In this document: piece after piece, positions 1 through 64,000 of the stretch
Numbering within the stretch: the first letter of the stretch is position 1
Layout: each line of letters begins with the position of its first letter
Assembly: GCA_003225555.1 (NCBI GenBank)
Contig: QIAM01000068.1
Span: 1 to 64,000, forward strand
DNA length: 64,000 bases
DNA from: Acidobacteriota bacterium
Lineage (GTDB): Bacteria > Acidobacteriota > Terriglobia > Terriglobales > Acidobacteriaceae
Reading direction: 5' to 3'
Notes under the pieces: generated by a model
What the model was told of the DNA's origin: nothing
Database searches by the model: none
Seen by the model: only the letters and a program-made list of their open reading frames with translations
Program-made: the position numbers and the translations under genes

Positions 1-205
1 AGCAAATCCAGTCAAAGGGTTACGCTGGGCGGACGCTTGCATCAGAAGCATCGAAAATCGGGAACGATTTAACTCATTCGCGATTGTTGGTGAAAAATCC
101 CCATATCGCTCATTGAGGGGTTTTGAGCGCTATCGCCTGATTTCGACAATTACCCGCGATGCCCAGTCGCTTGCTATCCTTGAATACTCTGCCGGAGAAA
201 GGCTT

Positions 206-751
206 ATGGGCCGTTCTGTAAAAGAACAGGTTAAGAGTGGACTCCGCTTAGGTGGCGGCTTGGCTGTGTTCTTCCTTGCGATGGCTCCGCTGGTTGATGG
301 ATTGCGTAGGGTAGTGTGGGCAGGTCCTCCGCATCGATTGTTGTGGGCGCAACCGATTGGTTGGGTGGAACTCATCGTGGCGGCAGCACTCTTGTTCTAT
401 ACGGCAAGGATCTGGATGAAGTGGATTGCCGGGTGCGTGCTCATCGGGTCAATAAAGGGCAATGTGGTTTTCATAGCAGGAGCACCGATCTCCCGCCTAG
501 AGTCGGCGGAGTTAGTGATTGCTTGTCTGGCGACGTTGGTACCCATGGTGGCTATCGGCGTACGAGGTCCAACGCTTCTTGATCAGGTGGCATTGACGTT
601 CTATGTGTTCTGCCTCGCTTGGCGCGCCGATCAGGGCCTGTTTATGCCGTCCCCGTCCCTCGCTATCGGTCTGGCGGCCCTATTCGTTTCGTGGGGCATC
701 TCCTACTGGAAGTGCCTCCCACTGGCGGAATCAAGGGCGCGTAAAAGCTAA
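206..751 (+). CDS. Hypothetical multi-pass membrane protein
   Basis: No family recognised. The 181-residue product has four to five hydrophobic stretches long enough to cross the membrane, beginning near the N-terminus (GGLAVFFLAMAPLVDGL) and ending just before the C-terminus, with short polar links and a basic tail. It is therefore probably an inner-membrane protein without a large soluble domain. An upstream in-frame ATG at 113 exists, but the ATG at 206 follows a good ribosome-binding sequence (GGAGAAAGG, 194-202) and is preferred. A strong hairpin follows the stop directly, so the gene seems to be the end of its transcript. An insertion sequence begins 60 bases further on without damaging it. 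Confidence 0.5.
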   Translation: MGRSVKEQVKSGLRLGGGLAVFFLAMAPLVDGLRRVVWAGPPHRLLWAQPIGWVELIVAAALLFYTARIWMKWIAGCVLIGSIKGNVVFIAGAPISRLESAELVIACLATLVPMVAIGVRGPTLLDQVALTFYVFCLAWRADQGLFMPSPSLAIGLAALFVSWGISYWKCLPLAESRARKS

Positions 752-752
752 G

Positions 753-786
753 GGCCGCCCGATACGGACAGGGCGCCGTTTTATTT
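753..786 (+). terminator. Intrinsic terminator of the membrane protein gene
   Basis: A GGC+GCCC arm pairs with GGGC+GCC across a ten-base loop with one bulged base, and TTTTATTT follows. It sits directly behind the TAA stop at 749-751. Confidence 0.65.
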
Positions 787-811
787 CATGGTTGGCGAAA
801 AATCGCCTCTC

Positions 812-824
812 TGACAATGTCGGC
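812..824 (+). repeat. Subterminal inverted repeat of the IS, transposase-distal end
   Basis: TGACAATGTCGGC, the exact reverse complement of 2168-2180. It marks the end of the element behind the transposase stop codon. Confidence 0.8.
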
Positions 825-1046
825 GGTGTCAAGTACTTTTTGAGCGTACTAACCCCTGCACTCGTAAGAGCGCGCCATTTCGCTCTCGCTGAAGCTGTGC
901 CGTTCCAACCAAGGCTCGCTCGCAATCAGTTCAGGTCAGAAACTCAGTTCGACCCATGCATCTCTTCGGTCACAACGTCGATCATGATTACTACTTCGAA
1001 CTCCCCGGTGAAGGGGAGCGGGATACCCAATCAATAGCTCGGTGTT
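825..1046 (-). ncRNA. Candidate bridge RNA (seekRNA) region of the IS
   Basis: These 222 bases lie between the transposase stop and the distal inverted repeat and carry no credible gene. In IS1111-group elements this downstream position is where the guide RNA that pairs with target and donor DNA has been described. Two stem-loops are visible: CTCCCC/GGGGAG at 1001-1018 with a six-base loop, and AGAGCG/CGCTCT at 867-886 with an eight-base loop. The RNA is inferred from position and structure only. The RNA ends, the promoter and the target- and donor-pairing loops are not resolved. Confidence 0.45.
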
Positions 1047-2099
1047 CTACTTCACACCATGGCGATTTCCAGGTTGTCCCGCGTGCGAACCGAACTTTGT
1101 CAACTGCTCGTAATCCCATTCCTTGCGTAGCATCCAGTACAAACGAACCGCCAGTTTCCGCGCCATGGCGACTTTGGCGATCTTCCGTCCTCGTCGCATC
1201 GTCAGATGGCAATACTTACTCCGCCATTCCGGGAGGCTGCGCACCGTCACTTGCGCCGCTTCCACCAGCAGGAAACGCAACAGAGAGTTCCCTTGTTTCG
1301 TGATATGCCCCAGCCGTCGCTGATTCCCGCTCGACTTCTCCAACGGCACCAGTCCCAGATAGCTCGCGATCTGCTTGCCACACTGAAACCGATCCGCTTT
1401 TCCGATAATCAGCACGAAGGCTAACGCCGTCAGTGGACCTACCCCGGGATGCGTCCTCAACCGCTGCGCCGCGGGATACCTCTTCACTTCCTCCTCAATC
1501 GCCTGCGTCAGCTTGGCAATCGTCGGGTTCAGTTGATCCAACAACTCCAGCAGGTCGCGCCGGCGCTGGCTCGCCCAGGGTGCTAACTGGAATGACTCCA
1601 GTTTTTCTCGTCCGGCTTCCCGCCACAACTTCTTCTTGCAGCGTAAGCCTTCGTTCAGAGCCACGGCTTGCAGCTGATTCATCATCCGGGTCCGGGCCTG
1701 TACCATCCGGTGTCGATGCCACAGCAGTTGCCGCAGATCGCGATTCTCCCAACTCGGTACCCAGATCTGCGGAAAGTCATCTTTCAGCATTAATTTCAGA
1801 ATCAGCTGGGCATCCTGGCGATCCGTCTTCTGCTTCCGTACCCGCCTCGAACTGATCTCGGCTGCGTCTCCGATCCACAGCTCAAACTGCAACTCGGAGA
1901 GCAATCGTTCAAACCACCGCGCATGCCCGCTTGCTTCCATTCCTACACGCACCTTCATCCCCTGTGCCGCCAGATCACGGTAGAATTTCTCCGCTTCCTC
2001 GCGGTGTTGCAGTCGTCGCTCTTGCAGCTCCCCAGTCTCGGTATCCACAAAAGCAATTTGTTGGAAGCCCGGGTGGTAATCGCATCCTATAATGATCAT
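1047..2099 (-). CDS. IS110-family DEDD transposase
   Basis: The 350-residue recombinase moves the element through a RuvC-like DEDD catalytic domain joined to a C-terminal Tnp20 domain with a catalytic serine. Visible motifs are the first Asp in IIGCDYH near the N-terminus, Glu in GMEASG, the Asp pair in KTDRQDA, and the C-terminal HPGVGPLTALAF and ASYLGLVP-EKSSG blocks (Tnp20, helix-hairpin-helix-like). The ATG at 2099 was chosen over an ORF start at 2147 because GGAG lies eight bases before it and the protein then begins directly at the first catalytic strand. The gene is full length and intact, so the copy may be active. Confidence 0.92.
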   Translation of the reverse strand: MIIIGCDYHPGFQQIAFVDTETGELQERRLQHREEAEKFYRDLAAQGMKVRVGMEASGHARWFERLLSELQFELWIGDAAEISSRRVRKQKTDRQDAQLILKLMLKDDFPQIWVPSWENRDLRQLLWHRHRMVQARTRMMNQLQAVALNEGLRCKKKLWREAGREKLESFQLAPWASQRRRDLLELLDQLNPTIAKLTQAIEEEVKRYPAAQRLRTHPGVGPLTALAFVLIIGKADRFQCGKQIASYLGLVPLEKSSGNQRRLGHITKQGNSLLRFLLVEAAQVTVRSLPEWRSKYCHLTMRRGRKIAKVAMARKLAVRLYWMLRKEWDYEQLTKFGSHAGQPGNRHGVK

Positions 2100-2167
2100 C
2101 GTTCGGCTCCTTTCTCCCGAGCCTTTTTGGTTGGTTGGCACCACCAAAGTTTACTCGGGTCCAGGGA

Positions 2168-2180
2168 GCCGACATTGTCA
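2168..2180 (-). repeat. Subterminal inverted repeat of the IS, transposase-proximal end
   Basis: GCCGACATTGTCA on the + strand, the perfect mate of 812-824. It lies 68 bases upstream of the transposase start. Confidence 0.8.
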
Positions 2181-2400
2181 TGGAATCAATATCACTCATC
2201 ATTGACTTCGACTTCGGAGGGAACCAAGATTCAAGCTGTAAACTGCTGAAAAATAGACTCAGAGCCGCCTGGCATCAGCAGAAAAGTTCGAAAATCGTCC
2301 TCTAGGGCCGACCAATCTTCATTTCTGGCCCTTTCCTCCCCTTTTTTGCATCATGTTTGGACGACAGTTACCCCGGAGGATTGGCCGAGCCGATTCAACG

Positions 2401-3975
2401 TTACTGTCCTTCCCAATCTTGGAGTTTAATTTCCGGAATCACGAGCGAACGTACGAAATGGGTTTCTGGTTCGAAGGACCGGATGGTGACGCGTGATTGA
2501 GAAAGCTTCGGGCCGTCAATCGGGAAATGAGCAAGGCCAGCGGCATCGCGAAAGGGAAGGTTGACTCCAAAGCGCGCGATGTCATCGGCCCCGAAACGGC
2601 CTGAATACGGTGAGTAATCCGGCCTGCAGACCGAGCGCTCTGGATTGCGCTGTCCAGTGGCGTCATTCTGAAGAAAGACTGTGCCGCAGGTGGGTCCTTT
2701 GCCGGGTTGCATGCAGCGGAGTTCGATTGCGGTTCCCACGTCGTTGATCTTCGTTTGGCACCAGCCCCAGCCCGGCATGCGCTCATCGCCGCCGAGCGCG
2801 GCAATGGAGAAAGACTTGGTGAGACCGAACAGGGTCAATGAATAGTCGAGTTCGAGGCGCATCGGCTGGTTTTTCATTGCGCGATAGACTGCACCGGGAA
2901 GTTTGAGTGTCTGGTACGAAGGGGCTCCATCGGGGATCGGTGCCTCGCGCTTAACTTCGAGGCTCTCTCCTGTTCCGTGATAAGCAATTACTCCGTCCGG
3001 ACGAAGCAAGCGCACTTCAACGCGGTCGGTCAGCAGAACGGAGTCGACTGGAACTCCGGCAATACGCAACGGGAGAAATACTACGTTCTCATTTTCTCTA
3101 GCTCCGCGCGAGCCGTTCTCGGATTCTGACGTGGCACTAACACCCGAGGGAAGGCGGAATTTCTCGGCTTTGGGGTCGAAACCGACGACGGTGTTAGCTC
3201 CTGCCAAAGGATTGGGGGATAACCGGCGCTGGATCGCGAAGGCCGGCTTCCACGGCAGAAACTGTGAAGTAAGCAACAGAAGGCCAAAGACAACAAGGAG
3301 GAAACGCGACTGGATCGTCTTTCTTCGGAAGTATTGAAGCCCTAGAATAACGCTGGCTGCGACGATGACCAGCGCAATCCGAAACAGCTCTCCAACCCAT
3401 CCGATTCCGCTCCATGTGACAGGAGTCAGTGTCCCGTGTGTCAGCTCAGCCAAGTAGCCGACGAAAGACTGGAATGTGGTGATGATAACAGCGCAGCCAC
3501 ACCAGAAAATGAACGCCTCGGTCAAATTGCGCGTCACCGAGGCAAGTACGAAAAGGGGCAAAGTGAATGCACCAAGGAGATAGATAACCTTTGAAAGGGC
3601 TGGGAGGAGGGACGCGCGGAACGAAAAGCCGCTGGAGAGTCCTTGAAAGAGATTCGCGAGAAGGACCGGAGTCTCCACCATAAAAATTACGAACAGGAAC
3701 TTTTCGAGCAGTAGCGCTCTGCGTGAAATGGGACGGACAAGCCAGTCCTGCCGGACGCCAGGCAGCACGTCCAGGTGAACAATTGCAACGATCAAAAACA
3801 TGCTGCCAAAATAGGCAAGCATTGGAACGGTATCCTCGAGCATTTCGAGCATGGGATTCTCGCCGAACAGGCCCAACTGGTGCATGATTACGACGCTAAT
3901 CCAATGGACGAGCGCAACAGACGCAACAAAGGTCCAGAGGAGTTTCCAATCCTTCTTGAAAATGTGCCACACCAT
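2401..3975 (-). CDS. ABC-2 type transporter permease
   Basis: This 524-residue membrane component is the last gene of a GntR-ATPase-permease operon. The N-terminal half holds about six hydrophobic helices. The first spans roughly residues 14-32, followed by a cluster in the next 230 residues, with the WLVRPISRRALLLEKF segment typical of ABC-2 permeases between helices. After about residue 245 the chain becomes a long soluble extra-membrane domain of roughly 270 residues, beginning after the SQFLPWKPAFA helix end, for which I recognise no family. A strong AAGGGGGG ribosome-binding site precedes the ATG. The substrate is unknown. The large C-terminal domain is unusual for this class and may contact an extracytoplasmic partner. 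Confidence 0.8.
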   Translation of the reverse strand: MVWHIFKKDWKLLWTFVASVALVHWISVVIMHQLGLFGENPMLEMLEDTVPMLAYFGSMFLIVAIVHLDVLPGVRQDWLVRPISRRALLLEKFLFVIFMVETPVLLANLFQGLSSGFSFRASLLPALSKVIYLLGAFTLPLFVLASVTRNLTEAFIFWCGCAVIITTFQSFVGYLAELTHGTLTPVTWSGIGWVGELFRIALVIVAASVILGLQYFRRKTIQSRFLLVVFGLLLLTSQFLPWKPAFAIQRRLSPNPLAGANTVVGFDPKAEKFRLPSGVSATSESENGSRGARENENVVFLPLRIAGVPVDSVLLTDRVEVRLLRPDGVIAYHGTGESLEVKREAPIPDGAPSYQTLKLPGAVYRAMKNQPMRLELDYSLTLFGLTKSFSIAALGGDERMPGWGWCQTKINDVGTAIELRCMQPGKGPTCGTVFLQNDATGQRNPERSVCRPDYSPYSGRFGADDIARFGVNLPFRDAAGLAHFPIDGPKLSQSRVTIRSFEPETHFVRSLVIPEIKLQDWEGQ

Positions 3976-3990
3976 ATTCCCCCCTTTCGT

Positions 3991-4884
3991 TTAGGCCGAG
4001 CTATCGCGCGTGGCGCGAGCCAAGGTGATAAAGATTGAGCGCAGCGCCATGGGTTGAGAATCTATCGCTCGAACCCCTTGGATTCGCGACCGGATTTGCT
4101 CGCCGAGGTCCTTTTCGGAGTAATGCGAATCGACGAAAGTCAGAAGGTTCCCGAGGGTGCGCACCTCCATCCAACAGTTTGGCATCACGCCAGGTTTTGC
4201 GGCTTCGGCTTCGAGTGTCACACGGACTTCACGGAAGCGCCCGGTGAGGTCATTCATGGATTCCTGGAAGAGAAGCTTGCCTTCGTCGAGGAACGCAACA
4301 TGCGTGGCAACTCCGTCGATCTCGCCGAGTTCGTGTGAGGAAATCAGGATGGTCATCTCACCGGCTTGCTCGAGCAGACCTTCCATGAACTCGTCGCGGA
4401 CGAGCGGGTCCAGGCCGCTGAAAGGTTCATCTAACATCAGAAGCTTCGGCCGGTAAGGCAAGGCACACATGAGTGCCATCTTCAAACGCATCCCGTGCGA
4501 CAAATCGCTGATCTTGCGGTCGAGCGGCAGGCGCAACTGGCGCAGAATCGAGGCTTCGAGTTCCTTGTCCCACCGCCTGTAGAACGAGCGCAAGTAGTTG
4601 AGATACTCACCGACCGTAAGGCGGGCGGGCATGTCCTGGTTTTCGGAGACATAGCCGATCTGCGCAAGTTCAGTCGGCGAGATCCTGCGGGAGTCGACAC
4701 CCAGTACAGTGGCATGGCCGCGCGACGGCGTGAGAATATTCATTAGCACCTTGATCGTAGTGGTTTTCCCCGCTCCGTTTGCGCCGATTAAGGCAAACGC
4801 GCTCCCTACCGGTACGTCAAAACTCAGGCCACGGAGCGCCTCGAAACGACCGAATTTTTTCCATAGGTTCTCCGTACGAATCAT
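3991..4884 (-). CDS. ABC transporter ATP-binding protein
   Basis: The 297-residue ATPase powers the neighbouring permease. Walker A (GANGAGKTT) lies around residue 34, then the Q-loop, a signature of the degenerate form LSHGM near residue 134, Walker B with D-loop (LLMLDEPFSGLDP) and the switch histidine in ISSHE. The C-terminal 80 residues are the accessory tail usual in ABC-2 ATPases. Its ATG overlaps the stop of the upstream GntR gene by four bases (ATGA), so translation is probably coupled. The permease follows after 15 bases. GntR/YtrA-ATPase-permease sets typically act in export or in response to cell-envelope stress; the substrate cannot be read from sequence. Confidence 0.92.
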   Translation of the reverse strand: MIRTENLWKKFGRFEALRGLSFDVPVGSAFALIGANGAGKTTTIKVLMNILTPSRGHATVLGVDSRRISPTELAQIGYVSENQDMPARLTVGEYLNYLRSFYRRWDKELEASILRQLRLPLDRKISDLSHGMRLKMALMCALPYRPKLLMLDEPFSGLDPLVRDEFMEGLLEQAGEMTILISSHELGEIDGVATHVAFLDEGKLLFQESMNDLTGRFREVRVTLEAEAAKPGVMPNCWMEVRTLGNLLTFVDSHYSEKDLGEQIRSRIQGVRAIDSQPMALRSIFITLARATRDSSA

Positions 4885-5282
4885 GTGCGTTTCACCTCCA
4901 CTGGCTTTTCAAGCCGGAACCATTGGTCCTGAATCGCCTGCATGAGCTCATCGAGATCGAGCTCCACGCGTCTCGCTTCGACGACAAGTTGTTCGATTTC
5001 ACCTTGCAGCAGGCGCTTGCGGTCGCCCGGTCGCGCTCGGGGCATTTCTGAGACAACAGTTCCGATTCCCGGGCGCACTTCAAGCCAGCGCTCCTGAATC
5101 AAGTGCTGAACAACCTTGTGTGCCGTGTTTGGATGAATTTTCAACTCGGCCGCGAGCGAGCGGATGGACGGGAATACCTGGCCAGGCTGTAATTCTCCGC
5201 TTATGAATGCTTTCTTGGAGGCGAAGACAAGTTGATCGAAAATTGATTCACCCGGCCTGAGATTGAGTTTCAGCAGTGTCAC
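4881..5282 (-). CDS. GntR-family regulator, YtrA type
   Basis: Short GntR regulator that probably represses its own operon. It has the winged-helix N-terminal domain (FDQLVFASKKAFISGEL, then QVFPSIRSLAAELKIHPNTAHKV) and only a short C-terminal helix for dimerisation, as in the YtrA subfamily that travels with ABC transporters. The open frame runs up to 5381, but the family's usual beginning is close to LLKLNLRPGESIFDQL, which points to the GTG at 5280-5282. An ATG at 5298-5300 is the alternative, and neither has a ribosome-binding site, so the mRNA may be leaderless. The chosen start lies within a palindrome that looks like the operator. It overlaps the ATPase gene by four bases. Confidence 0.85.
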   Translation of the reverse strand: MTLLKLNLRPGESIFDQLVFASKKAFISGELQPGQVFPSIRSLAAELKIHPNTAHKVVQHLIQERWLEVRPGIGTVVSEMPRARPGDRKRLLQGEIEQLVVEARRVELDLDELMQAIQDQWFRLEKPVEVKRT

Positions 5283-5318
5283 AGCACATATGTGACACAT
5301 GTGACTGCGAAATGTCAA
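5277..5318 (-). promoter_or_regulatory. Probable promoter and operator of the GntR-ABC operon
   Basis: On the minus strand a TTGACA -35 box (5313-5318) is followed by overlapping TGTCACA/TGTGACA elements. TGTCACA at 5277-5283 and TGTGACA at 5291-5297 form a perfect 7-bp inverted repeat with a 7-bp spacer, and a further TGTGAC starts at 5300. The palindrome covers the likely -10 and start-codon region, the right place for autorepression by the GntR protein. The -10 box itself is poorly defined. Confidence 0.5.
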
Positions 5319-5522
5319 GCCAGGGTGTGAATTGGTTTGTTCCGGTGGCCTATATCTGAGGCCGTGACAGGAAATATTCACTCAACAATTGGTGGTTGTC
5401 GATAAATCCCGATTTCCTTGAGGGATGAGTGTAAAGCCGCCTGATTACGTAAACCATTTCGTTCAGAGAACGATGCGTGACACACCAAACTTGGATCGGA
5501 CTAGAATGATAAAGAGGGCCAA

Positions 5523-5861
5523 TTGCACAAGATTCGGCCAGACTCGGTTTCGGATGTCGCCACGCAAAAGCGCGGAATCGGCTTCTACTCCTACAACCAG
5601 ATCAAGAACACCAGACCCGTCGGGCGAATCGGTGCGATGTTAGTGGGCGGGATCTACGGGGTGGTTGGCTTCGCCCTCATCATACGTTTGATTAGCATTC
5701 GGAAAGCGGAAGCACACATTTGGGGATCGCCCGAATCTCATGCCATCGGCTTCATCTTTGGCCTCTGCCTTATCGGGATTGGTGCATTTGTGGCGCATGT
5801 TGGCGTGATCTATTATTCTCGAAAGCTTTACCATTGGGCTTCCAAGGCCCGCCATACCTGA
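5523..5861 (+). CDS. Small two-helix membrane protein
   Basis: No family recognised. There are two clear hydrophobic helices (MLVGGIYGVVGFALIIRLI and IGFIFGLCLIGIGAFVAHVGV) separated by about 18 polar residues, with a basic C-terminal tail. The TTG at 5523 has an AGAGGG ribosome-binding site just upstream. An ATG at 5637 would give a shorter form that still holds both helices. It stands alone, between the divergent GntR operon and a convergent broken gene. Confidence 0.45.
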   Translation: MHKIRPDSVSDVATQKRGIGFYSYNQIKNTRPVGRIGAMLVGGIYGVVGFALIIRLISIRKAEAHIWGSPESHAIGFIFGLCLIGIGAFVAHVGVIYYSRKLYHWASKARHT

Positions 5862-5981
5862 TTCTTAGCCTGCCTACTGTTATAACATCGCCATTGCACT
5901 CATCGACCGGATTGGGTGCAACCACTAAGGCCCACTCAACGTTCTTCACGGTGTGAGTGCGAATCCGCGCGGTCCACTTGC

Positions 5982-6978
5982 CTACCTGTTCAGATTCACC
6001 ACGGCGACTTTATTTACTCCACTGCACGCCAGATAAAGCCGCCGATCAGGAGTTGCCACCATATTGCGTACCACGCCGCCCCCGGATGGGATTGCCTTCG
6101 CACTGAAGTTCTCCGATTTAGGACCGAACCTGACCAGGGTATTGGGTGTCACGCCCGATTCGCTGTACCAAACCTTGGCCATCATTTGTGATCGCAATTC
6201 CATACGGTTCTGACTCCGAACCACCGGGCGACAACCATTCTTTCAGCAGCTTTCCGCCTGACGGATCGAAGTGTCCCAAATATCCGCGCGCGAAATCCGT
6301 GGAGTAGATGGTGCCGTCCGGCGCCAACGCGATCCGCCGCGGGCGCGCACCCGCTTCCGGCAAGGAGTACTCTCGGATTTTCATGGTGCTGGGGTCAATA
6401 CTAGCCAGCTTGTTGGTGCCGAACTCGCAAAAGAAAGGCGTGTTGTTCTGCAAGATCACAATGCCATAGGGCACAGCGTGTGGGGTAGGCGACTTGCTCA
6501 GCGTCATCTTGCCGGTTTTCGGATCCAGACGCCCGATGTAGTTGGTCTCTTGGTTGGTGAACCACAGAACACCGTTCTGGTCGAATACCGGCGTGTGCGG
6601 GTCGATCTCGGTACCGTCGGCCGGCCGATACTCGGCGATCTCGCCATTCTTCGGATTGAGCTTGCCAACATAACCGCCGGAGATCGCTGTGAACCAGATG
6701 TTCCCGTCTTTATCGGCGACCAGTCCGTGCGGACCGGAATTGGGTATCTTCAGAGGATATTCCTTAAATTCTCCGTTCTTCGGATCGAAGCGGCCTAACT
6801 TGTTCGCGCCCTGTCCGGTGTACCAAAGCATACCGTCAGGCGCGACTGCTGGATCGTGGGGCCGCGACTTCGGCGTCGGCACTTCATATTCGTGGATCTC
6901 CACGTTCAGCACTCCGACCGTGACGAATCCAACCAGCGTGGCGGCCAGCGTGAAGAAGGGCAGTGCTCGCATAGACAT
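5982..6978 (-). pseudogene. Vgb/streptogramin-lyase-like beta-propeller, frameshifted
   Basis: Exported beta-propeller of the virginiamycin B lyase (Vgb)/NHL-like type, which in this group is usually a protein of unknown substrate. After a signal sequence (MSMRALPFFTLAATLVGF) come repeats of the form HGLVADKDGNIWFT, GKLNPKNGEI and IGRLDPKTGKM, one blade about every 45 residues. Near 6180 the reading frame shifts. The first part ends in AITNDGQGLVQ, while the expected continuation (KVWYSESGVTPNTLVRFG to VNKVAVVNLN) is in another frame down to 5982. One extra C in a GGCC context explains it. The ATG at 6978 follows GGAGG. This may be a real null allele or a sequencing error. Confidence 0.7.
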
Positions 6979-7098
6979 AGGCGCCTCCTCAGCAGGAAAT
7001 TGTAGTCTTTCGTTGAGGCCCTTTCCCAATTGTCACAGGTTCTCCCCGGGCCCTTCTCAGACTTCGGCGGTGAAAAGATGTGTGCCTTTTGTCCGATC

Positions 7099-7107
7099 TG
7101 GCATAAT
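7099..7107 (+). promoter_or_regulatory. Extended -10 promoter of the SRAP gene
   Basis: TG-G-CATAAT ends six bases before the ATG at 7114. Transcription would start at or beside the start codon, giving a leaderless mRNA. No ribosome-binding site is present between the box and the ATG, in agreement. Confidence 0.45.
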
Positions 7108-7113
7108 CTCGTC

Positions 7114-7818
7114 ATGTGCGGGCGCTATCGACTGTCGCGGAGAAAGCAGATCATCGAGGAGCACTTCGATAGCGTTTCAGGGGAAGAGGATTGGAACCCA
7201 CGCTACAACGTGGCTCCGACTCAGCCTATCCCGATCATCCGCCAGCATCCGAAGAAACCTGTTCGGCAGTTTTCGCTCGCTCGTTGGGGTCTGATTCCGT
7301 CCTGGGCGAAGGATCCTTCTGGCGCGGCCATGATGATCAATGCCAGATCGGAGACGGCAGCGACGAAGCCTGCTTTTCGTGATGCCTTGAAGTCGCGCAG
7401 ATGCTTAGTCCCTGCGGATGGCTTCTATGAGTGGCAGAGAACAGGCAACACGAAACAGCCATTCTGCTTCGAGGTTCATGAGGGCTCGTTATTCGCTTTT
7501 GCTGGGTTGTGGGATCGCTGGAAAGACGCAAATGGAACGTGGGTGAAAAGCTGCTCGATTCTGACCACGACGCCGAACGCGGTGACCTCAACCGTTCACG
7601 ACCGCATGCCTGTCATCCTTGACCCAAGCAATTACGATCTGTGGCTGGACCCAGGGATGACCAATCTCTATGCTGCCTGCGATCTTTTGAAGCCCTGCGA
7701 TGCTCAGGTAATGCGCTGCTATCCCGTCAGCGCACGAGTCAATCACGTCGCCAATGACGATGCGGAATGCTCGGCTCCCGCAGAGATAGTGCAGGCGCAA
7801 TCAAGTCTCTTCTCTTGA
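7114..7818 (+). CDS. SRAP protein (HMCES/YedK family), abasic-site DNA crosslinker
   Basis: This protein shields abasic sites in single-stranded DNA by forming a covalent thiazolidine bond between its N-terminal cysteine and the open sugar. The sequence starts MCGRY, so Cys2 becomes residue 1 after Met removal; this fixes the start at 7114 although the frame is open further upstream. Other family landmarks are present: NVAPTQ, RWGLIPSWA, the NARSE block with the catalytic Asn, GFYEW with the active-site Glu, and HDRMP with the His. The length of 234 residues is normal. It stands next to a small DNA-binding protein gene three bases downstream, with no SOS box that I can recognise. Confidence 0.95.
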   Translation: MCGRYRLSRRKQIIEEHFDSVSGEEDWNPRYNVAPTQPIPIIRQHPKKPVRQFSLARWGLIPSWAKDPSGAAMMINARSETAATKPAFRDALKSRRCLVPADGFYEWQRTGNTKQPFCFEVHEGSLFAFAGLWDRWKDANGTWVKSCSILTTTPNAVTSTVHDRMPVILDPSNYDLWLDPGMTNLYAACDLLKPCDAQVMRCYPVSARVNHVANDDAECSAPAEIVQAQSSLFS

Positions 7819-7820
7819 AT

Positions 7821-8114
7821 ATGTCGAAAAACCCAGCCAAAAACAAGAGCGCAGCGCCCACGACCCTGAAGGGCTGGCAACAAATCTCCGCCTTCCTGGG
7901 TGAATCTCCCTCCGTTGTTCAGAGATGGGCCTCAGAGGGAATGCCGGTGCGCAAGCAAGGTCGTTACGTTGAAAGTACGCCGGATGAGTTGAACGCTTGG
8001 CTCGCAGAGGAATCCGGCAAGCCAGTGCATGCGGTCACCGAGACCACGGACCTTAGTGAAGAGTTGAAACGTGGTCTGTCATATGTTCGCCATGAGAAGA
8101 AGGCATCGAAATAG
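7821..8114 (+). CDS. Small helix-turn-helix DNA-binding protein
   Basis: 97 residues. The central part (GWQQISAFLGESPSVVQRWA, then GMPVRKQGRYVESTPDELNAWL) reads as a MerR/excisionase-like helix-turn-helix with a wing, the form used in small phage or island regulators. N- and C-terminal tails are polar and lysine-rich. The ATG lies three bases after the SRAP stop, so the two may be cotranscribed. It could be the first gene of the accessory region that runs to the tRNA. Its DNA target is unknown. Confidence 0.6.
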   Translation: MSKNPAKNKSAAPTTLKGWQQISAFLGESPSVVQRWASEGMPVRKQGRYVESTPDELNAWLAEESGKPVHAVTETTDLSEELKRGLSYVRHEKKASK

Positions 8115-8162
8115 TCACACCCTTCGTTCGAGAATAAGCATACCGCCGAGAGCAACCCTGCC

Positions 8163-8507
8163 GTGACCCAGGACACAGTCACAATCTCGCCGGGGCCGCG
8201 CTTTCGAGCCGCCATGGTACTGGCTATCATCGCAGACGCAGTCCAGATTGTCGTTTTTCCCCTATTCGTAGAAGGCGCGTTGTCGCCCGCCGAGGATGTG
8301 CTTGATTTCGGCGTCGCAGCCTTGCTGGTTAGCCTTCTTGGCTGGCACTGGGAATTTCTGCCTTCGTTTCTAGCCAAGCTTGTGCCCGGAGTGGATCTAG
8401 TGCCCTTCTGGACGATGGCTGTTGCGAACGTCTATCGCAAATCCAAACAGATCGCGGCCGAAGAAGAACGTCGTCAACAGCATTCCGTACTCAATGGGCG
8501 AAGCTGA
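8163..8507 (+). CDS. Small membrane protein with basic tail
   Basis: No family recognised. The 114 residues include hydrophobic segments around residues 14-40 (AAMVLAIIADAVQIVVFPLF) and 48-62 (FGVAALLVSLLGW), and a shorter one near 79-89. The C-terminus is charged (KQIAAEEERRQQ). The start is GTG, with only a weak ribosome-binding site. Similar short membrane proteins are common in this kind of genome. Confidence 0.5.
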   Translation: MTQDTVTISPGPRFRAAMVLAIIADAVQIVVFPLFVEGALSPAEDVLDFGVAALLVSLLGWHWEFLPSFLAKLVPGVDLVPFWTMAVANVYRKSKQIAAEEERRQQHSVLNGRS

Positions 8508-8546
8508 AACGGAAAGAGAACCGCTTGAGGAACGAGAGAACGATGC

Positions 8547-9269
8547 GTGTCAAGAGGTCTGAAGACAGTTCCGATAGATCAGGGCGAGGAATGCCGTAAC
8601 GCAGTCGAGGATCTCAAAACCCTGCCGATTAATGTGTTTGAAGGAATCCCAGCATCGGCTAACTACAGGGCGTTGCCCGGGCAAATGAAGATTCTAGTGT
8701 CAACCCTTTGGAACGCAATTGTGGGTGTGGACACAACCGTGTCCAGGCTAGGGTCGACATGCGATCTGTTCTATGATCCCTGGGAAAAGCGAGAAGATGC
8801 TGCAATAGCCGAGAATTTTGAGATCTTAAGAGACGTGATTTCCGAGAGCTTTGGCTACAAGAGCAGAATCTGTCTCCGTGCAGCCAAGCCGTCGGAACAG
8901 GAGGTAGGATTGCAGTGGGCCGATCTGCTCGCCGGAGCATTCCGGCATTTTTTTGTCAGAAACGATGAGTCGCTGAATTGGGGCTCTTCTTACGATCTAA
9001 TTCCACAGGGATGTTGGAGCGAGCGATTCACCATCACTCCAGGCAGAACGGGAGAGATCATTGCTAAGAGGAGGAGACATCTGCCAGACGAGATAGCCGA
9101 ATTGTTCAATGCTTCTAGCGAGACCTACGCGACGATATTCAAAGATATTCTGACCCGGCAATCTCTGTCATTCTTTACGCATAAGGGGGAAAAAGATGGA
9201 TTCGGGTTGGGGAGTCTGTCCTGGAGGATGAGATGGACAACAACGACCCGTACGGTAAGTACTGGGTGA
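8547..9269 (+). CDS. Hypothetical protein with DUF3800-like C-terminal motif
   Basis: 240 residues from a GTG with AGGA and GAGAG upstream. The stretch ending in VGLQWADLLAGAFRHF resembles the end of DUF3800 proteins (consensus like QLADLLAGA), but the DESGD-type N-terminal motif of that family is missing. If related, it is truncated or diverged. The last 15 residues are rich in Arg and Thr and overlap a possible small ORF in another frame, so the true 3' end may have been shifted. Its function is unknown. It lies in the accessory region upstream of the integrase. Confidence 0.45.
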   Translation: MSRGLKTVPIDQGEECRNAVEDLKTLPINVFEGIPASANYRALPGQMKILVSTLWNAIVGVDTTVSRLGSTCDLFYDPWEKREDAAIAENFEILRDVISESFGYKSRICLRAAKPSEQEVGLQWADLLAGAFRHFFVRNDESLNWGSSYDLIPQGCWSERFTITPGRTGEIIAKRRRHLPDEIAELFNASSETYATIFKDILTRQSLSFFTHKGEKDGFGLGSLSWRMRWTTTTRTVSTG

Positions 9270-9355
9270 CATACAGCAATGACAAGCGAATATTGCGCTG
9301 GCATAGCATGCTAAACCCTGCTTGGCATGGGACCGGAGGCGAAAGACGCTTATGA
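9233..9355 (+). CDS. Possible 40-residue ORF
   Basis: Starts MDNNDPYGKYWVTY and contains several aromatic residues. An ideal GGAGG ribosome-binding site lies five bases before its ATG, inside the end of the preceding gene. No family is recognised. It may be a real small gene or a displaced 3' end of the gene at 8547-9269. Confidence 0.25.
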   Translation: MDNNDPYGKYWVTYSNDKRILRWHSMLNPAWHGTGGERRL

Positions 9356-9424
9356 TCGGATCGCTGGCGACTCCTGCCGTGTCTTTTCGGCGAATCAATT
9401 GGCTCCGGCGGTATAAGGAATACT

Positions 9425-10222
9425 ATGGAGGCGTTCCTAAGTGCTGAGGAAGAAGCAGAGTTAGGAATTATTGTTCGCGCTGCCCACGACCTCTTTGAGA
9501 AAGCACTAAAGGGGGACAGGCCAGCCGCCTCAATTGTGGCGGCCTTGGTGGAAGGTCTGGTGCGGACCGCGCTGCTCCGTGCGAAGGAAGACCGGCGAAT
9601 GTCGTACTTGGATCAGTGGCGGCAGTTTTTGTCTTGGCTTCCCAGCGCGGTGGAGAGCACAGCCGAAAGAGAAAAGCCAGCGATTGCCGAAAGGGCGCTG
9701 CGGCAATTCAGACTCAGAGATGGCCGGGGCAAGCGGAAGCCGGTGCCTAGCATTCCGGGCGGAGCTAACTGCCTCTTAATGAAGGATGGAGAGCTCTGGT
9801 ATGCGAAGGTTCCATTTCAAGATCTGTCAGTTGTTCCCGACCATCCACTGATCGAATCAGGAACAACACTTGACCAGGGAGACCAGACCCCCGGTTCTGA
9901 AACGGTGTCCAGTGCGATAAGAACGGAACACGCTGTGTATCTGCGACCCTTTTATCCTCCTGGAGTTCTCAAGCGTGAATACAACAGGCTATTGCGTTCG
10001 CTACCACCAGCCGAGACTGAGACGGGTTCTATCGCGGAGAGCGAAGAAGAGATCGCCACTACGGTCAGCGACGTTCCTGCGGCGAGGCTACGGCGCTGGC
10101 TCAGAGAGGGCGTTACTCGGTCGGATCTGGCCCTACTGATAGCCGCATACCGCGCCGGCCTTACCGCGAAGGTCAGCAACCTCCCTCATCTTCACACCGA
10201 TCTTCACTGGGCCAAGCTGTAG
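9425..10222 (+). CDS. Hypothetical protein of the accessory region
   Basis: 265 residues, soluble, with no family recognised. The N-terminal third is helical and charged (SAEEEAELGIIVRAAHDLFEKALKG). A middle section has WYAKVPFQDLSV. The end is a short helical unit (AARLRRWLREGVTRSDLALL) that could be a small helix-turn-helix-like or oligomerisation segment. A terminator hairpin follows the stop directly, separating this gene from the ATPase gene downstream. Confidence 0.5.
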   Translation: MEAFLSAEEEAELGIIVRAAHDLFEKALKGDRPAASIVAALVEGLVRTALLRAKEDRRMSYLDQWRQFLSWLPSAVESTAEREKPAIAERALRQFRLRDGRGKRKPVPSIPGGANCLLMKDGELWYAKVPFQDLSVVPDHPLIESGTTLDQGDQTPGSETVSSAIRTEHAVYLRPFYPPGVLKREYNRLLRSLPPAETETGSIAESEEEIATTVSDVPAARLRRWLREGVTRSDLALLIAAYRAGLTAKVSNLPHLHTDLHWAKL

Positions 10223-10263
10223 CCCCTCGAAAAACCCGTTTTGCGGGAAGGGGTCCAGTTTTT
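10223..10263 (+). terminator. Intrinsic terminator
   Basis: Nested stem: CCCCT pairs with AGGGG, and inside it CCCG with CGGG around a TTTTG loop. TTTTT follows at 10259-10263. It begins one base after the preceding stop codon. Confidence 0.6.
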
Positions 10264-10400
10264 GTCAGAATCGAACGGTGCATCCGATATAGGACTAGCG
10301 ACCTCGCTGAATTTCTCGACCGCAATTCGGTAAGCCCTGGGAGGCCGACCGAACCTGGATCCTCAGCGGGTCTTGTAGAGAGAGAGGAACAGAGCCAGTC

Positions 10401-12062
10401 ATGAGCTTCGTTCGGCCCGATCTAGAGCAGGTTCTACTGGGCAATTTCCTCATGGACCCGAGTCTTCTGACCCCGGACTTGGGCCTGCTGGAAGGAGCGT
10501 TCAACAATTCTAGCAACTGTGTCATCTTTCGGCACATGCAGGCACTCGTCCGGGCGAGCCAGCCCTTGGATTTGCATGTTTTGACAGACAGACTTGAGTC
10601 GTCAGGGGAACTCGAAGGCATAGGAGGAATTGCACGCATCGGCGAACTGATAACTGGAGTGGTAGAGCGCAACGATACTGAAATTCGTGCTTATGTAGAG
10701 ATCTTAAACCGATGCTGTCTGGAACGTGAGATCAGCCGGTGCTGTGAAGCATTGCTGTGGTGCGCAAGCAATGAGGGAGTCTTCAACGAAAAGATCCTGG
10801 CTAATCTGGAAAATCTTTCCGCCCGCCTTAGGAATGGAGTTCGAGCAGAAAACAAATTGAACTTCCAAACCGCCGCTGACATATCGGTCCAAATCCCGGA
10901 CGCGGTGTCCTGGATCGCGAAACCGTGGGTGGTTGCGGGAGGACTAACGGATCTTTCGGGCAAGGCAAAATCTGCTGGAAAGACAACCTTCGTGCTTCAC
11001 ATGGTCGCGGCAGTACTTGAGGGGACTCATTTCCTAGGTGAGGCCACCAAGAAGACGCCGGTTGTCTACCTGACGGAACAGCCACTCGCCTCTTTCCGCG
11101 AAGCCCTTCGGGGTGCCTACTTGCTCGATCGACAGGACTTGTCGATCCTAGCCTGGGGCGACGCCCGGAAGGTGGGCTGGAACCTAGCGGTGGACGCGGC
11201 CATCCGGGAATGTAAACGGATAGGAGCGCGCCTTCTGGTTGTTGATACCTTTCCCCAATTCGCGCAGCTTCTAGGCGATAGCGAGAACAACGCTGGAGAC
11301 GTTCTGGCAGCGCTCAGTCCATTGCAGGGTGCAGTGGAGCAGGGAGTCTCGGTGCTAATGGTTCGCCATGAACGCAAGAGTGGTGGCGACGTAGGCGATT
11401 CCGGCCGCGGCAGTTCGGCCTTTGCCGGTGCAGTCGACATAGTGCTGTCGATTCGGCGGCCGGAGGAGAATACCAGGCGAACGCTACGTCAGATCCAGGC
11501 ACGAGCTCGATTTTCTGAGACTCCTGAAGATATGACTATCGAATTGACTGCCGGCGGATACGTCTCCCACGGTCATGTCCGTAACGTTGCAGCGGCCACA
11601 GCGGAAACGGGGATTTTGAATGTGCTGCACGCAGACGAGGGAAAGGCAATAACCGAAAAGGAAATTGTCAAAGCCACAAAGTCGAGTCGTCCGACAATCC
11701 AAACAGTACTCGAGAGCCTTCTCTCGAGAAAGGAAATTGTGCGCGTTGGTGCAGGTAAGAAAGCAAATCCGTTCCGGTATTTTCGTCCGGAAATTGATTC
11801 TGCTCAAACATCATCCTATAAGGAGCAGCAAGAAATGGGGACCGAGAATGCGAACAACGCACCCGCACGAACGAGGCCACGTGCCCCGGAGGCTGTCGAA
11901 ACTTGCCCGTTGTGTGGCGAGTCGGGCTGGAGACCTTTGCCTGGTGGCGGAAGGGTTTGTGGGGTGTGCCACCCGAGTCCGCTTGAAACCGGCGAAGTTG
12001 CCGCTAATGAATCGTCCAAGTCTTGGACTCGAACGAGCACCACGAACGGGCTGGGGGGCTAA
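10401..12062 (+). CDS. DnaB-N domain / RecA-like AAA ATPase / zinc-ribbon fusion
   Basis: Probable replication ATPase of a mobile element. Residues 1-105 resemble the DnaB helicase N-terminal domain (EQVLLGNFLMDPSLL, then a VLTDRLESSGELEGIGG-like block). Residues 165-390 form a RepA/AAA_25-like RecA-fold ATPase with Walker A GKAKSAGKTT (187-196) and Walker B LLVVDTF (278-284). Around 405-460 is a winged-helix-like part (GKAITEKEIVKATKSSRPTI). The C-terminus carries a four-cysteine zinc ribbon (CPLC at 502-505 and CGVC at 520-523). Plasmid RepA and DnaB helicases do not normally have this combination. The ribbon-helix-helix gene follows after three bases. Confidence 0.7.
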   Translation: MSFVRPDLEQVLLGNFLMDPSLLTPDLGLLEGAFNNSSNCVIFRHMQALVRASQPLDLHVLTDRLESSGELEGIGGIARIGELITGVVERNDTEIRAYVEILNRCCLEREISRCCEALLWCASNEGVFNEKILANLENLSARLRNGVRAENKLNFQTAADISVQIPDAVSWIAKPWVVAGGLTDLSGKAKSAGKTTFVLHMVAAVLEGTHFLGEATKKTPVVYLTEQPLASFREALRGAYLLDRQDLSILAWGDARKVGWNLAVDAAIRECKRIGARLLVVDTFPQFAQLLGDSENNAGDVLAALSPLQGAVEQGVSVLMVRHERKSGGDVGDSGRGSSAFAGAVDIVLSIRRPEENTRRTLRQIQARARFSETPEDMTIELTAGGYVSHGHVRNVAAATAETGILNVLHADEGKAITEKEIVKATKSSRPTIQTVLESLLSRKEIVRVGAGKKANPFRYFRPEIDSAQTSSYKEQQEMGTENANNAPARTRPRAPEAVETCPLCGESGWRPLPGGGRVCGVCHPSPLETGEVAANESSKSWTRTSTTNGLGG

Positions 12063-12065
12063 ACA

Positions 12066-12623
12066 ATGGCAGTGCCAAGGCGGATTACAGTCCGTCTGGA
12101 CAACTCGCAAGTTGCTCACATCGAGAACATTAGGCGCGAGACGGGGAGTGACGTGAGCAGCATCATTGGGAGTGCACTGCGGGATAGTATCAACAGGCTC
12201 ACGAATGAGTCCCATCGGTCGGGCGGATCCGCGAGTAGCACCGTTCAAAGCCAGATCGCAACCAGCACGCCTTCTCAGGCGACTGGCGATCGTGGCGGCC
12301 TTCCCGGTGCGCCAGTCGCGCGTACAGACAGTTCAAAGGCGGCCACATCAATGTCCTCTGAATCCTGTCCGACAGTGGCGGTCAAGGCCGCAGCGGTGCA
12401 GTCTATGGCCGCTCGGCTAAGCTCGTCCTTGCCCGCTTCAATTGCCGAACTTGTAACTCAGGCGCGCGGTCTTGGCTCGGAGCTACGTCGGCTGCGAAGG
12501 CTCCAGTTCCAACGTATGGTTGCGGCATCGGTGGTCGCAGCGGAAGGCGGCGAAGGCTTCCGAGACGACGAACTCTACGTCGAACTCCTGCGGATCGGAC
12601 ACAAATTTAGCTTGCTCACCTGA
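12066..12623 (+). CDS. Ribbon-helix-helix protein with long helical tail
   Basis: 185 residues. The first 45 read as a ribbon-helix-helix DNA-binding unit: RRITVRLDNSQVAHIENI as the strand and first helix, then GSDVSSIIGSALRDSI as the second. A Ser/Thr-rich linker of about 60 residues follows, then a helical C-terminal half (LGSELRRLRRLQFQRMVAA). Placed three bases behind the ATPase gene, it could be the partner that binds the element's origin or promoter, as ParG/CopG-like proteins do on plasmids. That role is inferred from position only. Confidence 0.6.
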   Translation: MAVPRRITVRLDNSQVAHIENIRRETGSDVSSIIGSALRDSINRLTNESHRSGGSASSTVQSQIATSTPSQATGDRGGLPGAPVARTDSSKAATSMSSESCPTVAVKAAAVQSMAARLSSSLPASIAELVTQARGLGSELRRLRRLQFQRMVAASVVAAEGGEGFRDDELYVELLRIGHKFSLLT

Positions 12624-13088
12624 GCGTTTGGACTCCCCCTGTCTGACCGGGCGGGAAGTGGCTGAGGACCTGGACCCAGCGAACCGCAAGAGACATCTTC
12701 CGAATGATTCGATGAAAAGGCCCATGCGGGAGCGTCTCTCTCTTGATCTCAGTGGGTTAGCGCGCACCCGTGGCCTTTCGAGCATCCCAGAGTGGCAATT
12801 TTGGAGGCCATTCGTGCCAAGAAAGCTCGTTCTCTCCCGTAAGCGCCGTTACCCTCTACTCTCGAGTTTGCTCAACTAGCCATGCGGCTCTGAACCGTGT
12901 CTGACGAGACGAGCAAAGGCCGCCATACTGACGGAAGTCCGGGAGTCTGCACACGGCCTGCGGCTTGGCTAACGAGCCAACCCCACTGCGGCTCTGAGCG
13001 ACTTTGGCGGCCTAACCCTGTCTGACGTTTGATGCCAGGTTTTGAAGGTTGAGTCCCCAGTGAGCGGCCTCCTTAACTCTTCGGCTGG
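12624..13088 (+). other. 465-base stretch without a convincing gene
   Basis: I see no supported gene here. Short similar phrases recur (GTGTCTGACG near 12898 and CTGTCTGACG near 13018; TGCGGCTCTGA near 12885 and 12989), which may be remnants of a local duplication. It separates the ATPase/ribbon-helix-helix pair from the integrase unit and could hold an origin or attachment-related sites, but nothing specific supports that. Confidence 0.4.
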
Positions 13089-13271
13089 TCAGAACAGGCG
13101 CATCGGATGCTTTTTCCCAAACCACCAGAACGCGACTGCACCAAACACAAGTGCCGGAAGTGACCACACTCCAACCCTGAGAGCCGAACTGACCGGATGA
13201 TACGAAAACCGAGAATCACTCGCCGCAATCAGTGCGACCACACTGACCCAAGCGGCGCCCATTACTAGCAC
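13089..13271 (-). CDS. Small membrane protein, possibly a gene remnant
   Basis: 60 residues with two hydrophobic helices (MLVMGAAWVSVVALIAA and VWSLPALVFGAVAFWWF). The frame stays open upstream of the GTG at 13271 for about 40 more codons and reads plausibly (WPLSFEHKQLAV just before it). No ATG, GTG or TTG occurs there before a stop near 13400. Either the GTG start is right, or this is the 3' part of a longer gene whose front was lost. Confidence 0.3.
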   Translation of the reverse strand: MLVMGAAWVSVVALIAASDSRFSYHPVSSALRVGVWSLPALVFGAVAFWWFGKKHPMRLF

Positions 13272-13382
13272 AGCAAGCTGCTTGTGCTCGAACGACAGCG
13301 GCCACGCCCGCCTGATCCCTCGGCTTGCCAGGAAAGCCGCAGGAAACGCTGCCTCGTCGAGCTTCTCTTTTTTCTTGCAATT

Positions 13383-13398
13383 AACCTATCGTTAGGTT
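13383..13398. promoter_or_regulatory. Palindromic operator-like site before the integrase unit
   Basis: AACCTA-TCGT-TAGGTT, a perfect 6+4+6 palindrome, lies 15 bases before the start of the small basic protein. It falls between a TTGCAA (13375-13380) and a CATAAA (13399-13404) with an 18-base spacing, so a repressor bound here would block a promoter for the small protein and integrase. Confidence 0.45.
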
Positions 13399-13412
13399 CA
13401 TAAAAGAAGAGA

Positions 13413-13580
13413 GTGACTGACGTTAGCAAGGCGGCGAGCATTTTGGGGCGCAAGAGTGCAGAGTGCCGCACCAAGGAGTGGGGCAAGAAGGAATTTGTCC
13501 GTCGTATGCGTGAGTGGGGCAAACTTGGCGGCCGGCCAAAGGGTAGCGGAAAGAAGAAACCCAAGCGAGGTGAACAATGA
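13413..13580 (+). CDS. Small basic DNA-binding-type protein coupled to the integrase
   Basis: 55 residues from a GTG start, with a GAAGAG ribosome-binding sequence just upstream. Almost a third of the residues are Lys or Arg. The C-terminal part (LGGRPKGSGKKK) has an AT-hook-like Gly-Arg-Pro core. The middle has two WGK phrases (KEWGKKEF and REWGKLGG). Its TGA overlaps the integrase ATG (ATGA at 13577-13580), so the two are translated together. A recombination directionality factor or integrase accessory protein is the natural guess, but no known excisionase family is recognised. Confidence 0.6.
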   Translation: MTDVSKAASILGRKSAECRTKEWGKKEFVRRMREWGKLGGRPKGSGKKKPKRGEQ

Positions 13581-14658
13581 GCATCTACAAGCGCGGTGAA
13601 ATGTACTGGTACAAGTTCATGTGGAATGGCAAGACGGTGCGAGAGTCCACGAAGCAGGGGAATGACAAGGTTGCTCGACAGATGGAAGCCGCGCATCGCA
13701 CATCATTGGCAAAGGGCGAAGTGGGGATCCGCGAGAAGAAGCCCGCACCCTCACTGGCGAACTTCCTCAAGAATGATTTCGTTCCCTTCGTGAAAACGAA
13801 GCACGCAACCAAGCCCGGAACTGCGGAATATTACTCCGATGGTGCGAACATGGTTGGCAAGTGCGATTGGGCCTCAGAGCCTCTGGACAAGATCAGCGAC
13901 CAGCATGCGCAGCACTTCGCCGCTAAGTATGCTGCCCTCTCCGCCTCTCGCATCAATTGCGGCCTTCGCAGCGCCTTCGCCGCGCGCTCAATTTGGCTTT
14001 CGAGTGGGGGAAACTCGAACGGCCGGTGAAGATCACGCTGGCGAAAGGCGAACGGCAACGGGACACGGTACTTGCTGATGGCGACTGGGAGCGATATATC
14101 GTAGAGTGCCCTCAGCCTTGGCGTGATGCTGCCATTATCATTCGTGGCACAGGGATGCGCCCCGGCGAGGCGTTCGCTCTCCGGTGGGAGAACATCTATC
14201 TGAACGGTACAGGCGGGCTTATACAGGTCACAGAGGGCAAGACCAAGGCCGCTCGGCGTGTGCTGCCAATGGTCCCCGCCGTCTATGCGGCATTGAAGGC
14301 GAGACGAGAAAGGGCGGGAAATCCGGAAGGGGGCCGGCTGTTCCCCGCTTCCTCGCGGGAGGGACATTTCAACAAAGACACGGCCAAGGATCAGCACAAG
14401 CGCGCTCTGGACCGCGTCAATGCCAACGCGCAAGACAAGAGGGAACTCAAGCCCTTCCAGCCATACGTCCTGAGGCACACCGCCCTTACGCGACTAGCTG
14501 AGGCAGGCTGTGACGTGTTTACGCTGGCGCGCATCGCAGGACACTCCTCGATCACGATTACCCAGCGTTACGTTCACCCTCAGGCAGATGCGATTGAGCG
14601 GGCCTTCCAGAAGACGACGAAGGCAGCACTCCCCGCGCCTCCGACGGTGGGAGAGTAG
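13577..14658 (+). pseudogene. Tyrosine-recombinase integrase, frameshifted
   Basis: Phage-type site-specific integrase of about 360 residues, split by a -1 shift near 13975. The N-terminal part begins MSIYKRGEMYWYKF, an arm-binding domain usual in island integrases, and contains the SAM-like core-binding region. The second frame carries the whole catalytic domain: Arg in GTGMRPGEAFALRW, LRHTALTRLAE with the HxxR box, GHSSITITQRYVH with the second His and the Tyr nucleophile. The junction phrase INCGLRS, then LRRALNLAFEWGK, would read through if one base were restored. The tRNA-Leu gene lies 77 bases downstream. The shift could be real inactivation, programmed, or an error. Confidence 0.8.
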
Positions 14659-14735
14659 GCACAGCAAAAAACTGGGTGGACACAAAATTGGGCACAATAC
14701 CAAAGAGTACCAATCGGGGATCGGCACTAAATTGT

Positions 14736-14820
14736 TGGTGCGAAAGGGGGGACTCGAACCCCCACGGTTTTACCCGCCAGATCCTAAGTCTGGTGCGTCT
14801 GCCAATTCCGCCACTTTCGC
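14736..14820 (-). tRNA. tRNA-Leu (anticodon TAG)
   Basis: An 85-base class II tRNA with acceptor stem GCGAAAG/CTTTCGC, discriminator A and an encoded CCA (14736-14738 on the complement). The anticodon stem CCAGA/TCTGG encloses the loop CTTAGGA, with TAG as anticodon, which reads leucine CTA/CTN codons. The long variable arm and the T-arm GGTTCGAGTCC are present. Its 3' end faces the integrase gene, the usual geometry of an integration site. No second copy of the 3' end was found in the window. Confidence 0.92.
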
Positions 14821-14980
14821 AGGCGGTGAAGTCCTATAGAAAGTCTAGAGATAACCGCGCACGATGGCAATGCCATTGTAGGCGCAAGCACAGCGGTGGG
14901 ATGCAGTCACCGCCTCCTTTTCGGCGGAGCAACTTCTCGACAATGGGCGTACAATCAGGCCATAGTAAGGGGGTACGAAC

Positions 14981-15145
14981 ATGCTTCACCTACTTCGGAA
15001 GCTATGGCATGACGACGAGGGCCAAGACATCGCCGAGTATGCGGTAATGCTGGCCGTTATCCTGGTATTGGTCGTGGGTACGATCCGCCTGATCGGAAGC
15101 AATGCGAACAACGTGTTTTCTTCCGCAGCCAGTTCAATTCAATGA
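14981..15145 (+). CDS. Flp/Fap-type pilin (class IVb)
   Basis: 54-residue prepilin. A short basic leader (MLHLLRKLWHDDEG) is followed by QDIAEYAVMLAVILVLVVG, so cleavage after Gly14 gives the Gly/xxxxGlu-Tyr arrangement of Flp pilins recognised by TadV-type peptidases. The hydrophobic helix then ends in a short Ser/Asn-rich tail. AAGGGGG precedes the ATG. No tad/cpa assembly genes lie in the window, so the assembly machine must be elsewhere if the pilin is used. It lies just outside the tRNA-Leu that bounds the accessory region. Confidence 0.8.
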   Translation: MLHLLRKLWHDDEGQDIAEYAVMLAVILVLVVGTIRLIGSNANNVFSSAASSIQ

Positions 15146-15192
15146 AAAAGTGGCTCGGACGAACCGCTTCAGTCGCAGACAGCCGAACAAAG

Positions 15193-15335
15193 TAGCAATC
15201 GCCAGATACCGGCTGCGTGGACGACCTCGTAGAAAATGGCACTACTTACCACTACGTCGTAGTGGCGAAGATGCGCAAGGAATCACCAGTCCCTACCCGC
15301 ACATGGCAAACCTGCAAGTAAGCCTCCTTCCTTGA
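15193..15335 (+). pseudogene. Possible fibronectin type III domain remnant
   Basis: One frame gives LVENGTTYHYVVVAK (from 15236), and after a +1 shift near 15275 the next gives DAQGITSPYPHMANLQVSL to a stop at 15335. Together these match the last strands of a bacterial fibronectin type III domain (GTTYYYVVTAVD-G-ES-YSN). No start codon or upstream strands remain. The rest of the 15146-15465 gap shows nothing else. Confidence 0.3.
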
Positions 15336-15465
15336 ATGGCTCGTAGCTCGTTTGTGATTCCCTCGAACTGGTATAAGCTCGTATTCAGACTTCCTGGCTT
15401 TTCTACCAGCAATGGCGACGTTGCCCTGAAGCGCTGCCGCAACAACGATTGGATCAATGCAATTT

Positions 15466-16527
15466 ATGCATATTCTGCACGTCGTCGGTGCCCGTCCAAA
15501 TTTCATGAAGGCTGCACCGGTCCTGCATGCCCTGGGGACGCGTCCCGGAGTGCGACAGACAATTGTGCATACCGGCCAACATTACGACCAGAATCTCTCG
15601 GATGTTTTCTTTTCTCAGTTGCAAATCCCTGCTCCCAACGTCAATCTCGGGGTCGGGTCAGGTACCCATGCCCGCCAGACTGCGGACGTCATGAGCAGCA
15701 TCGAGCCTGTCCTGCTCGGACGAAAGCCGGACATGGTGCTGGTTTACGGGGATGTCAATTCGACTGTAGCGGCTGCCTTAGTGTGCGCCAAATTGCTGAT
15801 TCCGGTTGGGCATGTCGAGGCTGGACTTCGCTCTTTCGACCGTACCATGCCGGAGGAGATCAATCGCATCGTGACCGACCGTCTGGCAGATGTTCTTTTC
15901 ACGCCTTCAGCAGACGGCGACGAGAATCTCTTGCGCGAGGGAGTCTCCTCAGAAAAGATCTACCGGGTCGGCAACGTCATGATTGATTCACTGTTGCGCT
16001 TGCTCCCCGCTGCAATCCAGTGCCCCCCGAACGGAGTTCCGGATCATTTTGCGCTGGTGACGCTCCACCGCCCCTCTAACGTCGACGAGAACGAAACATT
16101 GAAAAGCATTCTTGCATCGCTGCTCACCGTAAACGAACAACTAGACGTTGTTTTCCCCGTCCATCCGCGCACGCGAATGAGGATCGCTCAGTTTGGCATC
16201 AAGGTTGACAAGCTGCATCTCCTCGAACCGGTCCCCTACATCGAATTCCTCGCGTTGCAGAGGCGGGCAACGGCGGTCATTACAGATTCGGGTGGGATCC
16301 AGGAGGAGACAACCTACTTGCAAGTACCTTGTCTCACTGTGCGCCGCAACACCGAACGACCGATTACCGTGACCATGGGGACGAATACGCTTGTCGGCCA
16401 CGATAGCCGGAAGCTCGCGATGGAGTTAACGGCGATTCTCGAGGGCAGGGCGAAGCGGGGGAGCATTCCGCCTCTTTGGGACGGGCACGCCGGCGAACGC
16501 ATTGCTGACGTGCTTCAGAAGCTGTGA
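15466..16527 (+). CDS. wecB: UDP-N-acetylglucosamine 2-epimerase (non-hydrolysing)
   Basis: Interconverts UDP-GlcNAc and UDP-ManNAc in the cytoplasm, supplying ManNAc-derived sugars for surface polysaccharide. Visible family motifs run in order: GARPNFMKAAPV at the N-terminus, TGQHYD, YGDVNST, GHVEAGLRSFDRTMPEE, the LVTLHRPSNVDE block and the nucleotide-binding TDSGGIQEE near residue 276. Length 354 is normal. An ATG three codons earlier (15457) is possible, but the typical protein begins at MHILHVVGARPN. It stands alone, with no other polysaccharide genes beside it. Confidence 0.95.
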   Translation: MHILHVVGARPNFMKAAPVLHALGTRPGVRQTIVHTGQHYDQNLSDVFFSQLQIPAPNVNLGVGSGTHARQTADVMSSIEPVLLGRKPDMVLVYGDVNSTVAAALVCAKLLIPVGHVEAGLRSFDRTMPEEINRIVTDRLADVLFTPSADGDENLLREGVSSEKIYRVGNVMIDSLLRLLPAAIQCPPNGVPDHFALVTLHRPSNVDENETLKSILASLLTVNEQLDVVFPVHPRTRMRIAQFGIKVDKLHLLEPVPYIEFLALQRRATAVITDSGGIQEETTYLQVPCLTVRRNTERPITVTMGTNTLVGHDSRKLAMELTAILEGRAKRGSIPPLWDGHAGERIADVLQKL

Positions 16528-16668
16528 ACTCTGCAACTTGATATCGAGTTCCAATTATTTTGGGCCAAAAGAGAATGACGTGGGCAGCGAACAACCCGGT
16601 TCGCCGCCCGCACACTGGCGTGCATCTGCTGTGATGATCCCGCGCGCTGCAAGCTGAAAACGAGCGTG

Positions 16669-16938
16669 CTACTGCACTTCGTTCAGCTTCTGCGAGATCC
16701 ACATGCCGATCAGCACGAGCAGGAAGACACCCGAGCCTGCGGCGAATACGCGCAGCGGAATCGTGAGCCGATTCACCTTCACAAGAAGCTCGGTTTGCTC
16801 CTCTTGCATATGCGAGTTCGCGTCGTCCAGAAACAGCTGATCATCCTCGTGCATGGTAAGGGTGCTGCGGTAGATGAGGAGGATAATCAGACCCACAGCG
16901 AAGATGCCGAACACACTCGCTACTAACGTCAGCGTCAT
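16669..16938 (-). CDS. Small two-helix membrane protein
   Basis: 89 residues. A hydrophobic helix opens the protein (LVASVFGIFAVGLIILLIY) and another closes it (RVFAAGSGVFLLVLIGMWI), with a 30-residue acidic stretch between (HEDDQLFLDDANSHMQEEQTE kept to its acidic character) that is probably outside or forms a short coiled hairpin. No family is recognised. It is a single gene. Confidence 0.55.
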   Translation of the reverse strand: MTLTLVASVFGIFAVGLIILLIYRSTLTMHEDDQLFLDDANSHMQEEQTELLVKVNRLTIPLRVFAAGSGVFLLVLIGMWISQKLNEVQ

Positions 16939-17172
16939 AAGCCACCTCGGCTAAGTCTCAAGCCAGCGTAGCGGCTTCCCGGGCGATGCGGCCGTGCTGT
17001 CCCCGCATCGGAGGAAGGGCCCTTTAACGCCCTGATTATAGCCCCGGTTGGCAAGGAGCGTCGCCAAAAAAGCGCTGAATTTCCACTTCTGTAAAATGAC
17101 GGAAAAGCGACCTGTACCTCACTCCAGTCATCCAATAGGTGAATAAGCGCTCCCAGGGTGGAGAGCGCCATC

Positions 17173-17181
17173 TGATATAAT
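17173..17181 (+). promoter_or_regulatory. Extended -10 promoter of the Fe-S assembly gene
   Basis: TG-A-TATAAT, a perfect extended -10 element, 30 bases before the start codon. The -35 region is weak. An AAGGAGA ribosome-binding site lies between it and the ATG. Confidence 0.6.
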
Positions 17182-17211
17182 CAAAGAACCTTTAAAGCCA
17201 AGGAGATACGA

Positions 17212-17577
17212 ATGGCCGCGACAACCGTCCCTGAAGTAACAAAGAAGGCCGCGCCGGTCACACTGACCGCTAATGCTGTGGCCAAGGTGAAGGACATCAT
17301 GGGGCAACAGAACCCTGTTCCGGCGGGCCTGCGCATTGGCGTGGTCGGCGGAGGCTGCTCCGGATTCTCGTATTCGATGCAGTTTGAGAACGCTCCCGGA
17401 ATGATGGACAAGACCTTCGACATGGAAGGGCTCAAGGTATTTGTCGACGCCACGTCAGTGATGTACTTGAACGGCTGCGTCGTCGACTATGTCGAGACCC
17501 TGGAAGGCGCGGGCTTCAAGTTCGAGAATCCGAACGTGAAGAGCACTTGCGGCTGCGGATCCTCGTTCAGCGTGTAA
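17212..17577 (+). CDS. erpA: A-type iron-sulfur cluster carrier (ErpA/IscA family)
   Basis: Carries Fe-S clusters to target enzymes. The 121-residue protein has the three conserved cysteines: one in GGGCSGFSYSM and two in the C-terminal CGCGSSF. A 15-residue polar N-terminal extension precedes the core domain (VTLTANAVAKVKDIM). The family cannot be split into ErpA, IscA and SufA from sequence alone, so the symbol is provisional. It is a lone gene with its own promoter and a hairpin after it. No isc or suf genes are adjacent. Confidence 0.92.
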   Translation: MAATTVPEVTKKAAPVTLTANAVAKVKDIMGQQNPVPAGLRIGVVGGGCSGFSYSMQFENAPGMMDKTFDMEGLKVFVDATSVMYLNGCVVDYVETLEGAGFKFENPNVKSTCGCGSSFSV

Positions 17578-17623
17578 CGTTGGGCGCGATCGCTAGCCTA
17601 GAGCACTGAGATCTCGGTTAACC

Positions 17624-17654
17624 AAACGGCTTCATCGTAACGATGAGGCCGTTT
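17624..17654. terminator. Bidirectional hairpin between convergent genes
   Basis: AAACGGC-T-TCATCG pairs with CGATGA-G-GCCGTTT around a TAA loop, a 13-bp stem with one mismatch. It lies between the Fe-S gene and the end of the convergent pilus cluster and could end both transcripts. The flanking T-runs are short. Confidence 0.6.
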
Positions 17655-17691
17655 CGCTTTCAGATCGTCGTATCGACTCCCGGAAGAAATG

Positions 17692-18657
17692 TTACTGCAG
17701 GTTCGGAGTGTCAGAGGGTGGCTGCTGCGTTCCCGGACCGGCAGGATTCGTCGGGTTGGGATTCGTCTGGCCCGGAGCGTTGCCCTGTCCCGGCTGTGGT
17801 CCTCCGAACAACGGACTATTATTCGGACTTCCCGGCTGCCCGTTTTGACCCGGCTGGTTGCCGAAACCTTGAAGCGGTGGCTGGTTCGGAGTGCTGAGCA
17901 AACCGCCGCGGTCGGTGGCCGGGTCGTAGATGAATTGCCACTCACTGTATTTCTTCTTGTGATTGAACTCGCGGATGCTTGCTTTCTTGCTCGCGCTGAT
18001 GACTCCCACGATGGGGCCGCCACCAAACGTCTGTCCCGCTAACTGATCCTTGGAGCCTGAGTCGGACTTCGGTCCCGGCTCTCCTGTTTGCGACTGGTCC
18101 GCACCCGTCTTCTGATTCTGGTCCGGCGTGGCTGAGTCGGAGGGTGGCCGAGCGGCGGCGCCGAATCCCGACTGCGTAGATCCGAAGTTGCCGCCGGCTC
18201 CCAGGCTGCCGGAAGGTGAATTAAGTCCGCCAGGGGAATTCATGGCACCGGGTCCATTCATAGAATTTGGTCCGTTAAGATTCGAAACGCCTGCTATTGG
18301 GGCGCTCAGGGTCAGCTTCACTTCCCCGAAGTGCAGCAATTTGAAGTCCTGACCGGTCACGGGATCTTTGTACCGTTTGCGCAGGAAGCGCAGGTTGTTG
18401 GTGCTTTCGAGTTCCTCTACGCGTGTCGGGTAGCGGCCGAATTTCTTATAGTAGCTGCGGATCGCGCGCGAGTACTGCACGCCGCGATGAATCAGTTCCT
18501 CTTCGCGGTCACGGCGGATCTCAAAAGAAATCGCAGGCAGCACGGCGGCGGCGGCGATAACCAGGGCCACCATCATGAGCAGCAGCGTAAGCAGAATGTA
18601 GCCGTGCTGGTTGGGAGGCCCGACCACCTGACGCCGAAAATGCAACGTAGACTTCAT
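17692..18657 (-). CDS. Pseudopilin-like protein with Gly/Asn/Pro-rich repeats
   Basis: 321 residues, last gene of the pilus/secretion cluster. The N-terminus is prepilin-like: a 19-residue basic leader to NQHG, then YILLTLLLMMVALVIAAAA. Next comes a GspG-like segment (YSRAIRSYYKKFGRYPTRVEEL) and RYKDPVTGQ. From about residue 125 the chain is low complexity, with tandem NxPG phrases (NGPNSMNGPGAMNSPGG) and a Pro/Gln/Gly-rich C-terminal third, interrupted by a small folded part around WQFIYDPATDRGG. The usual Glu at +5 of the mature pilin is not evident. It probably forms or caps a pseudopilus. The low-complexity parts may bind surfaces or vary in length. Confidence 0.75.
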   Translation of the reverse strand: MKSTLHFRRQVVGPPNQHGYILLTLLLMMVALVIAAAAVLPAISFEIRRDREEELIHRGVQYSRAIRSYYKKFGRYPTRVEELESTNNLRFLRKRYKDPVTGQDFKLLHFGEVKLTLSAPIAGVSNLNGPNSMNGPGAMNSPGGLNSPSGSLGAGGNFGSTQSGFGAAARPPSDSATPDQNQKTGADQSQTGEPGPKSDSGSKDQLAGQTFGGGPIVGVISASKKASIREFNHKKKYSEWQFIYDPATDRGGLLSTPNQPPLQGFGNQPGQNGQPGSPNNSPLFGGPQPGQGNAPGQTNPNPTNPAGPGTQQPPSDTPNLQ

Positions 18658-18673
18658 TCGAAATCTTTTCGCC

Positions 18674-19294
18674 TCAGCCCTGGGTCAGTGGGATGCTCTG
18701 AGGAGGCCCGCTGCTTACCATGTCCTGAATCTCCACCGACGCGTTCGAGATGTGAACCACTTTGTACCGGCGGTTGACGATCTCGCCCTCGCCCGCGATA
18801 AACACATCCTCGCCCTGCGAAAGAAAAATCTTCTTCGGCTCACCTGGCTGGTTTGCGAAACCAAAGAATTTCAGCGGGATGGGAGCCTGCTGGGGCGGAG
18901 GTGGCAGATGGTACTTTGATTCCTCGGCCTTCGCCCGATCGGTCGTGCCATTGGTTACCGGCGTCGGAGGTGCCTCCGCCTGCGAAACAAAAATGTTTCT
19001 TCCCGACCCTTCGTATTTCAGCTTTTCGGTGGCGGCGAGTTCATCCAACCTCAGGGTTGGGTCCAGGCTCTGCGGGGCACGAGCCTTCTTAGCCGAAGAG
19101 CCGCCTGCGGAGGATCGGCGTGAGGCAGAGCGAGCAGGAGTGGTCCCGAGCACCGGTTGAAGAGTGCTGACGGGCTCCGATGCCGAGGTCGAAGTGAACG
19201 ACGGCATCAGTTCGTAGGCCACGACCAGCACGGCGACAACTCCGAGTCCAGCCGCCCACATGACCTTCTTCTTATTCTCCGCTCCCAGTTCCAC
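18674..19294 (-). CDS. PilP/GspC-like inner-membrane protein
   Basis: 206 residues. One N-terminal helix (KVMWAAGLGVVAVLVVAYEL) is followed by a Ser/Ala-rich linker and a C-terminal beta domain (PIPLKFFGFANQPGEPKKIFLS to VVHISNASVEIQDM) of the type found in PilP, GspC and related homology-region proteins that contact the secretin. Gene order behind pilM-pilN-pilO supports a PilP-like role. It starts one base from the end of the pilO-like gene, so it is cotranscribed. Similarity is by pattern and place rather than a clear signature. Confidence 0.6.
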   Translation of the reverse strand: MELGAENKKKVMWAAGLGVVAVLVVAYELMPSFTSTSASEPVSTLQPVLGTTPARSASRRSSAGGSSAKKARAPQSLDPTLRLDELAATEKLKYEGSGRNIFVSQAEAPPTPVTNGTTDRAKAEESKYHLPPPPQQAPIPLKFFGFANQPGEPKKIFLSQGEDVFIAGEGEIVNRRYKVVHISNASVEIQDMVSSGPPQSIPLTQG

Positions 19295-19833
19295 TACGCG
19301 CCTGCCTTCAGATAAGTCTCCAGTTTCATCTGCAGCTTGATGGGGCCAGCTTGTTCGCTGCCCAGCGTAACACTATTGATGATGAACAACATTTCGTTCC
19401 GCTCCAGGGCGTTGATGAACCGAGCCAGCGAAACATAGGTTCCCGAAAGATCGGCTTGCATTTCGACCAACTGCAGCCGGCCCGGACCGGGCTCCTTCGA
19501 CGAGTACTTCACCTGCTCGATGGTCACGCTGTTGGCTGCTGCAAGTTTGCCTAACTCGCTTGGGATCTGCGAATCCTGAGCAGGAAAGCGTCGCTTGTAG
19601 AAATCGACGACCTGCTGGTTGGCGAGCACGACTTTTTGCGGCAGATTTCTGAGCGGTTCGACCAGCCGTGTCTTGATCGTCAAATCAGCCTGCAGCCGAT
19701 TCATTTCCTGGCGGCGCGTCTCTGCCGACCCCACGAGCGGAGAAAAATACACTGCCGCCGCTAGCAGATCGATGCCTGCCATGACCGCGATAGCGATTTT
19801 GATGTTCTTGCGAGTGTGCCGCAGGTCCGGCAT
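19294..19833 (-). CDS. pilO: PilO-like type IV pilus assembly protein
   Basis: 179 residues: a short cytoplasmic tail, one membrane helix (IAIAVMAGIDLLAAAVYF), a coiled coil (SAETRRQEMNRLQADL) and a ferredoxin-like periplasmic domain ending KLETYLKAGA. In the family PilO pairs with PilN in the inner-membrane alignment ring. It shares overlapping or abutting ends with both neighbours (GGCAT junctions at 19833 and 19294), so the genes form one operon. Confidence 0.8.
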   Translation of the reverse strand: MPDLRHTRKNIKIAIAVMAGIDLLAAAVYFSPLVGSAETRRQEMNRLQADLTIKTRLVEPLRNLPQKVVLANQQVVDFYKRRFPAQDSQIPSELGKLAAANSVTIEQVKYSSKEPGPGRLQLVEMQADLSGTYVSLARFINALERNEMLFIINSVTLGSEQAGPIKLQMKLETYLKAGA

Positions 19834-20474
19834 CAGGGATTACTCCGCTTCGAGATTTGCGCACTGACCGCGGGCGCGCCGGTCGCAGGTGAATTCGCCA
19901 CCGGTGCGCCCAGAGCGTGAGGAACATAGATGGCCTTGATGTTGAATTGCACCGAAGAACTTGCTACGTCGATGTGTTCCGCCACAATGTGAGTCTGCGT
20001 GAAGCGAAGCGACTCCTCCATGCGGCGCTCCAGTTCGATGGCCTTATCGCGCGAATCACCGGCCACTGTCATGTTCAGGGCGAGCTGGTTGTCATCGTCG
20101 AGTTCGGGATGAATCGAGACCAGGTGCACCCGCGCGGGCATTACTTTTTCAAGGTCTTCCAACACACGCGTCCAGGAAAATGTCTTGCGCTCGATCAACT
20201 CGTTCAGGAATTGCGAATCGTCGCGGGTGGCCCGGTTTTCGGGACGATTGAGAAATTCTTCCGCCTGCCGGCGCATGGCATCGCTGGCGGCGATTTTACC
20301 GCGCAACTCTGAAACCTTGTTGCGATCACGCCGCGCGGAGAACCAGCCGCTGACCGTGAGCGTCAGCAGGAGAAGCGTGAACAACCCGACCGCGGCCAGG
20401 GCGGTGCCCCAGCGCATCCAGAACTGGCCCGCATCCTCGTAGGGCCGGTTCGCGAGATTGATATCAAGACGCAT
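19833..20474 (-). CDS. pilN: PilN-like type IV pilus assembly protein
   Basis: 213 residues. The N-terminal MRLDINLANRPYED is the conserved PilM-binding motif of PilN (INL-P). A membrane helix (LAAVGLFTLLLLTLTVSGW), a coiled coil and a periplasmic ferredoxin-like domain (VLEDLEKVMPARVHLVSI) follow. The C-terminal 25 residues are an Ala/Pro/Ser-rich tail. It sits between the pilM-like and pilO-like genes as in other type IV pilus clusters. Confidence 0.85.
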   Translation of the reverse strand: MRLDINLANRPYEDAGQFWMRWGTALAAVGLFTLLLLTLTVSGWFSARRDRNKVSELRGKIAASDAMRRQAEEFLNRPENRATRDDSQFLNELIERKTFSWTRVLEDLEKVMPARVHLVSIHPELDDDNQLALNMTVAGDSRDKAIELERRMEESLRFTQTHIVAEHIDVASSSVQFNIKAIYVPHALGAPVANSPATGAPAVSAQISKRSNP

Positions 20475-20477
20475 GGT

Positions 20478-21374
20478 TTATGACAGCAACGCCCCCACCA
20501 CTCCCGCCATTCGCCAGCGCGGAACCGGGCCGCCGGCGCTTGCCCCGAGTTGCGACGAAAGAACCAACTCCTGTACCTCCGCACCGGTTTGCGCGCGCAG
20601 CGCGGGAGCGGCGCCTCCGGATTCCGACAGACCCGAAACATAGATTCGCTCGATGTTCAGGTGATATGTGTCCTGGAAAAAAACCACTGAGGGATAAACT
20701 TCCTCCGCCAACTGTTCTCCGGTGATAGTCACTCCGCGGGTGTTTTCGAGCGTACGGAAGAGCTGCAACTGATCGTCATTCAGAATGGCGATGCTGGTGG
20801 TGCGAGCATCGACCTTGACGACTAGTGTCGGGCGCTTGGCATCGGCGGCCCCCAGCGCGGCCAGCATGGAAGGCAGCACCACGCCCGGACTGAACCCGGC
20901 ATCGCGGAATGCGGACTCGTAATCTTCCACCACGCTCGCCAGGGCCACGGCGGCAACCACGCGGACTCCGTCGTCAAACTTCTGGGAGTGATAGGAAACT
21001 TTGGCCTTCTCGACATCGAATGGCAAAGACTTTTTCAGTCGGAAGCGGACGACCGCCGCCGCTTCTTCCCTGTCGGAAGGCAGAGTGTCGAACTCAACCA
21101 GAACCACGCGCACCGCAGCATCAGGGACCACAGCGATCACATCCCGCGAGCGTCCGGCCACACTGCCCAGAGTTGCTTCCACCGCCGCCCGCACGGAATC
21201 CTTCTGCCGTAGATTGTTCTCCACCAGATCGGGGACTACGCTTCCCGGAGCCAGTTCGCGGACGGCACACATTTCGAGAGTGCTTCCGCCGTCGGCGATG
21301 CGCCCGGCCAGGATCCGGTCAGACGCAACCTCGCAGGCCAGCCTGGGTCTTGGCGAATTGGAATTCGAAGCCAT
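20478..21374 (-). CDS. pilM: PilM-like actin-fold assembly protein
   Basis: 298 residues of the PilM/GspL cytoplasmic type, which binds PilN's N-terminus and links the membrane ring to the motor. Actin-like features are RLACEVASDRILAGRI at the start, VRFRLKKSLPFDVEKAKVSYH in the middle (the 'PFD' phrase is typical), TLVVKVDARTTSIAIL as the phosphate-2 region and a short C-terminal part. It is somewhat shorter than the usual 340-360 residues, ending after a hydrophobic RWRMAGVVGALLS, which may be the beginning of a membrane-associated tail as in GspL. Confidence 0.8.
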   Translation of the reverse strand: MASNSNSPRPRLACEVASDRILAGRIADGGSTLEMCAVRELAPGSVVPDLVENNLRQKDSVRAAVEATLGSVAGRSRDVIAVVPDAAVRVVLVEFDTLPSDREEAAAVVRFRLKKSLPFDVEKAKVSYHSQKFDDGVRVVAAVALASVVEDYESAFRDAGFSPGVVLPSMLAALGAADAKRPTLVVKVDARTTSIAILNDDQLQLFRTLENTRGVTITGEQLAEEVYPSVVFFQDTYHLNIERIYVSGLSESGGAAPALRAQTGAEVQELVLSSQLGASAGGPVPRWRMAGVVGALLS

Positions 21375-21505
21375 TTCTAAGAACGTTCTGAACAGCCCTA
21401 CTTGCCTAAATCAGAAACTCTGCCACGCACAATTGCAATAACTGAAAGGGCACTCAGCCCACGGACCGAACGCCGCCGCCGCTGGCAGCCAGATTGTCAT
21501 CCGGA

Positions 21506-21525
21506 GGCGGGCGTTTTTGCCCGCC
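21506..21525. repeat. GC-rich hairpin in the pilM-pilB gap
   Basis: GGCGGGC and GCCCGCC enclose a GTTTTT loop. It lies in the 229 bases between pilB and pilM-like genes, inside a repeat-like stretch (GTCATCCGG to GAAGGACCT). It may attenuate transcription from pilB into pilM, or simply be a dispersed intergenic repeat. Confidence 0.5.
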
Positions 21526-21603
21526 GAAGGACCTGGGCGAGCCGCGCGAAGCGTCGCGTTCTTTGTCTTGGCGACGCAATAATCGGGCGTTTGGCTCGCA
21601 TCC

Positions 21604-23274
21604 TTACCGCATGGTCTCGATGAAGGTGACCTTGTTGATCTCTTTCAGCGTGGTCATGCCCAGCCGGACCTTGTCCAGCGCCGACTCGCGCAGGAAGCGC
21701 ATACCCTCGTCCCGGGCAGCGCGGCGAATCTCCGAAGTCGGCTTCTTGGCCAGAATCATCTCGCGGATGCGGTCGCTCAAATCCAGCAGCTCGTGAATGG
21801 CGGTCCGGCCGCGGAAACCGGTCCCGGCACACTCGATACATCCCGGGCCTTCGTACAGCGGCACCTTCGACCACTGCGCGGGATCAAGCCCGCTGGCTTC
21901 CAAAACATCAGGCGGATAATGCACTGCCGTGCGGCACGACTCGCAAATCAAGCGCACCAGGCGTTGCGCCAGAATACAGTTCAGAGCGGAAACGAAGTTG
22001 TAGGGCTCGACTCCCATGTTCAGGAAGCGCCCAATCACGTCGACCACGTTGTTGGCGTGGACGGTGGTGAACACCAGGTGGCCGGTGAGAGCGGACTGAA
22101 TGGCGATCTGCGCCGTCTCCGTGTCGCGGATTTCGCCGACCATGATCTTGTCAGGATCGTGGCGCAGGATGGAGCGCAAACCGCGGGCGAATGTCAGTCC
22201 CTTCTTCTCGTTGACCGGAATCTGCGTAATGCCGCGCAACTGGTATTCGACCGGATCTTCAATGGTGATGATCTTGTCTTCGTCAGTCTTGATTTCGTTG
22301 ACCGCGGCGTAAAGCGTGGTGGTCTTGCCGCTTCCGGTCGGCCCCGTGACCAGGACCATGCCGTAGGGTTCCTTGATGTAGCGCCGGAACTTGCGCAGGT
22401 CGTCGTCGTCGAAACCTACCACGTCCAGAGTCAGGGTGCGGAACTTCTCGCTCATCGACTCTTTATCGAGCACGCGGAGCACAGCGTCTTCGCCGTGAAT
22501 CGACGGCATGATCGAAACGCGGAAGTCGATGGCGCGCCCGTTGTACTTCACGCGGAAGCGGCCGTCCTGGGGCACGCGGCGCTCGGAAATGTCGAGCTCG
22601 CTCATGACCTTGATGCGCGAGATGACGGTCGAGTGGTGCTCTTTACCGATCGGCGGCATGGCCTGCGTCAGCACGCCGTCGATGCGGAACTTGATGACTA
22701 CGGAGTCGTCGCGGGTCTCAATGTGAATATCGGAAGCGCGCCGCTGGAGCGCGGTAAAGATCGTAGTGTCAACCAGGCGAATGATCGGGCTGGTGTCGCC
22801 CGTAGCCGTCAGCTTGTCGATGGTCAGCGTTTCTTCGGCGCCCGTGGCTTCATCTTCGCGGATGATGGTGAAACCTTCGCTGGCCTCTTCCAGAACGCGC
22901 TGCGACTGCTCGGTCTTCTTGAGAATGTCCGAGATCTGCTTCAGCGTGGAAACCTTGGTGACGATGCGCTTCTGCAGCAGCAGGCTGATTTCGTCGATCA
23001 TCATCAGCTGGCTGGGGTCGGCGATGGCGATTGCCAGCCGCCCGTCCGCGGTCTCTTCCAGCGGTACGAAGTTGTAGCGGAACATCAATTCGACAGGAAT
23101 CTTCTTGAAGAGTTCGTGATGAAGCTGGAAGTCGGTGAGGTCGACGAATTCACAGCGGTAGCGGCGCGCAATGTCCTGCGCGCGTTCGAGGTCCGTGACC
23201 GGGTTCCCGGTGGTTACCATCTGCCCACCGTTTCCGCCGTTCACGAAGAGTGATTTCTTGTCCGCTGTTGCCAT
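21604..23274 (-). CDS. pilB: Type IV pilus/type II secretion assembly ATPase (PilB/GspE)
   Basis: Cytoplasmic hexameric ATPase that drives pilus extension. The N-terminal T2SSE_N domain (about residues 25-120) is followed by the RecA-like motor: Walker A GPTGSGKTTT at about 311-320, Asp box, Walker B in KIMVGEIRDTETAQIA and the His box in TGHLVFTTVHAN. A tetracysteine zinc site (CESC, then CIEC about 36 residues later) marks it as an extension ATPase and not the retraction ATPase PilT. The ATG at 23274 is preferred over a TTG five codons upstream because MATADKKSLF is the simpler start. pilC lies 30 bases upstream, so the two are cotranscribed. Confidence 0.95.
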   Translation of the reverse strand: MATADKKSLFVNGGNGGQMVTTGNPVTDLERAQDIARRYRCEFVDLTDFQLHHELFKKIPVELMFRYNFVPLEETADGRLAIAIADPSQLMMIDEISLLLQKRIVTKVSTLKQISDILKKTEQSQRVLEEASEGFTIIREDEATGAEETLTIDKLTATGDTSPIIRLVDTTIFTALQRRASDIHIETRDDSVVIKFRIDGVLTQAMPPIGKEHHSTVISRIKVMSELDISERRVPQDGRFRVKYNGRAIDFRVSIMPSIHGEDAVLRVLDKESMSEKFRTLTLDVVGFDDDDLRKFRRYIKEPYGMVLVTGPTGSGKTTTLYAAVNEIKTDEDKIITIEDPVEYQLRGITQIPVNEKKGLTFARGLRSILRHDPDKIMVGEIRDTETAQIAIQSALTGHLVFTTVHANNVVDVIGRFLNMGVEPYNFVSALNCILAQRLVRLICESCRTAVHYPPDVLEASGLDPAQWSKVPLYEGPGCIECAGTGFRGRTAIHELLDLSDRIREMILAKKPTSEIRRAARDEGMRFLRESALDKVRLGMTTLKEINKVTFIETMR

Positions 23275-23304
23275 TCTTTTACCCACCAAACGCCCAAGCG
23301 TCCT

Positions 23305-24507
23305 CTAGGTCCGCACTCCCAGAGTGAATATCGGCAAATATAACGAGATCAACACTCCACCCACAAAAATTGCCATGATGATCAGAATCAATGGCTCAAT
23401 CAGCGCCATGGCTGCGCCGAGCGCCGTCTGCACGTCTTCCTCGTAGAACTCCGCCACGGAGTTCAGCATGGCGGGCAGCGCTCCGGTCGACTCGCCTACT
23501 TCAATCATCTCCACCGCCAGGTCGGGAAAAATCTTCTGCTCCTCGAGGCTTCCGGCCAAGCCCTGCCCTTCGCGCACCCGCGTGCCCGCCCGCATGATTC
23601 CCTTTACGATGCGCCGGCTGGACATCGAGGAGCCGGCAGTCTCCATCGCCGGGACAAGTGGCAGACCACCCTGGAGCAACGTCGACAGCATGCGCGAAAA
23701 ACTCGCAACCTGATGCTTCAGGCGAATATCGCCCAAAAGCGGCAGGCTCAGAATGAAGCGATCAACACGATCCGCGCCTCGATCCGTACTCTTCCAGCGC
23801 CAGAGCAAAAAGCCTGTGATCACGAGTCCGACGAAGAAGAACGGAGCATACTTCTGGGAATTCTGTCCTACCGCCAGCATGAACAGCGTAATTGAAGGCA
23901 GCTTTGCATCGAGGCTGTTGAACAATTCCGCAAACTTGGGCACGACGTAGGTGAACAAAAACGTCACCATGATGAGGACAACCGTCACCAGCAGCGTGGG
24001 ATAAATGAGCGACACGAACAACTTCTTGCGGAATGTCATCGCCAGCCGCTGAAAGTTGATGTAGCGGCTTAACACCTCATCGATGTTGCCACTCTTTTCG
24101 CCGGCCATCAGCGTAGTCGTATAAATCTTCGGGAAAACGCCCTGCGCTGCAAAGGCATCGGAGAGCAACTCCCCGCCTTTGACGCGCTCGCGAACGTTCT
24201 CCAGCAACTGGCGGAGCCGCGCGTCCTTTTGCCGCTTGATCAGCAATTCCAGCGAGTTCAAGATCGGCAATCCGGCGCGAATCAAGGTCAGAAACTGCTG
24301 ATTGAAGACCAGGAAAGAGCTGTGTTTAAGGCGCCTTCCCCGGCGCATTGACACTCCCCCGGACAGCAAACCTTGAGGCTTAACCCAGTAGACCAGGTAA
24401 CCTTGTTGCGCGAAACGATCGCGCACCTCGGCTTCCGAGTAGCCGTGTTCGACCTGCTGGTGCAGGCGTCCGCGCTCGTCCGCGAGTTTTACGACAAATT
24501 CCGCCAT
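23305..24507 (-). CDS. pilC: Inner-membrane platform protein (PilC/GspF)
   Basis: 400 residues with the duplicated T2SSF domain. The first copy (LVFNQQFLTLIRAGLPI to about residue 200) and the second (FSRMLSTLLQGGLPLVPAM to about 380) each precede hydrophobic helices: VSLIYPTLLVTVVLIMV and LIEPLILIIMAIFVGGVLI. The N-terminal 60 residues (DERGRLHQQVEHGYSEAEV) form the small cytoplasmic domain seen in GspF. It is the first gene of the pilus cluster as laid out here. Confidence 0.95.
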   Translation of the reverse strand: MAEFVVKLADERGRLHQQVEHGYSEAEVRDRFAQQGYLVYWVKPQGLLSGGVSMRRGRRLKHSSFLVFNQQFLTLIRAGLPILNSLELLIKRQKDARLRQLLENVRERVKGGELLSDAFAAQGVFPKIYTTTLMAGEKSGNIDEVLSRYINFQRLAMTFRKKLFVSLIYPTLLVTVVLIMVTFLFTYVVPKFAELFNSLDAKLPSITLFMLAVGQNSQKYAPFFFVGLVITGFLLWRWKSTDRGADRVDRFILSLPLLGDIRLKHQVASFSRMLSTLLQGGLPLVPAMETAGSSMSSRRIVKGIMRAGTRVREGQGLAGSLEEQKIFPDLAVEMIEVGESTGALPAMLNSVAEFYEEDVQTALGAAMALIEPLILIIMAIFVGGVLISLYLPIFTLGVRT

Positions 24508-24719
24508 TTCCCTGTCTTTTTCGGTATTCCCTGGCGATACCGCTTACCGCCTCAGTCTAACATCGCTGCTTCCCAATCCGAGCCATTGATCCAGTCAAAA
24601 CCCGCCATCGACAGTATCGCTAGTAACAACCCTTGCGCACTGGAGCTGATGAAAGACCACCCATCAAGTCATTACGATGCAGTAAGATACGAACAGTACA
24701 TCTTGTGCTCCATCAGGAT

Positions 24720-25385
24720 TTACGGACCTAGGGTGCCTTCCACTGTCTCGGTGCCTGCAGGGGGAGTGAAGCGAAAGTGCTCGTCGGCAATCTGCACGTC
24801 TTCCTTCTGATCGGTAAGGCGATATTCCGTGACCGATCCGTCCACTTCGTTGATCACAATCCGTGCCAGCTGGTGGTCCGGGGTGACCTCCAGCAGGACT
24901 TCACTGACGCGGTCTTCCATGCCTTTGGGCAAACCTCGTAAGACAATGTCGCCCTCCCTCAGCGGCGAGATATCCGGCGCCAGCGAGAGTCCCTGCAATT
25001 CCTTCTCCAGCTTCGCTTTCCCGAGCAGGAAAGCCAGCGGAGAGCGCAGGTCGTCCAGCTTGCGTACGGGCGTCTTACGAGCCTGCCGGTCGCCGGGGAC
25101 ATAAAACCAGGCATCGTGGCCGTCGCTAACAAACAGTTTCTCTCTGGGAGAACGGTACTCCCAACGCATCTTGCCAGGTTTTTTCAGCCACAGCGTGCCC
25201 GACTCTGTGCGCTCCATGCCCGAGCCGCGGTAGAGCTCGGTGAACTCGGCTTGCAGGCTGCGCAGATGGTTGTAATGCTCGTCCACCGCGCGCGCTTCCG
25301 CCTTGATATCCGGCGCCGGGCTGGCGGCGACGCCGCGTGCCGACATCAGACAAGCTGCTAAGAGGAGATAGACACCGGATCGCAT
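24720..25385 (-). CDS. lolA: Outer-membrane lipoprotein carrier LolA
   Basis: Periplasmic chaperone that ferries lipoproteins from the LolCDE machine to the outer membrane. The 221-residue precursor has a signal peptide (GVYLLLAACLMSARGVAA). The mature domain shows LQAEFTELYRGSGMERTESG and LWLKKPGKMRWEYRSP, the most conserved LolA stretch, then FVSDGHDAWFYVPGDRQ. An in-frame ATG at 25466 lies before the signal peptide; the ATG at 25385 gives the correct precursor. A direct-repeat copy lies 62 bases upstream of the start. It supports an outer membrane in this organism. Confidence 0.9.
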   Translation of the reverse strand: MRSGVYLLLAACLMSARGVAASPAPDIKAEARAVDEHYNHLRSLQAEFTELYRGSGMERTESGTLWLKKPGKMRWEYRSPREKLFVSDGHDAWFYVPGDRQARKTPVRKLDDLRSPLAFLLGKAKLEKELQGLSLAPDISPLREGDIVLRGLPKGMEDRVSEVLLEVTPDHQLARIVINEVDGSVTEYRLTDQKEDVQIADEHFRFTPPAGTETVEGTLGP

Positions 25386-25446
25386 GTGGCTGGTCTTTCC
25401 AGTCGGATGCCCGCGAAACAAGTCAATGCAGTACTCATTGCGGACT

Positions 25447-25531
25447 GGGGAGGAAACTGCGGGCAAGCTCCTGCGAGGGACTCCTGAAGCTATTGTAGCG
25501 AATGTGGAGTTCTTGCGGGGAAGTCATTCCC
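25447..25531 (+). repeat. 85-bp direct repeat, copy A
   Basis: Identical to 33526-33611 except for one missing G and one T/G change. It contains a nested hairpin: ACTCC with GGAGT, and inside it GCTA with TAGC around TTG. It lies between the NRPS stop and the lolA start. The rest of this 253-base gap shows nothing recognisable. Confidence 0.85.
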
Positions 25532-25638
25532 TGGGGACCGGAACCCCCCGCAAATGGGTGCCCTAATTTCTTCGTAAGCAACGACTGACAGAGAACGTAG
25601 GTCATAGACGCGCGGCTTCATCCTGGCAGTCCAGGAAC

Positions 25639-28600
25639 CTATTTCAGCCTGTGCCGCTGTGTCTTTCGTCCAACAGCATCTTCGATAAATTTTCTGGCTT
25701 CTTCTGCCGAAAGGCTTTTCAACTCGATGAGAAGCGCCTCATGTCTCGCATCCGCAGTGACGGCATGATGCCGAGGTTTGAAGATGGGAGTGCGCGCCTT
25801 CAGTCCCGCCGCTCGCGCCTTTTCCAACTCCACCGCCAACGCCGCAATCGTCGGCGCCTCGAACACACTCCGCACCGGCAATTCCACTTCAAACTTCCGC
25901 CGAATCCGCGCCATCATCAGCAGCGCCAGCAGCGAGTGCCCGCCCAGCTCGAAAAAATTCTGCTCGATCCCCACCTGTTCAAGTTTCAACAGCTCCCGCC
26001 AGATGTCTGCCAGCTTCGCTTCTATCTCATTCCGCGGTGCAATCAGCTCGTCTTCTTCCGGCAATACAGCGGCTGACGACGCAGCTAGCGCTCCACGGTC
26101 TACCTTGCCAGTAGACAGTAGCGGCAACTTTTTGACGTGCCTGTACGTAACTGGCACCATGTACTCCGGTAGCTTCGCCCGTAGATGGCGGCGGAGTTCG
26201 CCGGCCGACGGCACCGCCTGCCCTTCATTCACCACCACGTAGGCCGATAATTTCTCCTGTTCGCCCTCGCCTGTGATGATGACTACTGCTTCCTGCAACG
26301 TCGCGTGTGAAGCCAGCACCGACTCGATTTCCCCCAGCTCAATGCGGAAGCCGCGCAGCTTCACCTGGTTGTCCACCCGCCCCAGGTACTCAATCGCCCC
26401 ATTGGATCGGAAGCGGCCTAAGTCACCCGTGCGATACATCTTGTCGGAGTGCTTCCTTCCCATCCGGTTTCGAACGAACTTTTCCGCCGTCAACTCTGGA
26501 CGGTTTAGATAGCCGCGCGCCAGCCCGTCGCCGCCGATGAAGATCTCTCCGGCGACATTTACCGGCACCGGGTTTTGATTGGAGTCCAGTATGTAGACCG
26601 AGGTGTTCGCCATGGGACGGCCGATCGGGATCGAGCCCTCCTCCTGGCCAGTCACGCGATACACCGCGGACCAGACCGTGGTCTCGGTCGGGCCATAGAC
26701 ATTCCACAGCGATTTGCCGCGACCGATCAGTTCACGGGCGAGCTTCGCCGGAAACGCTTCCGCACCGCAAATAATCTTGAGATCTGGCGAACCTTGCCAC
26801 CCGGCTGCGAGAAGCAGCCGCCACGTGGCCGGGGTGGCCTGCATAAACGTAACCCCGTTCTTACTTATCAAGTCCCTGAGCCGGTTGCCATCGACCGCAT
26901 CTTCCAAGCTCCCAATCACCATACGCGCTCCCGAGATCAAAGGAAGATACATCTCAGGGGTGGCCATATCGAATGAAATGATCGCCAGCGCGAGCAGGAC
27001 GTCGTGGCAATTCATGCCGGGTTCACGCTGCATGGAACGAAGCAGGTTGACTACGCTCCCATGTTCGATCAGCACTCCCTTCGGTCTCCCGGTTGAGCCC
27101 GAGGTATACATCACGTAGGCCAGGGTTTGCGAGCTGAGCTTCTGATTTGGGTTCTCTGTATTCTCTTGGGCGATGACGTTCCAATCCGAATCCAGAAGAA
27201 CCGTGTCAGCCCCAAAAACACCGCGCTGCATCTTCTGTTCCGTGAGCACCAGCCGCGGCTTGACGTCCGCCAGCATGAAGCTCAGCCGGTCGTCGGGCAG
27301 CCTCGGATCAAGCGGCACATAGGCTCCCCCGGCCTTGAGAATGCCGAGCAAAGCGACCATCATCCCCGGTCCGCGGTCGAGGCACATAGAGACGGGGACT
27401 TCAGGTCCTACGCCGCGCTTCAGCAGGTACCGGGCCAGCTGATTGGCGCGCTGGTTCAGTTCGCGATAGCTCAGCTCCTGATTTCCGGCAACTACGGCCA
27501 CGGCGTCAGGCGATTGCTCAGCCTGTATTTCGAATAACTCGTGAATACATGGCTGCGGGTGATCGCGGGAATAGTCCGTCGCCGTCCGATTCCACTCCAC
27601 CAAGACCTGCTCCCGCTCCTGCTCACTCAGGATCGGCAGTTGGGCCAACGGAAGGTCAGGGTTCTCCACCGCGGCCTGGATCAGCGTTTCAAAGTTTCCG
27701 AGCATCCTCAGGATTGAGGATTGCTCGAACAGATCGGTGTTGTATTCGAACCGGCAGTGGAGCTCCGTGTCCTCCCACACTTCCAGAGTCAGGTCAAACT
27801 TGGCGATGCTGGTCTCAAAATCCATCTCCTTGATGCTGAGTCCGGAAATCTCGAAGACCTGCTTGGGAATGTTCTGGAGGATGAACATCACCTGGAACAG
27901 CGGAGGCGTATCAAGGGAACGCTGCGGGACCAACTCCTCGACCAGTTTCTCGAAGGGCAGTTCATGATGCATGTACGCTTCCAGCGCATACGAGCGCACC
28001 TGGCGAATCAGATCGCGGAAGCTCAGATTGCTCGCGAAATCCGTGCGGAAAACAAGAGTATTCACGAATAACCCGATCATGTCTTCCAGTTCGACTTCGT
28101 TGCGCGCCCCAATCGGTGTCCCGACCAACATGCTTTCCTGGCGGGTGTAGCGCCAGAGCAAGGCCTTGAATGCAGCCATCGCCACCATGAACAGCGTGGC
28201 GTTCTCGCTCTGCGCAAGTAATTTCAGCCTGGCTAAAGTGGCGACATCCAGGCTGATCTGCTCACTAGCGCCGTGCCAGGTCTGGAGAGGCGGACGCGGA
28301 TGGTCGGTGGCGAGTTCAAGTAAAGTTTGCGCTCCGGCCAGTGTCTTCTTCCAGTGCTCAACTTCCTTGCTGAGCACCTCTCCGCTCATGTATTCCCGCT
28401 GCCATTGCGCGTAGTCCGTGTACTGAATCGGACCTTCGGGAAGCTCCGACTCTTTATTCTCCAGAAAGGCGGCGTAGCACTTCGTCACATCACTGAACAA
28501 CCGGGAAAGCGACCAGCCGTCCGTAATGATATGGTGCATGACGATCAGCAGGAGCCAGCTTTGCGGTCCCAATCGAACCAGAAGTGTGCGGAGCAATGGC

Positions 28601-31600
28601 CCTTCCCGCAAGTCAAACGCTTTCTTGGCCTCCTCGCTGGCAATGCGAAGCGCCTCGGATTCGCGCTTCTTTGCAGGAACCTCGCTAACATCGATGATGG
28701 GGATCTTGACATCCAGATCCGGCAACACCACCTGCCTGGTCTCACCCTCGACAGAGTCGAACACCGTACGCAGCGAGGCATGCCGCTGTACGACCGCATG
28801 GAAAGCCCGGGTCAGGACATCGACATTCAGCGGGCCCATGATCCGCAAGACGCGAGACATGTTGTAAGTGCCGGTTCCGGGCTCGAACTGGTCGAGAAAC
28901 CACAGTCTCTCCTGCGCAAAAGAAGCCGGGAACGCCTGCCGACCCGTCGCGTCCGCGCTGTAGCGACGCCGGAGGATCGGAGCCCGCACTTTCAGTCCCG
29001 TGGCTTGCGCTTTCTCCAACTCGAGCACCAATGCCGCAATCGTCGGCGCCTCGAACACACTCCGCACCGGCAATTCCACCTCGAAGGCTCGACGAATGCG
29101 CCCCGTCATCTGCAGCACCAGCAGCGAGTGCCCGCCCAGTTCGAAAAAGTTCTGCTCGATCCCCACCTGTTTGACGTGCAACAGCTCCAGCCAGATGTCC
29201 GCCAGCTTCGCTTCTATCTCGTTCCGCGGAGCAATCAGCTCGTCTTCTTCCGGCAACGCAGGGCCTGACGACGCAGTTAGCGCCTCGCGGTTTACCTTGC
29301 CACTGGGCAGCAGCGGAACTCTTTCAATCCGCCAGTACCCGGCCGGCACCATGTATTCCGGTAGCTTCGTCCGTAGATACCGGCGGAGCTCTCCAGCGGA
29401 CGGCGCCACCTCCCCGTCATTCACCAGGACGTAGGAGCACAGCTTTTGCTGTTCACCCTCGCCCGTCACGGTGACCACGGCTTCCCGCAACGTCGCGTGC
29501 GAAGCCAGCACCGACTCGATCTCTCCCAGCTCAATCCGGAACCCGCGCAGCTTGACTTGGCTGTCCACCCGGCCCCGATACTCAATCTCGCCATTGGAAC
29601 GGAATCGGCCCAGGTCTCCGGTGCGGTACAAGCGAGCAGATTTCGGAACCAGGCAACTGGCAACGAAGCGCTCCGCGGTCAACTCCGGACGGTTTAAATA
29701 CCCGCGCGCAAGGCCGTCGCCGCCGATGTAGACCTCTCCCGTGACATTTATCGGCACAGGGTTATGTTGGGAATCCAATATGTAGATCGATGTGTTTGCA
29801 ATGGGGTGGCCGATAGGGATCGAGGCGTCCTCTCGGCCAGTCACGCGATATGCGGTAGACCAAATCGTAGTCTCGGTCGGGCCATACACGTTCCACACGG
29901 ATTTGCTACGAACGATTAGTTCGTTGGCGAGTTCCCGCGGCAGCGCCTCCCCACCAGACAGAATCTTGAGATCTGGCGAACCTTGCCACCCGGCTTCGAA
30001 AAGCAGCCGCCACGTGGCGGGAGTCGCTTGCATAAAGGTAGCCCCGCTCTTACTCAATAAATCCATGAGCCGGTTCCCGTCGACCACATCTTTCGAGTCC
30101 GCAACTATCAGACGCGCTCCTGAGATCAAAGGAAGATACATCTCAAGTCCCGCAATATCGAACGAGAGTGTCGTCACCGCGAGGAGTACGTCCTCGCGAC
30201 TCAGGCCGGGCTCGTGCTGCATGGAACAGAGCAGGTTGACCACACTGCGATGCTCAATCAGCACCCCCTTCGGCCTACCGGTTGAGCCGGACGTATACAT
30301 TACGTACGCCAGCGTCTGCGGACTGAGCTTTTTGTTGGGGCTCTCTTTACTCTCTTGGGCAATGACCGTCCAATCGGAATCGAGGAGAACCGTTTCTGCC
30401 CCGAAAACACCACGCTGCAGGTTCTGTTCAGTGAGTACGATGCGCGGCCTGACGTCCGCCAGTATGAGGCTTAGCCGGTCGTCGGGCAGCTTTGGATCCA
30501 GCGGCACATAAGCTCCGCCGGCCTTCAGAATGCCAAACAGAGCGATCACCATCGTCGGTCCACGGTCAACGCACAAACCGACGGGAACCTCAGGTCCTAA
30601 GCCGCGTTTCAGCAGATACCTAGCCAGCTGATTTGCACGCTGGTCCAGTTCGCGATAGGTGAGTTCCTGCTTTCCTGCTATCACGGCTATGGCGTCAGGC
30701 GAACGCTCAACTTGCGATTCGAACAGCTCGTGAATACATGGCCCGAGGTGATCGCGAGAATAGTCCACCGCAGTCCGATTCCACTCCACCAGGACCTGCT
30801 CCCGCTCCTCAGGGCCCAGGATCGGCAGTTGAGCTAAGGGAAGGTCAGGGTTTTCTAGCGCCGCTTCGATCAGCCTTTGAAAGTGTCGGAGCATCCGCTG
30901 CATCGTGGAGTGCTCGAAAAGATCGGCGTTATATTCGAACCGGCAATGGAACTGACCGTCGTCGCCCTCCCACACTTCGAGAGATAGGTCGAACTTGGCG
31001 ATGCCAGTCTCAAAATCAATCTCCTTGATGCTGAGCCCGTGAATCTCGAAGACCTGCTTGGGAGTGTTGTGGAAAGTGAACATCACTTGGAACAGTGGAG
31101 ACGTGTCGAGCGAACGCTGCGAGACCAACTCCTCAACTAGTTTCTCGAATGGCATATCCTGGTGCATGTACGCTTCCAGCGCAAACGAGCGTACCTGACG
31201 AATCAGATCGCGGAAGCTCAGGTTGCTCGCGAAATCCGCGCGGAAGACCAGAGTATTCACGAATAACCCGATCATGTTTTCAACTTCGACATGGTTGCGC
31301 GCCCCAATTGGTGTACCGACCAGAATGCTTTCCTGATGGGTATACCGCCAGAGTAAGGCCTGGAATGCGGCCATCGACACCATGAACAGCGAGGACCTTT
31401 CGTTCTGCGCAATCGATTTCAGCTTGGCCAAAGTGGCGCCATCCAGGATGACGTCCTTATTAGCACCGTGCCAGCTGTGCCACGTATGGGTAGTCGGACG
31501 CGGATGGTCAGTAGGAAGCTCGAGCAGGGTTTGCGCTCCGGCCAGCGTGTTCTTCCAGTGTTCGACTTCCTTCCTTAGCACCTCACCGCTCATGTACTCC

Positions 31601-32151
31601 CGCTGCCACTGCGCGTATTCCGTGTACTGAATAGGAAGTTCGGGAAGCTCTGGATCCTTATTCTCCCCGAACGCCGCATAACACGTCGTCACCTCGCGCA
31701 AAAGACGCGAAACCGACCAGCCGTCAGTGATGATATGGTGCATGACCAGCAACAGGATCGAGGTTTCCGGACCCAGCCGAAACACCACTACGCGGAACAG
31801 TGGCCCTTCACTCAAGTCAAATAGTCTCTTGCTTTCCTCGCTCGCAATGCGAAGTGCCTCGGATTCGCGCTCTCCCTCTGGAATCTTGGTTAGATCGATG
31901 ATGGGGACCTTAACATCCAGGTCCGACAACACCACCTGTCTGACCTCATCATCGACAGAGTCAAAGACGGTACGCAGCGTGGCATGCCGTTGTATGGCGG
32001 ACTGGAAAGCCCGGGTCAGGAAATCGACATCTAGCGGACCGATGATCCGGTAGACGTAAGGCAGGTTGTAAGCGGCGGTTCCTGCCTCGAACCGGTCGAG
32101 AAACCATAGTCTCTGCTGCGCGAACGAAGCTGGGAACGCCGCTCGACTCAT
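25639..32151 (-). CDS. Bimodular non-ribosomal peptide synthetase (C-A-PCP-C-A-PCP)
   Basis: 2170 residues. Domains in order: condensation 1 (1-440, HHIITDG at 138-144), adenylation 1 (470-960, core YTSGSTGRPKG near 620, YGPTE near 756, YRTGD near 842), carrier 1 (LGGHSL with Ser1009), condensation 2 (1071-1505, HHIITDGW), adenylation 2, carrier 2 (LGGHSL with Ser2073) and a 90-residue tail rich in helix (ELKSLSAEEARKFIEDA). There is no thioesterase, reductase, epimerase or MbtH domain. Both condensation domains look LCL-type. Reading the specificity pocket by eye gives D-I-L-Q-I-S-V-I-W-K for module 1, which shares six of ten residues with a known glycine code, and D-M-P-Q-I-C-V-V-W-K for module 2. 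Release and product are unknown. Confidence 0.95.
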   Translation of the reverse strand: MSRAAFPASFAQQRLWFLDRFEAGTAAYNLPYVYRIIGPLDVDFLTRAFQSAIQRHATLRTVFDSVDDEVRQVVLSDLDVKVPIIDLTKIPEGERESEALRIASEESKRLFDLSEGPLFRVVVFRLGPETSILLLVMHHIITDGWSVSRLLREVTTCYAAFGENKDPELPELPIQYTEYAQWQREYMSGEVLRKEVEHWKNTLAGAQTLLELPTDHPRPTTHTWHSWHGANKDVILDGATLAKLKSIAQNERSSLFMVSMAAFQALLWRYTHQESILVGTPIGARNHVEVENMIGLFVNTLVFRADFASNLSFRDLIRQVRSFALEAYMHQDMPFEKLVEELVSQRSLDTSPLFQVMFTFHNTPKQVFEIHGLSIKEIDFETGIAKFDLSLEVWEGDDGQFHCRFEYNADLFEHSTMQRMLRHFQRLIEAALENPDLPLAQLPILGPEEREQVLVEWNRTAVDYSRDHLGPCIHELFESQVERSPDAIAVIAGKQELTYRELDQRANQLARYLLKRGLGPEVPVGLCVDRGPTMVIALFGILKAGGAYVPLDPKLPDDRLSLILADVRPRIVLTEQNLQRGVFGAETVLLDSDWTVIAQESKESPNKKLSPQTLAYVMYTSGSTGRPKGVLIEHRSVVNLLCSMQHEPGLSREDVLLAVTTLSFDIAGLEMYLPLISGARLIVADSKDVVDGNRLMDLLSKSGATFMQATPATWRLLFEAGWQGSPDLKILSGGEALPRELANELIVRSKSVWNVYGPTETTIWSTAYRVTGREDASIPIGHPIANTSIYILDSQHNPVPINVTGEVYIGGDGLARGYLNRPELTAERFVASCLVPKSARLYRTGDLGRFRSNGEIEYRGRVDSQVKLRGFRIELGEIESVLASHATLREAVVTVTGEGEQQKLCSYVLVNDGEVAPSAGELRRYLRTKLPEYMVPAGYWRIERVPLLPSGKVNREALTASSGPALPEEDELIAPRNEIEAKLADIWLELLHVKQVGIEQNFFELGGHSLLVLQMTGRIRRAFEVELPVRSVFEAPTIAALVLELEKAQATGLKVRAPILRRRYSADATGRQAFPASFAQERLWFLDQFEPGTGTYNMSRVLRIMGPLNVDVLTRAFHAVVQRHASLRTVFDSVEGETRQVVLPDLDVKIPIIDVSEVPAKKRESEALRIASEEAKKAFDLREGPLLRTLLVRLGPQSWLLLIVMHHIITDGWSLSRLFSDVTKCYAAFLENKESELPEGPIQYTDYAQWQREYMSGEVLSKEVEHWKKTLAGAQTLLELATDHPRPPLQTWHGASEQISLDVATLARLKLLAQSENATLFMVAMAAFKALLWRYTRQESMLVGTPIGARNEVELEDMIGLFVNTLVFRTDFASNLSFRDLIRQVRSYALEAYMHHELPFEKLVEELVPQRSLDTPPLFQVMFILQNIPKQVFEISGLSIKEMDFETSIAKFDLTLEVWEDTELHCRFEYNTDLFEQSSILRMLGNFETLIQAAVENPDLPLAQLPILSEQEREQVLVEWNRTATDYSRDHPQPCIHELFEIQAEQSPDAVAVVAGNQELSYRELNQRANQLARYLLKRGVGPEVPVSMCLDRGPGMMVALLGILKAGGAYVPLDPRLPDDRLSFMLADVKPRLVLTEQKMQRGVFGADTVLLDSDWNVIAQENTENPNQKLSSQTLAYVMYTSGSTGRPKGVLIEHGSVVNLLRSMQREPGMNCHDVLLALAIISFDMATPEMYLPLISGARMVIGSLEDAVDGNRLRDLISKNGVTFMQATPATWRLLLAAGWQGSPDLKIICGAEAFPAKLARELIGRGKSLWNVYGPTETTVWSAVYRVTGQEEGSIPIGRPMANTSVYILDSNQNPVPVNVAGEIFIGGDGLARGYLNRPELTAEKFVRNRMGRKHSDKMYRTGDLGRFRSNGAIEYLGRVDNQVKLRGFRIELGEIESVLASHATLQEAVVIITGEGEQEKLSAYVVVNEGQAVPSAGELRRHLRAKLPEYMVPVTYRHVKKLPLLSTGKVDRGALAASSAAVLPEEDELIAPRNEIEAKLADIWRELLKLEQVGIEQNFFELGGHSLLALLMMARIRRKFEVELPVRSVFEAPTIAALAVELEKARAAGLKARTPIFKPRHHAVTADARHEALLIELKSLSAEEARKFIEDAVGRKTQRHRLK

Positions 32152-32515
32152 CTCTTAATCCCTTGCAGGGTTTTGGTAGTGTTGATCTGGTAGGGCTCTG
32201 AACACAACGCTCGAGGTTAATTGTCTCACAGAGGTTGGCTCTGATTCTGCTTTCATGCACGAGCGTCACAACCACGGATGCGGGCGTCTGCCACGAGCCC
32301 GCACAATTTGAGGAGCAAAAACCAGAGACTAAAGACTCCAAAAAACCAGGGGTGCGTCCTTAACGTCGGACCGGCCAATTTGCTACGGGAGATTCCTATC
32401 CAGAACTCTTGTAAGGTGGTAAGAAGGAGCAATGATTGGGCGGACCAAAAACGGCGGGAACCGGCTTCCGGCCCTTCTCATCTGCAACTTTCCCGACGTC
32501 AAGAACCCAAAAGAC
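32152..32515 (-). other. 364-base gap with the NRPS leader
   Basis: Holds the NRPS upstream region. An AAGGGA ribosome-binding sequence precedes the NRPS ATG. An isolated GGAGCA-ATG at 32425-32434 on the + strand opens a frame that runs antisense to the next gene and is not accepted as a gene. I see no tRNA, riboswitch or clear promoter. Confidence 0.4.
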
Positions 32516-33334
32516 TCAGTAGTGCGGCAGCGAGGTGCGGTTCAATGCCGCAAGAATCAGCGTTCCCGCGTAGGCGTTATCCACGGCCACCGAAGTCGTG
32601 AAAGTCATCCCCGTTCTCCAGCTCGCCGGGGCCTCAGCGTGCACGCCCGAGAGAATGACCCATCCCTTTCCAGAGCTGCCCTCGACAATGGCCGGGGTAC
32701 TGTCCGGATATTTGCCCACGATGCTGCCCCATCCGGAAAACTGCGGGCCGTCCTGCCAGTACTGGTCAAGTTTGCCACTGTTGGGGCTGGAAATTTCAAC
32801 CGCCGTCTTTTTTATGCCGTTGCCGTAGTTGTTATAGACGTTGAACCATACTCCCGATGTGAGATTCAGCCCGTTGTAGGTCGAATAACCACCGAAGAAT
32901 CCCCCAGCGCAGATGCCCAAATAGTGCAAGCCGTCGTTGATCACCGCGTTGTGGATGTTGGTCGTGGTGCTCGACTTGAGATTGTTGCCGATGGTAATTG
33001 AGTTTCCGCCTGGAACAATCAACAGCTTGTAGCCTTTCAGCGTGGTCTCGGACATGCCGTTGAGTTGCGAGGAATTCGCTGTCGAGTAACTCAAATTGTT
33101 GGCACCCAGAATTGTCTCGACCGCAGACACACAGGAGGCGCATGTACCTGTCCCGTTGAATAGAAGGATGGACGCTGTGGTCGACGAGTTCAGCGGCACG
33201 GCTGCGGCTTTCGCAGGCATCCCCACAGTGGTGTGTGGAGTTCCGCAGGCGGTAAAGGCGACTGGAAGAAGGGCCGCCAACACAATAATTAGAACTCGTT
33301 GTAGTTTATTAGCAGGCGTGACAGATGCGAGCAC
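32516..33334 (-). CDS. Lipoprotein with BPL_N/glutamine-amidotransferase-like fold
   Basis: 272 residues. The N-terminus is a lipoprotein signal with lipobox-like LPVAFTAC, followed by a Ser/Ala/Pro linker. The globular part resembles the biotin-protein-ligase N-terminal (BPL_N) class of amidotransferase-like proteins: ASILLFNGTGTCASCVSAV at the start, KLLIVPGG and the nucleophile-elbow phrase YLGICAGGFFGG, then GWVILSGVHAEAP. The Cys in the elbow is present, but no catalytic His-Glu pair can be assigned with certainty. A GTG start with GAGGGGG upstream is used. It lies upstream of the NRPS in the same direction, 364 bases away, inside the same pair of direct repeats. Its role is unknown. Confidence 0.7.
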   Translation of the reverse strand: MLASVTPANKLQRVLIIVLAALLPVAFTACGTPHTTVGMPAKAAAVPLNSSTTASILLFNGTGTCASCVSAVETILGANNLSYSTANSSQLNGMSETTLKGYKLLIVPGGNSITIGNNLKSSTTTNIHNAVINDGLHYLGICAGGFFGGYSTYNGLNLTSGVWFNVYNNYGNGIKKTAVEISSPNSGKLDQYWQDGPQFSGWGSIVGKYPDSTPAIVEGSSGKGWVILSGVHAEAPASWRTGMTFTTSVAVDNAYAGTLILAALNRTSLPHY

Positions 33335-33525
33335 GATACCCCCTCAAAGCTAGTTTTTTGGCTGCTACCGACAGATACGTGTCAGCGGACATGCTGGGAA
33401 TCCGCTGAACCCGAACGAAGACAAAGTTGGCTTATTTCTTATTATTTTAGACAGCCATAGGGAAAAGGAAAGTCACAGTAGTACAGGGGGCAGCAACGCA
33501 GAAGTACATGTTGGGGACGAGCGAA

Positions 33526-33611
33526 GGGGAGGAAACTGCGGGCAAGCTCCTGCGAGGGGACTCCTGAAGCTATTGTAGCGAATGTGGAGTGCTTGCGGGG
33601 AAGTCATTCCC
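33526..33611 (+). repeat. 86-bp direct repeat, copy B
   Basis: Second copy of 25447-25531 in the same orientation, 8.08 kb away, bracketing the NRPS and the amidotransferase-like lipoprotein. It lies 67 bases after the stop of the beta-helix gene and 192 bases before the start of the lipoprotein gene. The remaining bases of the 33335-33677 gap show no gene. Confidence 0.85.
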
Positions 33612-33677
33612 ATCGACCGCAGCGCCGTCGCGCAATCGGTCGCAAAGCCTAAGTCGTGCAGTCAGCGGCGCAGCCGC

Positions 33678-35417
33678 TCAGGGAAAGTTCGTCACCTTCG
33701 GCGTCACCCGAGGATGGATCGCGGCTGCCTCGCCCGTGTCGTTGATCACATGACTGATTTCGCCGTGATCACCCAGCGCCACGGTAATCATGTCGTGGAA
33801 GCGTACACTCGGGCTCTTCGGCGTCTCGATTGCCCGGGTGAGCACTACATTCGGATAAATGAAGACGCTGTAAATGCCCAGCCCCCACGCCTCATGACTG
33901 GTCACTCCATTCGCAACCTTGTATGAGGCCCAGCCGTTCACTCCCGCCGCACTGGTATAGCTCGGCTGGTTGGGAGGATCGTAAGGAATCTCGGACTGAT
34001 AAAAATAAGTGCGCCCGCCATTGCCCTTCCACAGAACCTGGAATTGCTGGTGATGCTCAACAAACAGGCCGTAGATCGTGACCTGGTTTCCATTCACTAC
34101 CAGCCCGTTCTCGCTGGTGTTCAGCTCCCAGCCCACGCCGTCGCCATGGTCCGCTCTCCAGATCCAGGTATGGTCCACGAGCGTATCGTTGCTGTTGATC
34201 CTCAGATTCACCTTGGCCCGGCCCACTGCTGCGCCGCCCACGCGAAAGAAAACATCGTGCAGCGTGATCGGGTCCTTCGCGTGGCGCGCCCGACTTCCCT
34301 CCGGCCCCACCTCGAGCAGCACCGGAGACTCGCTCGGCCCCGCATCGAAGAGCAGCCCCGCAATCTCGATCCCGTCCGCATCGGCAGTCGTCATCGCCGG
34401 CGTTCCCTTCATCGGACGTAGCGTCGCAAACCCAAGCCCCAGCACCACTGTATGCGGCCGGGTCACGCGAATCGGAGCAGTTAATTCGTAGATCCCCGGT
34501 GTCAAAATCAGGTTCTTGCCTCGGGAGAGCTGCGCATTGATCGTCTCCGCAGTATCCACATCCGGGCGCGCGATATAGAACCTTTCAATTGGAATCGTCT
34601 CTCCCGCCGTTTCACCGCCGCGCCACGTAATCCCGACACTGTCGCTGTGCAGACCCGGAACCCGCACGCTGAACTCGCCCGCAGCATTTACTTGCAGGAA
34701 CGGCTTCTCCCGCACCACGGGTGTCTGCGCGATCGTCGTGTACGGCGGCGAAGGCCATGCGCCTTCCGGCGGATGCACCACGCCGACAAACGCCATGTTC
34801 CAGTTCGACCCCGTCCAGCTCTTCCAATCGCAGTTGCGCGAGATCCACTGCTGCTGGCTGCCGGAGTCGACCTTCCCGTCCACAAGCGAATCCGACATCC
34901 AGCCGCCGCTCGCCCAGCCACGCTTCTGGTGCAGCACCAGGTCGCCGCGCACGTGCATGCGCCGCAGCGAGACAGCCTGCGAGACCGCCCACTGCATGGT
35001 GCCACCCGCCGGCACGACAGAGAACCCTTCCGCAGCTCTCCAGAAGGTGGTCGTCGCATTGTTGTGCTCATGATTCGCATCCGCGTGCACGTTGCCCGAA
35101 ATCCGCGTGGCATCGGGCGACGCACCCAGCCCTATCATCTCGGTGTAGAAGCCCACCGGCACGTCCACCGAATAGTTCCCGGGCAGGAACAACAGCGCAT
35201 TCCGTTGCGGCCCGAACTCGTTGTGCTCCTGCGTTGAATACACCGCATCGATCTGTTTCTGGATCGCCTGCGATGGCATCGACGAATCGAAGATCAGCAC
35301 ATTGGGTCCGAACGCCGGCTTCGCGCCTTTGGCCGCAAGCGCGGGCAGAGCCGCTGCGAGCAGCCCCGCCGCGAAGCCCAACCGTCTTAGAAGCTGAAAC
35401 GCGCGCCTAGCAGACAT
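33678..35417 (-). CDS. Secreted right-handed beta-helix protein (pectate-lyase-like fold)
   Basis: 579 residues with a signal peptide (LLRRLGFAAGLLAAALPALAA). The rest reads as a parallel beta-helix: VLIFDSSMPSQAIQKQID near the start (typical of pectate-lyase-3/exo-polygalacturonase-like caps), LILTPGIYELTAPIRV, TVVLGLGFATLRPMKG, IEIAGLLFDAG and LVDHTWIWRADHGDG. Proteins like this in soil bacteria are often named adenylyl cyclase or coagulation-factor-like without proof. A polysaccharide- or glycan-binding/cleaving role outside the cell is likely from the fold. No catalytic residues can be named. It is a lone gene. Confidence 0.75.
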   Translation of the reverse strand: MSARRAFQLLRRLGFAAGLLAAALPALAAKGAKPAFGPNVLIFDSSMPSQAIQKQIDAVYSTQEHNEFGPQRNALLFLPGNYSVDVPVGFYTEMIGLGASPDATRISGNVHADANHEHNNATTTFWRAAEGFSVVPAGGTMQWAVSQAVSLRRMHVRGDLVLHQKRGWASGGWMSDSLVDGKVDSGSQQQWISRNCDWKSWTGSNWNMAFVGVVHPPEGAWPSPPYTTIAQTPVVREKPFLQVNAAGEFSVRVPGLHSDSVGITWRGGETAGETIPIERFYIARPDVDTAETINAQLSRGKNLILTPGIYELTAPIRVTRPHTVVLGLGFATLRPMKGTPAMTTADADGIEIAGLLFDAGPSESPVLLEVGPEGSRARHAKDPITLHDVFFRVGGAAVGRAKVNLRINSNDTLVDHTWIWRADHGDGVGWELNTSENGLVVNGNQVTIYGLFVEHHQQFQVLWKGNGGRTYFYQSEIPYDPPNQPSYTSAAGVNGWASYKVANGVTSHEAWGLGIYSVFIYPNVVLTRAIETPKSPSVRFHDMITVALGDHGEISHVINDTGEAAAIHPRVTPKVTNFP

Positions 35418-35504
35418 GAGTCCCTATTGAAGTCCCTACTGACACCGAAGGCATTATTGCTCAGAAATCCAACTGGTGCGAGAGAGGCGATTGGCCCTTA
35501 GGGG

Positions 35505-36446
35505 TTACGGTGCGCTGGATTCCGCGGCTCCATCATCATGGGAGCGGGAAAAAACTAGCGAGACTCCGAATGTTTTTCCGCCGACGATCGGGGAGAACGT
35601 GACATAGTTCCGGGATGAAGCAGAGCGGTGGTTGTACACGTAGCCGCCGATGAGATAGCCCACCGCACCGCCCACCAACACATCACTGGGGAAATGCTCG
35701 CGTCCACCGACGCGCGCTGCGGCGGTCGCAGCCGCCAGGCTGTACACGGCCAGCTTGATCTTCCATCCAGGATATTCGTCGGCTATGACGTGAGCGAATG
35801 CGAAAGCCATCGCGGTGTGTCCGGAAGGAAACGAATCGCCGCCTGAATAGTGCCGGCCATCGGGCCAGAACTCACCGGACTCAGGGAAGGGGCCAGTTGC
35901 CTTCGGTCGCACGCGGTTCGTGCCGAACTTTACTAGGCTGGTGAACAGCATGGTGTCAACGAGTGCCTCGGCGCCCAGCACTCCGGTTTCGCGCAAATGG
36001 TCATTGTGGGTAAAGGTGCCCGCCATCCAGGTAGTTCCAATCGTTGCCAGAGGCACGTAGAGACCGGTGAAATTCGAGGTCTGCCGAAAGGCATTGACCT
36101 GAGAGGGGTCGGTGCTCACGCGATCTAGCGTCTTGTGATCGAAGGCGAAGGCGGCGCCTGTAGCGGCTGCGAGGGGCGCGAGCCAGAGGAGGTCCTTCTT
36201 GTGCATGCGGAACGGGCTGGTCAGGATGCCGGTCTGGTCCCTGGCAATCTCGATAGCGCACCGGCCAGGCGCACTGAACGCACAGCTGTCCTGGGGCATG
36301 GAGACTTGCTGAGGCACAGGGTCTTGCTGAGGCGCCGGAGCTTGCTGGGCGAAACAGCCGAGAGGAATCAACCAAACGAGGGTGAATCGCAGGAAACGGG
36401 CACACGAGCGCCGCTGATTGGGCTGCAACCGCAAATGGGAATTCAT
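35505..36446 (-). CDS. PAP2-superfamily phosphatase
   Basis: 313 residues, membrane or periplasmic. A signal/anchor helix (FLRFTLVWLIPLGCFAQQ) is followed by a Pro/Gln-rich stretch, then the PAP2 domain with its three motifs: KFGTNRVRP, the PSGH box in GDSFPSGHTAMAF, and ARVGGREHFPSDV with the catalytic His. Such enzymes dephosphorylate lipid phosphates such as undecaprenyl pyrophosphate or phosphatidic acid. The open frame reaches 36620, but the ATG at 36446 (MNSHLRLQ) fits a membrane-targeted start best. Confidence 0.88.
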   Translation of the reverse strand: MNSHLRLQPNQRRSCARFLRFTLVWLIPLGCFAQQAPAPQQDPVPQQVSMPQDSCAFSAPGRCAIEIARDQTGILTSPFRMHKKDLLWLAPLAAATGAAFAFDHKTLDRVSTDPSQVNAFRQTSNFTGLYVPLATIGTTWMAGTFTHNDHLRETGVLGAEALVDTMLFTSLVKFGTNRVRPKATGPFPESGEFWPDGRHYSGGDSFPSGHTAMAFAFAHVIADEYPGWKIKLAVYSLAAATAAARVGGREHFPSDVLVGGAVGYLIGGYVYNHRSASSRNYVTFSPIVGGKTFGVSLVFSRSHDDGAAESSAP

Positions 36447-36560
36447 CACTGCTTGGGACCTGGGAGGAAGATTGAGAATACTTTGACATAACAATACCGA
36501 TAATTCAGACCGGGCGCAAGCGAAAGGCCCGGCCGGTGCGGACCTTGGTTCCTTTTGAGA

Positions 36561-36667
36561 GACGTCATTCCGAACTCGGCACAGTTCGGCGGGATGAGGG
36601 GATTTTTTCAAAGGCGTCATCGTGACCGCAGCCGCCGTTCAGGCGGAGGGAAGGATCTCGCGCGCAC
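36561..36667. repeat. Dispersed intergenic repeat (copy 1)
   Basis: GCGTCATCGTGACCGCAGCC, then TTCAGGCGG-AGGGAAGGATCTCGCGCGC. Its second half matches the complement of 44668-44723 at about four of five bases, and its first half resembles 61550-61610. The whole 36447-36739 gap holds no gene. Confidence 0.6.
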
Positions 36668-36739
36668 AGGCAGTGCGTCTCGGGAAGATTACATGCGATA
36701 TCCAACCTGCCGATTCCCGTGCGCCCGCGACGTAATGTA

Positions 36740-37480
36740 TCAAGTTGGCTGGCTTGCGTAAGCAGAGTACTGCTCAGCCCCGGCGATCTTTCGGAGCACC
36801 GGACTCTCCAGCACCACGTTCTCAAGCAAAGGGTTGTGATAGAGCACATAGACCGGCCGCGGATTGTGGCGCAGGCTTTCCGTCAAGTTCACGATGAGCC
36901 TCCGGAGGCCGGCATCCGGGAGTGGGTGGAACAAATAGACGACCGTAGGCTGGGCGGGGAAACGGAAGTTCGTTGCATCGTCGCAGATCGACTGCAAGAC
37001 ATGGCATTTCTGCGATTCGCTCTGATACTTGCTGATGTTCTCGAGCGCGATCTGGTGCAGTGAAGGAAGAAGTTCGATCCCGACGATGCGGCGAAAGGGA
37101 TAGTCCGACGCCATTAACAATGTCCGCCCTTTGCCCGATCCAAGATCGACGAAGAGGAAATCGCGATAGTCGATGCGTGTCTGCTGTTGCAATCCCTCCA
37201 ACATCTCGTGAAACACCGCAGGTTCTGTGGGCTGGTAGGACGAGTGAAACTGTCCCACGAGACGCTCGCGCCATCCTACGGCGCCGCTGGTGGTATTGAC
37301 GCGATGATTCCAATCGTAGTCGGCGTCGCCATAGCGCTGGCGGCGGCGTTCAGGCGTGGAGTCGCGGGCGAACTCCCACAGGGCGGCCAGAAATTGCCGA
37401 GCCGCGGCCAGATGGCCGTGACGTGAGGCTACATCACTCCACCATCGTCGACCTGCGCCGAAAATGCTGACTTGCACCAA
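36740..37480 (-). CDS. Class I SAM-dependent methyltransferase
   Basis: About 246 residues. The SAM-binding motif I is FLFVDLGSGKGRTLLMA, followed by the acidic loop in IVGIELLPSLHQIALENI and motif IV-like VVYLFHPLPD. This arrangement (GSGKGR, FHP) is shared with small methyltransferases of unknown substrate in soil bacteria. No ATG is available: TTG at 37480 or GTG at 37477 would start the frame and neither has a ribosome-binding site, so the real start could lie downstream near MLEGLQQQT. Confidence 0.75.
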   Translation of the reverse strand: MVQVSIFGAGRRWWSDVASRHGHLAAARQFLAALWEFARDSTPERRRQRYGDADYDWNHRVNTTSGAVGWRERLVGQFHSSYQPTEPAVFHEMLEGLQQQTRIDYRDFLFVDLGSGKGRTLLMASDYPFRRIVGIELLPSLHQIALENISKYQSESQKCHVLQSICDDATNFRFPAQPTVVYLFHPLPDAGLRRLIVNLTESLRHNPRPVYVLYHNPLLENVVLESPVLRKIAGAEQYSAYASQPT

Positions 37481-37524
37481 AGCGGATTATTTCACGGGAA
37501 GACTTCTGCACCAAGAACCAGCGG

Positions 37525-38448
37525 CTAGTGCCGGTCGTGGAACTTCACGGGTGGGCGATAGCCCGGAGGCAGGCCCTTGGTGACAAAGGGAAAATCATCG
37601 GGCTGCTGCACCAGGATGCGGCCTTCGGGCGTAAACCGGTAGGGCTTGCCATCGGGATCGACCGGAACACTGCGCCAGCCTTCGGCGGCTATCAACTCTG
37701 AGAAGCCGGAGGGCAATCTGCCAGTTCTCTGGCCGAAGCGCGTCACGGCTGCTTGCAGGTTGGTGACATCCTCATCCACTTTGAGGGCGCGAAGATGTTC
37801 GAGCGCATTCTGGCGAATCAGCGAGTCCTGACTGGTTTCATAAGTAGCGGTCCACAACATACGAGCTGTATCGAACTCTCCGGCGTGCTGCGCCATTTGT
37901 GCGGCCAGGATCTTCAGGAAGGGATGTGCCCCCGGAACCTCCGATCCGCGCGCAAACGCCTGCGCGGCCTTGGCGTAGTTCTTGACATCCATGTAGTAGA
38001 CAAAGCCGAGGTTGTAGTAAAGCCGCCACTCCGTGGGATTGTTCTGAATGCCGTATTCCATCAACTGGATGGCACGATCAGGCTGTCCGGCTCCATCGGG
38101 CGGTGCGGGAGCAAGGAAACTGGCGCCGAATTGGTACGCCGGCAACAGATGTGGATCCAGCGCAGTAGTAATTTCCAGCAGTGGGGCCAGCAGATTGTAG
38201 CTGGTGGCGGAGTTGTGGTGGCGTCCGCCAAAATACTGCACGGCGCGTGTCCAGTAAATGTCGGCGAGTAGGCCGTTGTAGCCGAGGCTGGCGCGCTTCA
38301 ATGCCTTCGGCGAGTTGATGTAGAGGACGTCGTCGAGCGTGGCTTGAGGGCGGATTTGATCGACGCGCCGCAGCACGAAGACGCTCGCGGCCATGCAGAA
38401 TACCAGGGCACTGCTCGCCACGATCGTGGTGCGTTGCGGGGCCGTCAT
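37525..38448 (-). CDS. Membrane-anchored TPR protein of the ABC operon
   Basis: 307 residues with an N-terminal helix (TTIVASSALVFCMAASVFVL), so it is anchored with the bulk outside. The body has tetratricopeptide-like helices (ATSYNLLAPLLEITTALDPHLLPAYQFG, then WRLYYNLGFVYYMDVKNYAKAAQAF and NALEHLRALKVDED). The end is a beta-like DPDGKPYRFTPEGRI segment like those in pseudopilin-type proteins. Its ATG overlaps the permease stop (ATGA), making a three-gene ATPase-permease-TPR operon. It may be an accessory factor for the exporter. Confidence 0.75.
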   Translation of the reverse strand: MTAPQRTTIVASSALVFCMAASVFVLRRVDQIRPQATLDDVLYINSPKALKRASLGYNGLLADIYWTRAVQYFGGRHHNSATSYNLLAPLLEITTALDPHLLPAYQFGASFLAPAPPDGAGQPDRAIQLMEYGIQNNPTEWRLYYNLGFVYYMDVKNYAKAAQAFARGSEVPGAHPFLKILAAQMAQHAGEFDTARMLWTATYETSQDSLIRQNALEHLRALKVDEDVTNLQAAVTRFGQRTGRLPSGFSELIAAEGWRSVPVDPDGKPYRFTPEGRILVQQPDDFPFVTKGLPPGYRPPVKFHDRH

Positions 38449-39221
38449 TTCAGGTTCCTGTGCTCGAAGATGAGCACAGCTCCGCTTAAGGCCATCGCCG
38501 CGTAGAACAATGCATAAAGAGTGTTGTGGAAGATGAGCTGCGCGGCAACTGGCTGTTCGTGGGCAATGGAGCTGATCACGTTAAAGGCGGAGAAATTCGG
38601 CACCAGGTAGGCCGCTCCGCTGGCGAGCCAGCGCGTAAGTCCATGAGCCATGCCGGCAAATCCGCGAAGGTCTTCGGCGAAGCTGCCAATCACGAACAAC
38701 GAAAAAGCAAAAACCGCAGAGAGCAGGGGCGAGGAAAACGATGAGAACAGCAGAGCCAGCGCGCAGATAATCAGGAACTGCAGCACGATGAAATAGAGAG
38801 CCACCAAGATCAGCGCGTCGGGACGCGTGAACTTATGGGCCACATAGAACAGCGCTCCAAAGACTCCAATGGCCATGAAGAACGTGTTCACGACCAGCGT
38901 GCCAGCCAATCCAAAGAACTTGCCAATGATGAATTCCCAGCGGCGCACCGGGCGAGAGAGCACAGTGTAAAGCGTGCGCTTCTCGATCTCCTTGGAAACC
39001 AGACCGATCCCGATGAATATGGCGATGACGACGCCAAACAATGACACGGCCGTAAGTCCAAGATTGATTACGACGAGCTTCTCGATTTCGATCGAGATCT
39101 GGCCTACAAAAATGGCCGCTCCGGAAAGCAGGAGCGCAAACGCGATCAGGTTGTAGAGCACGCGGTCACGAACCGCTTCGCGAAAGGTATTCGAGGCAAT
39201 GTAGGCGATGCGAGCGTTCAC
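38445..39221 (-). CDS. ABC-2 transporter permease
   Basis: 258 residues with about six membrane helices (LYNLIAFALLLSGAAIFVG, VVINLGLTAVSLFGVVIAIF, LILVALYFIVLQFLIICAL and others). The family phrase KEIEKRTLYTVLSRPVRRWEFIIGK follows helix 2, as in NosY/ABC-2 permeases. It starts with a GTG overlapping the ATPase stop. It works with the ATPase encoded upstream; the substrate is unknown. Confidence 0.9.
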   Translation of the reverse strand: MNARIAYIASNTFREAVRDRVLYNLIAFALLLSGAAIFVGQISIEIEKLVVINLGLTAVSLFGVVIAIFIGIGLVSKEIEKRTLYTVLSRPVRRWEFIIGKFFGLAGTLVVNTFFMAIGVFGALFYVAHKFTRPDALILVALYFIVLQFLIICALALLFSSFSSPLLSAVFAFSLFVIGSFAEDLRGFAGMAHGLTRWLASGAAYLVPNFSAFNVISSIAHEQPVAAQLIFHNTLYALFYAAMALSGAVLIFEHRNLK

Positions 39222-40165
39222 GCCGCACCTCCCGCACTGCTCTCGGCCTTCCTGAGCTTTTCAACGAAGTACTCTTCCAGCGAAGTGCGCACCGGCGTGA
39301 TCGAGATCAGACGCAAGCGCTCGCGGCGCAGTACATCGATGGCTGCGTCCTGCTGCGCTTCCGAGATGACCGCACGAACGGTTTCTCCGGTAATATGGCA
39401 CTCCGCTCCCAGGGTTTTTATCGAGGCCGGAACCTGCGTGCCCTGCCAAACCATGTCAACCTTCCCCTGCACCGTGGAGGTCAAATCTTCAACCGCACCT
39501 ATGCCCTTCAGTTCTCCCTTGTAAATAATGGCCACCCGGTCACAGAGAGCTTCGGCGTCGGAAAGAATGTGCGTTGAGAAAAAGACTGTCTTGCCCTCCT
39601 GCTTGAGTTGTTCCATCAGGTCGCGGACTTCGCGGCGTCCCATGGGATCGAGGCCCGACATCGGTTCGTCGAAGAAAACTACTTTAGGATCGTGCAGAAT
39701 GGCCTGCGCGATGCCCGCGCGCTGCAGCATTCCTTTCGAGAACTTGCGGAGTTGCACGCCTTTCACATCGGTGAGGCCGACGCGGTGCAATACTTCGTTA
39801 ATGCGCTGTTTGCGCTGCTTGGCGGGAACTCCGGAAAGCTGCCCGTAATAGTCCAGGAGTTCGTGCGCCGTGAGGTAGTCGTAAAAGTAGGGTTGCTCGG
39901 GAAGAAAACCGATTTGCGCCTTGATATCAGGATCGGTCCAATCGCGCCCCAGAATACGCGCCGATCCCGAGGTGGGGAATACCAGGCCCATCAAGAGCTT
40001 CAGGGTCGTTGTCTTCCCTGCTCCATTAGGTCCGAGAAAGCCGAAGATCTCCCCCTCTTCTACCGCGAGGTGCAGCGGATGCAGGGCGCGCTTCGGCCGC
40101 TTGCGCCAGAACCCAACCATGTAAGTTTTTTCGAGACCAAGAATTTCAATGGCAGCCATGGTCAC
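39218..40165 (-). CDS. ABC transporter ATP-binding protein
   Basis: 315 residues: Walker [11 protein letters not shown] near residue 48, Q-loop ([15 protein letters not shown]), signature FSKGM (in [15 protein letters not shown]), Walker [19 protein letters not shown] and the switch His in STHIL. An N-terminal strand and a C-terminal 80-residue tail are usual for CcmA-like export ATPases. It may begin at GTG 40165 or at ATG 40159 (MAAIEIL). First gene of the operon, with no promoter identified. Confidence 0.93.
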
Positions 40166-40340
40166 TCAGGCCAATGAGAAACGAGAAGCGAAAAGTTCCT
40201 TTCAACAAAATTATAAGCAAGGGACGCGCAATTCGGGATGGAGCCGGAATTACCTCGGTCACTCCCATAACCCGGGGCCCTTGACCGTATGGACCGAACC
40301 GCTCGGCGAGGGGATTGCCTCGCCGGCTCCCAGGGCAGGA

Positions 40341-40856
40341 CTAGTTCAGGGCGTTGAGGCCAGAGCACGCGGCCCAGCTGGCAACCAGCGTGATGTTGCC
40401 GGGAGGCTGAATGCGCACGACTGCATCCTGAATCGAGCAATAGGCGCGAGTCCCCAAAGTGTTGGCGAGCGGCGTGCCGGTGGAAAAAAACTGATCGTTC
40501 ATCGGGCTTCCGGCCGAGGCCGACCCCGTGGCGTTGAAATAATAGCCACTCTTGCCGTTGCTGCCGGCAATCGCCGTGGCCAGATTGTTATCGATCAGGC
40601 AACCTGCGGCTGGTGATGGAACGCACGGTGCCACACCACCAAGTGTAGCCAGATTCGCCGGAAAACCGATCGCGGGATAAGTACTGTAATACGCCACTTC
40701 CGCCGTGTTGATGCTCCGAATCGAAGACACTGCGGACGAGTCATTGGCAGCCATCCGCGCCCGCATCAAGTTCGGGATCGCGATAGCCGCGATTATGAGA
40801 ATGATCGCCACCACGATTAACAGCTCGATAAGTGAGAAGCCGTTTTGTTTCCTCAT
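40341..40856 (-). CDS. pilA: Type IV major-type pilin (PilA-like)
   Basis: 171-residue class IVa prepilin. A short basic leader MRKQNG is cleaved before Phe (FSLIELLIVVAIILIIAAIA), with Glu at +5 of the mature chain. The conserved AIPNLMRARMAANDSSAV helix end is followed by a variable C-terminal domain with the disulfide-type cysteines (CVPSPAAGC and CSIQD to AAC). Intact, unlike the two downstream paralogues. It has a sigma-54-type promoter 81 bases upstream of the ATG and an 8-bp hairpin (40304-40325) after the stop. Assembly would use the PilB/PilC machine encoded 16 kb away. Confidence 0.93.
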   Translation of the reverse strand: MRKQNGFSLIELLIVVAIILIIAAIAIPNLMRARMAANDSSAVSSIRSINTAEVAYYSTYPAIGFPANLATLGGVAPCVPSPAAGCLIDNNLATAIAGSNGKSGYYFNATGSASAGSPMNDQFFSTGTPLANTLGTRAYCSIQDAVVRIQPPGNITLVASWAACSGLNALN

Positions 40857-40936
40857 GAACGCTTTCCTTTCCCGGGCGTCCCTTGTCGGGGGTGGCGTCA
40901 GATCAAGGGTTTTCGCCAGGGATACATAGAGAGTGA

Positions 40937-40953
40937 TGCAAGTTACAGGCCAA
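40937..40953 (-). promoter_or_regulatory. Sigma-54 promoter of pilin gene 1
   Basis: On the minus strand TTGGCCTGTAACTTGCA matches the -24/-12 consensus YTGGCACGN4TTGCW in all fixed positions except two, with GG and GC at the right spacing. The centre is about 90 bases before the pilin ATG. Confidence 0.65.
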
Positions 40954-41137
40954 AGTGTGAAGCGAACTCCTGAAGTAACCGGCGCGAAGTCTCCGAGGAT
41001 CCTGATTGCTATCTAGCAGATAGGCAGGGTTCGAGCGGTAGCACCCGCTTGGACGCGAGAGGCCCAGGGGGCGCGCCCCGGATTGACAATATGTGTCACT
41101 CTCGCAGCCGATTCCCGTCGCGCAATTTGCAAAATAG

Positions 41138-41169
41138 AACGGAGTAGCGGCTTTCACCGCTACTCCGTT
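41138..41169 (-). terminator. Terminator after pilin gene 2
   Basis: A perfect 13-bp stem (AACGGAGTAGCGG with CCGCTACTCCGTT) around a six-base loop. On the minus strand CTATTTT follows. It lies 28 bases after the pilin 2 stop. Confidence 0.75.
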
Positions 41170-41197
41170 TGAAAGTACGTAACGCACCGCGAGCCTA

Positions 41198-41667
41198 TTA
41201 GTTGTTCATGGGGTTAAGACCGAAGCACGCCACGCGGCTAGCGACCAGCGTGATCGTACCCGCGGCCTGGGTGCGGATCACGCCATCATCCCCCGCGCAA
41301 TACGCCTTGGTACCGGTCGTGTTGGCCAACGGAGTCGCGGTGGTGTAGAAGTTGAAGCCGGTCGCAGCCGCGCCGCCGGGTGTGGCAGCAAAGCTGTAGC
41401 CAGACTTACCAGAGCCAGCCGGCGTACCGTTAGCGGCCAGGTTATTGTCGATCAGGCAGCCGTTCGCTGGCGCCGGAACGCAAGGAGCAGCTGCTCCGCC
41501 CAACGCAGCCAGAGCTGTGTAGCCAACCGTGGGATAAGAACCGCAGACGAGTCATTGGCTGCCATACGCGCGCGCATCAGGTTCGGAATTGCGATGGCTG
41601 CAATGATCAGAATAATTGCGACCACAATCAGCAGCTCAATTAGTGAAAACCCCCTCTGTTTCCGCAT
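41198..41667 (-). pseudogene. Type IV pilin 2, frame broken by an internal deletion
   Basis: From the ATG at 41667 the prepilin part is perfect (MRKQRG, then FSLIELLIVVAI to MAANDSSAV). After that the frame runs into LIPRLATQLWLRW and stops at 41452. The proper C-terminal domain (SYPTVGYTALAALGGAAAP to FGLNPMNN) continues in another frame to 41198. By alignment with pilin 1, about 46 bases (the SSIRSINTAEVAYYS-like segment) are missing. The C-terminal domain has the two cysteine pairs. It keeps a sigma-54 promoter and a terminator, so loss must be recent or an artefact. Confidence 0.8.
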
Positions 41668-41753
41668 TGATGACCCTTTTCCCCTTGTTTAGGACCTATG
41701 ATTCTTCGCGAAGCACTGAACAAGCTCCGCTTTGCTGTTGCTATGTAGTCTTT

Positions 41754-41770
41754 AGCACGTACACCGCCAA
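41754..41770 (-). promoter_or_regulatory. Sigma-54 promoter of pilin gene 2
   Basis: TTGGCGGTGTACGTGCT on the minus strand keeps the -24 TTGGC and the -12 TGCT with the right spacing, matching nine of thirteen fixed positions of the consensus. It ends about 87 bases before the ATG. Confidence 0.5.
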
Positions 41771-41961
41771 ACTAAGGCACGTGACGAAACAAAGGTCACG
41801 CGTGAAAACCTTATTGTTTTCAATGTGCAGGATTGAATCAGAGAGGCTGCCGTGATCGAATGAGGGAAGCAGTAGCCGAAATCGATAACACTTTCCCAAG
41901 CGAATCACACTTTACGTCATCGCGATTTTGCATGGTGAAGCAGGAGTATCGAACTCACCGT

Positions 41962-41997
41962 AAAAACAAAAGAGCAGCAGAGTTTCCTCTGCTGCTC
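41962..41997 (-). terminator. Strong intrinsic terminator after pilin gene 3
   Basis: An 11-bp perfect stem (GAGCAGCAGAG with CTCTGCTGCTC) around a four-base loop, followed on the minus strand by TTTTGTTTTT. It lies 35 bases after the stop of pilin 3. Confidence 0.85.
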
Positions 41998-42032
41998 CCG
42001 GCTTGTACCCTCCCCCAGGTACTTCGCCAAAA

Positions 42033-42508
42033 CTAGTTGTTCATGGGGTTCAAGCCCAGGCAAGCGTTGTAGCTCGCAACCAGGGTGATGGTACCAGCAG
42101 CCTGGGTGCGAACCACACCGTCATCCGCAGCGCAATACGCCTTGGTACCGGTCGTGTTGGCCAACGGAGTCGCCGTGGTGTAGAAGTTGAAGCCGGTCGC
42201 AGCCGCGCCGCCGGGTGTGGCAGCAAAGCTGTAGCCAGACTTACCAGAGCCAGCCGGCGTACCGTTAGCGGCCAGGTTATTGTCGATCAGGCAGCCGTTC
42301 GCTGGCGCCGGAACGCAAGGAGCAGCTGCTCCGCCCAACGCAGCCAGAGCTGTGTAGCCAACCGTGGGATAAGAAAAGCGGCCGCAGACGAGTCATTGGC
42401 TGCCATACGTGCGCGCATCAGGTTCGGAATCGCGATAGCTGCAATGATCAGGATGATTGCCACCACGATCAGCAGCTCAATTAGTGAAAAACCCTTCTGT
42501 TTCCGCAT
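42033..42508 (-). pseudogene. Type IV pilin 3, frame broken at the same place
   Basis: Prepilin from the ATG at 42508 (MRKQKG, FSLIELLIVVAI to NDSSAAAF), then the same out-of-frame run LIPRLATQLWLRW. The C-terminal domain in the other frame ends CLGLNPMNN at 42033. About 40 bases are missing by comparison with pilin 1. The junction differs from that in pilin 2 only by six extra bases (AAGCGG on the + strand). A 246-base tract next to the junction is identical to pilin 2 but for one base, while the rest shows several silent differences. Confidence 0.8.
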
Positions 42509-42580
42509 CTCGATGTTCCCCTCTTTTGGTGTTTCGGTTTTGAAATTTCTGGTCACGAATGACGCAGTCGTGATGATGTT

Positions 42581-42597
42581 CGCACCTACCGGGCCAA
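42581..42597 (-). promoter_or_regulatory. Sigma-54 promoter of pilin gene 3
   Basis: TTGGCCCGGTAGGTGCG on the minus strand keeps TTGGC, the CG at the end of the -24 part and TGC at -12 with correct spacing. It ends 73 bases before the ATG. Confidence 0.55.
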
Positions 42598-42809
42598 AGT
42601 CTCCAGTTACCTTGGTTCCGGATGGGCTACTGGAAGAGCTTTATTTTCAATCTTAGGACAAACTTCAGTTCCTATCATAAAGTGCTTCTTAAACCGATTT
42701 GTTGCCAAAATCCGGCGGGCAACTGACAATTCGTGTCATTCTGGTACAGACACTGTCCCAACTTAAGAACGAGCCGTTTTTCACTTTTTGCACCAGGGCG
42801 TGTCTGCAA

Positions 42810-44546
42810 TTACCGGTCGGCGGGGCCGACGGCTTGCAGCCGCTCCAGGGCTTTCCGGGCCCCCTCCTGATAAGGATGCAACCGCAGTTCCGTTTTGTAC
42901 TCCTCGATGGCGTCGGAGCGCCGGGAGACCTGCTCCAGCGCCGATCCCAAGGCGTTGTGATACCCGTCAGCGTTGGGTTGTAGCTCAACTGCTTTCTGCA
43001 AATACGAAATTGCTTCTTCCGGCCGGTGCTGCGCCAGCCGGGTCTGGGCCAGTCCGAACCATGCAGTCGCTAAAGTTGGATCCTGTTGTAGCGCCGTCCT
43101 AAACCAGCGTTCGGCTTGGGCCAAGTCTCCGGACTGCTGGTAGGCAAAACCGGCGAAGGACGCGGCACGCCAGCCGGGCTTCAATTCATAGGATCGCACA
43201 AAATGCGGAGCTGCGTCCGCGTACTTGCCGCGAGTACTCAGGGCAGCGCCGTAGTTCAGCTGTGCCCATTCGTTTTGCGGGGCTCGATTGACGGCGCGCG
43301 AAAACAAGACGATATCATTTGCCCAGTACTGCGACTGAATGGCGCTGGCAAATGCGAGGATCACAAGGATCACCACTGCCAGTGGGCGAATCAGCTTCAG
43401 ATCCGGCCACTTCTTTCTTAGCCAGGCATATCCAAATCCCGCCAATAGCGCTGCGCCGAGCATGCTCATGTACAGGTAGCGGTCGTGGACGAAGTCATCT
43501 TCATTCATCCAGCGCAGGTTCAGGGTTGGAACCAGAGGCAGCATCAGCCATGCGAACGCAACCCACAATCGCGGATTGCGCCTGCCCGCGATGACAGCCA
43601 GTGAAACCAGGACGATCAGAATGAGTGACGTTAGGAGAAACTCAGTGCTACTCGGGCTTTCGATCAAGCGGAGATCGTAGTGCGGGCTCAAGCCCAATGG
43701 GACAATCACCCGGTACAGATCGAAAAGCAAAATCTTTGGAGCACTCGACAGATTGGCGCTCCACGGTACGAGTGTGGCTGTACTCGCCGCATTTCCCAGC
43801 ACCCAGTAGCGGAGAGTCAGCCAGAGCACTCCTGCGAAACTGTAGGTTGAGATTGCCGCCACGAAAGGGCGGCTGGATCGTCCTGCTCGCGGTTCGCGAT
43901 CAAAATCAGACGCGAGGTCAATCAGAATGATCCCAGGCAGCACTACGCTTACTTCCTTCGTGAGCAGCGCCAGAAGAAACACGATTCCTGACAGCGCCCA
44001 CCAGCGGCCTGGACTCGGTTGTTCTACTCTGGCCCTTCGGTAGATCAGGAAACTGGCGAAGCAAAGACCGGCAGCGAGCGAGTCGTTCACTGACGAAACC
44101 CATGATGCGGATTCAACTTGCAGAGGATGGAGGCCAAAAATAGCAGCGGCAAAGAAGGCGGCTTCCGTGTCTTCGAGTAATTTGCGGGCGACAAAGAATG
44201 CCAGGGCTGTGGCGGTAACGTGAGCCAAAACGGTTGTGACGTGGAACCAATGGGGATTTAGACCGAACAGAGTCTTGTTGACCACGAACCAAAGCATCAG
44301 CAAAGGTCGATAAAATCGCCCTTGGGGACCAAACTCTGACGCCCAGAGATGATGCGTGAAAAAGTATCCCAGGCGGCTCCACTGCAAATTCGGATTATGG
44401 GGAATCTGGGGCGGATCGTCATAGACCCATCCGAAAGTGAATGTCGAGGCAAAAGTCAGCAGCGTCGCCAGCAGCACGCCAGCCAGGGAAAGGCGCTCGC
44501 TGCGTGTCAACGGGCTACTGCCTTCCTGGATGCTTTGTAGGGACAC
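42810..44546 (-). CDS. TMTC-like membrane protein with TPR tail
   Basis: 578 residues. About ten hydrophobic helices fill residues 20-405, with an Asp-Asp pair after the first one (WVYDDPPQI), FYRPLLMLWF and GLHPLQVESASWVSSVNDSLA, as in the TMTC/DUF1736 and PMT-related C-type glycosyltransferases. The last 150 residues are three to four tetratricopeptide repeats (NYGAALSTRGKYADAAPHF, AYQQSGDLAQAERWFRTAL, ALGSALEQVSRRSDAIEEY). Such proteins transfer sugar from a lipid carrier to exported proteins. Standing upstream of the pilin genes in the same direction, it may glycosylate them. That link is an inference from position. GTG start with AAGGAA. Confidence 0.75.
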   Translation of the reverse strand: MSLQSIQEGSSPLTRSERLSLAGVLLATLLTFASTFTFGWVYDDPPQIPHNPNLQWSRLGYFFTHHLWASEFGPQGRFYRPLLMLWFVVNKTLFGLNPHWFHVTTVLAHVTATALAFFVARKLLEDTEAAFFAAAIFGLHPLQVESASWVSSVNDSLAAGLCFASFLIYRRARVEQPSPGRWWALSGIVFLLALLTKEVSVVLPGIILIDLASDFDREPRAGRSSRPFVAAISTYSFAGVLWLTLRYWVLGNAASTATLVPWSANLSSAPKILLFDLYRVIVPLGLSPHYDLRLIESPSSTEFLLTSLILIVLVSLAVIAGRRNPRLWVAFAWLMLPLVPTLNLRWMNEDDFVHDRYLYMSMLGAALLAGFGYAWLRKKWPDLKLIRPLAVVILVILAFASAIQSQYWANDIVLFSRAVNRAPQNEWAQLNYGAALSTRGKYADAAPHFVRSYELKPGWRAASFAGFAYQQSGDLAQAERWFRTALQQDPTLATAWFGLAQTRLAQHRPEEAISYLQKAVELQPNADGYHNALGSALEQVSRRSDAIEEYKTELRLHPYQEGARKALERLQAVGPADR

Positions 44547-44667
44547 GTTCCTTCAATCGCCTCTCTTGATACTGAATTGCTGCCCTTTGCCGTCCGCCTA
44601 AATAGGATGTGGCCCGGTCGGTTGCTTGTGTATTAGTCCAGTTTGGCTCACGAATGCGGTGGCGATT

Positions 44668-44723
44668 CGCGCGAGATCCTTCGCTCCGCCTGAAGGACGG
44701 CGGCGCTCAGGATGACGCCTCAA
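44668..44723. repeat. Dispersed intergenic repeat (copy 2, inverted)
   Basis: CGCGCGAGATCCTTCGCTCC to GGATGACGCCTCAAG, the reverse of the unit seen at 36598-36667. It lies in the gap between the TMTC-like gene and the Rieske oxygenase; no gene is there. Confidence 0.6.
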
Positions 44724-44823
44724 GAATAGGTACTCGACCAAAACCCAAGCTGCACCCTACCGGTTCCCGGCCCGGTCGATGTCAGGCCAAGCATTCACAG
44801 CTTACAATGTTGCTGCTTCCCTT

Positions 44824-45927
44824 ATGCCTAACCCTCTTGAGTCCCTCTCCATCGAGCAGGATGCCTCGCGAGCATGGACGCTTCCGGCTCAGCTCTACAC
44901 CGACGCCGCGGTCTACGCCGCGGAGAAAGACAAGGTCTTCTCCCGTACCTGGCAAGTTGTGGGCCATCACAGCCAGGTGGAAAATCCGGGCGACTACTTC
45001 ACTGCGGAATTGGCCGGAGAGCCTCTGCTCATTGTGCGGGGTACGGGCGGAGAGTTACGTGGGTTCTACAACGTTTGCCGCCACCGGGCCGGTCCGCCGG
45101 CGGAGGGATGCGGCTCTCGCAAGCTGTTTCGCTGCGGCTATCACGGATGGACCTACGGGCTGGACGGCGCGCTGATCAGCGCCACGGAGATTGAAGGCGT
45201 CGCAGGATTCCGGCCGGAAGACTTTTCTCTCGTGCCGGTTCACACCGCGGAGTGGTTCAACCTGGTTTTCGTGAACCTCGACCCTGCGGCTCGGCCGCTC
45301 GGGGAATTTCTTGGGGAACTGACGAACCAGGCCGAGAGATTTTCATTCCCCGGCATGAAGCTGTTTGAGCGCCGCACCTACGACATGAAGTGCAACTGGA
45401 AGACGTATGTGGACAACTATCTCGAAGGCTACCATTTGCCCAGTGTTCATCCCGGCCTCAATCGCGAGCTGGACTTTAGCGCTTACGTGGTTGAGCCCCA
45501 TGCGCGACACGTGAGGCAGTGCAGCCCGATTCGTGGCGCGCAGCCGGGCGATGCCACGCCGCGTCGCTACCAGGAAGCGCGCGAGGATCTGACGACTGAC
45601 TACTTCTGGGTCTTTCCGAACTGGATGCTGAATTGCTATCCCGACAATGTTTCGTTGAATATTGTCCTACCCGTTGAGGCCGAGCGGTCGCTGGCAATCT
45701 TCGAATGGTATCTACCGGAGAAAGATCACAGCAGCCCGGCGGCGAAAGCGTCGGTGGAGTTCAGCCATCAGATTCAGGTCGAAGATGTCGGCATCTGCGA
45801 AGTAGTGCAGAAAAATCTGCGATCGCACAGCTACTCCCGCGGCCGGTTCAGTGTGAAGCAGGAGAAGGGCGTGCATGCGTTTCACAGGATGTATGCCGAG
45901 GCCATGAATCCTAACAATCGGCAGTAG
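44824..45927 (+). CDS. Rieske non-haem iron oxygenase, alpha subunit
   Basis: 367 residues. The N-terminal Rieske domain binds a [2Fe-2S] cluster by CRHR (in GFYNVCRHRAGPP) and CGYHGWTYGLDG. The C-terminal domain holds the mononuclear iron site: Asp in YVDNYLEGYH with both His of the 2-His-carboxylate triad (EGYHLPSVH). Family members hydroxylate or demethylate small substrates, for example GbcA/CntA-type glycine-betaine or carnitine oxygenases. No reductase, ferredoxin or substrate genes are adjacent, so the substrate stays open. The ATG at 44824 (MPNPLESL) is chosen over 44779. Confidence 0.88.
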   Translation: MPNPLESLSIEQDASRAWTLPAQLYTDAAVYAAEKDKVFSRTWQVVGHHSQVENPGDYFTAELAGEPLLIVRGTGGELRGFYNVCRHRAGPPAEGCGSRKLFRCGYHGWTYGLDGALISATEIEGVAGFRPEDFSLVPVHTAEWFNLVFVNLDPAARPLGEFLGELTNQAERFSFPGMKLFERRTYDMKCNWKTYVDNYLEGYHLPSVHPGLNRELDFSAYVVEPHARHVRQCSPIRGAQPGDATPRRYQEAREDLTTDYFWVFPNWMLNCYPDNVSLNIVLPVEAERSLAIFEWYLPEKDHSSPAAKASVEFSHQIQVEDVGICEVVQKNLRSHSYSRGRFSVKQEKGVHAFHRMYAEAMNPNNRQ

Positions 45928-45939
45928 CGGCACGGACCC

Positions 45940-47109
45940 CTAAGCGCCGGCCTTGAGCAGCATGCAGGTCACATCGTCGTGCTGGGGCGTCGAGCCGACG
46001 AACAAGTCGAGTTCGGCCATCAGGCGCTGGAGCAGATCGGCGGGCTCCGTTGCGGCGCCAGCCTGGATCACATTCAGAAGGCGAGGTTCGCCGAACTCTT
46101 CGTCGCCGGCATTGACTGCCTCGACCACGCCATCGGTGAAGATCACAAGCCAGTCGCCGGGAGCGAGCGCGACGCTGGCGGACTCGTAAGTTGCTTCAAG
46201 CTGAATCCCGAGCGGCAATCCGCCGACGTCGAGGCGTTCGATCAGTCCATTGCTGCGACGCAAGATAGGATTGTTGTGGCCGGCATTGATGTAGGTAAAG
46301 ACGCGGCGGGCAGGATCGTACTCCGCGAGGAATGCGGTGGTAAAACGCAGGCCGCCTTGACTGTTTGAGCAAGCGTACCTGTTCATGTTCGCAACCAGTT
46401 CGGGCAAGGCAACCTGTGCGGTGGAAAGCGTCTTGAGACTGGCCTGAAAAGTGGCCATGAGGATCGCGGCGGGAATGCTCTTCCCTGCTACGTCGGCCAC
46501 CGCGAATACTATGCGATCTTCGTCTCTGGTCTTGCCCGGGCGCGGGAACACATCGTAGTAATCTCCCGCAACCGTGTTTGCCGGGCGGGTTGCGTAGGCG
46601 ATTCTCATGCCGGGAATCTGCGGCGGCGCACCGGGCAGCAACCAGGTCTGGATTTCCCGGGCAATCTGCAGGTCGCGCTTCATGACGACCCGGTCTGCGA
46701 TTTCCAGCATGAGAAGAACAAACAGCAGAAGCGCGGCCCAGAAATGGAAGTTGAACTCGACGGCATACACTTTGTCGTTATGAGTGACTCCGCCTTGGGG
46801 AATCACCATCAGGATCAGCGCCGCCAGGAGTAGAACGCGACGCGCGGGTGACAATTTGTCGAGTACAGCCCAGAAAAATTCTCGGACGACATGCAAGTGG
46901 CGTCCACCGTGAGTCAGGCCCTCCGGCGTTTTCGCTTGCACATCCTTGGAATAGAGGCGATAGCTCGCCTTGGTTTCCGATTCGAACTGCGACCATAGTT
47001 GGCTGATCTCAAGGCCTTCCGTGACGCGCCGCCAGAACTGTTGCAGGCGCATGCCGAACGGCACTCGTTGGGCGGGAGCTTGTCCGACTGGGGGTGAGGT
47101 GGAAGCCAT
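45940..47109 (-). CDS. SpoIIE/RsbU-type PP2C phosphatase with membrane anchor
   Basis: 389 residues. Two hydrophobic helices (VLLLAALILMVIPQGG and FHFWAALLLFVLLMLEIA) lie at about 90-140, then a short coiled stretch (RDLQIAREIQTWLLPG, typical linker before RsbU domains), then the metal-dependent phosphatase from about residue 160: AGDYYDVF, VADVAGKSIPAAILMA, INAGHNNPIL, FTDGVVEA and HDDVTCML. It probably dephosphorylates an anti-sigma-factor antagonist in a partner-switching pathway. No partner genes are nearby. TATAAT (47124-47129 on the complement) lies just before the ATG, so the transcript may be almost leaderless. Confidence 0.88.
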   Translation of the reverse strand: MASTSPPVGQAPAQRVPFGMRLQQFWRRVTEGLEISQLWSQFESETKASYRLYSKDVQAKTPEGLTHGGRHLHVVREFFWAVLDKLSPARRVLLLAALILMVIPQGGVTHNDKVYAVEFNFHFWAALLLFVLLMLEIADRVVMKRDLQIAREIQTWLLPGAPPQIPGMRIAYATRPANTVAGDYYDVFPRPGKTRDEDRIVFAVADVAGKSIPAAILMATFQASLKTLSTAQVALPELVANMNRYACSNSQGGLRFTTAFLAEYDPARRVFTYINAGHNNPILRRSNGLIERLDVGGLPLGIQLEATYESASVALAPGDWLVIFTDGVVEAVNAGDEEFGEPRLLNVIQAGAATEPADLLQRLMAELDLFVGSTPQHDDVTCMLLKAGA

Positions 47110-47182
47110 GGCAGTCAGCAGCGATTATAGAGGAATCTTGGGCTCGCAATTTCGATTGCCGATTTTCGATTGTCGCAGTTTT

Positions 47183-48205
47183 CTAAAAAAGCTCGAGCTG
47201 TTCTTCAAACATTTGCGCGTGCCACTTCGTAGCGTAAGCTGCCCGACCACGACGGCCGAGTTTGTACTTCTCCCGTAAACGGGCGACGAGTTGTCCGATA
47301 GGTTTTCGGTAAGCTGGCGGGAGGAAAGCTCGATCCCGATAACGGCTTCGATAGTTGTTCACCAGATGAGGAAAGTGTTGCTCGAGAAATGGCAGAAAAA
47401 CCGCTGCGGAGCACGGTTTCAGAAAGAGTGGATTCGCAAAGACGTAGTCCGCTCCCGCGCCGGCGGCTGCGTGCACCAGGGCTTCGAGGTCTTTGGGTGC
47501 GTCGGTGATCCCGGGCACGACCGGCGAACAGCTCAGACCAACGCGCAACCCAGCTTCAGCCAGAGCGCGCACTGCATCAAGACGCAGATCCGGGCGCGGT
47601 GCTCTCGGCTCAAGAATCCTTGCGAGTTCGGTGTCCAGAGTGGTGATGGTGACGTGAATGGAGAGTTCATTTATCTTTGCCACCTCGCGTAGAAGCTCGA
47701 GATCCCGGACGACAAGATTTGATTTCGTGACAATCCCGAGTTCGAATCCGCGATGGCGGGCGAATTCCTCCAGGATTCCGCGCGTGACTTCATAGCGCTT
47801 CTCGGCCGGCTGATAAGGATCGGTTGCCGTTCCCAGCGCGATTGACTCTCCCGGCTTGACCCGCCGCAACTCCTGCCGCAGTAATTCGGCGGCATGCTGC
47901 TTGACATAAATCTTCTGTTCGAACTCCATGCCATCCCGCATCTCCATGAATTCGTGGGTATAGCGGGCATAGCAGTAGCGACAGCCGAATTCACAACCGC
48001 GGTAGGGATTGATGGTCCAGGTGAAGGGCATCTGCCGGCCGCTCACGCAGCGGTTCAGAAGAGACTTGGCAGGAAGCGTAAAGTATTCGACGTTGTGCCC
48101 TTCGCGCAGCGGCGCGCCTTCCGAGGCGAGCCGGGCAATGCCGACGAGCGGGTTCTCGGCTTTGGCGGGATTCTCGAAGATCGGAAACAATGCGGCGGGC
48201 TGCAT
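47183..48205 (-). CDS. Radical SAM protein, spore-photoproduct-lyase-like (PA0069 type)
   Basis: 340 residues. The [4Fe-4S] cluster motif CEFGCRYC lies at about 71-78 with aromatic neighbours (NPYRGC, CYARYTHEFM). Further blocks IALGTATDPYQPAEK, LGIVTKSNLVVRDLELL and IHVTITTLDTELARILEPR are those of the Rv2578c/PA0069 family, which is related to spore photoproduct lyase. The biochemical role of this family is not established. It is a single gene, convergent with nothing, 70 bases from the phosphatase gene. Confidence 0.88.
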   Translation of the reverse strand: MQPAALFPIFENPAKAENPLVGIARLASEGAPLREGHNVEYFTLPAKSLLNRCVSGRQMPFTWTINPYRGCEFGCRYCYARYTHEFMEMRDGMEFEQKIYVKQHAAELLRQELRRVKPGESIALGTATDPYQPAEKRYEVTRGILEEFARHRGFELGIVTKSNLVVRDLELLREVAKINELSIHVTITTLDTELARILEPRAPRPDLRLDAVRALAEAGLRVGLSCSPVVPGITDAPKDLEALVHAAAGAGADYVFANPLFLKPCSAAVFLPFLEQHFPHLVNNYRSRYRDRAFLPPAYRKPIGQLVARLREKYKLGRRGRAAYATKWHAQMFEEQLELF

Positions 48206-48275
48206 GGATGGATTCGTCTTTTATTCGCTATCATAGGGCGCAGCGAGAGCCGCCGTCAAGAGGCCTAGCTCTAAG

Positions 48276-48361
48276 TGTGGGGACAGCCGCCCTCGGCCGT
48301 CCGCCGACTCGAAGAGTCGGCTGCACAGTCACACACTCAAGACCGTTGGGCTGTCCCCACA
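48276..48361. repeat. Palindromic intergenic element
   Basis: TGTGGGGACAGCC (48276-48288) and GGCTGTCCCCACA (48349-48361) are perfect 13-bp inverted ends of an 86-base unit. Inside is a second perfect hairpin, GCCGACTC-GAA-GAGTCGGC (48303-48321). The arrangement resembles a MITE or REP-type element or a long transcript terminator between the two flanking minus-strand genes. Confidence 0.75.
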
Positions 48362-48652
48362 TCAGCATTGGGGCAATCGGTAAGTCGTTGATTCTTCGTC
48401 AGCCATGCCTGTTTTTTGTTATAGCTTATAGATATTATACCCATGAGAGGCGTTTCCAAACACTTTGTGCTCACGGATGACGTTTTTCCCTGTCCGGGCA
48501 CCGCTGAGTCGATCCAGCGCCTTCTGGACGCAAATACGGGGCATTGCAGTCGAGGGTTGGATCTGAAATTTGACGGCCCAAAGCGGGCTTAACCAAGAAT
48601 CCACGACTTAGCTCAAGCCCTTGCGAGCTCAGAACCGTGGCCGAGGGAAACT
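48362..48652 (-). other. Rest of the 48206-48652 gap: nothing recognised
   Basis: Mostly unremarkable sequence with an A/T-rich part (48410-48445). No gene of more than a few tens of codons with a start, no tRNA and no regulatory motif I can name. Confidence 0.4.
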
Positions 48653-50812
48653 TTATGGGGTCGTCCCAGCCTTCTCGGCAGGCTTTTCGAACAGCTTCGG
48701 ATCGATCGGAGGGTTGAATTGAACCTGCTTGAACTCTGACGTGCTCGTTTCTTGCCCGTTCTGCTTGTTCTTGTGCAGGAAGGGCAGAGTGAGCCCATCG
48801 ACGGCTCGCCAATCCGAGAGATCGGTTTCGCCGTGAAAAGGCCCGGACTGTCCCAGTCCCTTGTAGTCCTCGCGAAGGATACGTCCGCTCTGCGGGTCGA
48901 CGTACCAGCGTACCCATGGCACGGCGCCTCCGATATCGAGCGTCGTGGTCTGAACATCGCCAACTTTTTCATTGCCTCCCGCGCTGAAAGTAAATGCGGG
49001 GTCGTTTACATGCTGTGCGATGTAGATGAGATCGTGATGAAGTTCGTCCAACATCTCGTTCTTCTGCGCGGGAGGCAGACTCCGCAAACCCATGCCAGGC
49101 ATGGACATGTAGGCTGCATCCGGCGACAGCACGATCGTCAGATCGCCGTTCGGCGTCTGCACTTTGACATGCATACGATCAGGAAATGCAATAGTTACAT
49201 CGAGTGGGGTTGGCGGACCTTGGGCCTCACTTTCCGTAACGTTCGCATGCAGCGACTTCACCGACTGCAACTTCGGGAGACCGCCCATGGCCGCAGCAAC
49301 TTTCTCGGCTAAAGCTTTGCCTTCGGGATTTGAGGCGGTGGGCTTTGCTTCCTGACCTTGCTCTCCGGGGGGCGGCGGAATCGTGATGTCGATTTCCTTT
49401 ACCGGGCCGAGCGAGGAGAGAGGTTTATCGAATTCTTTCGTATTTCCGACGACCAGCGTGGCGAGTTGGTCACGATGCAGATACTTCATCCCCACGCGAT
49501 TTGCATCAGCTGCCGCAACTTTCTTGATTTCCGCCTCGTACTTGTCGAGCCAGTCGGCGGGATAGCCGTAGAACTCGTAGGTAATTCGTTCGGCGAGAAT
49601 CTTGTCCGGTGAGTCCAGCCGGAAGATGAATGCATTCAGGATGGCATCTTTCGCGTGCTTGATTTCTTCTTCCGTGATTGGGTTCTTGGCCAGGTTCTCA
49701 ATATCTTCATCGACGGCCTGAACTGCCTCGACCGTGCTCTGGCTCTTCGTCCCCATCTCGATTTGTAGAATGCCGGGATGGCCAAAGTTCGCGCCGATGC
49801 CTCCGCCCACGTTGTAGGCCAGTCCGCGCTTCGTGCGGATGTCGTTGAACAGTCGCGAGGAGAATCCACCGCCGAAGGCTTCGTTGAACACGCTCACTGC
49901 GTAGTAGTCGGGATTGTCGCGCCGGATGCCCAGTCCCACCATGTGAATCGTGCTCTGATTCACGTCTTCCTTGGAGATGACGTAGTAGCCCGGCGGTGCC
50001 GGATGATACTGGACTTCATCTTTATCCTGCGGAAGCGTCGGGCCCTTGGGCCAGGAATCGAACGCTGCCCGCAGCTTCGCCTCCATCGCAGTTGCGTCGA
50101 AGTCGCCGCTCACGCCGAGAATGATGTTGTTTGGATGAACGTAGGTGCCGTGCCAGTCAATCAGATCCTGGCGAGTGACGGCGGCGGCCGTGGCGTATTC
50201 AGGAACGCGGGCATACGGGTTATCAGCTCCATACGCCAGCTTGATCGCCTCGCGCTGCGCGATTTCGCCGACCTGATCATTGCGGCGGGAAATCGCGTCG
50301 TACATGCCTTTCTGTGCGATTTCTATCTTGTCGGGACGGAATTCCGGGTTCTGCAGCAGGTCGACGAAGACCTTGAAGACATCGTCGAAATCGCCTTTCA
50401 AGCAGGACCAGTTGATGGAGGTCGAGTCGGGTCCTCCACCGGTCTCGACTTTCGCGGCGTGTACTTCCAGGAAGTCATCGAGTTGGTCGCCGGTCTGAGT
50501 CTTCGTGCCGCCGGTGCGCCAGACTTCGCTATAGAGATCCACCAGCCCGACCTTGCTCGCCGGTTCATGGTGGGAACCGCCGCGGATGCGGGTCGTCCCG
50601 TCGATCAGCGGCAGTTCATGATCTTCCTGGAGGAAGATCACCATGCCGTTCGGCAATTCGATGCGCTTGGGTTGCTGGGGTTTGAAAACCGGCAAGGGCG
50701 GAATTGGAATCTGCTGCCAGCTCACCGCCTGCGCCGGGGATTGGGGAAGACAGGTCAGCATGACTGCTGCGGCCAGAACAAGCGCGACCAGCATTGTCCG
50801 CTTCATTTTCAT
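48653..50812 (-). CDS. M16-family peptidase-like protein, non-catalytic, with LolA-like tail
   Basis: 719 residues with a signal peptide (MLVALVLAAAVMLTCLPQSPAQA). Residues about 45-460 follow the M16 fold in two halves, but at the place of the HxxEH zinc motif the chain reads GLVDLYSEVWRTGG, so it cannot bind catalytic zinc. The second half has the usual RGLAYNVGGGIG and FNEAFGGGFSSRLFNDIRT. From about 500 to the end is a beta-rich domain (LPKLQSVKSLHANVTESEA to VRWYVDPQSGRILREDY) resembling LolA or related outer-membrane-lipoprotein-sorting folds. Its ATG overlaps the stop of the catalytic partner upstream (ATGA). Confidence 0.85.
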   Translation of the reverse strand: MKMKRTMLVALVLAAAVMLTCLPQSPAQAVSWQQIPIPPLPVFKPQQPKRIELPNGMVIFLQEDHELPLIDGTTRIRGGSHHEPASKVGLVDLYSEVWRTGGTKTQTGDQLDDFLEVHAAKVETGGGPDSTSINWSCLKGDFDDVFKVFVDLLQNPEFRPDKIEIAQKGMYDAISRRNDQVGEIAQREAIKLAYGADNPYARVPEYATAAAVTRQDLIDWHGTYVHPNNIILGVSGDFDATAMEAKLRAAFDSWPKGPTLPQDKDEVQYHPAPPGYYVISKEDVNQSTIHMVGLGIRRDNPDYYAVSVFNEAFGGGFSSRLFNDIRTKRGLAYNVGGGIGANFGHPGILQIEMGTKSQSTVEAVQAVDEDIENLAKNPITEEEIKHAKDAILNAFIFRLDSPDKILAERITYEFYGYPADWLDKYEAEIKKVAAADANRVGMKYLHRDQLATLVVGNTKEFDKPLSSLGPVKEIDITIPPPPGEQGQEAKPTASNPEGKALAEKVAAAMGGLPKLQSVKSLHANVTESEAQGPPTPLDVTIAFPDRMHVKVQTPNGDLTIVLSPDAAYMSMPGMGLRSLPPAQKNEMLDELHHDLIYIAQHVNDPAFTFSAGGNEKVGDVQTTTLDIGGAVPWVRWYVDPQSGRILREDYKGLGQSGPFHGETDLSDWRAVDGLTLPFLHKNKQNGQETSTSEFKQVQFNPPIDPKLFEKPAEKAGTTP

Positions 50813-52353
50813 TGCGCACCTCCCTGCCCTGCGGGCGGCTCGGTTGCACTTTGTTTTCCGCCTCCTGGCGAGGTTTCGATTACGCCTACGGTGCGATTGG
50901 TGTCCACGAAAATCTCGTTCGATACACGGCGAATGTCGGCCTTGGTTACTTTGTCGATGCGGTCGACGGTGCGGAACAGCTCGCGCCAGTCACCGTAGCG
51001 AGTTTGGTAAGTGGCGAGTTGCGTGGCCAGACCGTGATTGTCGGCGAGGCCCCGTATCAGGTTCGCCTTCGCGCGAGTCTTGATCATCTTCAACTCGTCG
51101 TCGGTGATGTCTTCTTTCTTGAGGCGGTCGATCTCGGCATGAATGGCGTCGGCGACTTCCTGCGTGGTGTGACCCGGCAGCGGGAAGGCGTAGAAGGCGA
51201 ACAGGTGCGGGTATTTGATACCGGGCAGTCCGCTGAATCCCGCGGAGAACGATGCGATCTTTTTGTCGCGGACGAGCGAGCGGTAAAGGCGTGAAGTGCG
51301 GCCTTCCGACATCAGGTCGGTGATCGCGTCGTAGACCGCGTCATCCTTCGCTTTGTAGTCGGGACGGTGATAGCCCTCAAGGTAGAGCGGTTGAGCTCTC
51401 TCCTTGAGCACGACTCGGCGCTCAGAGTTCTGCGGAGGCTCATCCGTGGCAGTTTCATCCGGCTGGAGATGCGTGGGCAGGCGTCCGAAATATTTCTCCA
51501 GAAGGGGCAGCGCCTTCGCAGGCTTCACGTCTCCGGCGACAGCGACCACCATATTCGAGGGCACATAGTAAGTGTCGAAGAATTTTTGCGCGTCGGTGGC
51601 GGAGAACGAATTCAGATCCGACATCCAGCCCACGGTGGGCCGATGATAGGGATGCGCCTCAAAAGCGGCTGCGTCGAACTGCTCCAGCAGGCGTCCGATC
51701 GGATTGCTGTCGGTACGCAGGCGCCGCTCCTCGATCACAACATTGCGTTCCTTATAAAACTCGCGCATCACGGGATGCAGAAAGCGCTCGGACTCGAGAT
51801 ACGCCCAGAGCTCGAGCCTGTTCTCGGGCAATGAGTAGTGATACGCGGTCTCATCGTAATTCGTGAACGCGTTCATATCTTCGCCGCCGTTCTGCTCAAT
51901 CAGCTTGCCGAACTCATTCGGCTTGACGTACTTGTCGGCCTCGGCGATGGCGTCCTTCCACGCTTTTTCGAGTTGCTTCAACTTCCTTTCATCGCGGCCG
52001 ACTTGCTTGTCCCGCTCCCTGATGTAGGCGGCATAGGCAGCTTCTACCTTGGCCAGCGCGGCGTTTTCTGCGACGTAATTTGTGGTACCGATCTTGTCGG
52101 TCCCCTTGAATGCCATGTGCTCGAACATGTGAGCAAGACCGGTCTTGCCCATGGGATCTTGCGTCGAGCCGGCGTCTACCAGTGTGAAGAAAGAGAAGAC
52201 GGGCGCCTCCGGACGCTGGCAGATCAGGATAGTGAGGCCGTTGGGCAGTTTCTTGACCGTGATGCGCTTTTCGAAGGATGCGACATCCTGAGCTACGGCC
52301 AGTGCGGATAGCAGAAGGAGGAATGCCGCGGCTTTCAGTGCACGATGTGTCAT
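50809..52353 (-). CDS. M16-family zinc peptidase (catalytic partner)
   Basis: 514 residues with a signal peptide (LKAAAFLLLLSALAVA). The zinc motif HxxEH is present in GLAHMFEHMAFKG and the second Glu in an ENRLELWAYLESERF-type helix about 75 residues later. The C-terminal half has the conserved SRLYRSLVRDKKIASFS. It is periplasmic or secreted. Coupled by a four-base overlap to a non-catalytic M16 protein, as in heterodimeric pitrilysin pairs, where the inactive subunit helps to form the chamber. The ATG at 52353 has GGAGG before it. An upstream frame opening at 52440 is not used. Confidence 0.92.
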   Translation of the reverse strand: MTHRALKAAAFLLLLSALAVAQDVASFEKRITVKKLPNGLTILICQRPEAPVFSFFTLVDAGSTQDPMGKTGLAHMFEHMAFKGTDKIGTTNYVAENAALAKVEAAYAAYIRERDKQVGRDERKLKQLEKAWKDAIAEADKYVKPNEFGKLIEQNGGEDMNAFTNYDETAYHYSLPENRLELWAYLESERFLHPVMREFYKERNVVIEERRLRTDSNPIGRLLEQFDAAAFEAHPYHRPTVGWMSDLNSFSATDAQKFFDTYYVPSNMVVAVAGDVKPAKALPLLEKYFGRLPTHLQPDETATDEPPQNSERRVVLKERAQPLYLEGYHRPDYKAKDDAVYDAITDLMSEGRTSRLYRSLVRDKKIASFSAGFSGLPGIKYPHLFAFYAFPLPGHTTQEVADAIHAEIDRLKKEDITDDELKMIKTRAKANLIRGLADNHGLATQLATYQTRYGDWRELFRTVDRIDKVTKADIRRVSNEIFVDTNRTVGVIETSPGGGKQSATEPPAGQGGAQ

Positions 52354-52570
52354 TCGGGCCTCCAGCGGTTGGACGTACGTGTTTGGACGCATCAGCAGGG
52401 CAGAAGTTTGAAAGTACGTGGAGGCAAGGCAGCTTGTCAAACGCTGGTCAAACCATGCTTGTCAAACCAGGATTGCCCGGTTCTGCGGGCACGGAGACGG
52501 TCTTTTAAGTATGGTCCCGTATTTTGCTTCGCATGAGCTTTCAGGCACAATGCGGGCTGGAGCGTACGCG

Positions 52571-53635
52571 ATGGATTCGGTGATTGAGGTCCAGGGCAAG
52601 CATCTGAAGCTGTCGAACCTCGAGAAGGTCCTTTACCCGGCTACTGGCTTCACCAAGCGCGATGTCATTGACTACTACGTGCGCATTGCGCCCGCGATCC
52701 TTCCCCACCTTTCCGGACGCGCGTTGACCATGAAGCGCTATCCGAACGGAGTGGATGGCGAATTCTTCTACGAAAAAAACGCTCCCAAGCACCGGCCCGA
52801 GTGGGTCAAGACCGTGCCGGTGTGGAGCCACGGCAATAATCGCACCATGCACTATGTCGAGGTCAGCGATCTGCCGACACTGATCTGGCTGGCGAATCTG
52901 GCGGCTTTGGAGTTGCATCCCTCGTTGGCGCTCGCCAGGGATGTTAGCTGTCCGACGATGATGGTCTTCGATCTCGATCCCGGGCCGCCGGCGAATATCG
53001 TGCAGTGTTGCCAGGTGGGCCTGTGGCTGCGCGAAATCTTCGAGCATTTTGGATTGCAGGGCTTTCCCAAGACCTCGGGTTCTAAGGGGTTGCAGATTTA
53101 CGTCCCGTTGAACACACGCACAACCTATGAAGTGACGAAACCTTTCGCGCATGCGTTGGCGCAACTGCTGGAGCAGGATCATCCGGACCAGGTTGTGTCG
53201 GACATGAAGAAGAAGATTCGCACTGGCAAGGTCTTCGTGGACTGGAGTCAGAATGACGAACACAAAACAACCGTCGCGCTGTATTCGCTGCGAGCGCGCG
53301 AGCGCCCCACTGTTTCGACTCCTGTGAGCTGGGAAGAAGTCCAGCGGGCGCTTAAGAAGAAAGACTCAAGCCTTCTGGTGTTTGAAGCGCCCCAAGTAGT
53401 GGCGCGCTTTGAGAAGATGGGCGACCTGTTCGAGCCGGTGCTGGAGATGAAACAGAAGCTGCCGACGTTGAAAGAACTGACGGGGGCGGTTGCTGCGCCA
53501 GGGGAGGCTCCCGAGCCGGAACGAATCGAGATCGCAGCACGGGCAGAAGATCAGCCCGCGAGAGCTGCGCGAGAGAAACCGAAACGAAGTGTGGGACGAA
53601 CAGCTGCATCAGGGCGAATCCGTCGCAAGGTATAA
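52571..53635 (+). CDS. ligD: LigD-type DNA polymerase domain (NHEJ), stand-alone
   Basis: 354 residues of the archaeo-eukaryotic primase-like polymerase that is one domain of LigD. Motifs: LSNLEKVLYPATGFTK at the start, the first catalytic Asp pair in VFDLDPGPP, FPKTSGSKGLQIYVP, and VDWSQNDEHKTTVALYSLRARERPTVSTP. The last 70 residues are Ala/Glu/Arg-rich and probably disordered. No ligase, phosphoesterase or Ku gene lies in the window. It would fill gaps at broken ends with ligase and Ku from elsewhere. The ATG at 52571 has a GGAG eight bases upstream. The longer open frame from 52418 is rejected. Confidence 0.92.
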   Translation: MDSVIEVQGKHLKLSNLEKVLYPATGFTKRDVIDYYVRIAPAILPHLSGRALTMKRYPNGVDGEFFYEKNAPKHRPEWVKTVPVWSHGNNRTMHYVEVSDLPTLIWLANLAALELHPSLALARDVSCPTMMVFDLDPGPPANIVQCCQVGLWLREIFEHFGLQGFPKTSGSKGLQIYVPLNTRTTYEVTKPFAHALAQLLEQDHPDQVVSDMKKKIRTGKVFVDWSQNDEHKTTVALYSLRARERPTVSTPVSWEEVQRALKKKDSSLLVFEAPQVVARFEKMGDLFEPVLEMKQKLPTLKELTGAVAAPGEAPEPERIEIAARAEDQPARAAREKPKRSVGRTAASGRIRRKV

Positions 53636-53668
53636 TCCCGCGTCGGCGTTGTTGCGCCGGAACCTGCC

Positions 53669-54385
53669 ATGCCTCAACTCTTCGCTGGAACCTCCGGATG
53701 GGCCTATCCGACGTGGAAGCCTGATTTTTATCCGGCAAAGCTGGCGCAGAAGAAATTCCTAGGCCACTATTCGACGCAACTCAACACGGTCGAGGTAAAT
53801 TTCACCTTTCGCCAACTGGTGAAGGAGAGCACGATCCAGAACTGGCTGCAGGAGACGCCCTCCCACTTTCGCTTTGGAGTGAAGGCGCACCAGGTCATCA
53901 CGCATATCAAGCGTCTGAAGGGTACCGAGGACTTCGTGCCGCGCTTTCTGGCGACGATTGCGCCGCTGGCGTCCGCAGGAAAGCTGGGACCGGTGCTGTT
54001 TCAACTTCCTCCCAACCTTAAGGCCGACGCTTCCCTGCTGAAGGATTTTCTTGCGATCGTACCCCGCGCCGTTCCGGCGGCTTTTGAATTCCGCCACTCG
54101 TCATGGTTTGAAGATACGACTTGGGATTTACTCAAGTCACATCATGCAGCGGTGTGCGTGGCCGAGACCGAAACTATGACCACGCCGGATGTGACAACGG
54201 CTGCGTTCGCTTATTACCGATTTCGTAAACCCAATTACACAGACGACGAACGCCGGGTGATGGTCGATCGCATCCGCGAGCACTTGGCTGCGGGACGCGA
54301 TGTCTTCGCGTACTTCAAGCATGAAGAGACGCCGGAGGGAGCGCTGTATGCAGTCGAAATCCTGCGGGAAGCGGGTCGTACGTGA
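53669..54385 (+). CDS. DUF72 (YecE-like) protein
   Basis: 238 residues of the DUF72 TIM-barrel family: FAGTSGWAYPTWKPDFYP at the start, LNTVEVNFTFRQLVKEST, FRFGVKAHQVITH, GPVLFQLPPNLKADASLL, AFEFRHSSWF and FAYFKHEETPEGA at the end. All of the aromatic and charged residues that line the barrel mouth in the family seem intact. The molecular function of DUF72 is not settled. It follows the LigD-type polymerase gene by 33 bases in the same direction, a pair worth noting. Confidence 0.9.
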   Translation: MPQLFAGTSGWAYPTWKPDFYPAKLAQKKFLGHYSTQLNTVEVNFTFRQLVKESTIQNWLQETPSHFRFGVKAHQVITHIKRLKGTEDFVPRFLATIAPLASAGKLGPVLFQLPPNLKADASLLKDFLAIVPRAVPAAFEFRHSSWFEDTTWDLLKSHHAAVCVAETETMTTPDVTTAAFAYYRFRKPNYTDDERRVMVDRIREHLAAGRDVFAYFKHEETPEGALYAVEILREAGRT

Positions 54386-55119
54386 ATAGCACTGCTCGCC
54401 ATCGGAGACGATACGGCCTTCTTGTCCTCCTGCCGGCGTTCATCCTCACAAGCTCCCTGGCTGGCCAGAATTCACCGCCGCGAATCGTGCATGTTTTTGT
54501 GGCATTGGCCGACAACCTGCATCAAGGGATCGCGCCGGTTCCGGCGCGGCTCGGAAACGGCGATCATCCCGCCCACAATCTCTACTGGGGCGCAGCCGGC
54601 GGAGTGAAGACTTTCTTCGTGCGCAGTGGCGCATGGGCACTGCTGAGTTGCAGCCCAAAGCCCAAGCCAGAAGTTCTTGAGCGATGCATGTTCAAGCATC
54701 GCCAGACGAATACTTATATGGTCGCTGACGCGTACCGGGGAAGCGAGATTCGCGAAGCCCCCTTTGAGTTTTTCGACGCGGCTGCAGGCGTGAGTTCGGA
54801 GACCATTGCAGTTCTCGGATCAGCGGAGACGTTAAGGATTCGAGGTGGTTCTAACCTTGTGACCTACGTTGGTCACGATGGACTCATGGAGTTTCAATTG
54901 CCACTCATTCCGAAGAAGAAGAATGATAATCACCGTGACGCCGTCATCCTCGCTTGTGCCAGCAAACAATATTTCGCCGCGACGCTCCGGACCGGAGGAG
55001 CCTATCCTCTCCTCTGGACAACGAACCTGATGGCCCCCGAAGCCTACACCCTGAAGAGCGCACTCGATGGCTGGATTGCCGGCTGGCCAGATTCGCGATC
55101 GAGCGGCCTCTGCCCATGA
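54382..55119 (+). CDS. Secreted hypothetical protein
   Basis: 245 residues from a GTG that overlaps the DUF72 stop. A twin-basic N-terminus (HRRRYG) and a hydrophobic stretch (LLVLLPAFILTSSLAGQ) suggest export. The mature part has IVHVFVALADNLHQGIAPVPARLGNG, then YWGAAGGVKTFFVRS and MADAYRGSEI-type phrases with several conserved-looking Trp and Gly. It resembles uncharacterised secreted proteins of soil bacteria. No catalytic motif is evident. Confidence 0.65.
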   Translation: MNSTARHRRRYGLLVLLPAFILTSSLAGQNSPPRIVHVFVALADNLHQGIAPVPARLGNGDHPAHNLYWGAAGGVKTFFVRSGAWALLSCSPKPKPEVLERCMFKHRQTNTYMVADAYRGSEIREAPFEFFDAAAGVSSETIAVLGSAETLRIRGGSNLVTYVGHDGLMEFQLPLIPKKKNDNHRDAVILACASKQYFAATLRTGGAYPLLWTTNLMAPEAYTLKSALDGWIAGWPDSRSSGLCP

Positions 55120-55275
55120 CAAGTATCAGAAGTGTGGTTACAAGGCGGCTCGCCGTTTGTTTGCTACCGGCTGGTGATGCTGCAAACAGGAGAGGTTGGC
55201 CGCTCAGCGATTCCTGCGGCACCCGCCTCGTCACTTCTCTCAAGGTCCGATAACGCGCATACTGATTCCCTGCTA

Positions 55276-56250
55276 ATGGCCTCCGAAGCCAACTCCCGTG
55301 TCCTCTCCAGCTTTCTCGACTACCTCAGGATCGAGAAGGGGCTCGCGCCGCTGTCTGTCAGCGCTTACACGACCGACGTTCGCCAGTTTGCGGAGTTTCT
55401 GGAAAAACATAAACGCACGCTGCCCAATGCGCGGCGCACCGATGTACGCAAATTTTTGCAGCAGCTTTTTTCTTATCAGGTCGACGGGCGTAGCGTGGGG
55501 CGAAAGCTTTCGGCCCTGCGTCACCTTTACCGCTATCTGCTGCTCGACAAGAAGATCAATCACGATCCCACGCTGAACATCGACTCGCCCAAGCAGTGGA
55601 AGGTCTTGCCGAAGTCCCTGGCTCGAGACGAAATGGACGCAACGCTGGCAGCGCCTCTCAAGCGCCTGACAGCTCCCGCACGTCAGACGAAGACATCCTT
55701 AGAGCTTGCCGTGCGGGATCGCGCCATGCTGGAGGTCTTCTACGCCGGAGCGCTGCGGGTTTCGGAAATCATCAATACCAAGCTGGAAGATCTGAAACTC
55801 GAAGCCGGATACATGCTGGTGCGGGGCAAGGGGGACAAAGAACGCGTGGTGCCGCTGGGAAGATCCGCGCAGGATGCGCTGCGAGAATATCTGGTGCAGG
55901 CGCGACCGACTCTGGCAGCGGCAAAACAGACTGTGTCACCCAGAAGCACTGCGACTGCGGCAAGAAGTTCTCCCCTGCTGTTCATCGCCCGGGGAGCACG
56001 CAAGCTGACACGGCAGCGCGTGTGGCAGATGGTGCGGGCGGCGTCCGCTGTGTCGGGACGGAAGGCATCGCCACACATGCTGCGCCATTCCTGTGCCACC
56101 CACATGGTGGAGAACGGCGCTGATTTGCGCACGGTACAAATCATCCTCGGTCACGCCGATATCTCGACAACCCAGGTTTATACGCATCTGGCGCTGGATC
56201 GGCTGCGGACCGTTTATCGGAAGCACCATCCGAGAGCGAAGACGAGATGA
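55276..56250 (+). CDS. xerD: Tyrosine recombinase, XerD-like
   Basis: 324 residues. The N-terminal SAM-like core-binding domain ([19 protein letters not shown]) is followed by the catalytic domain with Arg in [11 protein letters not shown], a Lys in [12 protein letters not shown], the HxxR box in [26 protein letters not shown] and the Tyr nucleophile in QVYTH. It overlaps the next gene by four bases (ATGA). A longer open frame from 55132 lacks a sensible start; the ATG at 55276 gives the family-like beginning. Probable chromosome-dimer resolvase subunit, though a mobile-element origin cannot be excluded. Confidence 0.88.
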
Positions 56251-57146
56251 GTAAAACAGTCGTTGGCAAAGCGGTTTCCGACTTCCTCCGCCATCTGCGC
56301 GAGCGCAATGCATCGCCGCATACGGTCAAGGCCTACAGCGGGGACCTGGCCACCTTCGCTGCATATGCCGGTTCGCGCGGTTGGAAAGAGATCGATCACA
56401 TCGCCGTTCGCGGATTCCTGTCTCAGCTTTACGAGAAAGGATTGAGCAAGACTTCTGTCGCACGCTCTCTCGCCGCCGTGCGATCCCTCTACCGGTGGCT
56501 GGCGCAGGAGGGCGTGGTGGAGCAGAATCCGGCAAAGCTGGTGGCTTCACCCAAGCGTCCGCAGAAGCTTCCGCGTGTGCCGACTATCGAAGAGATGAAT
56601 TCTGTGCTCGACGCTAAGATGCCGGAGGTTGCCGCATTTCCCAAACGCGATCTTCTCATGCTGGAGTTGCTTTATGGATGCGGCATTCGCAATTCCGAAC
56701 TCACGGGCATCAATCTTGACGACATTCGTTTAAGCGCGGAGGCGATTCTCATTCGCGGCAAAGGGAAGAAAGAGCGGTATGTCCCCTTCGGCGACTCGGT
56801 GAGGAGCGTGCTTTCCTTTTATCTTCCCGAGCGGCAAAAACTTCTTGGAGAAACTCGCAAGAGCACGAACGCTCTGCTCATCAACCGGCGCGGCGGACGA
56901 CTCACCACGCGCAGCGTTGGACGCATCATCAAGAAAATTGCCGTCGCCAACGGGCTGTCGCCGGACGTCCATCCCCATACGCTACGCCATGCGTTTGGCA
57001 CGCACATGCTGGAAGAAGGGGCAGATCTGCGTGCTATCCAGGAATTGCTGGGGCATGAGCGTCTCTCTACCACTCAACGGTACACGCAACTTTCGATGAA
57101 GCACGTCCTGCAGGTTTATGATGAGACGCATCCGCGAGCGAAGTGA
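56247..57146 (+). CDS. xerC: Tyrosine recombinase, XerC-like
   Basis: 299 residues, same fold as its neighbour: core-binding domain ([22 protein letters not shown]), catalytic Arg in [16 protein letters not shown], Lys in [13 protein letters not shown], the HxxR box in [13 protein letters not shown], the second His in [13 protein letters not shown] and the Tyr in RYTQLSMKH. It starts in the overlap ATGA with the XerD-like gene. XerC and XerD together cut the dif site to resolve chromosome dimers. Finding them as one transcription unit is unusual. A hairpin and T-run end the unit. Confidence 0.9.
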
Positions 57147-57201
57147 GCGCGTCAACATGAGATTGGTCTCCGAATGTGTCGGAAGACGCGAAGCTTCCTC
57201 A

Positions 57202-57264
57202 GCGGCTAAAGCCGCGTTGATATTTTGGAGCTTTGCGGTGCGGCTCAAAGCCGCGCCCTTTTAA
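57202..57264 (+). terminator. Two short hairpins, terminator of the xer unit
   Basis: GCGGCT-AA-AGCCGC at 57202-57215 and GCGGCT-CAA-AGCCGC at 57240-57254 share the same arms. The second is followed by GCCCTTTTAAAG. Read as a terminator for the xer pair. The repeated arms may also be a REP-type element. Confidence 0.5.
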
Positions 57265-57340
57265 AGCGAAGTCGTAAGTCCAATCTTTCCGCAGCGATGC
57301 AAGAGTCACCCTTCCCAATCAGTCTCGGAGATGAGGTAGG

Positions 57341-59470
57341 TCAATTCCCCGCCGGAACGCCTCCGTACTTCTGCAGCCACTTCAATTCTTCGCGCACTTT
57401 GATTTTGCCGTGCCAGGGATTCTTGCCTAACCCGTGGCCCTCGCCTGGAAACACCAGCAGCTTGTTGGGAATCCCGAGCGAATACAGGGCGTGCTCGAGC
57501 AGATAATCCTCGAGCACGGCCACGCGAATGTCGTCGGCGCCTGCGACCATGTGCGTAGGCGTGCGGACTTTGTCGATCTGGAAGATCGCGGCTTGGTCGT
57601 GATAGCGCTGGGGGGCTTCCCAGGGCCGTCCGCCCAAGAAGTAGGCGTCGTCGAAGGTCGTATCATCGTTGCCCCAGTTTCCGACGTGCTCGACCGCGCC
57701 GGCGCCCGTCACGGCGACTTTGAAGCGCGTGGTCTGGGTGATCAGCCAGTTGGTCATGTATCCGCCGTAGCTGTAGCCGCCGACGGCGAGATGATCGGGA
57801 TCGGCGATGCCGTCTTTCACAAGAGCGTCGACCCCTTCGAGAATGTCTTTGCCAGGGCGCGAGACGATCACGGGGACAATCTGAAGCAGGAACTTGTCGC
57901 CGTATCCGGTCGAGCCGCGGTAGTTGGGCTCGAAGACTAGCCATCCGTTGGTGGCGGCGAGCGCGGCCCACTGGTACCAGTCGGCCTCGAAGTGATTGCC
58001 GTCGGCGTCGGCGGGGCCGCCGTGAATCAGCGTGAACATCGGGAGGTGCTTCGCTTCAAATTTGCCTGGAGGATAGATCAGCATGCCTTCGACGGTGGAG
58101 CCGTCGTCCGCCTTCCACTGATAGGGTTTGCCTTGCGGCAGTTCGCGCTCAGTGAAGAGCTTGTTGAAGGAAGTGATCGGACGGGCCTGGTCGAGCTTCG
58201 TGCTGTTTTCTGCCAGATAAACTTCCGCGGGCTTCGTCACCGATGTGTAAACGAACGCGACACGCGGCGAATGGGACGAAGAGGAAACTCCTTCATAAGT
58301 TCCCTGCCAGTTGCTCACTTGATGCAGGGATCCTGATGGCTTGCTGACCGAGTACATCTGAACTTCCGTACCGAGCCGTGCGGAAGTAACCACAGTGTCA
58401 CCGGCAAGGGCATAGTGCTCGATGGGACCGATGAAGTCTTTGCTCCACTGCTCGACGGCGCCGCTTTCGGCGTCGACCGAATAGAGATGTGGCTGCAGGT
58501 CGCGGTAGGGACCGGTTACGTCTCCCACCTGAACGCTGAAAAGCACGTGGTGGCTGTCGTTGGCCCAGCGCAGTTTCCCTTCGTCTGCCTGGTTGTGGGT
58601 CAGGCGTCTGGGATTCGCGGGCGAGGGCGCCCGTGCCACATTCGCCAGGTCTACAGCATAGATTTCGTAGTCGTCGTACTTTTCCTGACGCTGATTGATG
58701 GCGCTGCTCACGAAAGCTAGCTTGGTTCCGTCGGGCGAGGTGATCAGTCCTTCGACGCGCAACGGCGACGTTGCGACGACACGCGTACCCGGCGTCAGAT
58801 CGGATTCCTTGTCCGCTTCTGACTTCTCTTTCGACGGGGCGGCGTGGCGCGCGAGGGCGGTCGCGAGATCCAGCGCGAAGATGGTGTCGCCGCGTTCAGC
58901 GGTGCGGTACTGGACTGCATCTTTCCACTCTTTCTTGTAGTCGTCCTTTTGCGCCTTGGTCCAAGGATTCCGCGTGGCGAAATAGAGCGTTTGCGAATCG
59001 GCGGACCAGGAGAAGGAATGAACCTCTTCCTCTCCCTGGGTTACTGCGAAGGCCTCTCCTCCGCTGGGGGAAATCAGGTAGATCTGGCTGACGCCTTCGT
59101 CTTTCTTATCGCCGTCAGAATCGTCGCTCTTCTGCGAGGTTGTCTTGCGCTCGGACAGAAATGCGATCCAGCGTCCGTCCGGCGACCACTTGGGATCGGA
59201 ATCGTGGCCGGACTGAGTTAACTGGATGAGAGAGCTGCCCTTGTCATCGTCCCGGTAAAGCCAGAGATCGGTGCGGAAGATTTGCTGGTCCCAGTCGGCT
59301 CGCTCGGTGCCGATGACGACGGAGTTTCCATCGGGCGAGAGCTCAACGGCTGAAAAACTCACGGAGCTGAAGAATTCGTCCAGGGTCAGTTTGGGTTTCG
59401 TTTGGGACTCGACGAAGAGCGCACAACTGACGACCAGAACCATCACAACCGCAGTTTTTGGGGTGGGCAT
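57341..59470 (-). CDS. S9-family serine peptidase (acylaminoacyl/prolyl-oligopeptidase-like)
   Basis: 709 residues with a signal peptide (AVVMVLVVSCALFVESQ). Residues about 40-450 form the beta-propeller (WSPDGRWIAFLSERK, FSWSADSQTLYFATRNPW, ISPSGGEAFAVTQG). The C-terminal 250 residues are the alpha/beta hydrolase: HGGPADADGN as oxyanion-hole strand, the nucleophile elbow GGYSYGGYMTNW, Asp in AGADDIRV and His in PGEGHGLGKNPW. It is probably exported and cleaves small peptides or acylated N-termini after breakdown of proteins outside the cell. Confidence 0.93.
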   Translation of the reverse strand: MPTPKTAVVMVLVVSCALFVESQTKPKLTLDEFFSSVSFSAVELSPDGNSVVIGTERADWDQQIFRTDLWLYRDDDKGSSLIQLTQSGHDSDPKWSPDGRWIAFLSERKTTSQKSDDSDGDKKDEGVSQIYLISPSGGEAFAVTQGEEEVHSFSWSADSQTLYFATRNPWTKAQKDDYKKEWKDAVQYRTAERGDTIFALDLATALARHAAPSKEKSEADKESDLTPGTRVVATSPLRVEGLITSPDGTKLAFVSSAINQRQEKYDDYEIYAVDLANVARAPSPANPRRLTHNQADEGKLRWANDSHHVLFSVQVGDVTGPYRDLQPHLYSVDAESGAVEQWSKDFIGPIEHYALAGDTVVTSARLGTEVQMYSVSKPSGSLHQVSNWQGTYEGVSSSSHSPRVAFVYTSVTKPAEVYLAENSTKLDQARPITSFNKLFTERELPQGKPYQWKADDGSTVEGMLIYPPGKFEAKHLPMFTLIHGGPADADGNHFEADWYQWAALAATNGWLVFEPNYRGSTGYGDKFLLQIVPVIVSRPGKDILEGVDALVKDGIADPDHLAVGGYSYGGYMTNWLITQTTRFKVAVTGAGAVEHVGNWGNDDTTFDDAYFLGGRPWEAPQRYHDQAAIFQIDKVRTPTHMVAGADDIRVAVLEDYLLEHALYSLGIPNKLLVFPGEGHGLGKNPWHGKIKVREELKWLQKYGGVPAGN

Positions 59471-59548
59471 AAGAGTTCTCGTGGGAACAAGGTTTATACA
59501 ACGCTAGATTCCGCGGAAGCAACTGTTGCGGGGACGCCGGGTGATAGC

Positions 59549-60154
59549 TCACTGCGCGGGCTCAGCATTCTTGAGAGCTTCCTCCAGCGCCTGGCCGGAG
59601 TGAGGAATGGTTTGCACAACGCGCCAACCGTCATCGTAATAGCGAAATGCGGCAGTAGAAGTGTAATGCGGGTCGCTGGAATATAGGGCGGAGCCGAATT
59701 CGTTCATCGGGACCCACCTCCAGGTGAAGGCGACATCGGCAAGATTGCCTTGTTTGCTGATGCCCGTGATTGCCAGCAGCTCCCTTCTCGCTACAGGAAT
59801 GCTGAATGCAGGCTTGTTCCTCTCTTCTGGTAAGACGAGCGGGCGAACGGTGTCGACGCCGGAAGGCGTAAGCATCACGTCCCAGCATGGGGGTGGGGCG
59901 AGTTGCGGGGAGCAAGGGACGTTCGTGGCGGAAATCCAGCCGCGATGTTGCATGACGAGATATTCGGGGGAAATATATTCCCTATTGGAGAGCACACCGA
60001 TGCGCAGCCAAAATTGCTGAGGAGCCTTAAATGTGTTCGAGCCGGCGATGAGGTCGGCGGCCAGACGGCGCGTAAGAAAGTCGCGCGGAGAGCAGGACGA
60101 GAATAGGATTGCGCTGAGAAGGCAAGAAATAATGAAGATGAGGTACTTACGCAT
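59549..60154 (-). CDS. Hypothetical lipoprotein
   Basis: 201 residues. The signal sequence (KYLIFIISCLLSAILFSSC) ends in a lipobox (LFSSC), so it is attached to a membrane by lipid on Cys. The rest (PQQFWLRIGVLSNREYISPE, then LADVAFTWRWVPMNEFGSA and FRYYDDGWRVVQT) has conserved-looking Trp/Tyr pairs like a NTF2-like or uncharacterised family. No family is named. The open frame continues to 60232, but the lipoprotein start at 60154 fits best. Downstream of AmrS, in the same direction. Confidence 0.7.
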   Translation of the reverse strand: MRKYLIFIISCLLSAILFSSCSPRDFLTRRLAADLIAGSNTFKAPQQFWLRIGVLSNREYISPEYLVMQHRGWISATNVPCSPQLAPPPCWDVMLTPSGVDTVRPLVLPEERNKPAFSIPVARRELLAITGISKQGNLADVAFTWRWVPMNEFGSALYSSDPHYTSTAAFRYYDDGWRVVQTIPHSGQALEEALKNAEPAQ

Positions 60155-60327
60155 GATGAAGTCACAGACCGCTACCGAGCCTTGCACGGCCAGACCCAGC
60201 GAGGCGGGACCGTAATTGCCTTCCGCAATCACGTAGCCCCGGACGCATTCGTCTGGGTCGCCGGCCTCGCGTGGGGGACGAATGCGTCAGCGGCTACCTG
60301 GATAATCTCGCTGTCTCCACGTTCAAT

Positions 60328-61461
60328 TCAACGACCAGTGATTGTAACGAAACGCGATCTTCTGTGCGGCAGGAAAGGAATTGAGGCGATCTGTCCGTCG
60401 AAATGGGAGGCCCAGCGTCCGGGGATTTGCTTCGCACAACGGGGACAGCGGCCTTCCGGCGTCAGGCGATAGTCTTCGATGTGATACCCGTAGCGCTTGA
60501 CCAAAGTCTCGCTGCACTGCGGGCAGCGTGTGTCTTCCCACTGACTGACTATGCCGGGCAGATTGCCTGCGTAGATGTATCGAAGTCCAGCTTGCCGGCC
60601 GATTTCAACTGCCTGCAGAAGATCTTCGGCACGGGTGTCGCGGGGATCGGTCATCTTGTAATCGCCGTGAAAGGCAGTCACGTGCCAAGGAATATCTGGC
60701 GAGATGCCGGCCAGAAATTCTGTAAGCCGCCGCAACTCGTCCGGCGAATCGTTGAAGCCGGGGATGAGCAGGGTGACGATCTCAAGCCACAAGCCCATTT
60801 GATGGATCCGGCGGATGCTGTCGAGAATGGGACCGATGCGTCCGCCAAGTTCGTGATAGTGGCGATCGTCGAAGCTCTTGAGATCGACTTTGTAAAGATC
60901 GAGCCAGGGACGAATGTATTCCAGCACTTGCGGCGTCCCATTCCCGTTGGAAACGAATCCCGTGATGAGTCCGGCGGCCTTGGCTTGCTTGAGAATGGCC
61001 ACGGCCCATTCGCTGGTGATCAACGGCTCATTGTAGGTACTTACCAGGACTTTCGCGCCTTGATCGATCGCATCCTGAACCAGTTGCTGCGGCGATGTCT
61101 GCAGAGGCGGAGAAACTGCGTTAGGATCGCGCAACGCCTGCGAGGTCACCCAGTTCTGGCAGTACGAACAATGAAGATCGCATCCGAGCATGCCGAAACT
61201 GTAGGCGAGCGCGCCGGGATAGGCGTGAAAGAATGGCTTCTTCTCAATGGGGTCGCATTGGGTGCCGCCAACGTATCCCCAAGGCACGTAGAGCGTTCCA
61301 CCACGGTTATAGCGGACCTTGCAGACACCTGCCTGTCCCTCCGGGATCGGGCAGCAGTGTCCGCAGGAGTAACAGCGGAGCCGATTGTTCTCCAGTTTGG
61401 CGTAAAGGCGAGAGTCGGCCTCTCGGACCTGCTGATCAAGGATGGTGCGGAGCGTAGCCAC
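60328..61461 (-). CDS. amrS: AmmeMemoRadiSam-system radical SAM enzyme (AmrS)
   Basis: 377 residues. The N-terminal zinc-ribbon-like part with CYSCGHCCPIPEGQAGVCKVR is followed by the radical SAM cluster motif CDLHCSYC and the usual VSTYNEPLITSEWA and FVSNGNGTPQVLEYI blocks. The C-terminal part has a second four-cysteine ribbon (CPQC, then CPRC). The family name comes from co-occurrence with Memo and AMMECR1 proteins, neither of which is in this window. The physiological reaction is unknown. GTG start. Confidence 0.9.
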   Translation of the reverse strand: MATLRTILDQQVREADSRLYAKLENNRLRCYSCGHCCPIPEGQAGVCKVRYNRGGTLYVPWGYVGGTQCDPIEKKPFFHAYPGALAYSFGMLGCDLHCSYCQNWVTSQALRDPNAVSPPLQTSPQQLVQDAIDQGAKVLVSTYNEPLITSEWAVAILKQAKAAGLITGFVSNGNGTPQVLEYIRPWLDLYKVDLKSFDDRHYHELGGRIGPILDSIRRIHQMGLWLEIVTLLIPGFNDSPDELRRLTEFLAGISPDIPWHVTAFHGDYKMTDPRDTRAEDLLQAVEIGRQAGLRYIYAGNLPGIVSQWEDTRCPQCSETLVKRYGYHIEDYRLTPEGRCPRCAKQIPGRWASHFDGQIASIPFLPHRRSRFVTITGR

Positions 61462-61549
61462 GACTATTCCTATTTTAGCGCTGCAAGAACGCTAACGGGA
61501 TCAGCCTGCTTTTCCGGTAGCAGTGCAGTTTGGACCTTTGGCACTTTTT

Positions 61550-61716
61550 CGAGGCGTCATCCCGAAACCCGGCGCAGTTCAGCCGAGTGAGGGCCCTCGC
61601 GTGGGGGCTTCCCAGGACGGCGCCGCTGGTCTGCGCGCAAGATCCCTTCGGCTCCGCTCCCGGCAGGCTCTTCGCTCCCGGCTGAACAACGGCTGCGCTC
61701 AGGATAACCCCCAGAA
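61550..61716. repeat. Dispersed intergenic repeat (copy 3, double)
   Basis: The first half (GAGGCGTCATCCCGAAACCC) resembles 36561-36600. The second half (CTGCGCGCAAGATCCCTTCG to CTGCGCTCAGGATAAC) is the inverted GATCT-AGGATG-type unit also present at 44668-44723 and 36598-36667. It fills much of the 61462-61885 gap; no gene is there. Confidence 0.6.
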
Positions 61717-61885
61717 AAGATGAAAACAGTTGAACCTCACGCTGCACATCTTACAGTCCTCTGCGCAGAAGAACGGTTCGGATACGGGGGACCCCCTACT
61801 GGAAAATACCAACAATCCTGTATAGAAGCAGCACGACGGTGGGCGGACTATAACTGTACCACTCGTCCTCTGGCCTGCAGCCTCC

Positions 61886-62077
61886 GTGAATATTGAAGAT
61901 CACATCAGGGATTTGTGTGCCCGGCTGATAAGCGCCGCCGAAGACGAGGACGTGGTCGCGCTTTCCGAGCAATTGAGAGACGCCCTGCGCGAACATACCC
62001 AGGAAGTCAGAGGGAAGCTGATTCGCGCCTCGACGATTCCCAAGCACACCACATTTCCACCCGAAAAGGCCAGCTGA
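61886..62077 (+). CDS. Small conserved-type acidic protein
   Basis: 63 residues from a GTG start. MNIEDHIRDLCARLISAAE and VVALSEQLRDALREHTQEVR read as two amphipathic helices, the pattern of short proteins that recur in soil bacteria (with LCAR and ALREH phrases). No known family. No clear ribosome-binding site is visible. It overlaps nothing and lies convergent to the PilZ gene. Probably real because of its helical periodicity and length. Confidence 0.5.
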   Translation: MNIEDHIRDLCARLISAAEDEDVVALSEQLRDALREHTQEVRGKLIRASTIPKHTTFPPEKAS

Positions 62078-62124
62078 AGGAATCCGCGTTGTGCTTACCT
62101 TCTTTGGGCGGTTGTTTTTCCCGG

Positions 62125-63732
62125 TCAGTGCGTTGGACTCGGCACCGGATGCTGGTGAAACCATGCTTCGGCCTGCTGCTGAACTCTCACGATTTGCGAG
62201 TGTGGAAGTTGGCCGGCCAACCTTCCCAGCCGCAGCTTGCTGACTTCGTCTCCGCCTGCGAATGCAAGGTAGGACCAGAAATAGGCTTTCGAAAGGTCTA
62301 CCGGCACCCCCCGGCCATAGTTGTAGTAGTCACCGAGAGCGCCTTGCGCCAACACATGACCCTGATCAGCAGCGCGAGAAAACCACCTCGCAGCCTCGGT
62401 ATAGTCCTTCTTCACACCATCACCCAGGTTGTAGCGCCTACCCAAAGAGTATTGGGCAGAGGCGTCACCCTGCCGTGCCCGTTCCATGATCTGACTAAGG
62501 ATCTCGGCGTCGCTATGAACGGGTGGGGTAGCAGACTTCACGACTGGTCGCCATGCTGCCAGGACCGTGTGCTCTCTGTTCGCGCGATTGGTGTGAAGTT
62601 TTTCCTCGTTCCAGGAACGAAGCAGGAAGCCCATTGCCAGCGAAATCGCGGCGGCGGCACAAATCAGAATAATGAGCTGTGATCGCGGCAGCCGAATACC
62701 CCCGGCGGCTTTCTCTTCAAGATCTTTCTTGTCGCCTTGGGCAGGTTCTGAGGCAAACAACACGCTTGCGGATGACGAAGACATGGGAGCTCGGCTGGTC
62801 GAAGAGGCGGTAGGCGAGTCCTGGGCTCGGGCTGTGCGATTCACCGCTGCAACAACTGTGTCCGCGAGGCGCTGTAGTGCCGTGCTGTCGTTGTCGTTGA
62901 ATGCGCTTGGGGCCGAACCAAATACCTCGATGATTCCGATGACCTTTTCCCCGGTGCTCACCGGCGCAGCCAGCATCGAGCGAATGCCCAATGCGCGGCA
63001 ACTCTCGCGATCCACGCGCACGTCAGTCTCAGAGTCGTCACAACGGAGCAGCTTTGCACTCCGAACACACTCACCGGAAAAACCCGAGCCCACCTGCAGC
63101 TTTGCTCCGACCGGGGGAGCATCCACACCTGAGCTGGCGCGGCAGACCATGACGTTCGGATCATCCGAGGCAAGCGCGATTGCGGCGCCAGAGGCTCGCA
63201 ACAAGGCTTGCGCTCGCACTGCAATCAACCGAAGAGCCGCGACTAGATCAGAGCCGAGAGCCTCGATCTCTCGCTGGACTGCCCCCAAAGCGGCAAGCGT
63301 GTCTGTGTAGTTGGGGCGAAGAGGAGTTTGCGGCTCCGAGATTGCCGGCAACACGGCAGCATCCGATTGGGCGTTAGCAACGCCAGCCATCGCGTTCAGG
63401 AAGAGCCACTCCCGCAGCGACACCAAAGAAGTGGACGGCAGATCGGAAAATCGAAAACCGGAGCGGCCAGAAGTACTGGACCAGATCACTTGAGCCGTGG
63501 TGTAGATCGGGCTGCTGGATTCGGCGAGGTCAAGGCACAATTCAAACTTGCCGTTCAGTTCAAGCGCCGAATTGCATTGAACCGCAACGCCGTCCTCGCT
63601 GATGTCAACAATTTCGTTCAGATCGAGCGTGACGGCTTTTGAGTCGCCCATGAAGCTGGCATACGCCGGTGTCAGGACTTTGTGCCGGATACGGCGGCGG
63701 CGATTCGGACGCGAAGATTGCAACTCGGTCAT
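62125..63732 (-). CDS. PilZ-GAF-membrane-Sel1 signalling protein
   Basis: 535 residues in four parts. A PilZ domain occupies about 10-110, with the c-di-GMP motifs RRRIRHK (RxxxR-type) and DISEDG (D/NxSxxG). A GAF domain spans about 155-300 (LRLIAVRAQALLRASGAAIAL, then GIRSMLAAPVSTGEKVIGIIEVF). A Ser-rich linker leads to one membrane helix at 351-372 (SQLIILICAAAAISLAMGFLL). Two Sel1-type repeats fill about 420-500 (AQYSLGRRYNLGDGVKKDY, ARWFSRAADQGHVLAQGAL). It probably senses c-di-GMP and a small ligand inside the cell and has the Sel1 part on the other side of the membrane. No target is known. Confidence 0.9.
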   Translation of the reverse strand: MTELQSSRPNRRRRIRHKVLTPAYASFMGDSKAVTLDLNEIVDISEDGVAVQCNSALELNGKFELCLDLAESSSPIYTTAQVIWSSTSGRSGFRFSDLPSTSLVSLREWLFLNAMAGVANAQSDAAVLPAISEPQTPLRPNYTDTLAALGAVQREIEALGSDLVAALRLIAVRAQALLRASGAAIALASDDPNVMVCRASSGVDAPPVGAKLQVGSGFSGECVRSAKLLRCDDSETDVRVDRESCRALGIRSMLAAPVSTGEKVIGIIEVFGSAPSAFNDNDSTALQRLADTVVAAVNRTARAQDSPTASSTSRAPMSSSSASVLFASEPAQGDKKDLEEKAAGGIRLPRSQLIILICAAAAISLAMGFLLRSWNEEKLHTNRANREHTVLAAWRPVVKSATPPVHSDAEILSQIMERARQGDASAQYSLGRRYNLGDGVKKDYTEAARWFSRAADQGHVLAQGALGDYYNYGRGVPVDLSKAYFWSYLAFAGGDEVSKLRLGRLAGQLPHSQIVRVQQQAEAWFHQHPVPSPTH

Positions 63733-64000
63733 AGCGGGCGCTGGGTCAGTGCGCGAACTCTGTCGTACATCTTAACGCGAGACTGTGGAAAAGTCCGCAG
63801 GAAGTGGATCGTGCACGAAAATACGGGCAATCTGCGGCAAAGACAGAGTTTTACGGGAACGGCCCGTCCGCCAGGTCGCGGCCCTCCAAGCTGTCCAACG
63901 GACACTGCTGCATCGGGCAAACACCCTACACCTCAAGGCCAGCAACCCGCCGACCAGAATCCAACTCATATTTGAGACAGTGAGTCGGTGGCTTTGAGAT
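63733..64000. other. Right edge of the window, nothing recognised
   Basis: Short open frames occur on both strands, but none has a ribosome-binding site, family motif or coding character. A gene continuing past the edge cannot be excluded. Confidence 0.4.

What the first reader, a model, noticed from the sequence alone, without database searches (positions are those of the whole stretch)
825..1046. Candidate bridge RNA locus in an IS1111-like element
Between the transposase stop and the far inverted repeat lie 222 bases without a gene but with at least two stem-loops (1001-1018 and 867-886). In IS1111-group elements this is where the target-choosing guide RNA is encoded. A copy with an intact transposase would add a new programmable recombinase/RNA pair.
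Basis: partly seen in the sequence, partly recalled or inferred. Interest (0 to 1): 0.6.

Follow-up and report, generated by a model that had tools for sequence, protein, structure and literature searches.

The report
Guide RNA of an IS1111-type element
A jumping gene in an Acidobacteria-like genome carries, just behind its intact recombinase gene, a real structured RNA whose loops match the element's own joined ends, so it is a natural recombinase with its guide RNA, of a kind already known but from a new branch.

Summary
The 222 bases exist as described: they lie 3' of an intact minus-strand IS110/IS1111 recombinase (2099-1047), between its stop and a perfect 13-bp subterminal repeat. Folding energy shows no excess over shuffles (z -0.05), but comparison does. 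A covariance model built only from relatives with 48-69% identical recombinases finds one place in the 64 kb window: 900-1033 minus, E 1e-16. Four helices are kept by sequence-specific pairing. Two short segments match the joined element ends: AGAGATG (bottom-strand guide) and AATCA (top-strand guide); they change with those ends across 42 elements (37 of 42 perfect for each). The joined ends also complete a TTGACA-17-GATGAT promoter. Insertions lie in a dispersed repeat whose empty form was predicted and found (25 sites, control 0). The target-reading guide is not resolved: a blind scan found nothing and one candidate (GAAATGGCG) is only suggestive. Known kind, clade-specific RNA absent from Rfam. 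A possibly new extra: the RNA is complementary to the recombinase mRNA leader, beside a buried ribosome-binding site.

The parts
808..2188 (-). whole IS1111-type element (8 nt outside the left repeat, 4 nt outside the right repeat; 7 and 3 by the published convention)
   Evidence: flank comparison and empty target sites; joined-end promoter spacing
1047..2099 (-). recombinase/transposase, 350 aa, PF01548 + PF02371, intact
   Evidence: motif residues D7 E55 D93 D96 S257
2168..2180 (-). left subterminal inverted repeat TGACAATGTCGGC
   Evidence: 13 of 13
812..824 (-). right subterminal inverted repeat GCCGACATTGTCA
825..1046 (-). non-coding region encoding the guide RNA
   Evidence: covariance model hit 900-1033
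986..991 (-). 5' strand of the stem closing the donor multiloop (GUAAUC), pairs with 922-927
985..989 (-). donor top-strand guide AATCA (complement of left-end TGATT)
   Evidence: perfect in 37 of 42 elements
959..965 (-). donor bottom-strand guide AGAGATG (right-end AGAGA + left-end TG)
   Evidence: perfect in 37 of 42 elements
933..955 (-). helix 2 (GGGUC...GACCU)
922..927 (-). 3' strand of the multiloop-closing stem (GAUUGC)
905..918 (-). CGAGCCTTGGTTGG, complementary to the mRNA leader (2118-2134) with a 3-nt bulge
   Evidence: for this copy read by eye, the automatic alignment picked another, weaker stretch
867..886 (-). hairpin with candidate target guide GAAATGGCG (873-881)
   Evidence: conserved; candidate only; against it
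827..832 (-). TTGACA, -35 box that gains a -10 box (GATGAT) only when the ends join
   Evidence: same distance in 39 of 42 elements
2103..2110 (-). GGAGCCGA with the ribosome-binding site, paired with 2165-2172 (TCGGCTCC) in a -41.6 kcal/mol leader fold
2118..2134 (-). leader segment CCAACCAAAAAGGCTCG complementary to the guide RNA
2189..2201 (-). left target flank (..GAGTGATAT)
791..807 (-). right target flank (GGCGATTTTTCGCCAAC)

Best explanation
An intact IS1111-type insertion element with its guide RNA (seekRNA / bridge RNA) encoded 3' of the recombinase on the same strand. Excision joins the ends (GAGA|TGATTCCA). The junction completes a promoter (TTGACA - 17 - GATGAT) that drives leader, recombinase and guide RNA. 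The RNA folds into a 5' domain (helix 1 plus a closed multiloop) whose two short guides, AATCA and AGAGATG, read opposite strands of the joined ends, and a 3' domain that by position should read the target. The recombinase then inserts the circle into a dispersed, palindrome-linked repeat of the genus, ATGAGTGNAAT^[GC]GCGAT. Shown by sequence comparison: RNA structure, donor guides, promoter geometry, target repeat, intact enzyme motifs. Inferred: transcription, binding of the RNA by the protein, RNA-directed choice of the target, activity of this copy.
For: Recombinase domains and motifs. Perfect repeats and a 3' non-coding region. 32-sequence alignment with long invariant stretches. Model made only from 18 more distant relatives hits the window once, E 1.4e-16, and two other places in the genome. 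Four helices: own arms pair better than exchanged arms, p <= 4e-4 each, 28 sequences. Donor guides in 42 elements: bottom-strand guide 21 mismatches in all vs permutation mean 58 (minimum 40), top-strand guide 6 vs 14.6 (minimum 9); right ends AGAGA, ATAGA, ATCGA and ATACA each with the matching guide. On a tree of 31 recombinases, supported independent changes: ATAGA 3 of 3 with the guide, ATCGA 2 of 3, ATACA 1 of 1. Empty target: 25 sites in 12 of 41 genomes, 0 with the reversed control pattern, spacing always 1 although 0-5 was allowed; 8 vs 0 in the own genome at up to 3 mismatches. -35 box 19 nt from the end in 39 of 42.
Against: No excess folding energy. Blind scan for target guides in 28 elements: own pairs no better than exchanged ones (bottom p 0.71, top p 0.38). 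The best target-guide candidate hairpin also occurs in L153 and L059 at other insertion sites. Donor-guide misses: L150 and M_L036 one mismatch each, L157 an alignment gap, M_L025 and M_L073 deleted copies; top-strand misses L138, L146, L051, L179, M_L073. Few independent changes on the tree; sign tests cannot reach 0.05. 14 of the 17 distinct elements listed show a junction one base off the simple shared-core expectation. No transcript data.
Confidence: 0.92

Rival explanations
1. The region is a guide RNA, but in this subfamily it reads only the element's own joined ends; the target is chosen by the protein or by DNA structure of the palindromic repeat.
For: Donor guides are clear while a blind scan of 28 elements finds no target guides; the target of the window's subfamily varies at the left (GTTGGTGTAAT, AGCGTGCTAT, TTGAGCGTTAT) without matching RNA change.
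Against: Published IS1111 relatives use RNA for the target (PMC11187229, read in part); GAAATGGCG matches the target profile at p 0.005-0.01 in three RNAs of the subfamily, about 0.1 after counting 16 tests.
Confidence: 0.12
2. Conserved DNA rather than RNA: the region is kept as binding sites for the recombinase or for recognition of the ends.
For: Long invariant stretches; an internal inverted repeat between leader and non-coding region.
Against: Helices kept by exchange of both arms; guides correspond to opposite strands of the joined ends.
Confidence: 0.03
3. Remnant: the copy has lost activity and the region only decays.
For: Only one intact copy in the genome, others truncated or with a stop.
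Against: Open 350-aa frame with all motif residues, perfect repeats, matching guides, both target flanks present; a left end 99% identical elsewhere in the genome suggests recent movement.
Confidence: 0.1

Closest known systems
IS1111-group seekRNA systems (ISEc11, ISKpn4, ISPst6, ISPa11; PMC11187229, parts 1-3 of 9 of the text and passages read)
   Same: recombinase type, subterminal repeats, guide region 3' of the gene, joined-end promoter, insertion in repeats (ISPa11 in REPs)
   Different: the RNA model built here has no hit in 10 proteobacterial IS110-family loci; donor guides are located by comparison; complementarity to the mRNA leader
IS110 group with bridge RNA, IS621 and ISCro4 (PMC11208160, section 12 and passages read; structures by name)
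   Same: two guide strands per loop that overlap at a short core; DEDD plus serine enzyme
   Different: guide RNA mostly 5' of the gene there; here 3', with the donor loop first and as a multiloop; protein similarity only partial (E 5e-9)
ISPpu9 of Pseudomonas putida (PMC8450116, outline, abstract and passages read)
   Same: recombinase leader folds over the ribosome-binding site; a small RNA is encoded downstream; insertion in REPs
   Different: there the downstream RNA is complementary to an antisense RNA (Asr9), here to the leader itself; no antisense RNA was looked for here

Membership tests
IS1111 group of IS110-type elements | DEDD N-terminal and PF02371 C-terminal domains with GL-P----SG motif | tested here: met
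   (GLVPLEKSSG at 249); motif as described
IS1111 group of IS110-type elements | perfect or near-perfect subterminal inverted repeats, usually 11-13 bp | tested here: met
   13 of 13
IS1111 group of IS110-type elements | asymmetric extensions, 7 bp left and 3 bp right | tested here: inconclusive
   8 and 4 by empty-site accounting, 7 and 3 plus a shared AT by core accounting
IS1111 group of IS110-type elements | long non-coding region 3' of the recombinase gene | tested here: met
IS1111 group of IS110-type elements | promoter formed by the joined ends | tested here: met
   geometry only, 39 of 42 elements; activity not tested
seekRNA / bridge RNA | conserved structured RNA in that region | tested here: met
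seekRNA / bridge RNA | segments complementary to both strands of the donor junction | tested here: met
seekRNA / bridge RNA | segments complementary to both strands of the target | tested here: inconclusive
seekRNA / bridge RNA | RNA made and bound by the recombinase | not testable with these tools
   needs RNA sequencing or co-purification
any Rfam family | match to a curated RNA family | tested here: not met

The most novel reading that the evidence does not exclude
In this Acidobacteria-type clade the guide RNA also regulates its own recombinase: a stretch between its donor and target domains pairs with the mRNA leader right beside a ribosome-binding site that the leader buries, which couples enzyme supply to the presence of its guide. 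The partners change together between relatives (for example C to T in the RNA with G to A in the leader between L021 and L156).
Probability: 0.3. Interest if true: 0.65.

Novelty: new member of a known kind. Interest (0 to 1): 0.45.

Why it matters
It gives a natural enzyme and guide RNA pair from a branch for which I found no description, with the donor guides located by co-change, a defined target repeat, many relatives with other ends and targets, and one relative with eight copies in one genome. That is good material for working out guide rules, and the leader complementarity raises a testable question on how such elements control themselves.

Tried and rejected
Single-sequence folding as evidence: no signal. 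Rfam: none. Orthologous empty site for the window copy: the left flank has no counterpart in 61 genomes beyond short pieces, so the empty site is shown only by the repeat family. First automatic donor-guide extraction mis-registered 6 of 37 by its anchor and was replaced by alignment columns. In one search the right ends were set by a short list of end motifs written after looking at the ends, a partial circularity; the -35 distance supports those ends in 39 of 42. Rows dropped before that count: seven near-identical copies L164-L170; L033 (same copy as L134), L002 (same as L062), L016 (diverged right end); L059 (repeat pair misplaced by the script); and 19 fetched elements without a located repeat pair, 12 and 7. 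Target-guide search: nothing in the blind scan (where the right flank of L061 was set by hand past a duplicated right end). Stretches that looked like target matches (GATTAC, GAGTGCA, TACGCTCA) were set aside because they also form stems or recur in relatives with other targets. A second subfamily (L137 type, target about TCCACA|TGTCCGGTAA) and the eight-copy family did not resolve it. The idea that the guide RNA opens the buried ribosome-binding site: in computed co-folds 5 of 38 elements opened by more than 0.2, against 1 with shuffled RNA, and not the window copy, so the sign of any regulation is open. Leader complementarity in proteobacterial elements: of 10 loci, none of the 7 with repeats of 12 or more showed a second stretch above shuffled leaders. 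Literature searches; ISPpu9 was the only related regulation case met (through a reference). No claim about print goes beyond these searches.

Full report
The thing itself. On the minus strand of the window an open reading frame has an ATG at 2099 and stops at 1047. It carries both domains of the IS110 superfamily, DEDD_Tnp_IS110 (E 8e-17) and Transposase_20 (E 3e-24), is related to the solved IS621 and ISCro4 enzymes, and keeps D7, E55, D93, D96 and S257, which are invariant or nearly so in 43 aligned relatives (which of these are catalytic is from family knowledge). A perfect 13-bp inverted repeat frames it at 812-824 and 2168-2180.

Is it more than chance? Folding energy alone says no (z -0.05). 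Relatives say yes. The element or pieces of it occur in 28 of 61 related genomes, 27 of the 37 of the genus; 24 loci come from named genome assemblies, nearly all titled Acidobacteria or close; more distant relatives come from 35 of 250 genomes of the class. The 32 complete copies of the region that I aligned have long invariant stretches. It finds one match in the 64 kb window, 900-1033 minus, 77.5 bits, E 1.4e-16, and in the whole genome this copy, the C24 copy and the C112 fragment. It finds nothing in 10 proteobacterial IS110-family loci, so the RNA is a family of its own clade; Rfam has none.

Structure. RNAalifold and exchanged-arm tests agree on helix 1 (1000-1019), a stem that closes a multiloop (986-991 with 922-927), a small hairpin inside it, and helix 2 (933-955). 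In 28 diverse sequences each helix pairs better with its own partner than with that of another element (p 2e-4 to 4e-4); the closing stem is GTAATC/GATTAC, GAATCA/TGATTC, ACAATC/GATTGT, GCATCA/TGATGC and others. These tests do not correct for kinship.

Donor guides. At fixed places of the alignment two short stretches equal the element's own joined ends: the 7-mer before helix 2 equals the last 5 bases of the right end plus TG of the left end, and the 5-mer that overlaps the closing stem is the complement of the first 5 bases of the left end. Each is perfect in 37 of 42 elements; total mismatches 21 and 6 against permutation means 58 and 14.6. Right ends come as AGAGA, ATAGA, ATCGA, ATTGA and ATACA; all but ATTGA (L150) have the matching guide. 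On a tree of 31 recombinases the right-end type changes 5 times and the guide 4 times; on well-supported branches the guide follows in 3 of 3 (ATAGA), 2 of 3 (ATCGA) and 1 of 1 (ATACA) changes. The events are few, but none goes the other way. It fits the published remark that IS1111 bridge RNAs may hold donor-binding bases in a multiloop.

Joined ends. A TTGAC box ends 19 nt from the right end in 39 of 42 elements (20 in 2, absent in 1); joining to the left end puts GATGAT (37), CATGAT (2) or AGATGA (2) 17 nt behind it. Joined-end promoters are described for the group.

Target. Flanks of the copies converge on ..ATGAGTGNAAT at the left and [GC]GCGATNTTNCG or CGCCTGTTTTCG at the right. The empty site so predicted exists: 25 sites in 12 of 41 genomes, all in the genus, none with the reversed control pattern, and always with exactly one base between AAT and GCGAT (16 G, 9 C) although zero to five were allowed. 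In the own genome there are 8 sites against 0 for the control at up to 3 mismatches, one of them in this window at 5878-5902. Several sites have an inverted partner (ATTACACTCA) upstream, so the target looks like a repetitive palindrome, as with ISPa11 and ISPpu9.

Target guide: open. A scan of 28 elements for own-flank matches in the 3' part of the RNA gave nothing beyond exchanged flanks (p 0.71 and 0.38). The eight-copy family of one genome (insertion after a palindrome and before GGGGCACCC) and a second subfamily did not help. So RNA-directed choice of the target rests here on what is known of the family.

Junction oddity. Of the 17 distinct elements listed, 14 read ..AT|TGATTCCA at the left and GAGA|[GC]GC or alike at the right, which balances against the empty site with no shared base; L039 and L062 read GTGAAAT|GATTCCA and GAGAT|GGC, which fits a shared core AT; L016 is unclear. 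Both types give the same inferred circle, GAGATGATTCCA. I have no explanation.

Leader. The first part of the transcript folds into one hairpin of -41.6 kcal/mol that pairs the ribosome-binding site (GGAGCCGA) with the inner end of the left repeat (TCGGCTCC); the computed openness of the site is below 0.1 in 33 of 38 elements. Beside it lies a stretch complementary to the guide RNA. In 28 elements (27 distant plus the window) the own complementarity scores 14.3 against 10.1 for exchanged leaders (p 2e-4), 9.3 for shuffled leaders and 9.6 for the same-sense control; it lies 12-31 nt before the start codon in 25 of 28. L021 and L156 differ by a paired change. The window copy has 14 pairs with a 3-nt bulge, seen by eye; the scoring picked another stretch for it. 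The leader's own hairpin arm resembles the RNA stretch, so part of the signal may be shared ancestry. Co-folding does not show that the RNA opens the site. The nearest precedent is ISPpu9.

Verdict. It is a new member of a known kind, with a clade-specific RNA and one possibly new regulatory feature.

Noticed in passing
window 2103-2110 with 2165-2172, and 2118-2134 with 905-918: The recombinase leader buries its ribosome-binding site in a strong hairpin and is complementary to the guide RNA; both kept in relatives.
   Followed up: partly
L073 (164 bp), L065 (750 bp), L025 (724 bp) between the repeats: Internally deleted copies that keep both ends; L073 is a very small non-autonomous form that has lost the donor guides.
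   Followed up: partly
L039, L062 versus L033, L034, L035, L036 and others: Two junction types that differ by one base in where the crossover falls, though the inferred circle is the same.
   Followed up: partly
L101 (C80:815-900 of the own genome): A left end 99% identical to the window copy, cut off within the leader just before the ribosome-binding site by other sequence; no Rfam match there.
   Followed up: partly
window 5878-5902: An unoccupied target-like repeat with 2 mismatches on the minus strand.
   Followed up: no
L164-L171 (one genome, 8 copies): A related element inserted 8 times directly after short palindromes and before GGGGCACCC-like sequence.
   Followed up: partly
L138, L139, L146, L158, L160: Longer 3' non-coding regions (313-409 nt) with an extra strong hairpin in several, and a shared stretch GCGTCAAGGGTCTGCGATGAACGG in L146, L158 and L160.
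   Followed up: no

Follow-up and report, generated by a model that had tools for sequence, protein, structure and literature searches.

A probable insertion scar upstream of lolA: an 85-bp direct repeat around an NRPS unit in an Acidobacteriota genome

Anatomy of the locus and of the repeat pair

The window analysed here is a stretch of 64,000 nucleotides from the assembly of an Acidobacteriota bacterium (GCA_003225555.1, contig QIAM01000068.1), which is probably metagenome-derived. Its central part holds an NRPS gene and a BPL_N gene, enclosed by two near-identical repeats, R1 and R2, and followed on one side by the lipoprotein carrier gene lolA. The features are the following:

24720-25385, minus strand: lolA, outer-membrane lipoprotein carrier (Pfam LolA)
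25447-25531, minus strand: R1, 85 bp, promoter- or leader-like element lying 61 bp ahead of the ATG of lolA, the resident lolA copy
25492-25497, minus strand: -10-like TACAAT in R1, with a putative promoter role
25532-33525, minus strand: unit of 7,994 bp inserted between the repeats and missing from the orthologous site in relatives; right edge fixed by the C71 paralog
25639-32151, minus strand: bimodular NRPS (C-A-T-C-A-T, no thioesterase)
32516-33334, minus strand: BPL_N (amidotransferase-like) gene with a lipoprotein-like N-terminus
33335-33525, minus strand: region upstream of BPL_N, conserved also in the paralog of contig C71 as far as the edge of R2
33526-33611, minus strand: R2, 86 bp, derived copy of R1, upstream of BPL_N and the NRPS and oriented to them as R1 is to lolA
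33572-33577, minus strand: -10-like TACAAT in R2, with a putative promoter role
33612-36739, minus strand: further stretch absent at the site in relatives, with a 579-aa gene (33678-35417) and a PAP2 gene (35505-36620)
36740-37480, minus strand: methyltransferase-like gene, the neighbour of lolA in relatives and its presumed ancestral upstream neighbour

A sequence-only reading of this stretch had described two near-identical direct repeats of 85 and 86 bases, 8.08 kb apart and with two differences, which enclose only the NRPS and the amidotransferase-like lipoprotein gene. Alignment and gene content bear this out: R1 and R2 are 97.7% identical over 86 columns, in direct orientation, and their differences are a single substitution and an additional base in a G/C run. 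Their edges are sharp, since identity falls to chance level (0.20-0.35) over 10-80 bp on either side, and shuffled sequence yields essentially no matches of this kind. A different direct repeat, of 475 bp (91.8%), lies at 41199-41667 and 42034-42508, near a pilin-like gene (40341-40856); G014 and G005 carry similar direct repeats at a comparable distance along the collinear locus (L065 13782-15843, L066 13436-14908).

As had been noticed for the window, there is no third copy of R, and none was found in the rest of the 4.42-Mb assembly either (114 contigs, 86% complete). In a draft of this kind, joins at repeats are a known error, and the pair could in principle be an assembly artefact. However, R1 and R2 differ at two places, and the contig is coherent on both sides, with local orthologues, which makes such an artefact very improbable.

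A conserved element upstream of lolA

A DNA search with R over 45 genomes of the genus returned partial matches in four of them (G005, G014, G018 and G025), all four between lolA and its neighbour gene, at loci that are collinear with the window over 20.0-25.3 kb and then over 36.8-40 kb. The lolA upstream regions were compared at 30 loci of the genus, and the 15 elements that were aligned have the same layout when read on the lolA strand, namely ATGACA, ~17 nt, (GG)CTTACAAT, and a leader of the form GGAGT...GGAGCNTGCCC...TCCC. This succession of ATGACA, a spacer of about 17 nt, TACAAT (invariant in the 15-row alignment) and a conserved leader amounts to a promoter-and-leader layout in the relatives.

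A sequence-only model built from the lolA-upstream elements, with strong matches defined by an E-value of 1e-9 or lower, found one strong match in each of 14 other species, every one of them adjoining lolA and on the lolA strand, and two in the window's own genome (G000) only. Thirteen of these 14 species supplied sequences to the model, and their lolA matches are therefore expected; the informative results are that these genomes contain no comparable second site, and that G024, which lies outside the model, also matches at lolA. Elsewhere in the genus, the sequence upstream of lolA is either too diverged to be recognised or occupied by something else.

R1 lies at the orthologous position upstream of lolA and has -10- and -35-like boxes. 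Since the element is single-copy at lolA in 14 other species, R1 is the resident lolA copy. Conservation, position and boxes together suggest that R serves lolA as promoter and 5' leader, and a regulatory function, one of the two roles first proposed for the repeat, is probable for this conserved and putatively active element. The promoter activity of R1 and R2 themselves is nevertheless uncertain, because an 8-bp insertion stretches their box spacing beyond the ~17 nt of the relatives, and because a generic promoter scan calls no sigma-70 site in either copy on the lolA strand.

These 8 bp (CTTCCCCG, lolA strand, as aligned) lie between the boxes in both R1 and R2 and in no aligned relative. 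Since the two copies share an insertion unseen in the relatives, R2 was copied within this lineage, as a duplicate of its own element. On the lolA side, R1 has a flank like the one in G025 (AGTC.GC following CTCC), and R2 does not. The outer flank of R2 could not be matched to an ancestral one, because the sequence there is not conserved and carries another insertion. The duplication looks young relative to the split from the G025 species, since R1 and R2, with one substitution and one indel, differ far less than the same locus does from G025 (about 81-86% identity).

The second role proposed for the repeat, that of a mobile sequence, did not hold up: in the relatives the element occurs once per genome, at the orthologous site before lolA, and a mobile or dispersed repeat was rejected on the searches of genome and genus. 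Presence at many unrelated sites, the outcome that the sequence-only reading had set against itself, did not occur; R was found in two copies in its own genome and in one per relative. This genome does hold a truly dispersed intergenic repeat of ~65 bp (GTCATGCTGAGCG...GAAGCATCCCTAC), often in inverted pairs and with 24 matches over many contigs, for instance at L071 (contig C13, 10265-10498 and 18152-18351), near another BPL_N paralog. Being intergenic as well, R might be thought a repeat of this sort that lies around the NRPS by coincidence; however, it is unrelated to the ~65-bp repeat, occurs just once, linked to lolA, in each of 14 other species, and has its only two copies in this genome at R1 and R2, so that a coincidence is hardly credible.

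Each copy had also been said to contain a nested hairpin. Folds do exist, with z-scores of -0.9 to -1.6 against shuffles for the single strands and a consensus energy of -0.14 kcal/mol for the aligned elements, and they carry no weight here, because they hardly beat the shuffles and are not conserved in the relatives. A structured RNA leader or riboswitch was rejected on the same weak z-scores and unconserved fold, and on the lack of any Rfam match at R1 or R2.

The inserted unit and the variability of its site

The two NRPS modules, of ~3.19 kb each, are 75% identical in protein, against ~58-62% identity to paralogous single-module proteins, which are found in clusters of the same genome (L070) and of G020 (L072). 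The two-module state apparently represents a lineage-specific module duplication. Three genes stand between the NRPS and BPL_N both in the paralogous C71 cluster and in G020, on the strand opposite to both; one encodes a C-T-thioesterase protein and the other two an ABC transporter pair. All three are missing from the unit of the window, where the 364 bp that separate BPL_N from the NRPS showed no traces of transporter or thioesterase genes. Because these genes are missing, the unit may be a trimmed or partial cluster. This weakens the "metabolite unit" of the sequence-only reading, since the NRPS/BPL_N pair between the repeats may be an incomplete one.

Upstream of BPL_N, the similarity to the C71 paralog runs to 33525 and ends exactly where R2 begins, which fixes the inner right edge of the unit at that base. 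This upstream region may carry the gene's own promoter.

A plasmid source was set aside for the unit, being represented by short NRPS-domain matches only, and foreign base composition was rejected with a unit GC of 0.545-0.604 per kb, like that of the flanks. As for a transposon or insertion sequence, the 20-40 kb stretch contains no inverted repeats with a length of at least 30 bp, and the unit has no transposase gene. The idea that long repeats generally accompany paralogous NRPS/BPL_N loci, as a common mechanism, was rejected: no repeats of at least 30 bp at 85% identity were found at L069, L070, L072 or L073, and the repeat pairs at L071 are those of the dispersed ~65-bp repeat, which is unrelated to R.

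The gap between lolA and the methyltransferase-like gene varies widely across the genus. By match positions it measures ~187 bp in G005, G014 and G018 and 191 bp in G004; it reaches 209 bp in G023, 266 bp in G039, 308 bp in G022 and 437 bp in G020, and extends to ~2.2 kb in G044, ~5 kb in G025 and ~11.3 kb in the window. The single-copy repeat without the unit, which the sequence-only reading had proposed to look for in related genomes, is found in G005, G014 and G018, empty sites with one element and no NRPS. Our searches found no second genome with the NRPS unit at lolA. The repeats as edges of an inserted NRPS unit are supported by these sites, with the correction that the stretch absent in relatives is larger and also takes in 33.6-36.7 kb.

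The spot upstream of lolA has taken up inserts repeatedly. In G025, other genes are inserted and a single element is kept beside lolA; these genes have no detectable similarity to the PAP2 or 579-aa proteins of the window. Homologues of the 579-aa gene, with ~85% identity in DNA, occur in other species of the genus, in mostly unshared surroundings and with similarity that stops close to the gene edges; the gene seems to move on its own, as a single gene.

Origin of the duplicated element

The outer flanks of the pair lead from R1 to lolA and from R2 to the 579-aa gene, and the inner flanks are the ends of the unit; this geometry is that of an insertion in which a target of 85 bp was duplicated. 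The account that we favour as probable is that R is the lolA promoter or 5' leader and that the NRPS and BPL_N genes were inserted upstream of lolA, with duplication of the 85-bp element upon insertion. In what we infer to be a single event, the gene pair would have entered the lolA upstream region and the element would have been duplicated, R1 staying with lolA and R2 being placed before the new genes in the same orientation.

Two routes are the leading options for the duplication: break repair with fill-in, where the long overhangs of a staggered break would be filled in before joining, and the homologous integration of a circle carrying the element. End joining with filled-in overhangs would be possible in principle, since the genome encodes Ku and a LigD primase-polymerase gene (52418-53635). 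The unit contains neither an integrase nor a transposase. As in target-site duplication, the insert is flanked by direct copies of one resident sequence; however, ordinary transposases usually duplicate ~2-14 bp, for which 85 bp is far too long, and no transposase is seen in the unit. Literature searches, judged by titles and abstracts, brought up nothing directly on an 85-bp duplication of this kind.

A variant of the favoured account differs in the route of entry: a circle or transformed DNA in which the lolA element and the NRPS unit were already together would have integrated by one homologous crossover. Ordinary RecA recombination would produce the same anatomy, with outer and inner edges as observed. 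Nevertheless, this variant needs a donor with the unit beside a lolA element of this lineage, and none was found; moreover, 85 bp of homology is short for efficient RecA-mediated integration. We regard it as possible, though rather unlikely.

The repeats could also be read as the attL and attR sites of a site-specific integrative element, with the lolA upstream region as attB and the integrase lost or acting in trans. Their length, their direct orientation and their place at both ends of an 8-kb insert resemble the attachment sites of islands; tyrosine recombinases are numerous in the genome, and three are encoded in the window; and the unoccupied relatives have a single attB-like element, which fits a plain duplication equally. 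However, no integrase lies between or beside the repeats, the nearest being at 13957-14658 (~11 kb from R1) and 55132-57146 (~21.5 kb from R2), and the target is a putative promoter region, not a tRNA gene. In addition, no second copy of the element occurs in the other genomes searched, even though several hold other inserts there, so that only G000 has two and no second occupant carries the repeat, and related genes elsewhere in the same genome lack such repeats. Taken together, these points make attachment sites improbable.

Regarding the recombinase genes themselves, those at 55132-57146 form an overlapping tandem pair that encodes XerC/XerD-like tyrosine recombinases and lies behind the LigD primase-polymerase gene and a DUF72 gene. 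The integrase-domain gene at 13957-14658 (plus strand) lies beside a tRNA-Leu (14736-14820, minus strand), and 13957-14820 is possibly the end of an integrative island.

Returning to insertion with duplication of the lolA element, lolA would likely have kept its promoter, and the new operon would have gained a second possible one. This recalls promoter duplication or capture by rearrangement, in that the copy of a housekeeping promoter-like element lies before another operon and points the right way; it departs from such cases in that a conserved upstream region of its own seems to belong to the new operon. RecA recombination between R1 and R2 could possibly delete the unit cleanly, and the removal or duplication of the unit that the sequence-only reading had proposed would be possible by this means. 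That the operon follows lolA expression through the copied promoter, while lolA keeps its own and the repeats allow clean loss in the population, has only a small chance of being correct.

Overall, the locus looks like a real and largely explained insertion scar, a one-off and not a new kind of element. It provides a resolved and probably recent case of a gene-cluster fragment set before a housekeeping gene of lipoprotein trafficking, which stayed joined to its upstream element; the filled site and the empty one can both be seen. In addition, a conserved upstream element of lolA has been identified in this genus of Acidobacteria and is open to testing.
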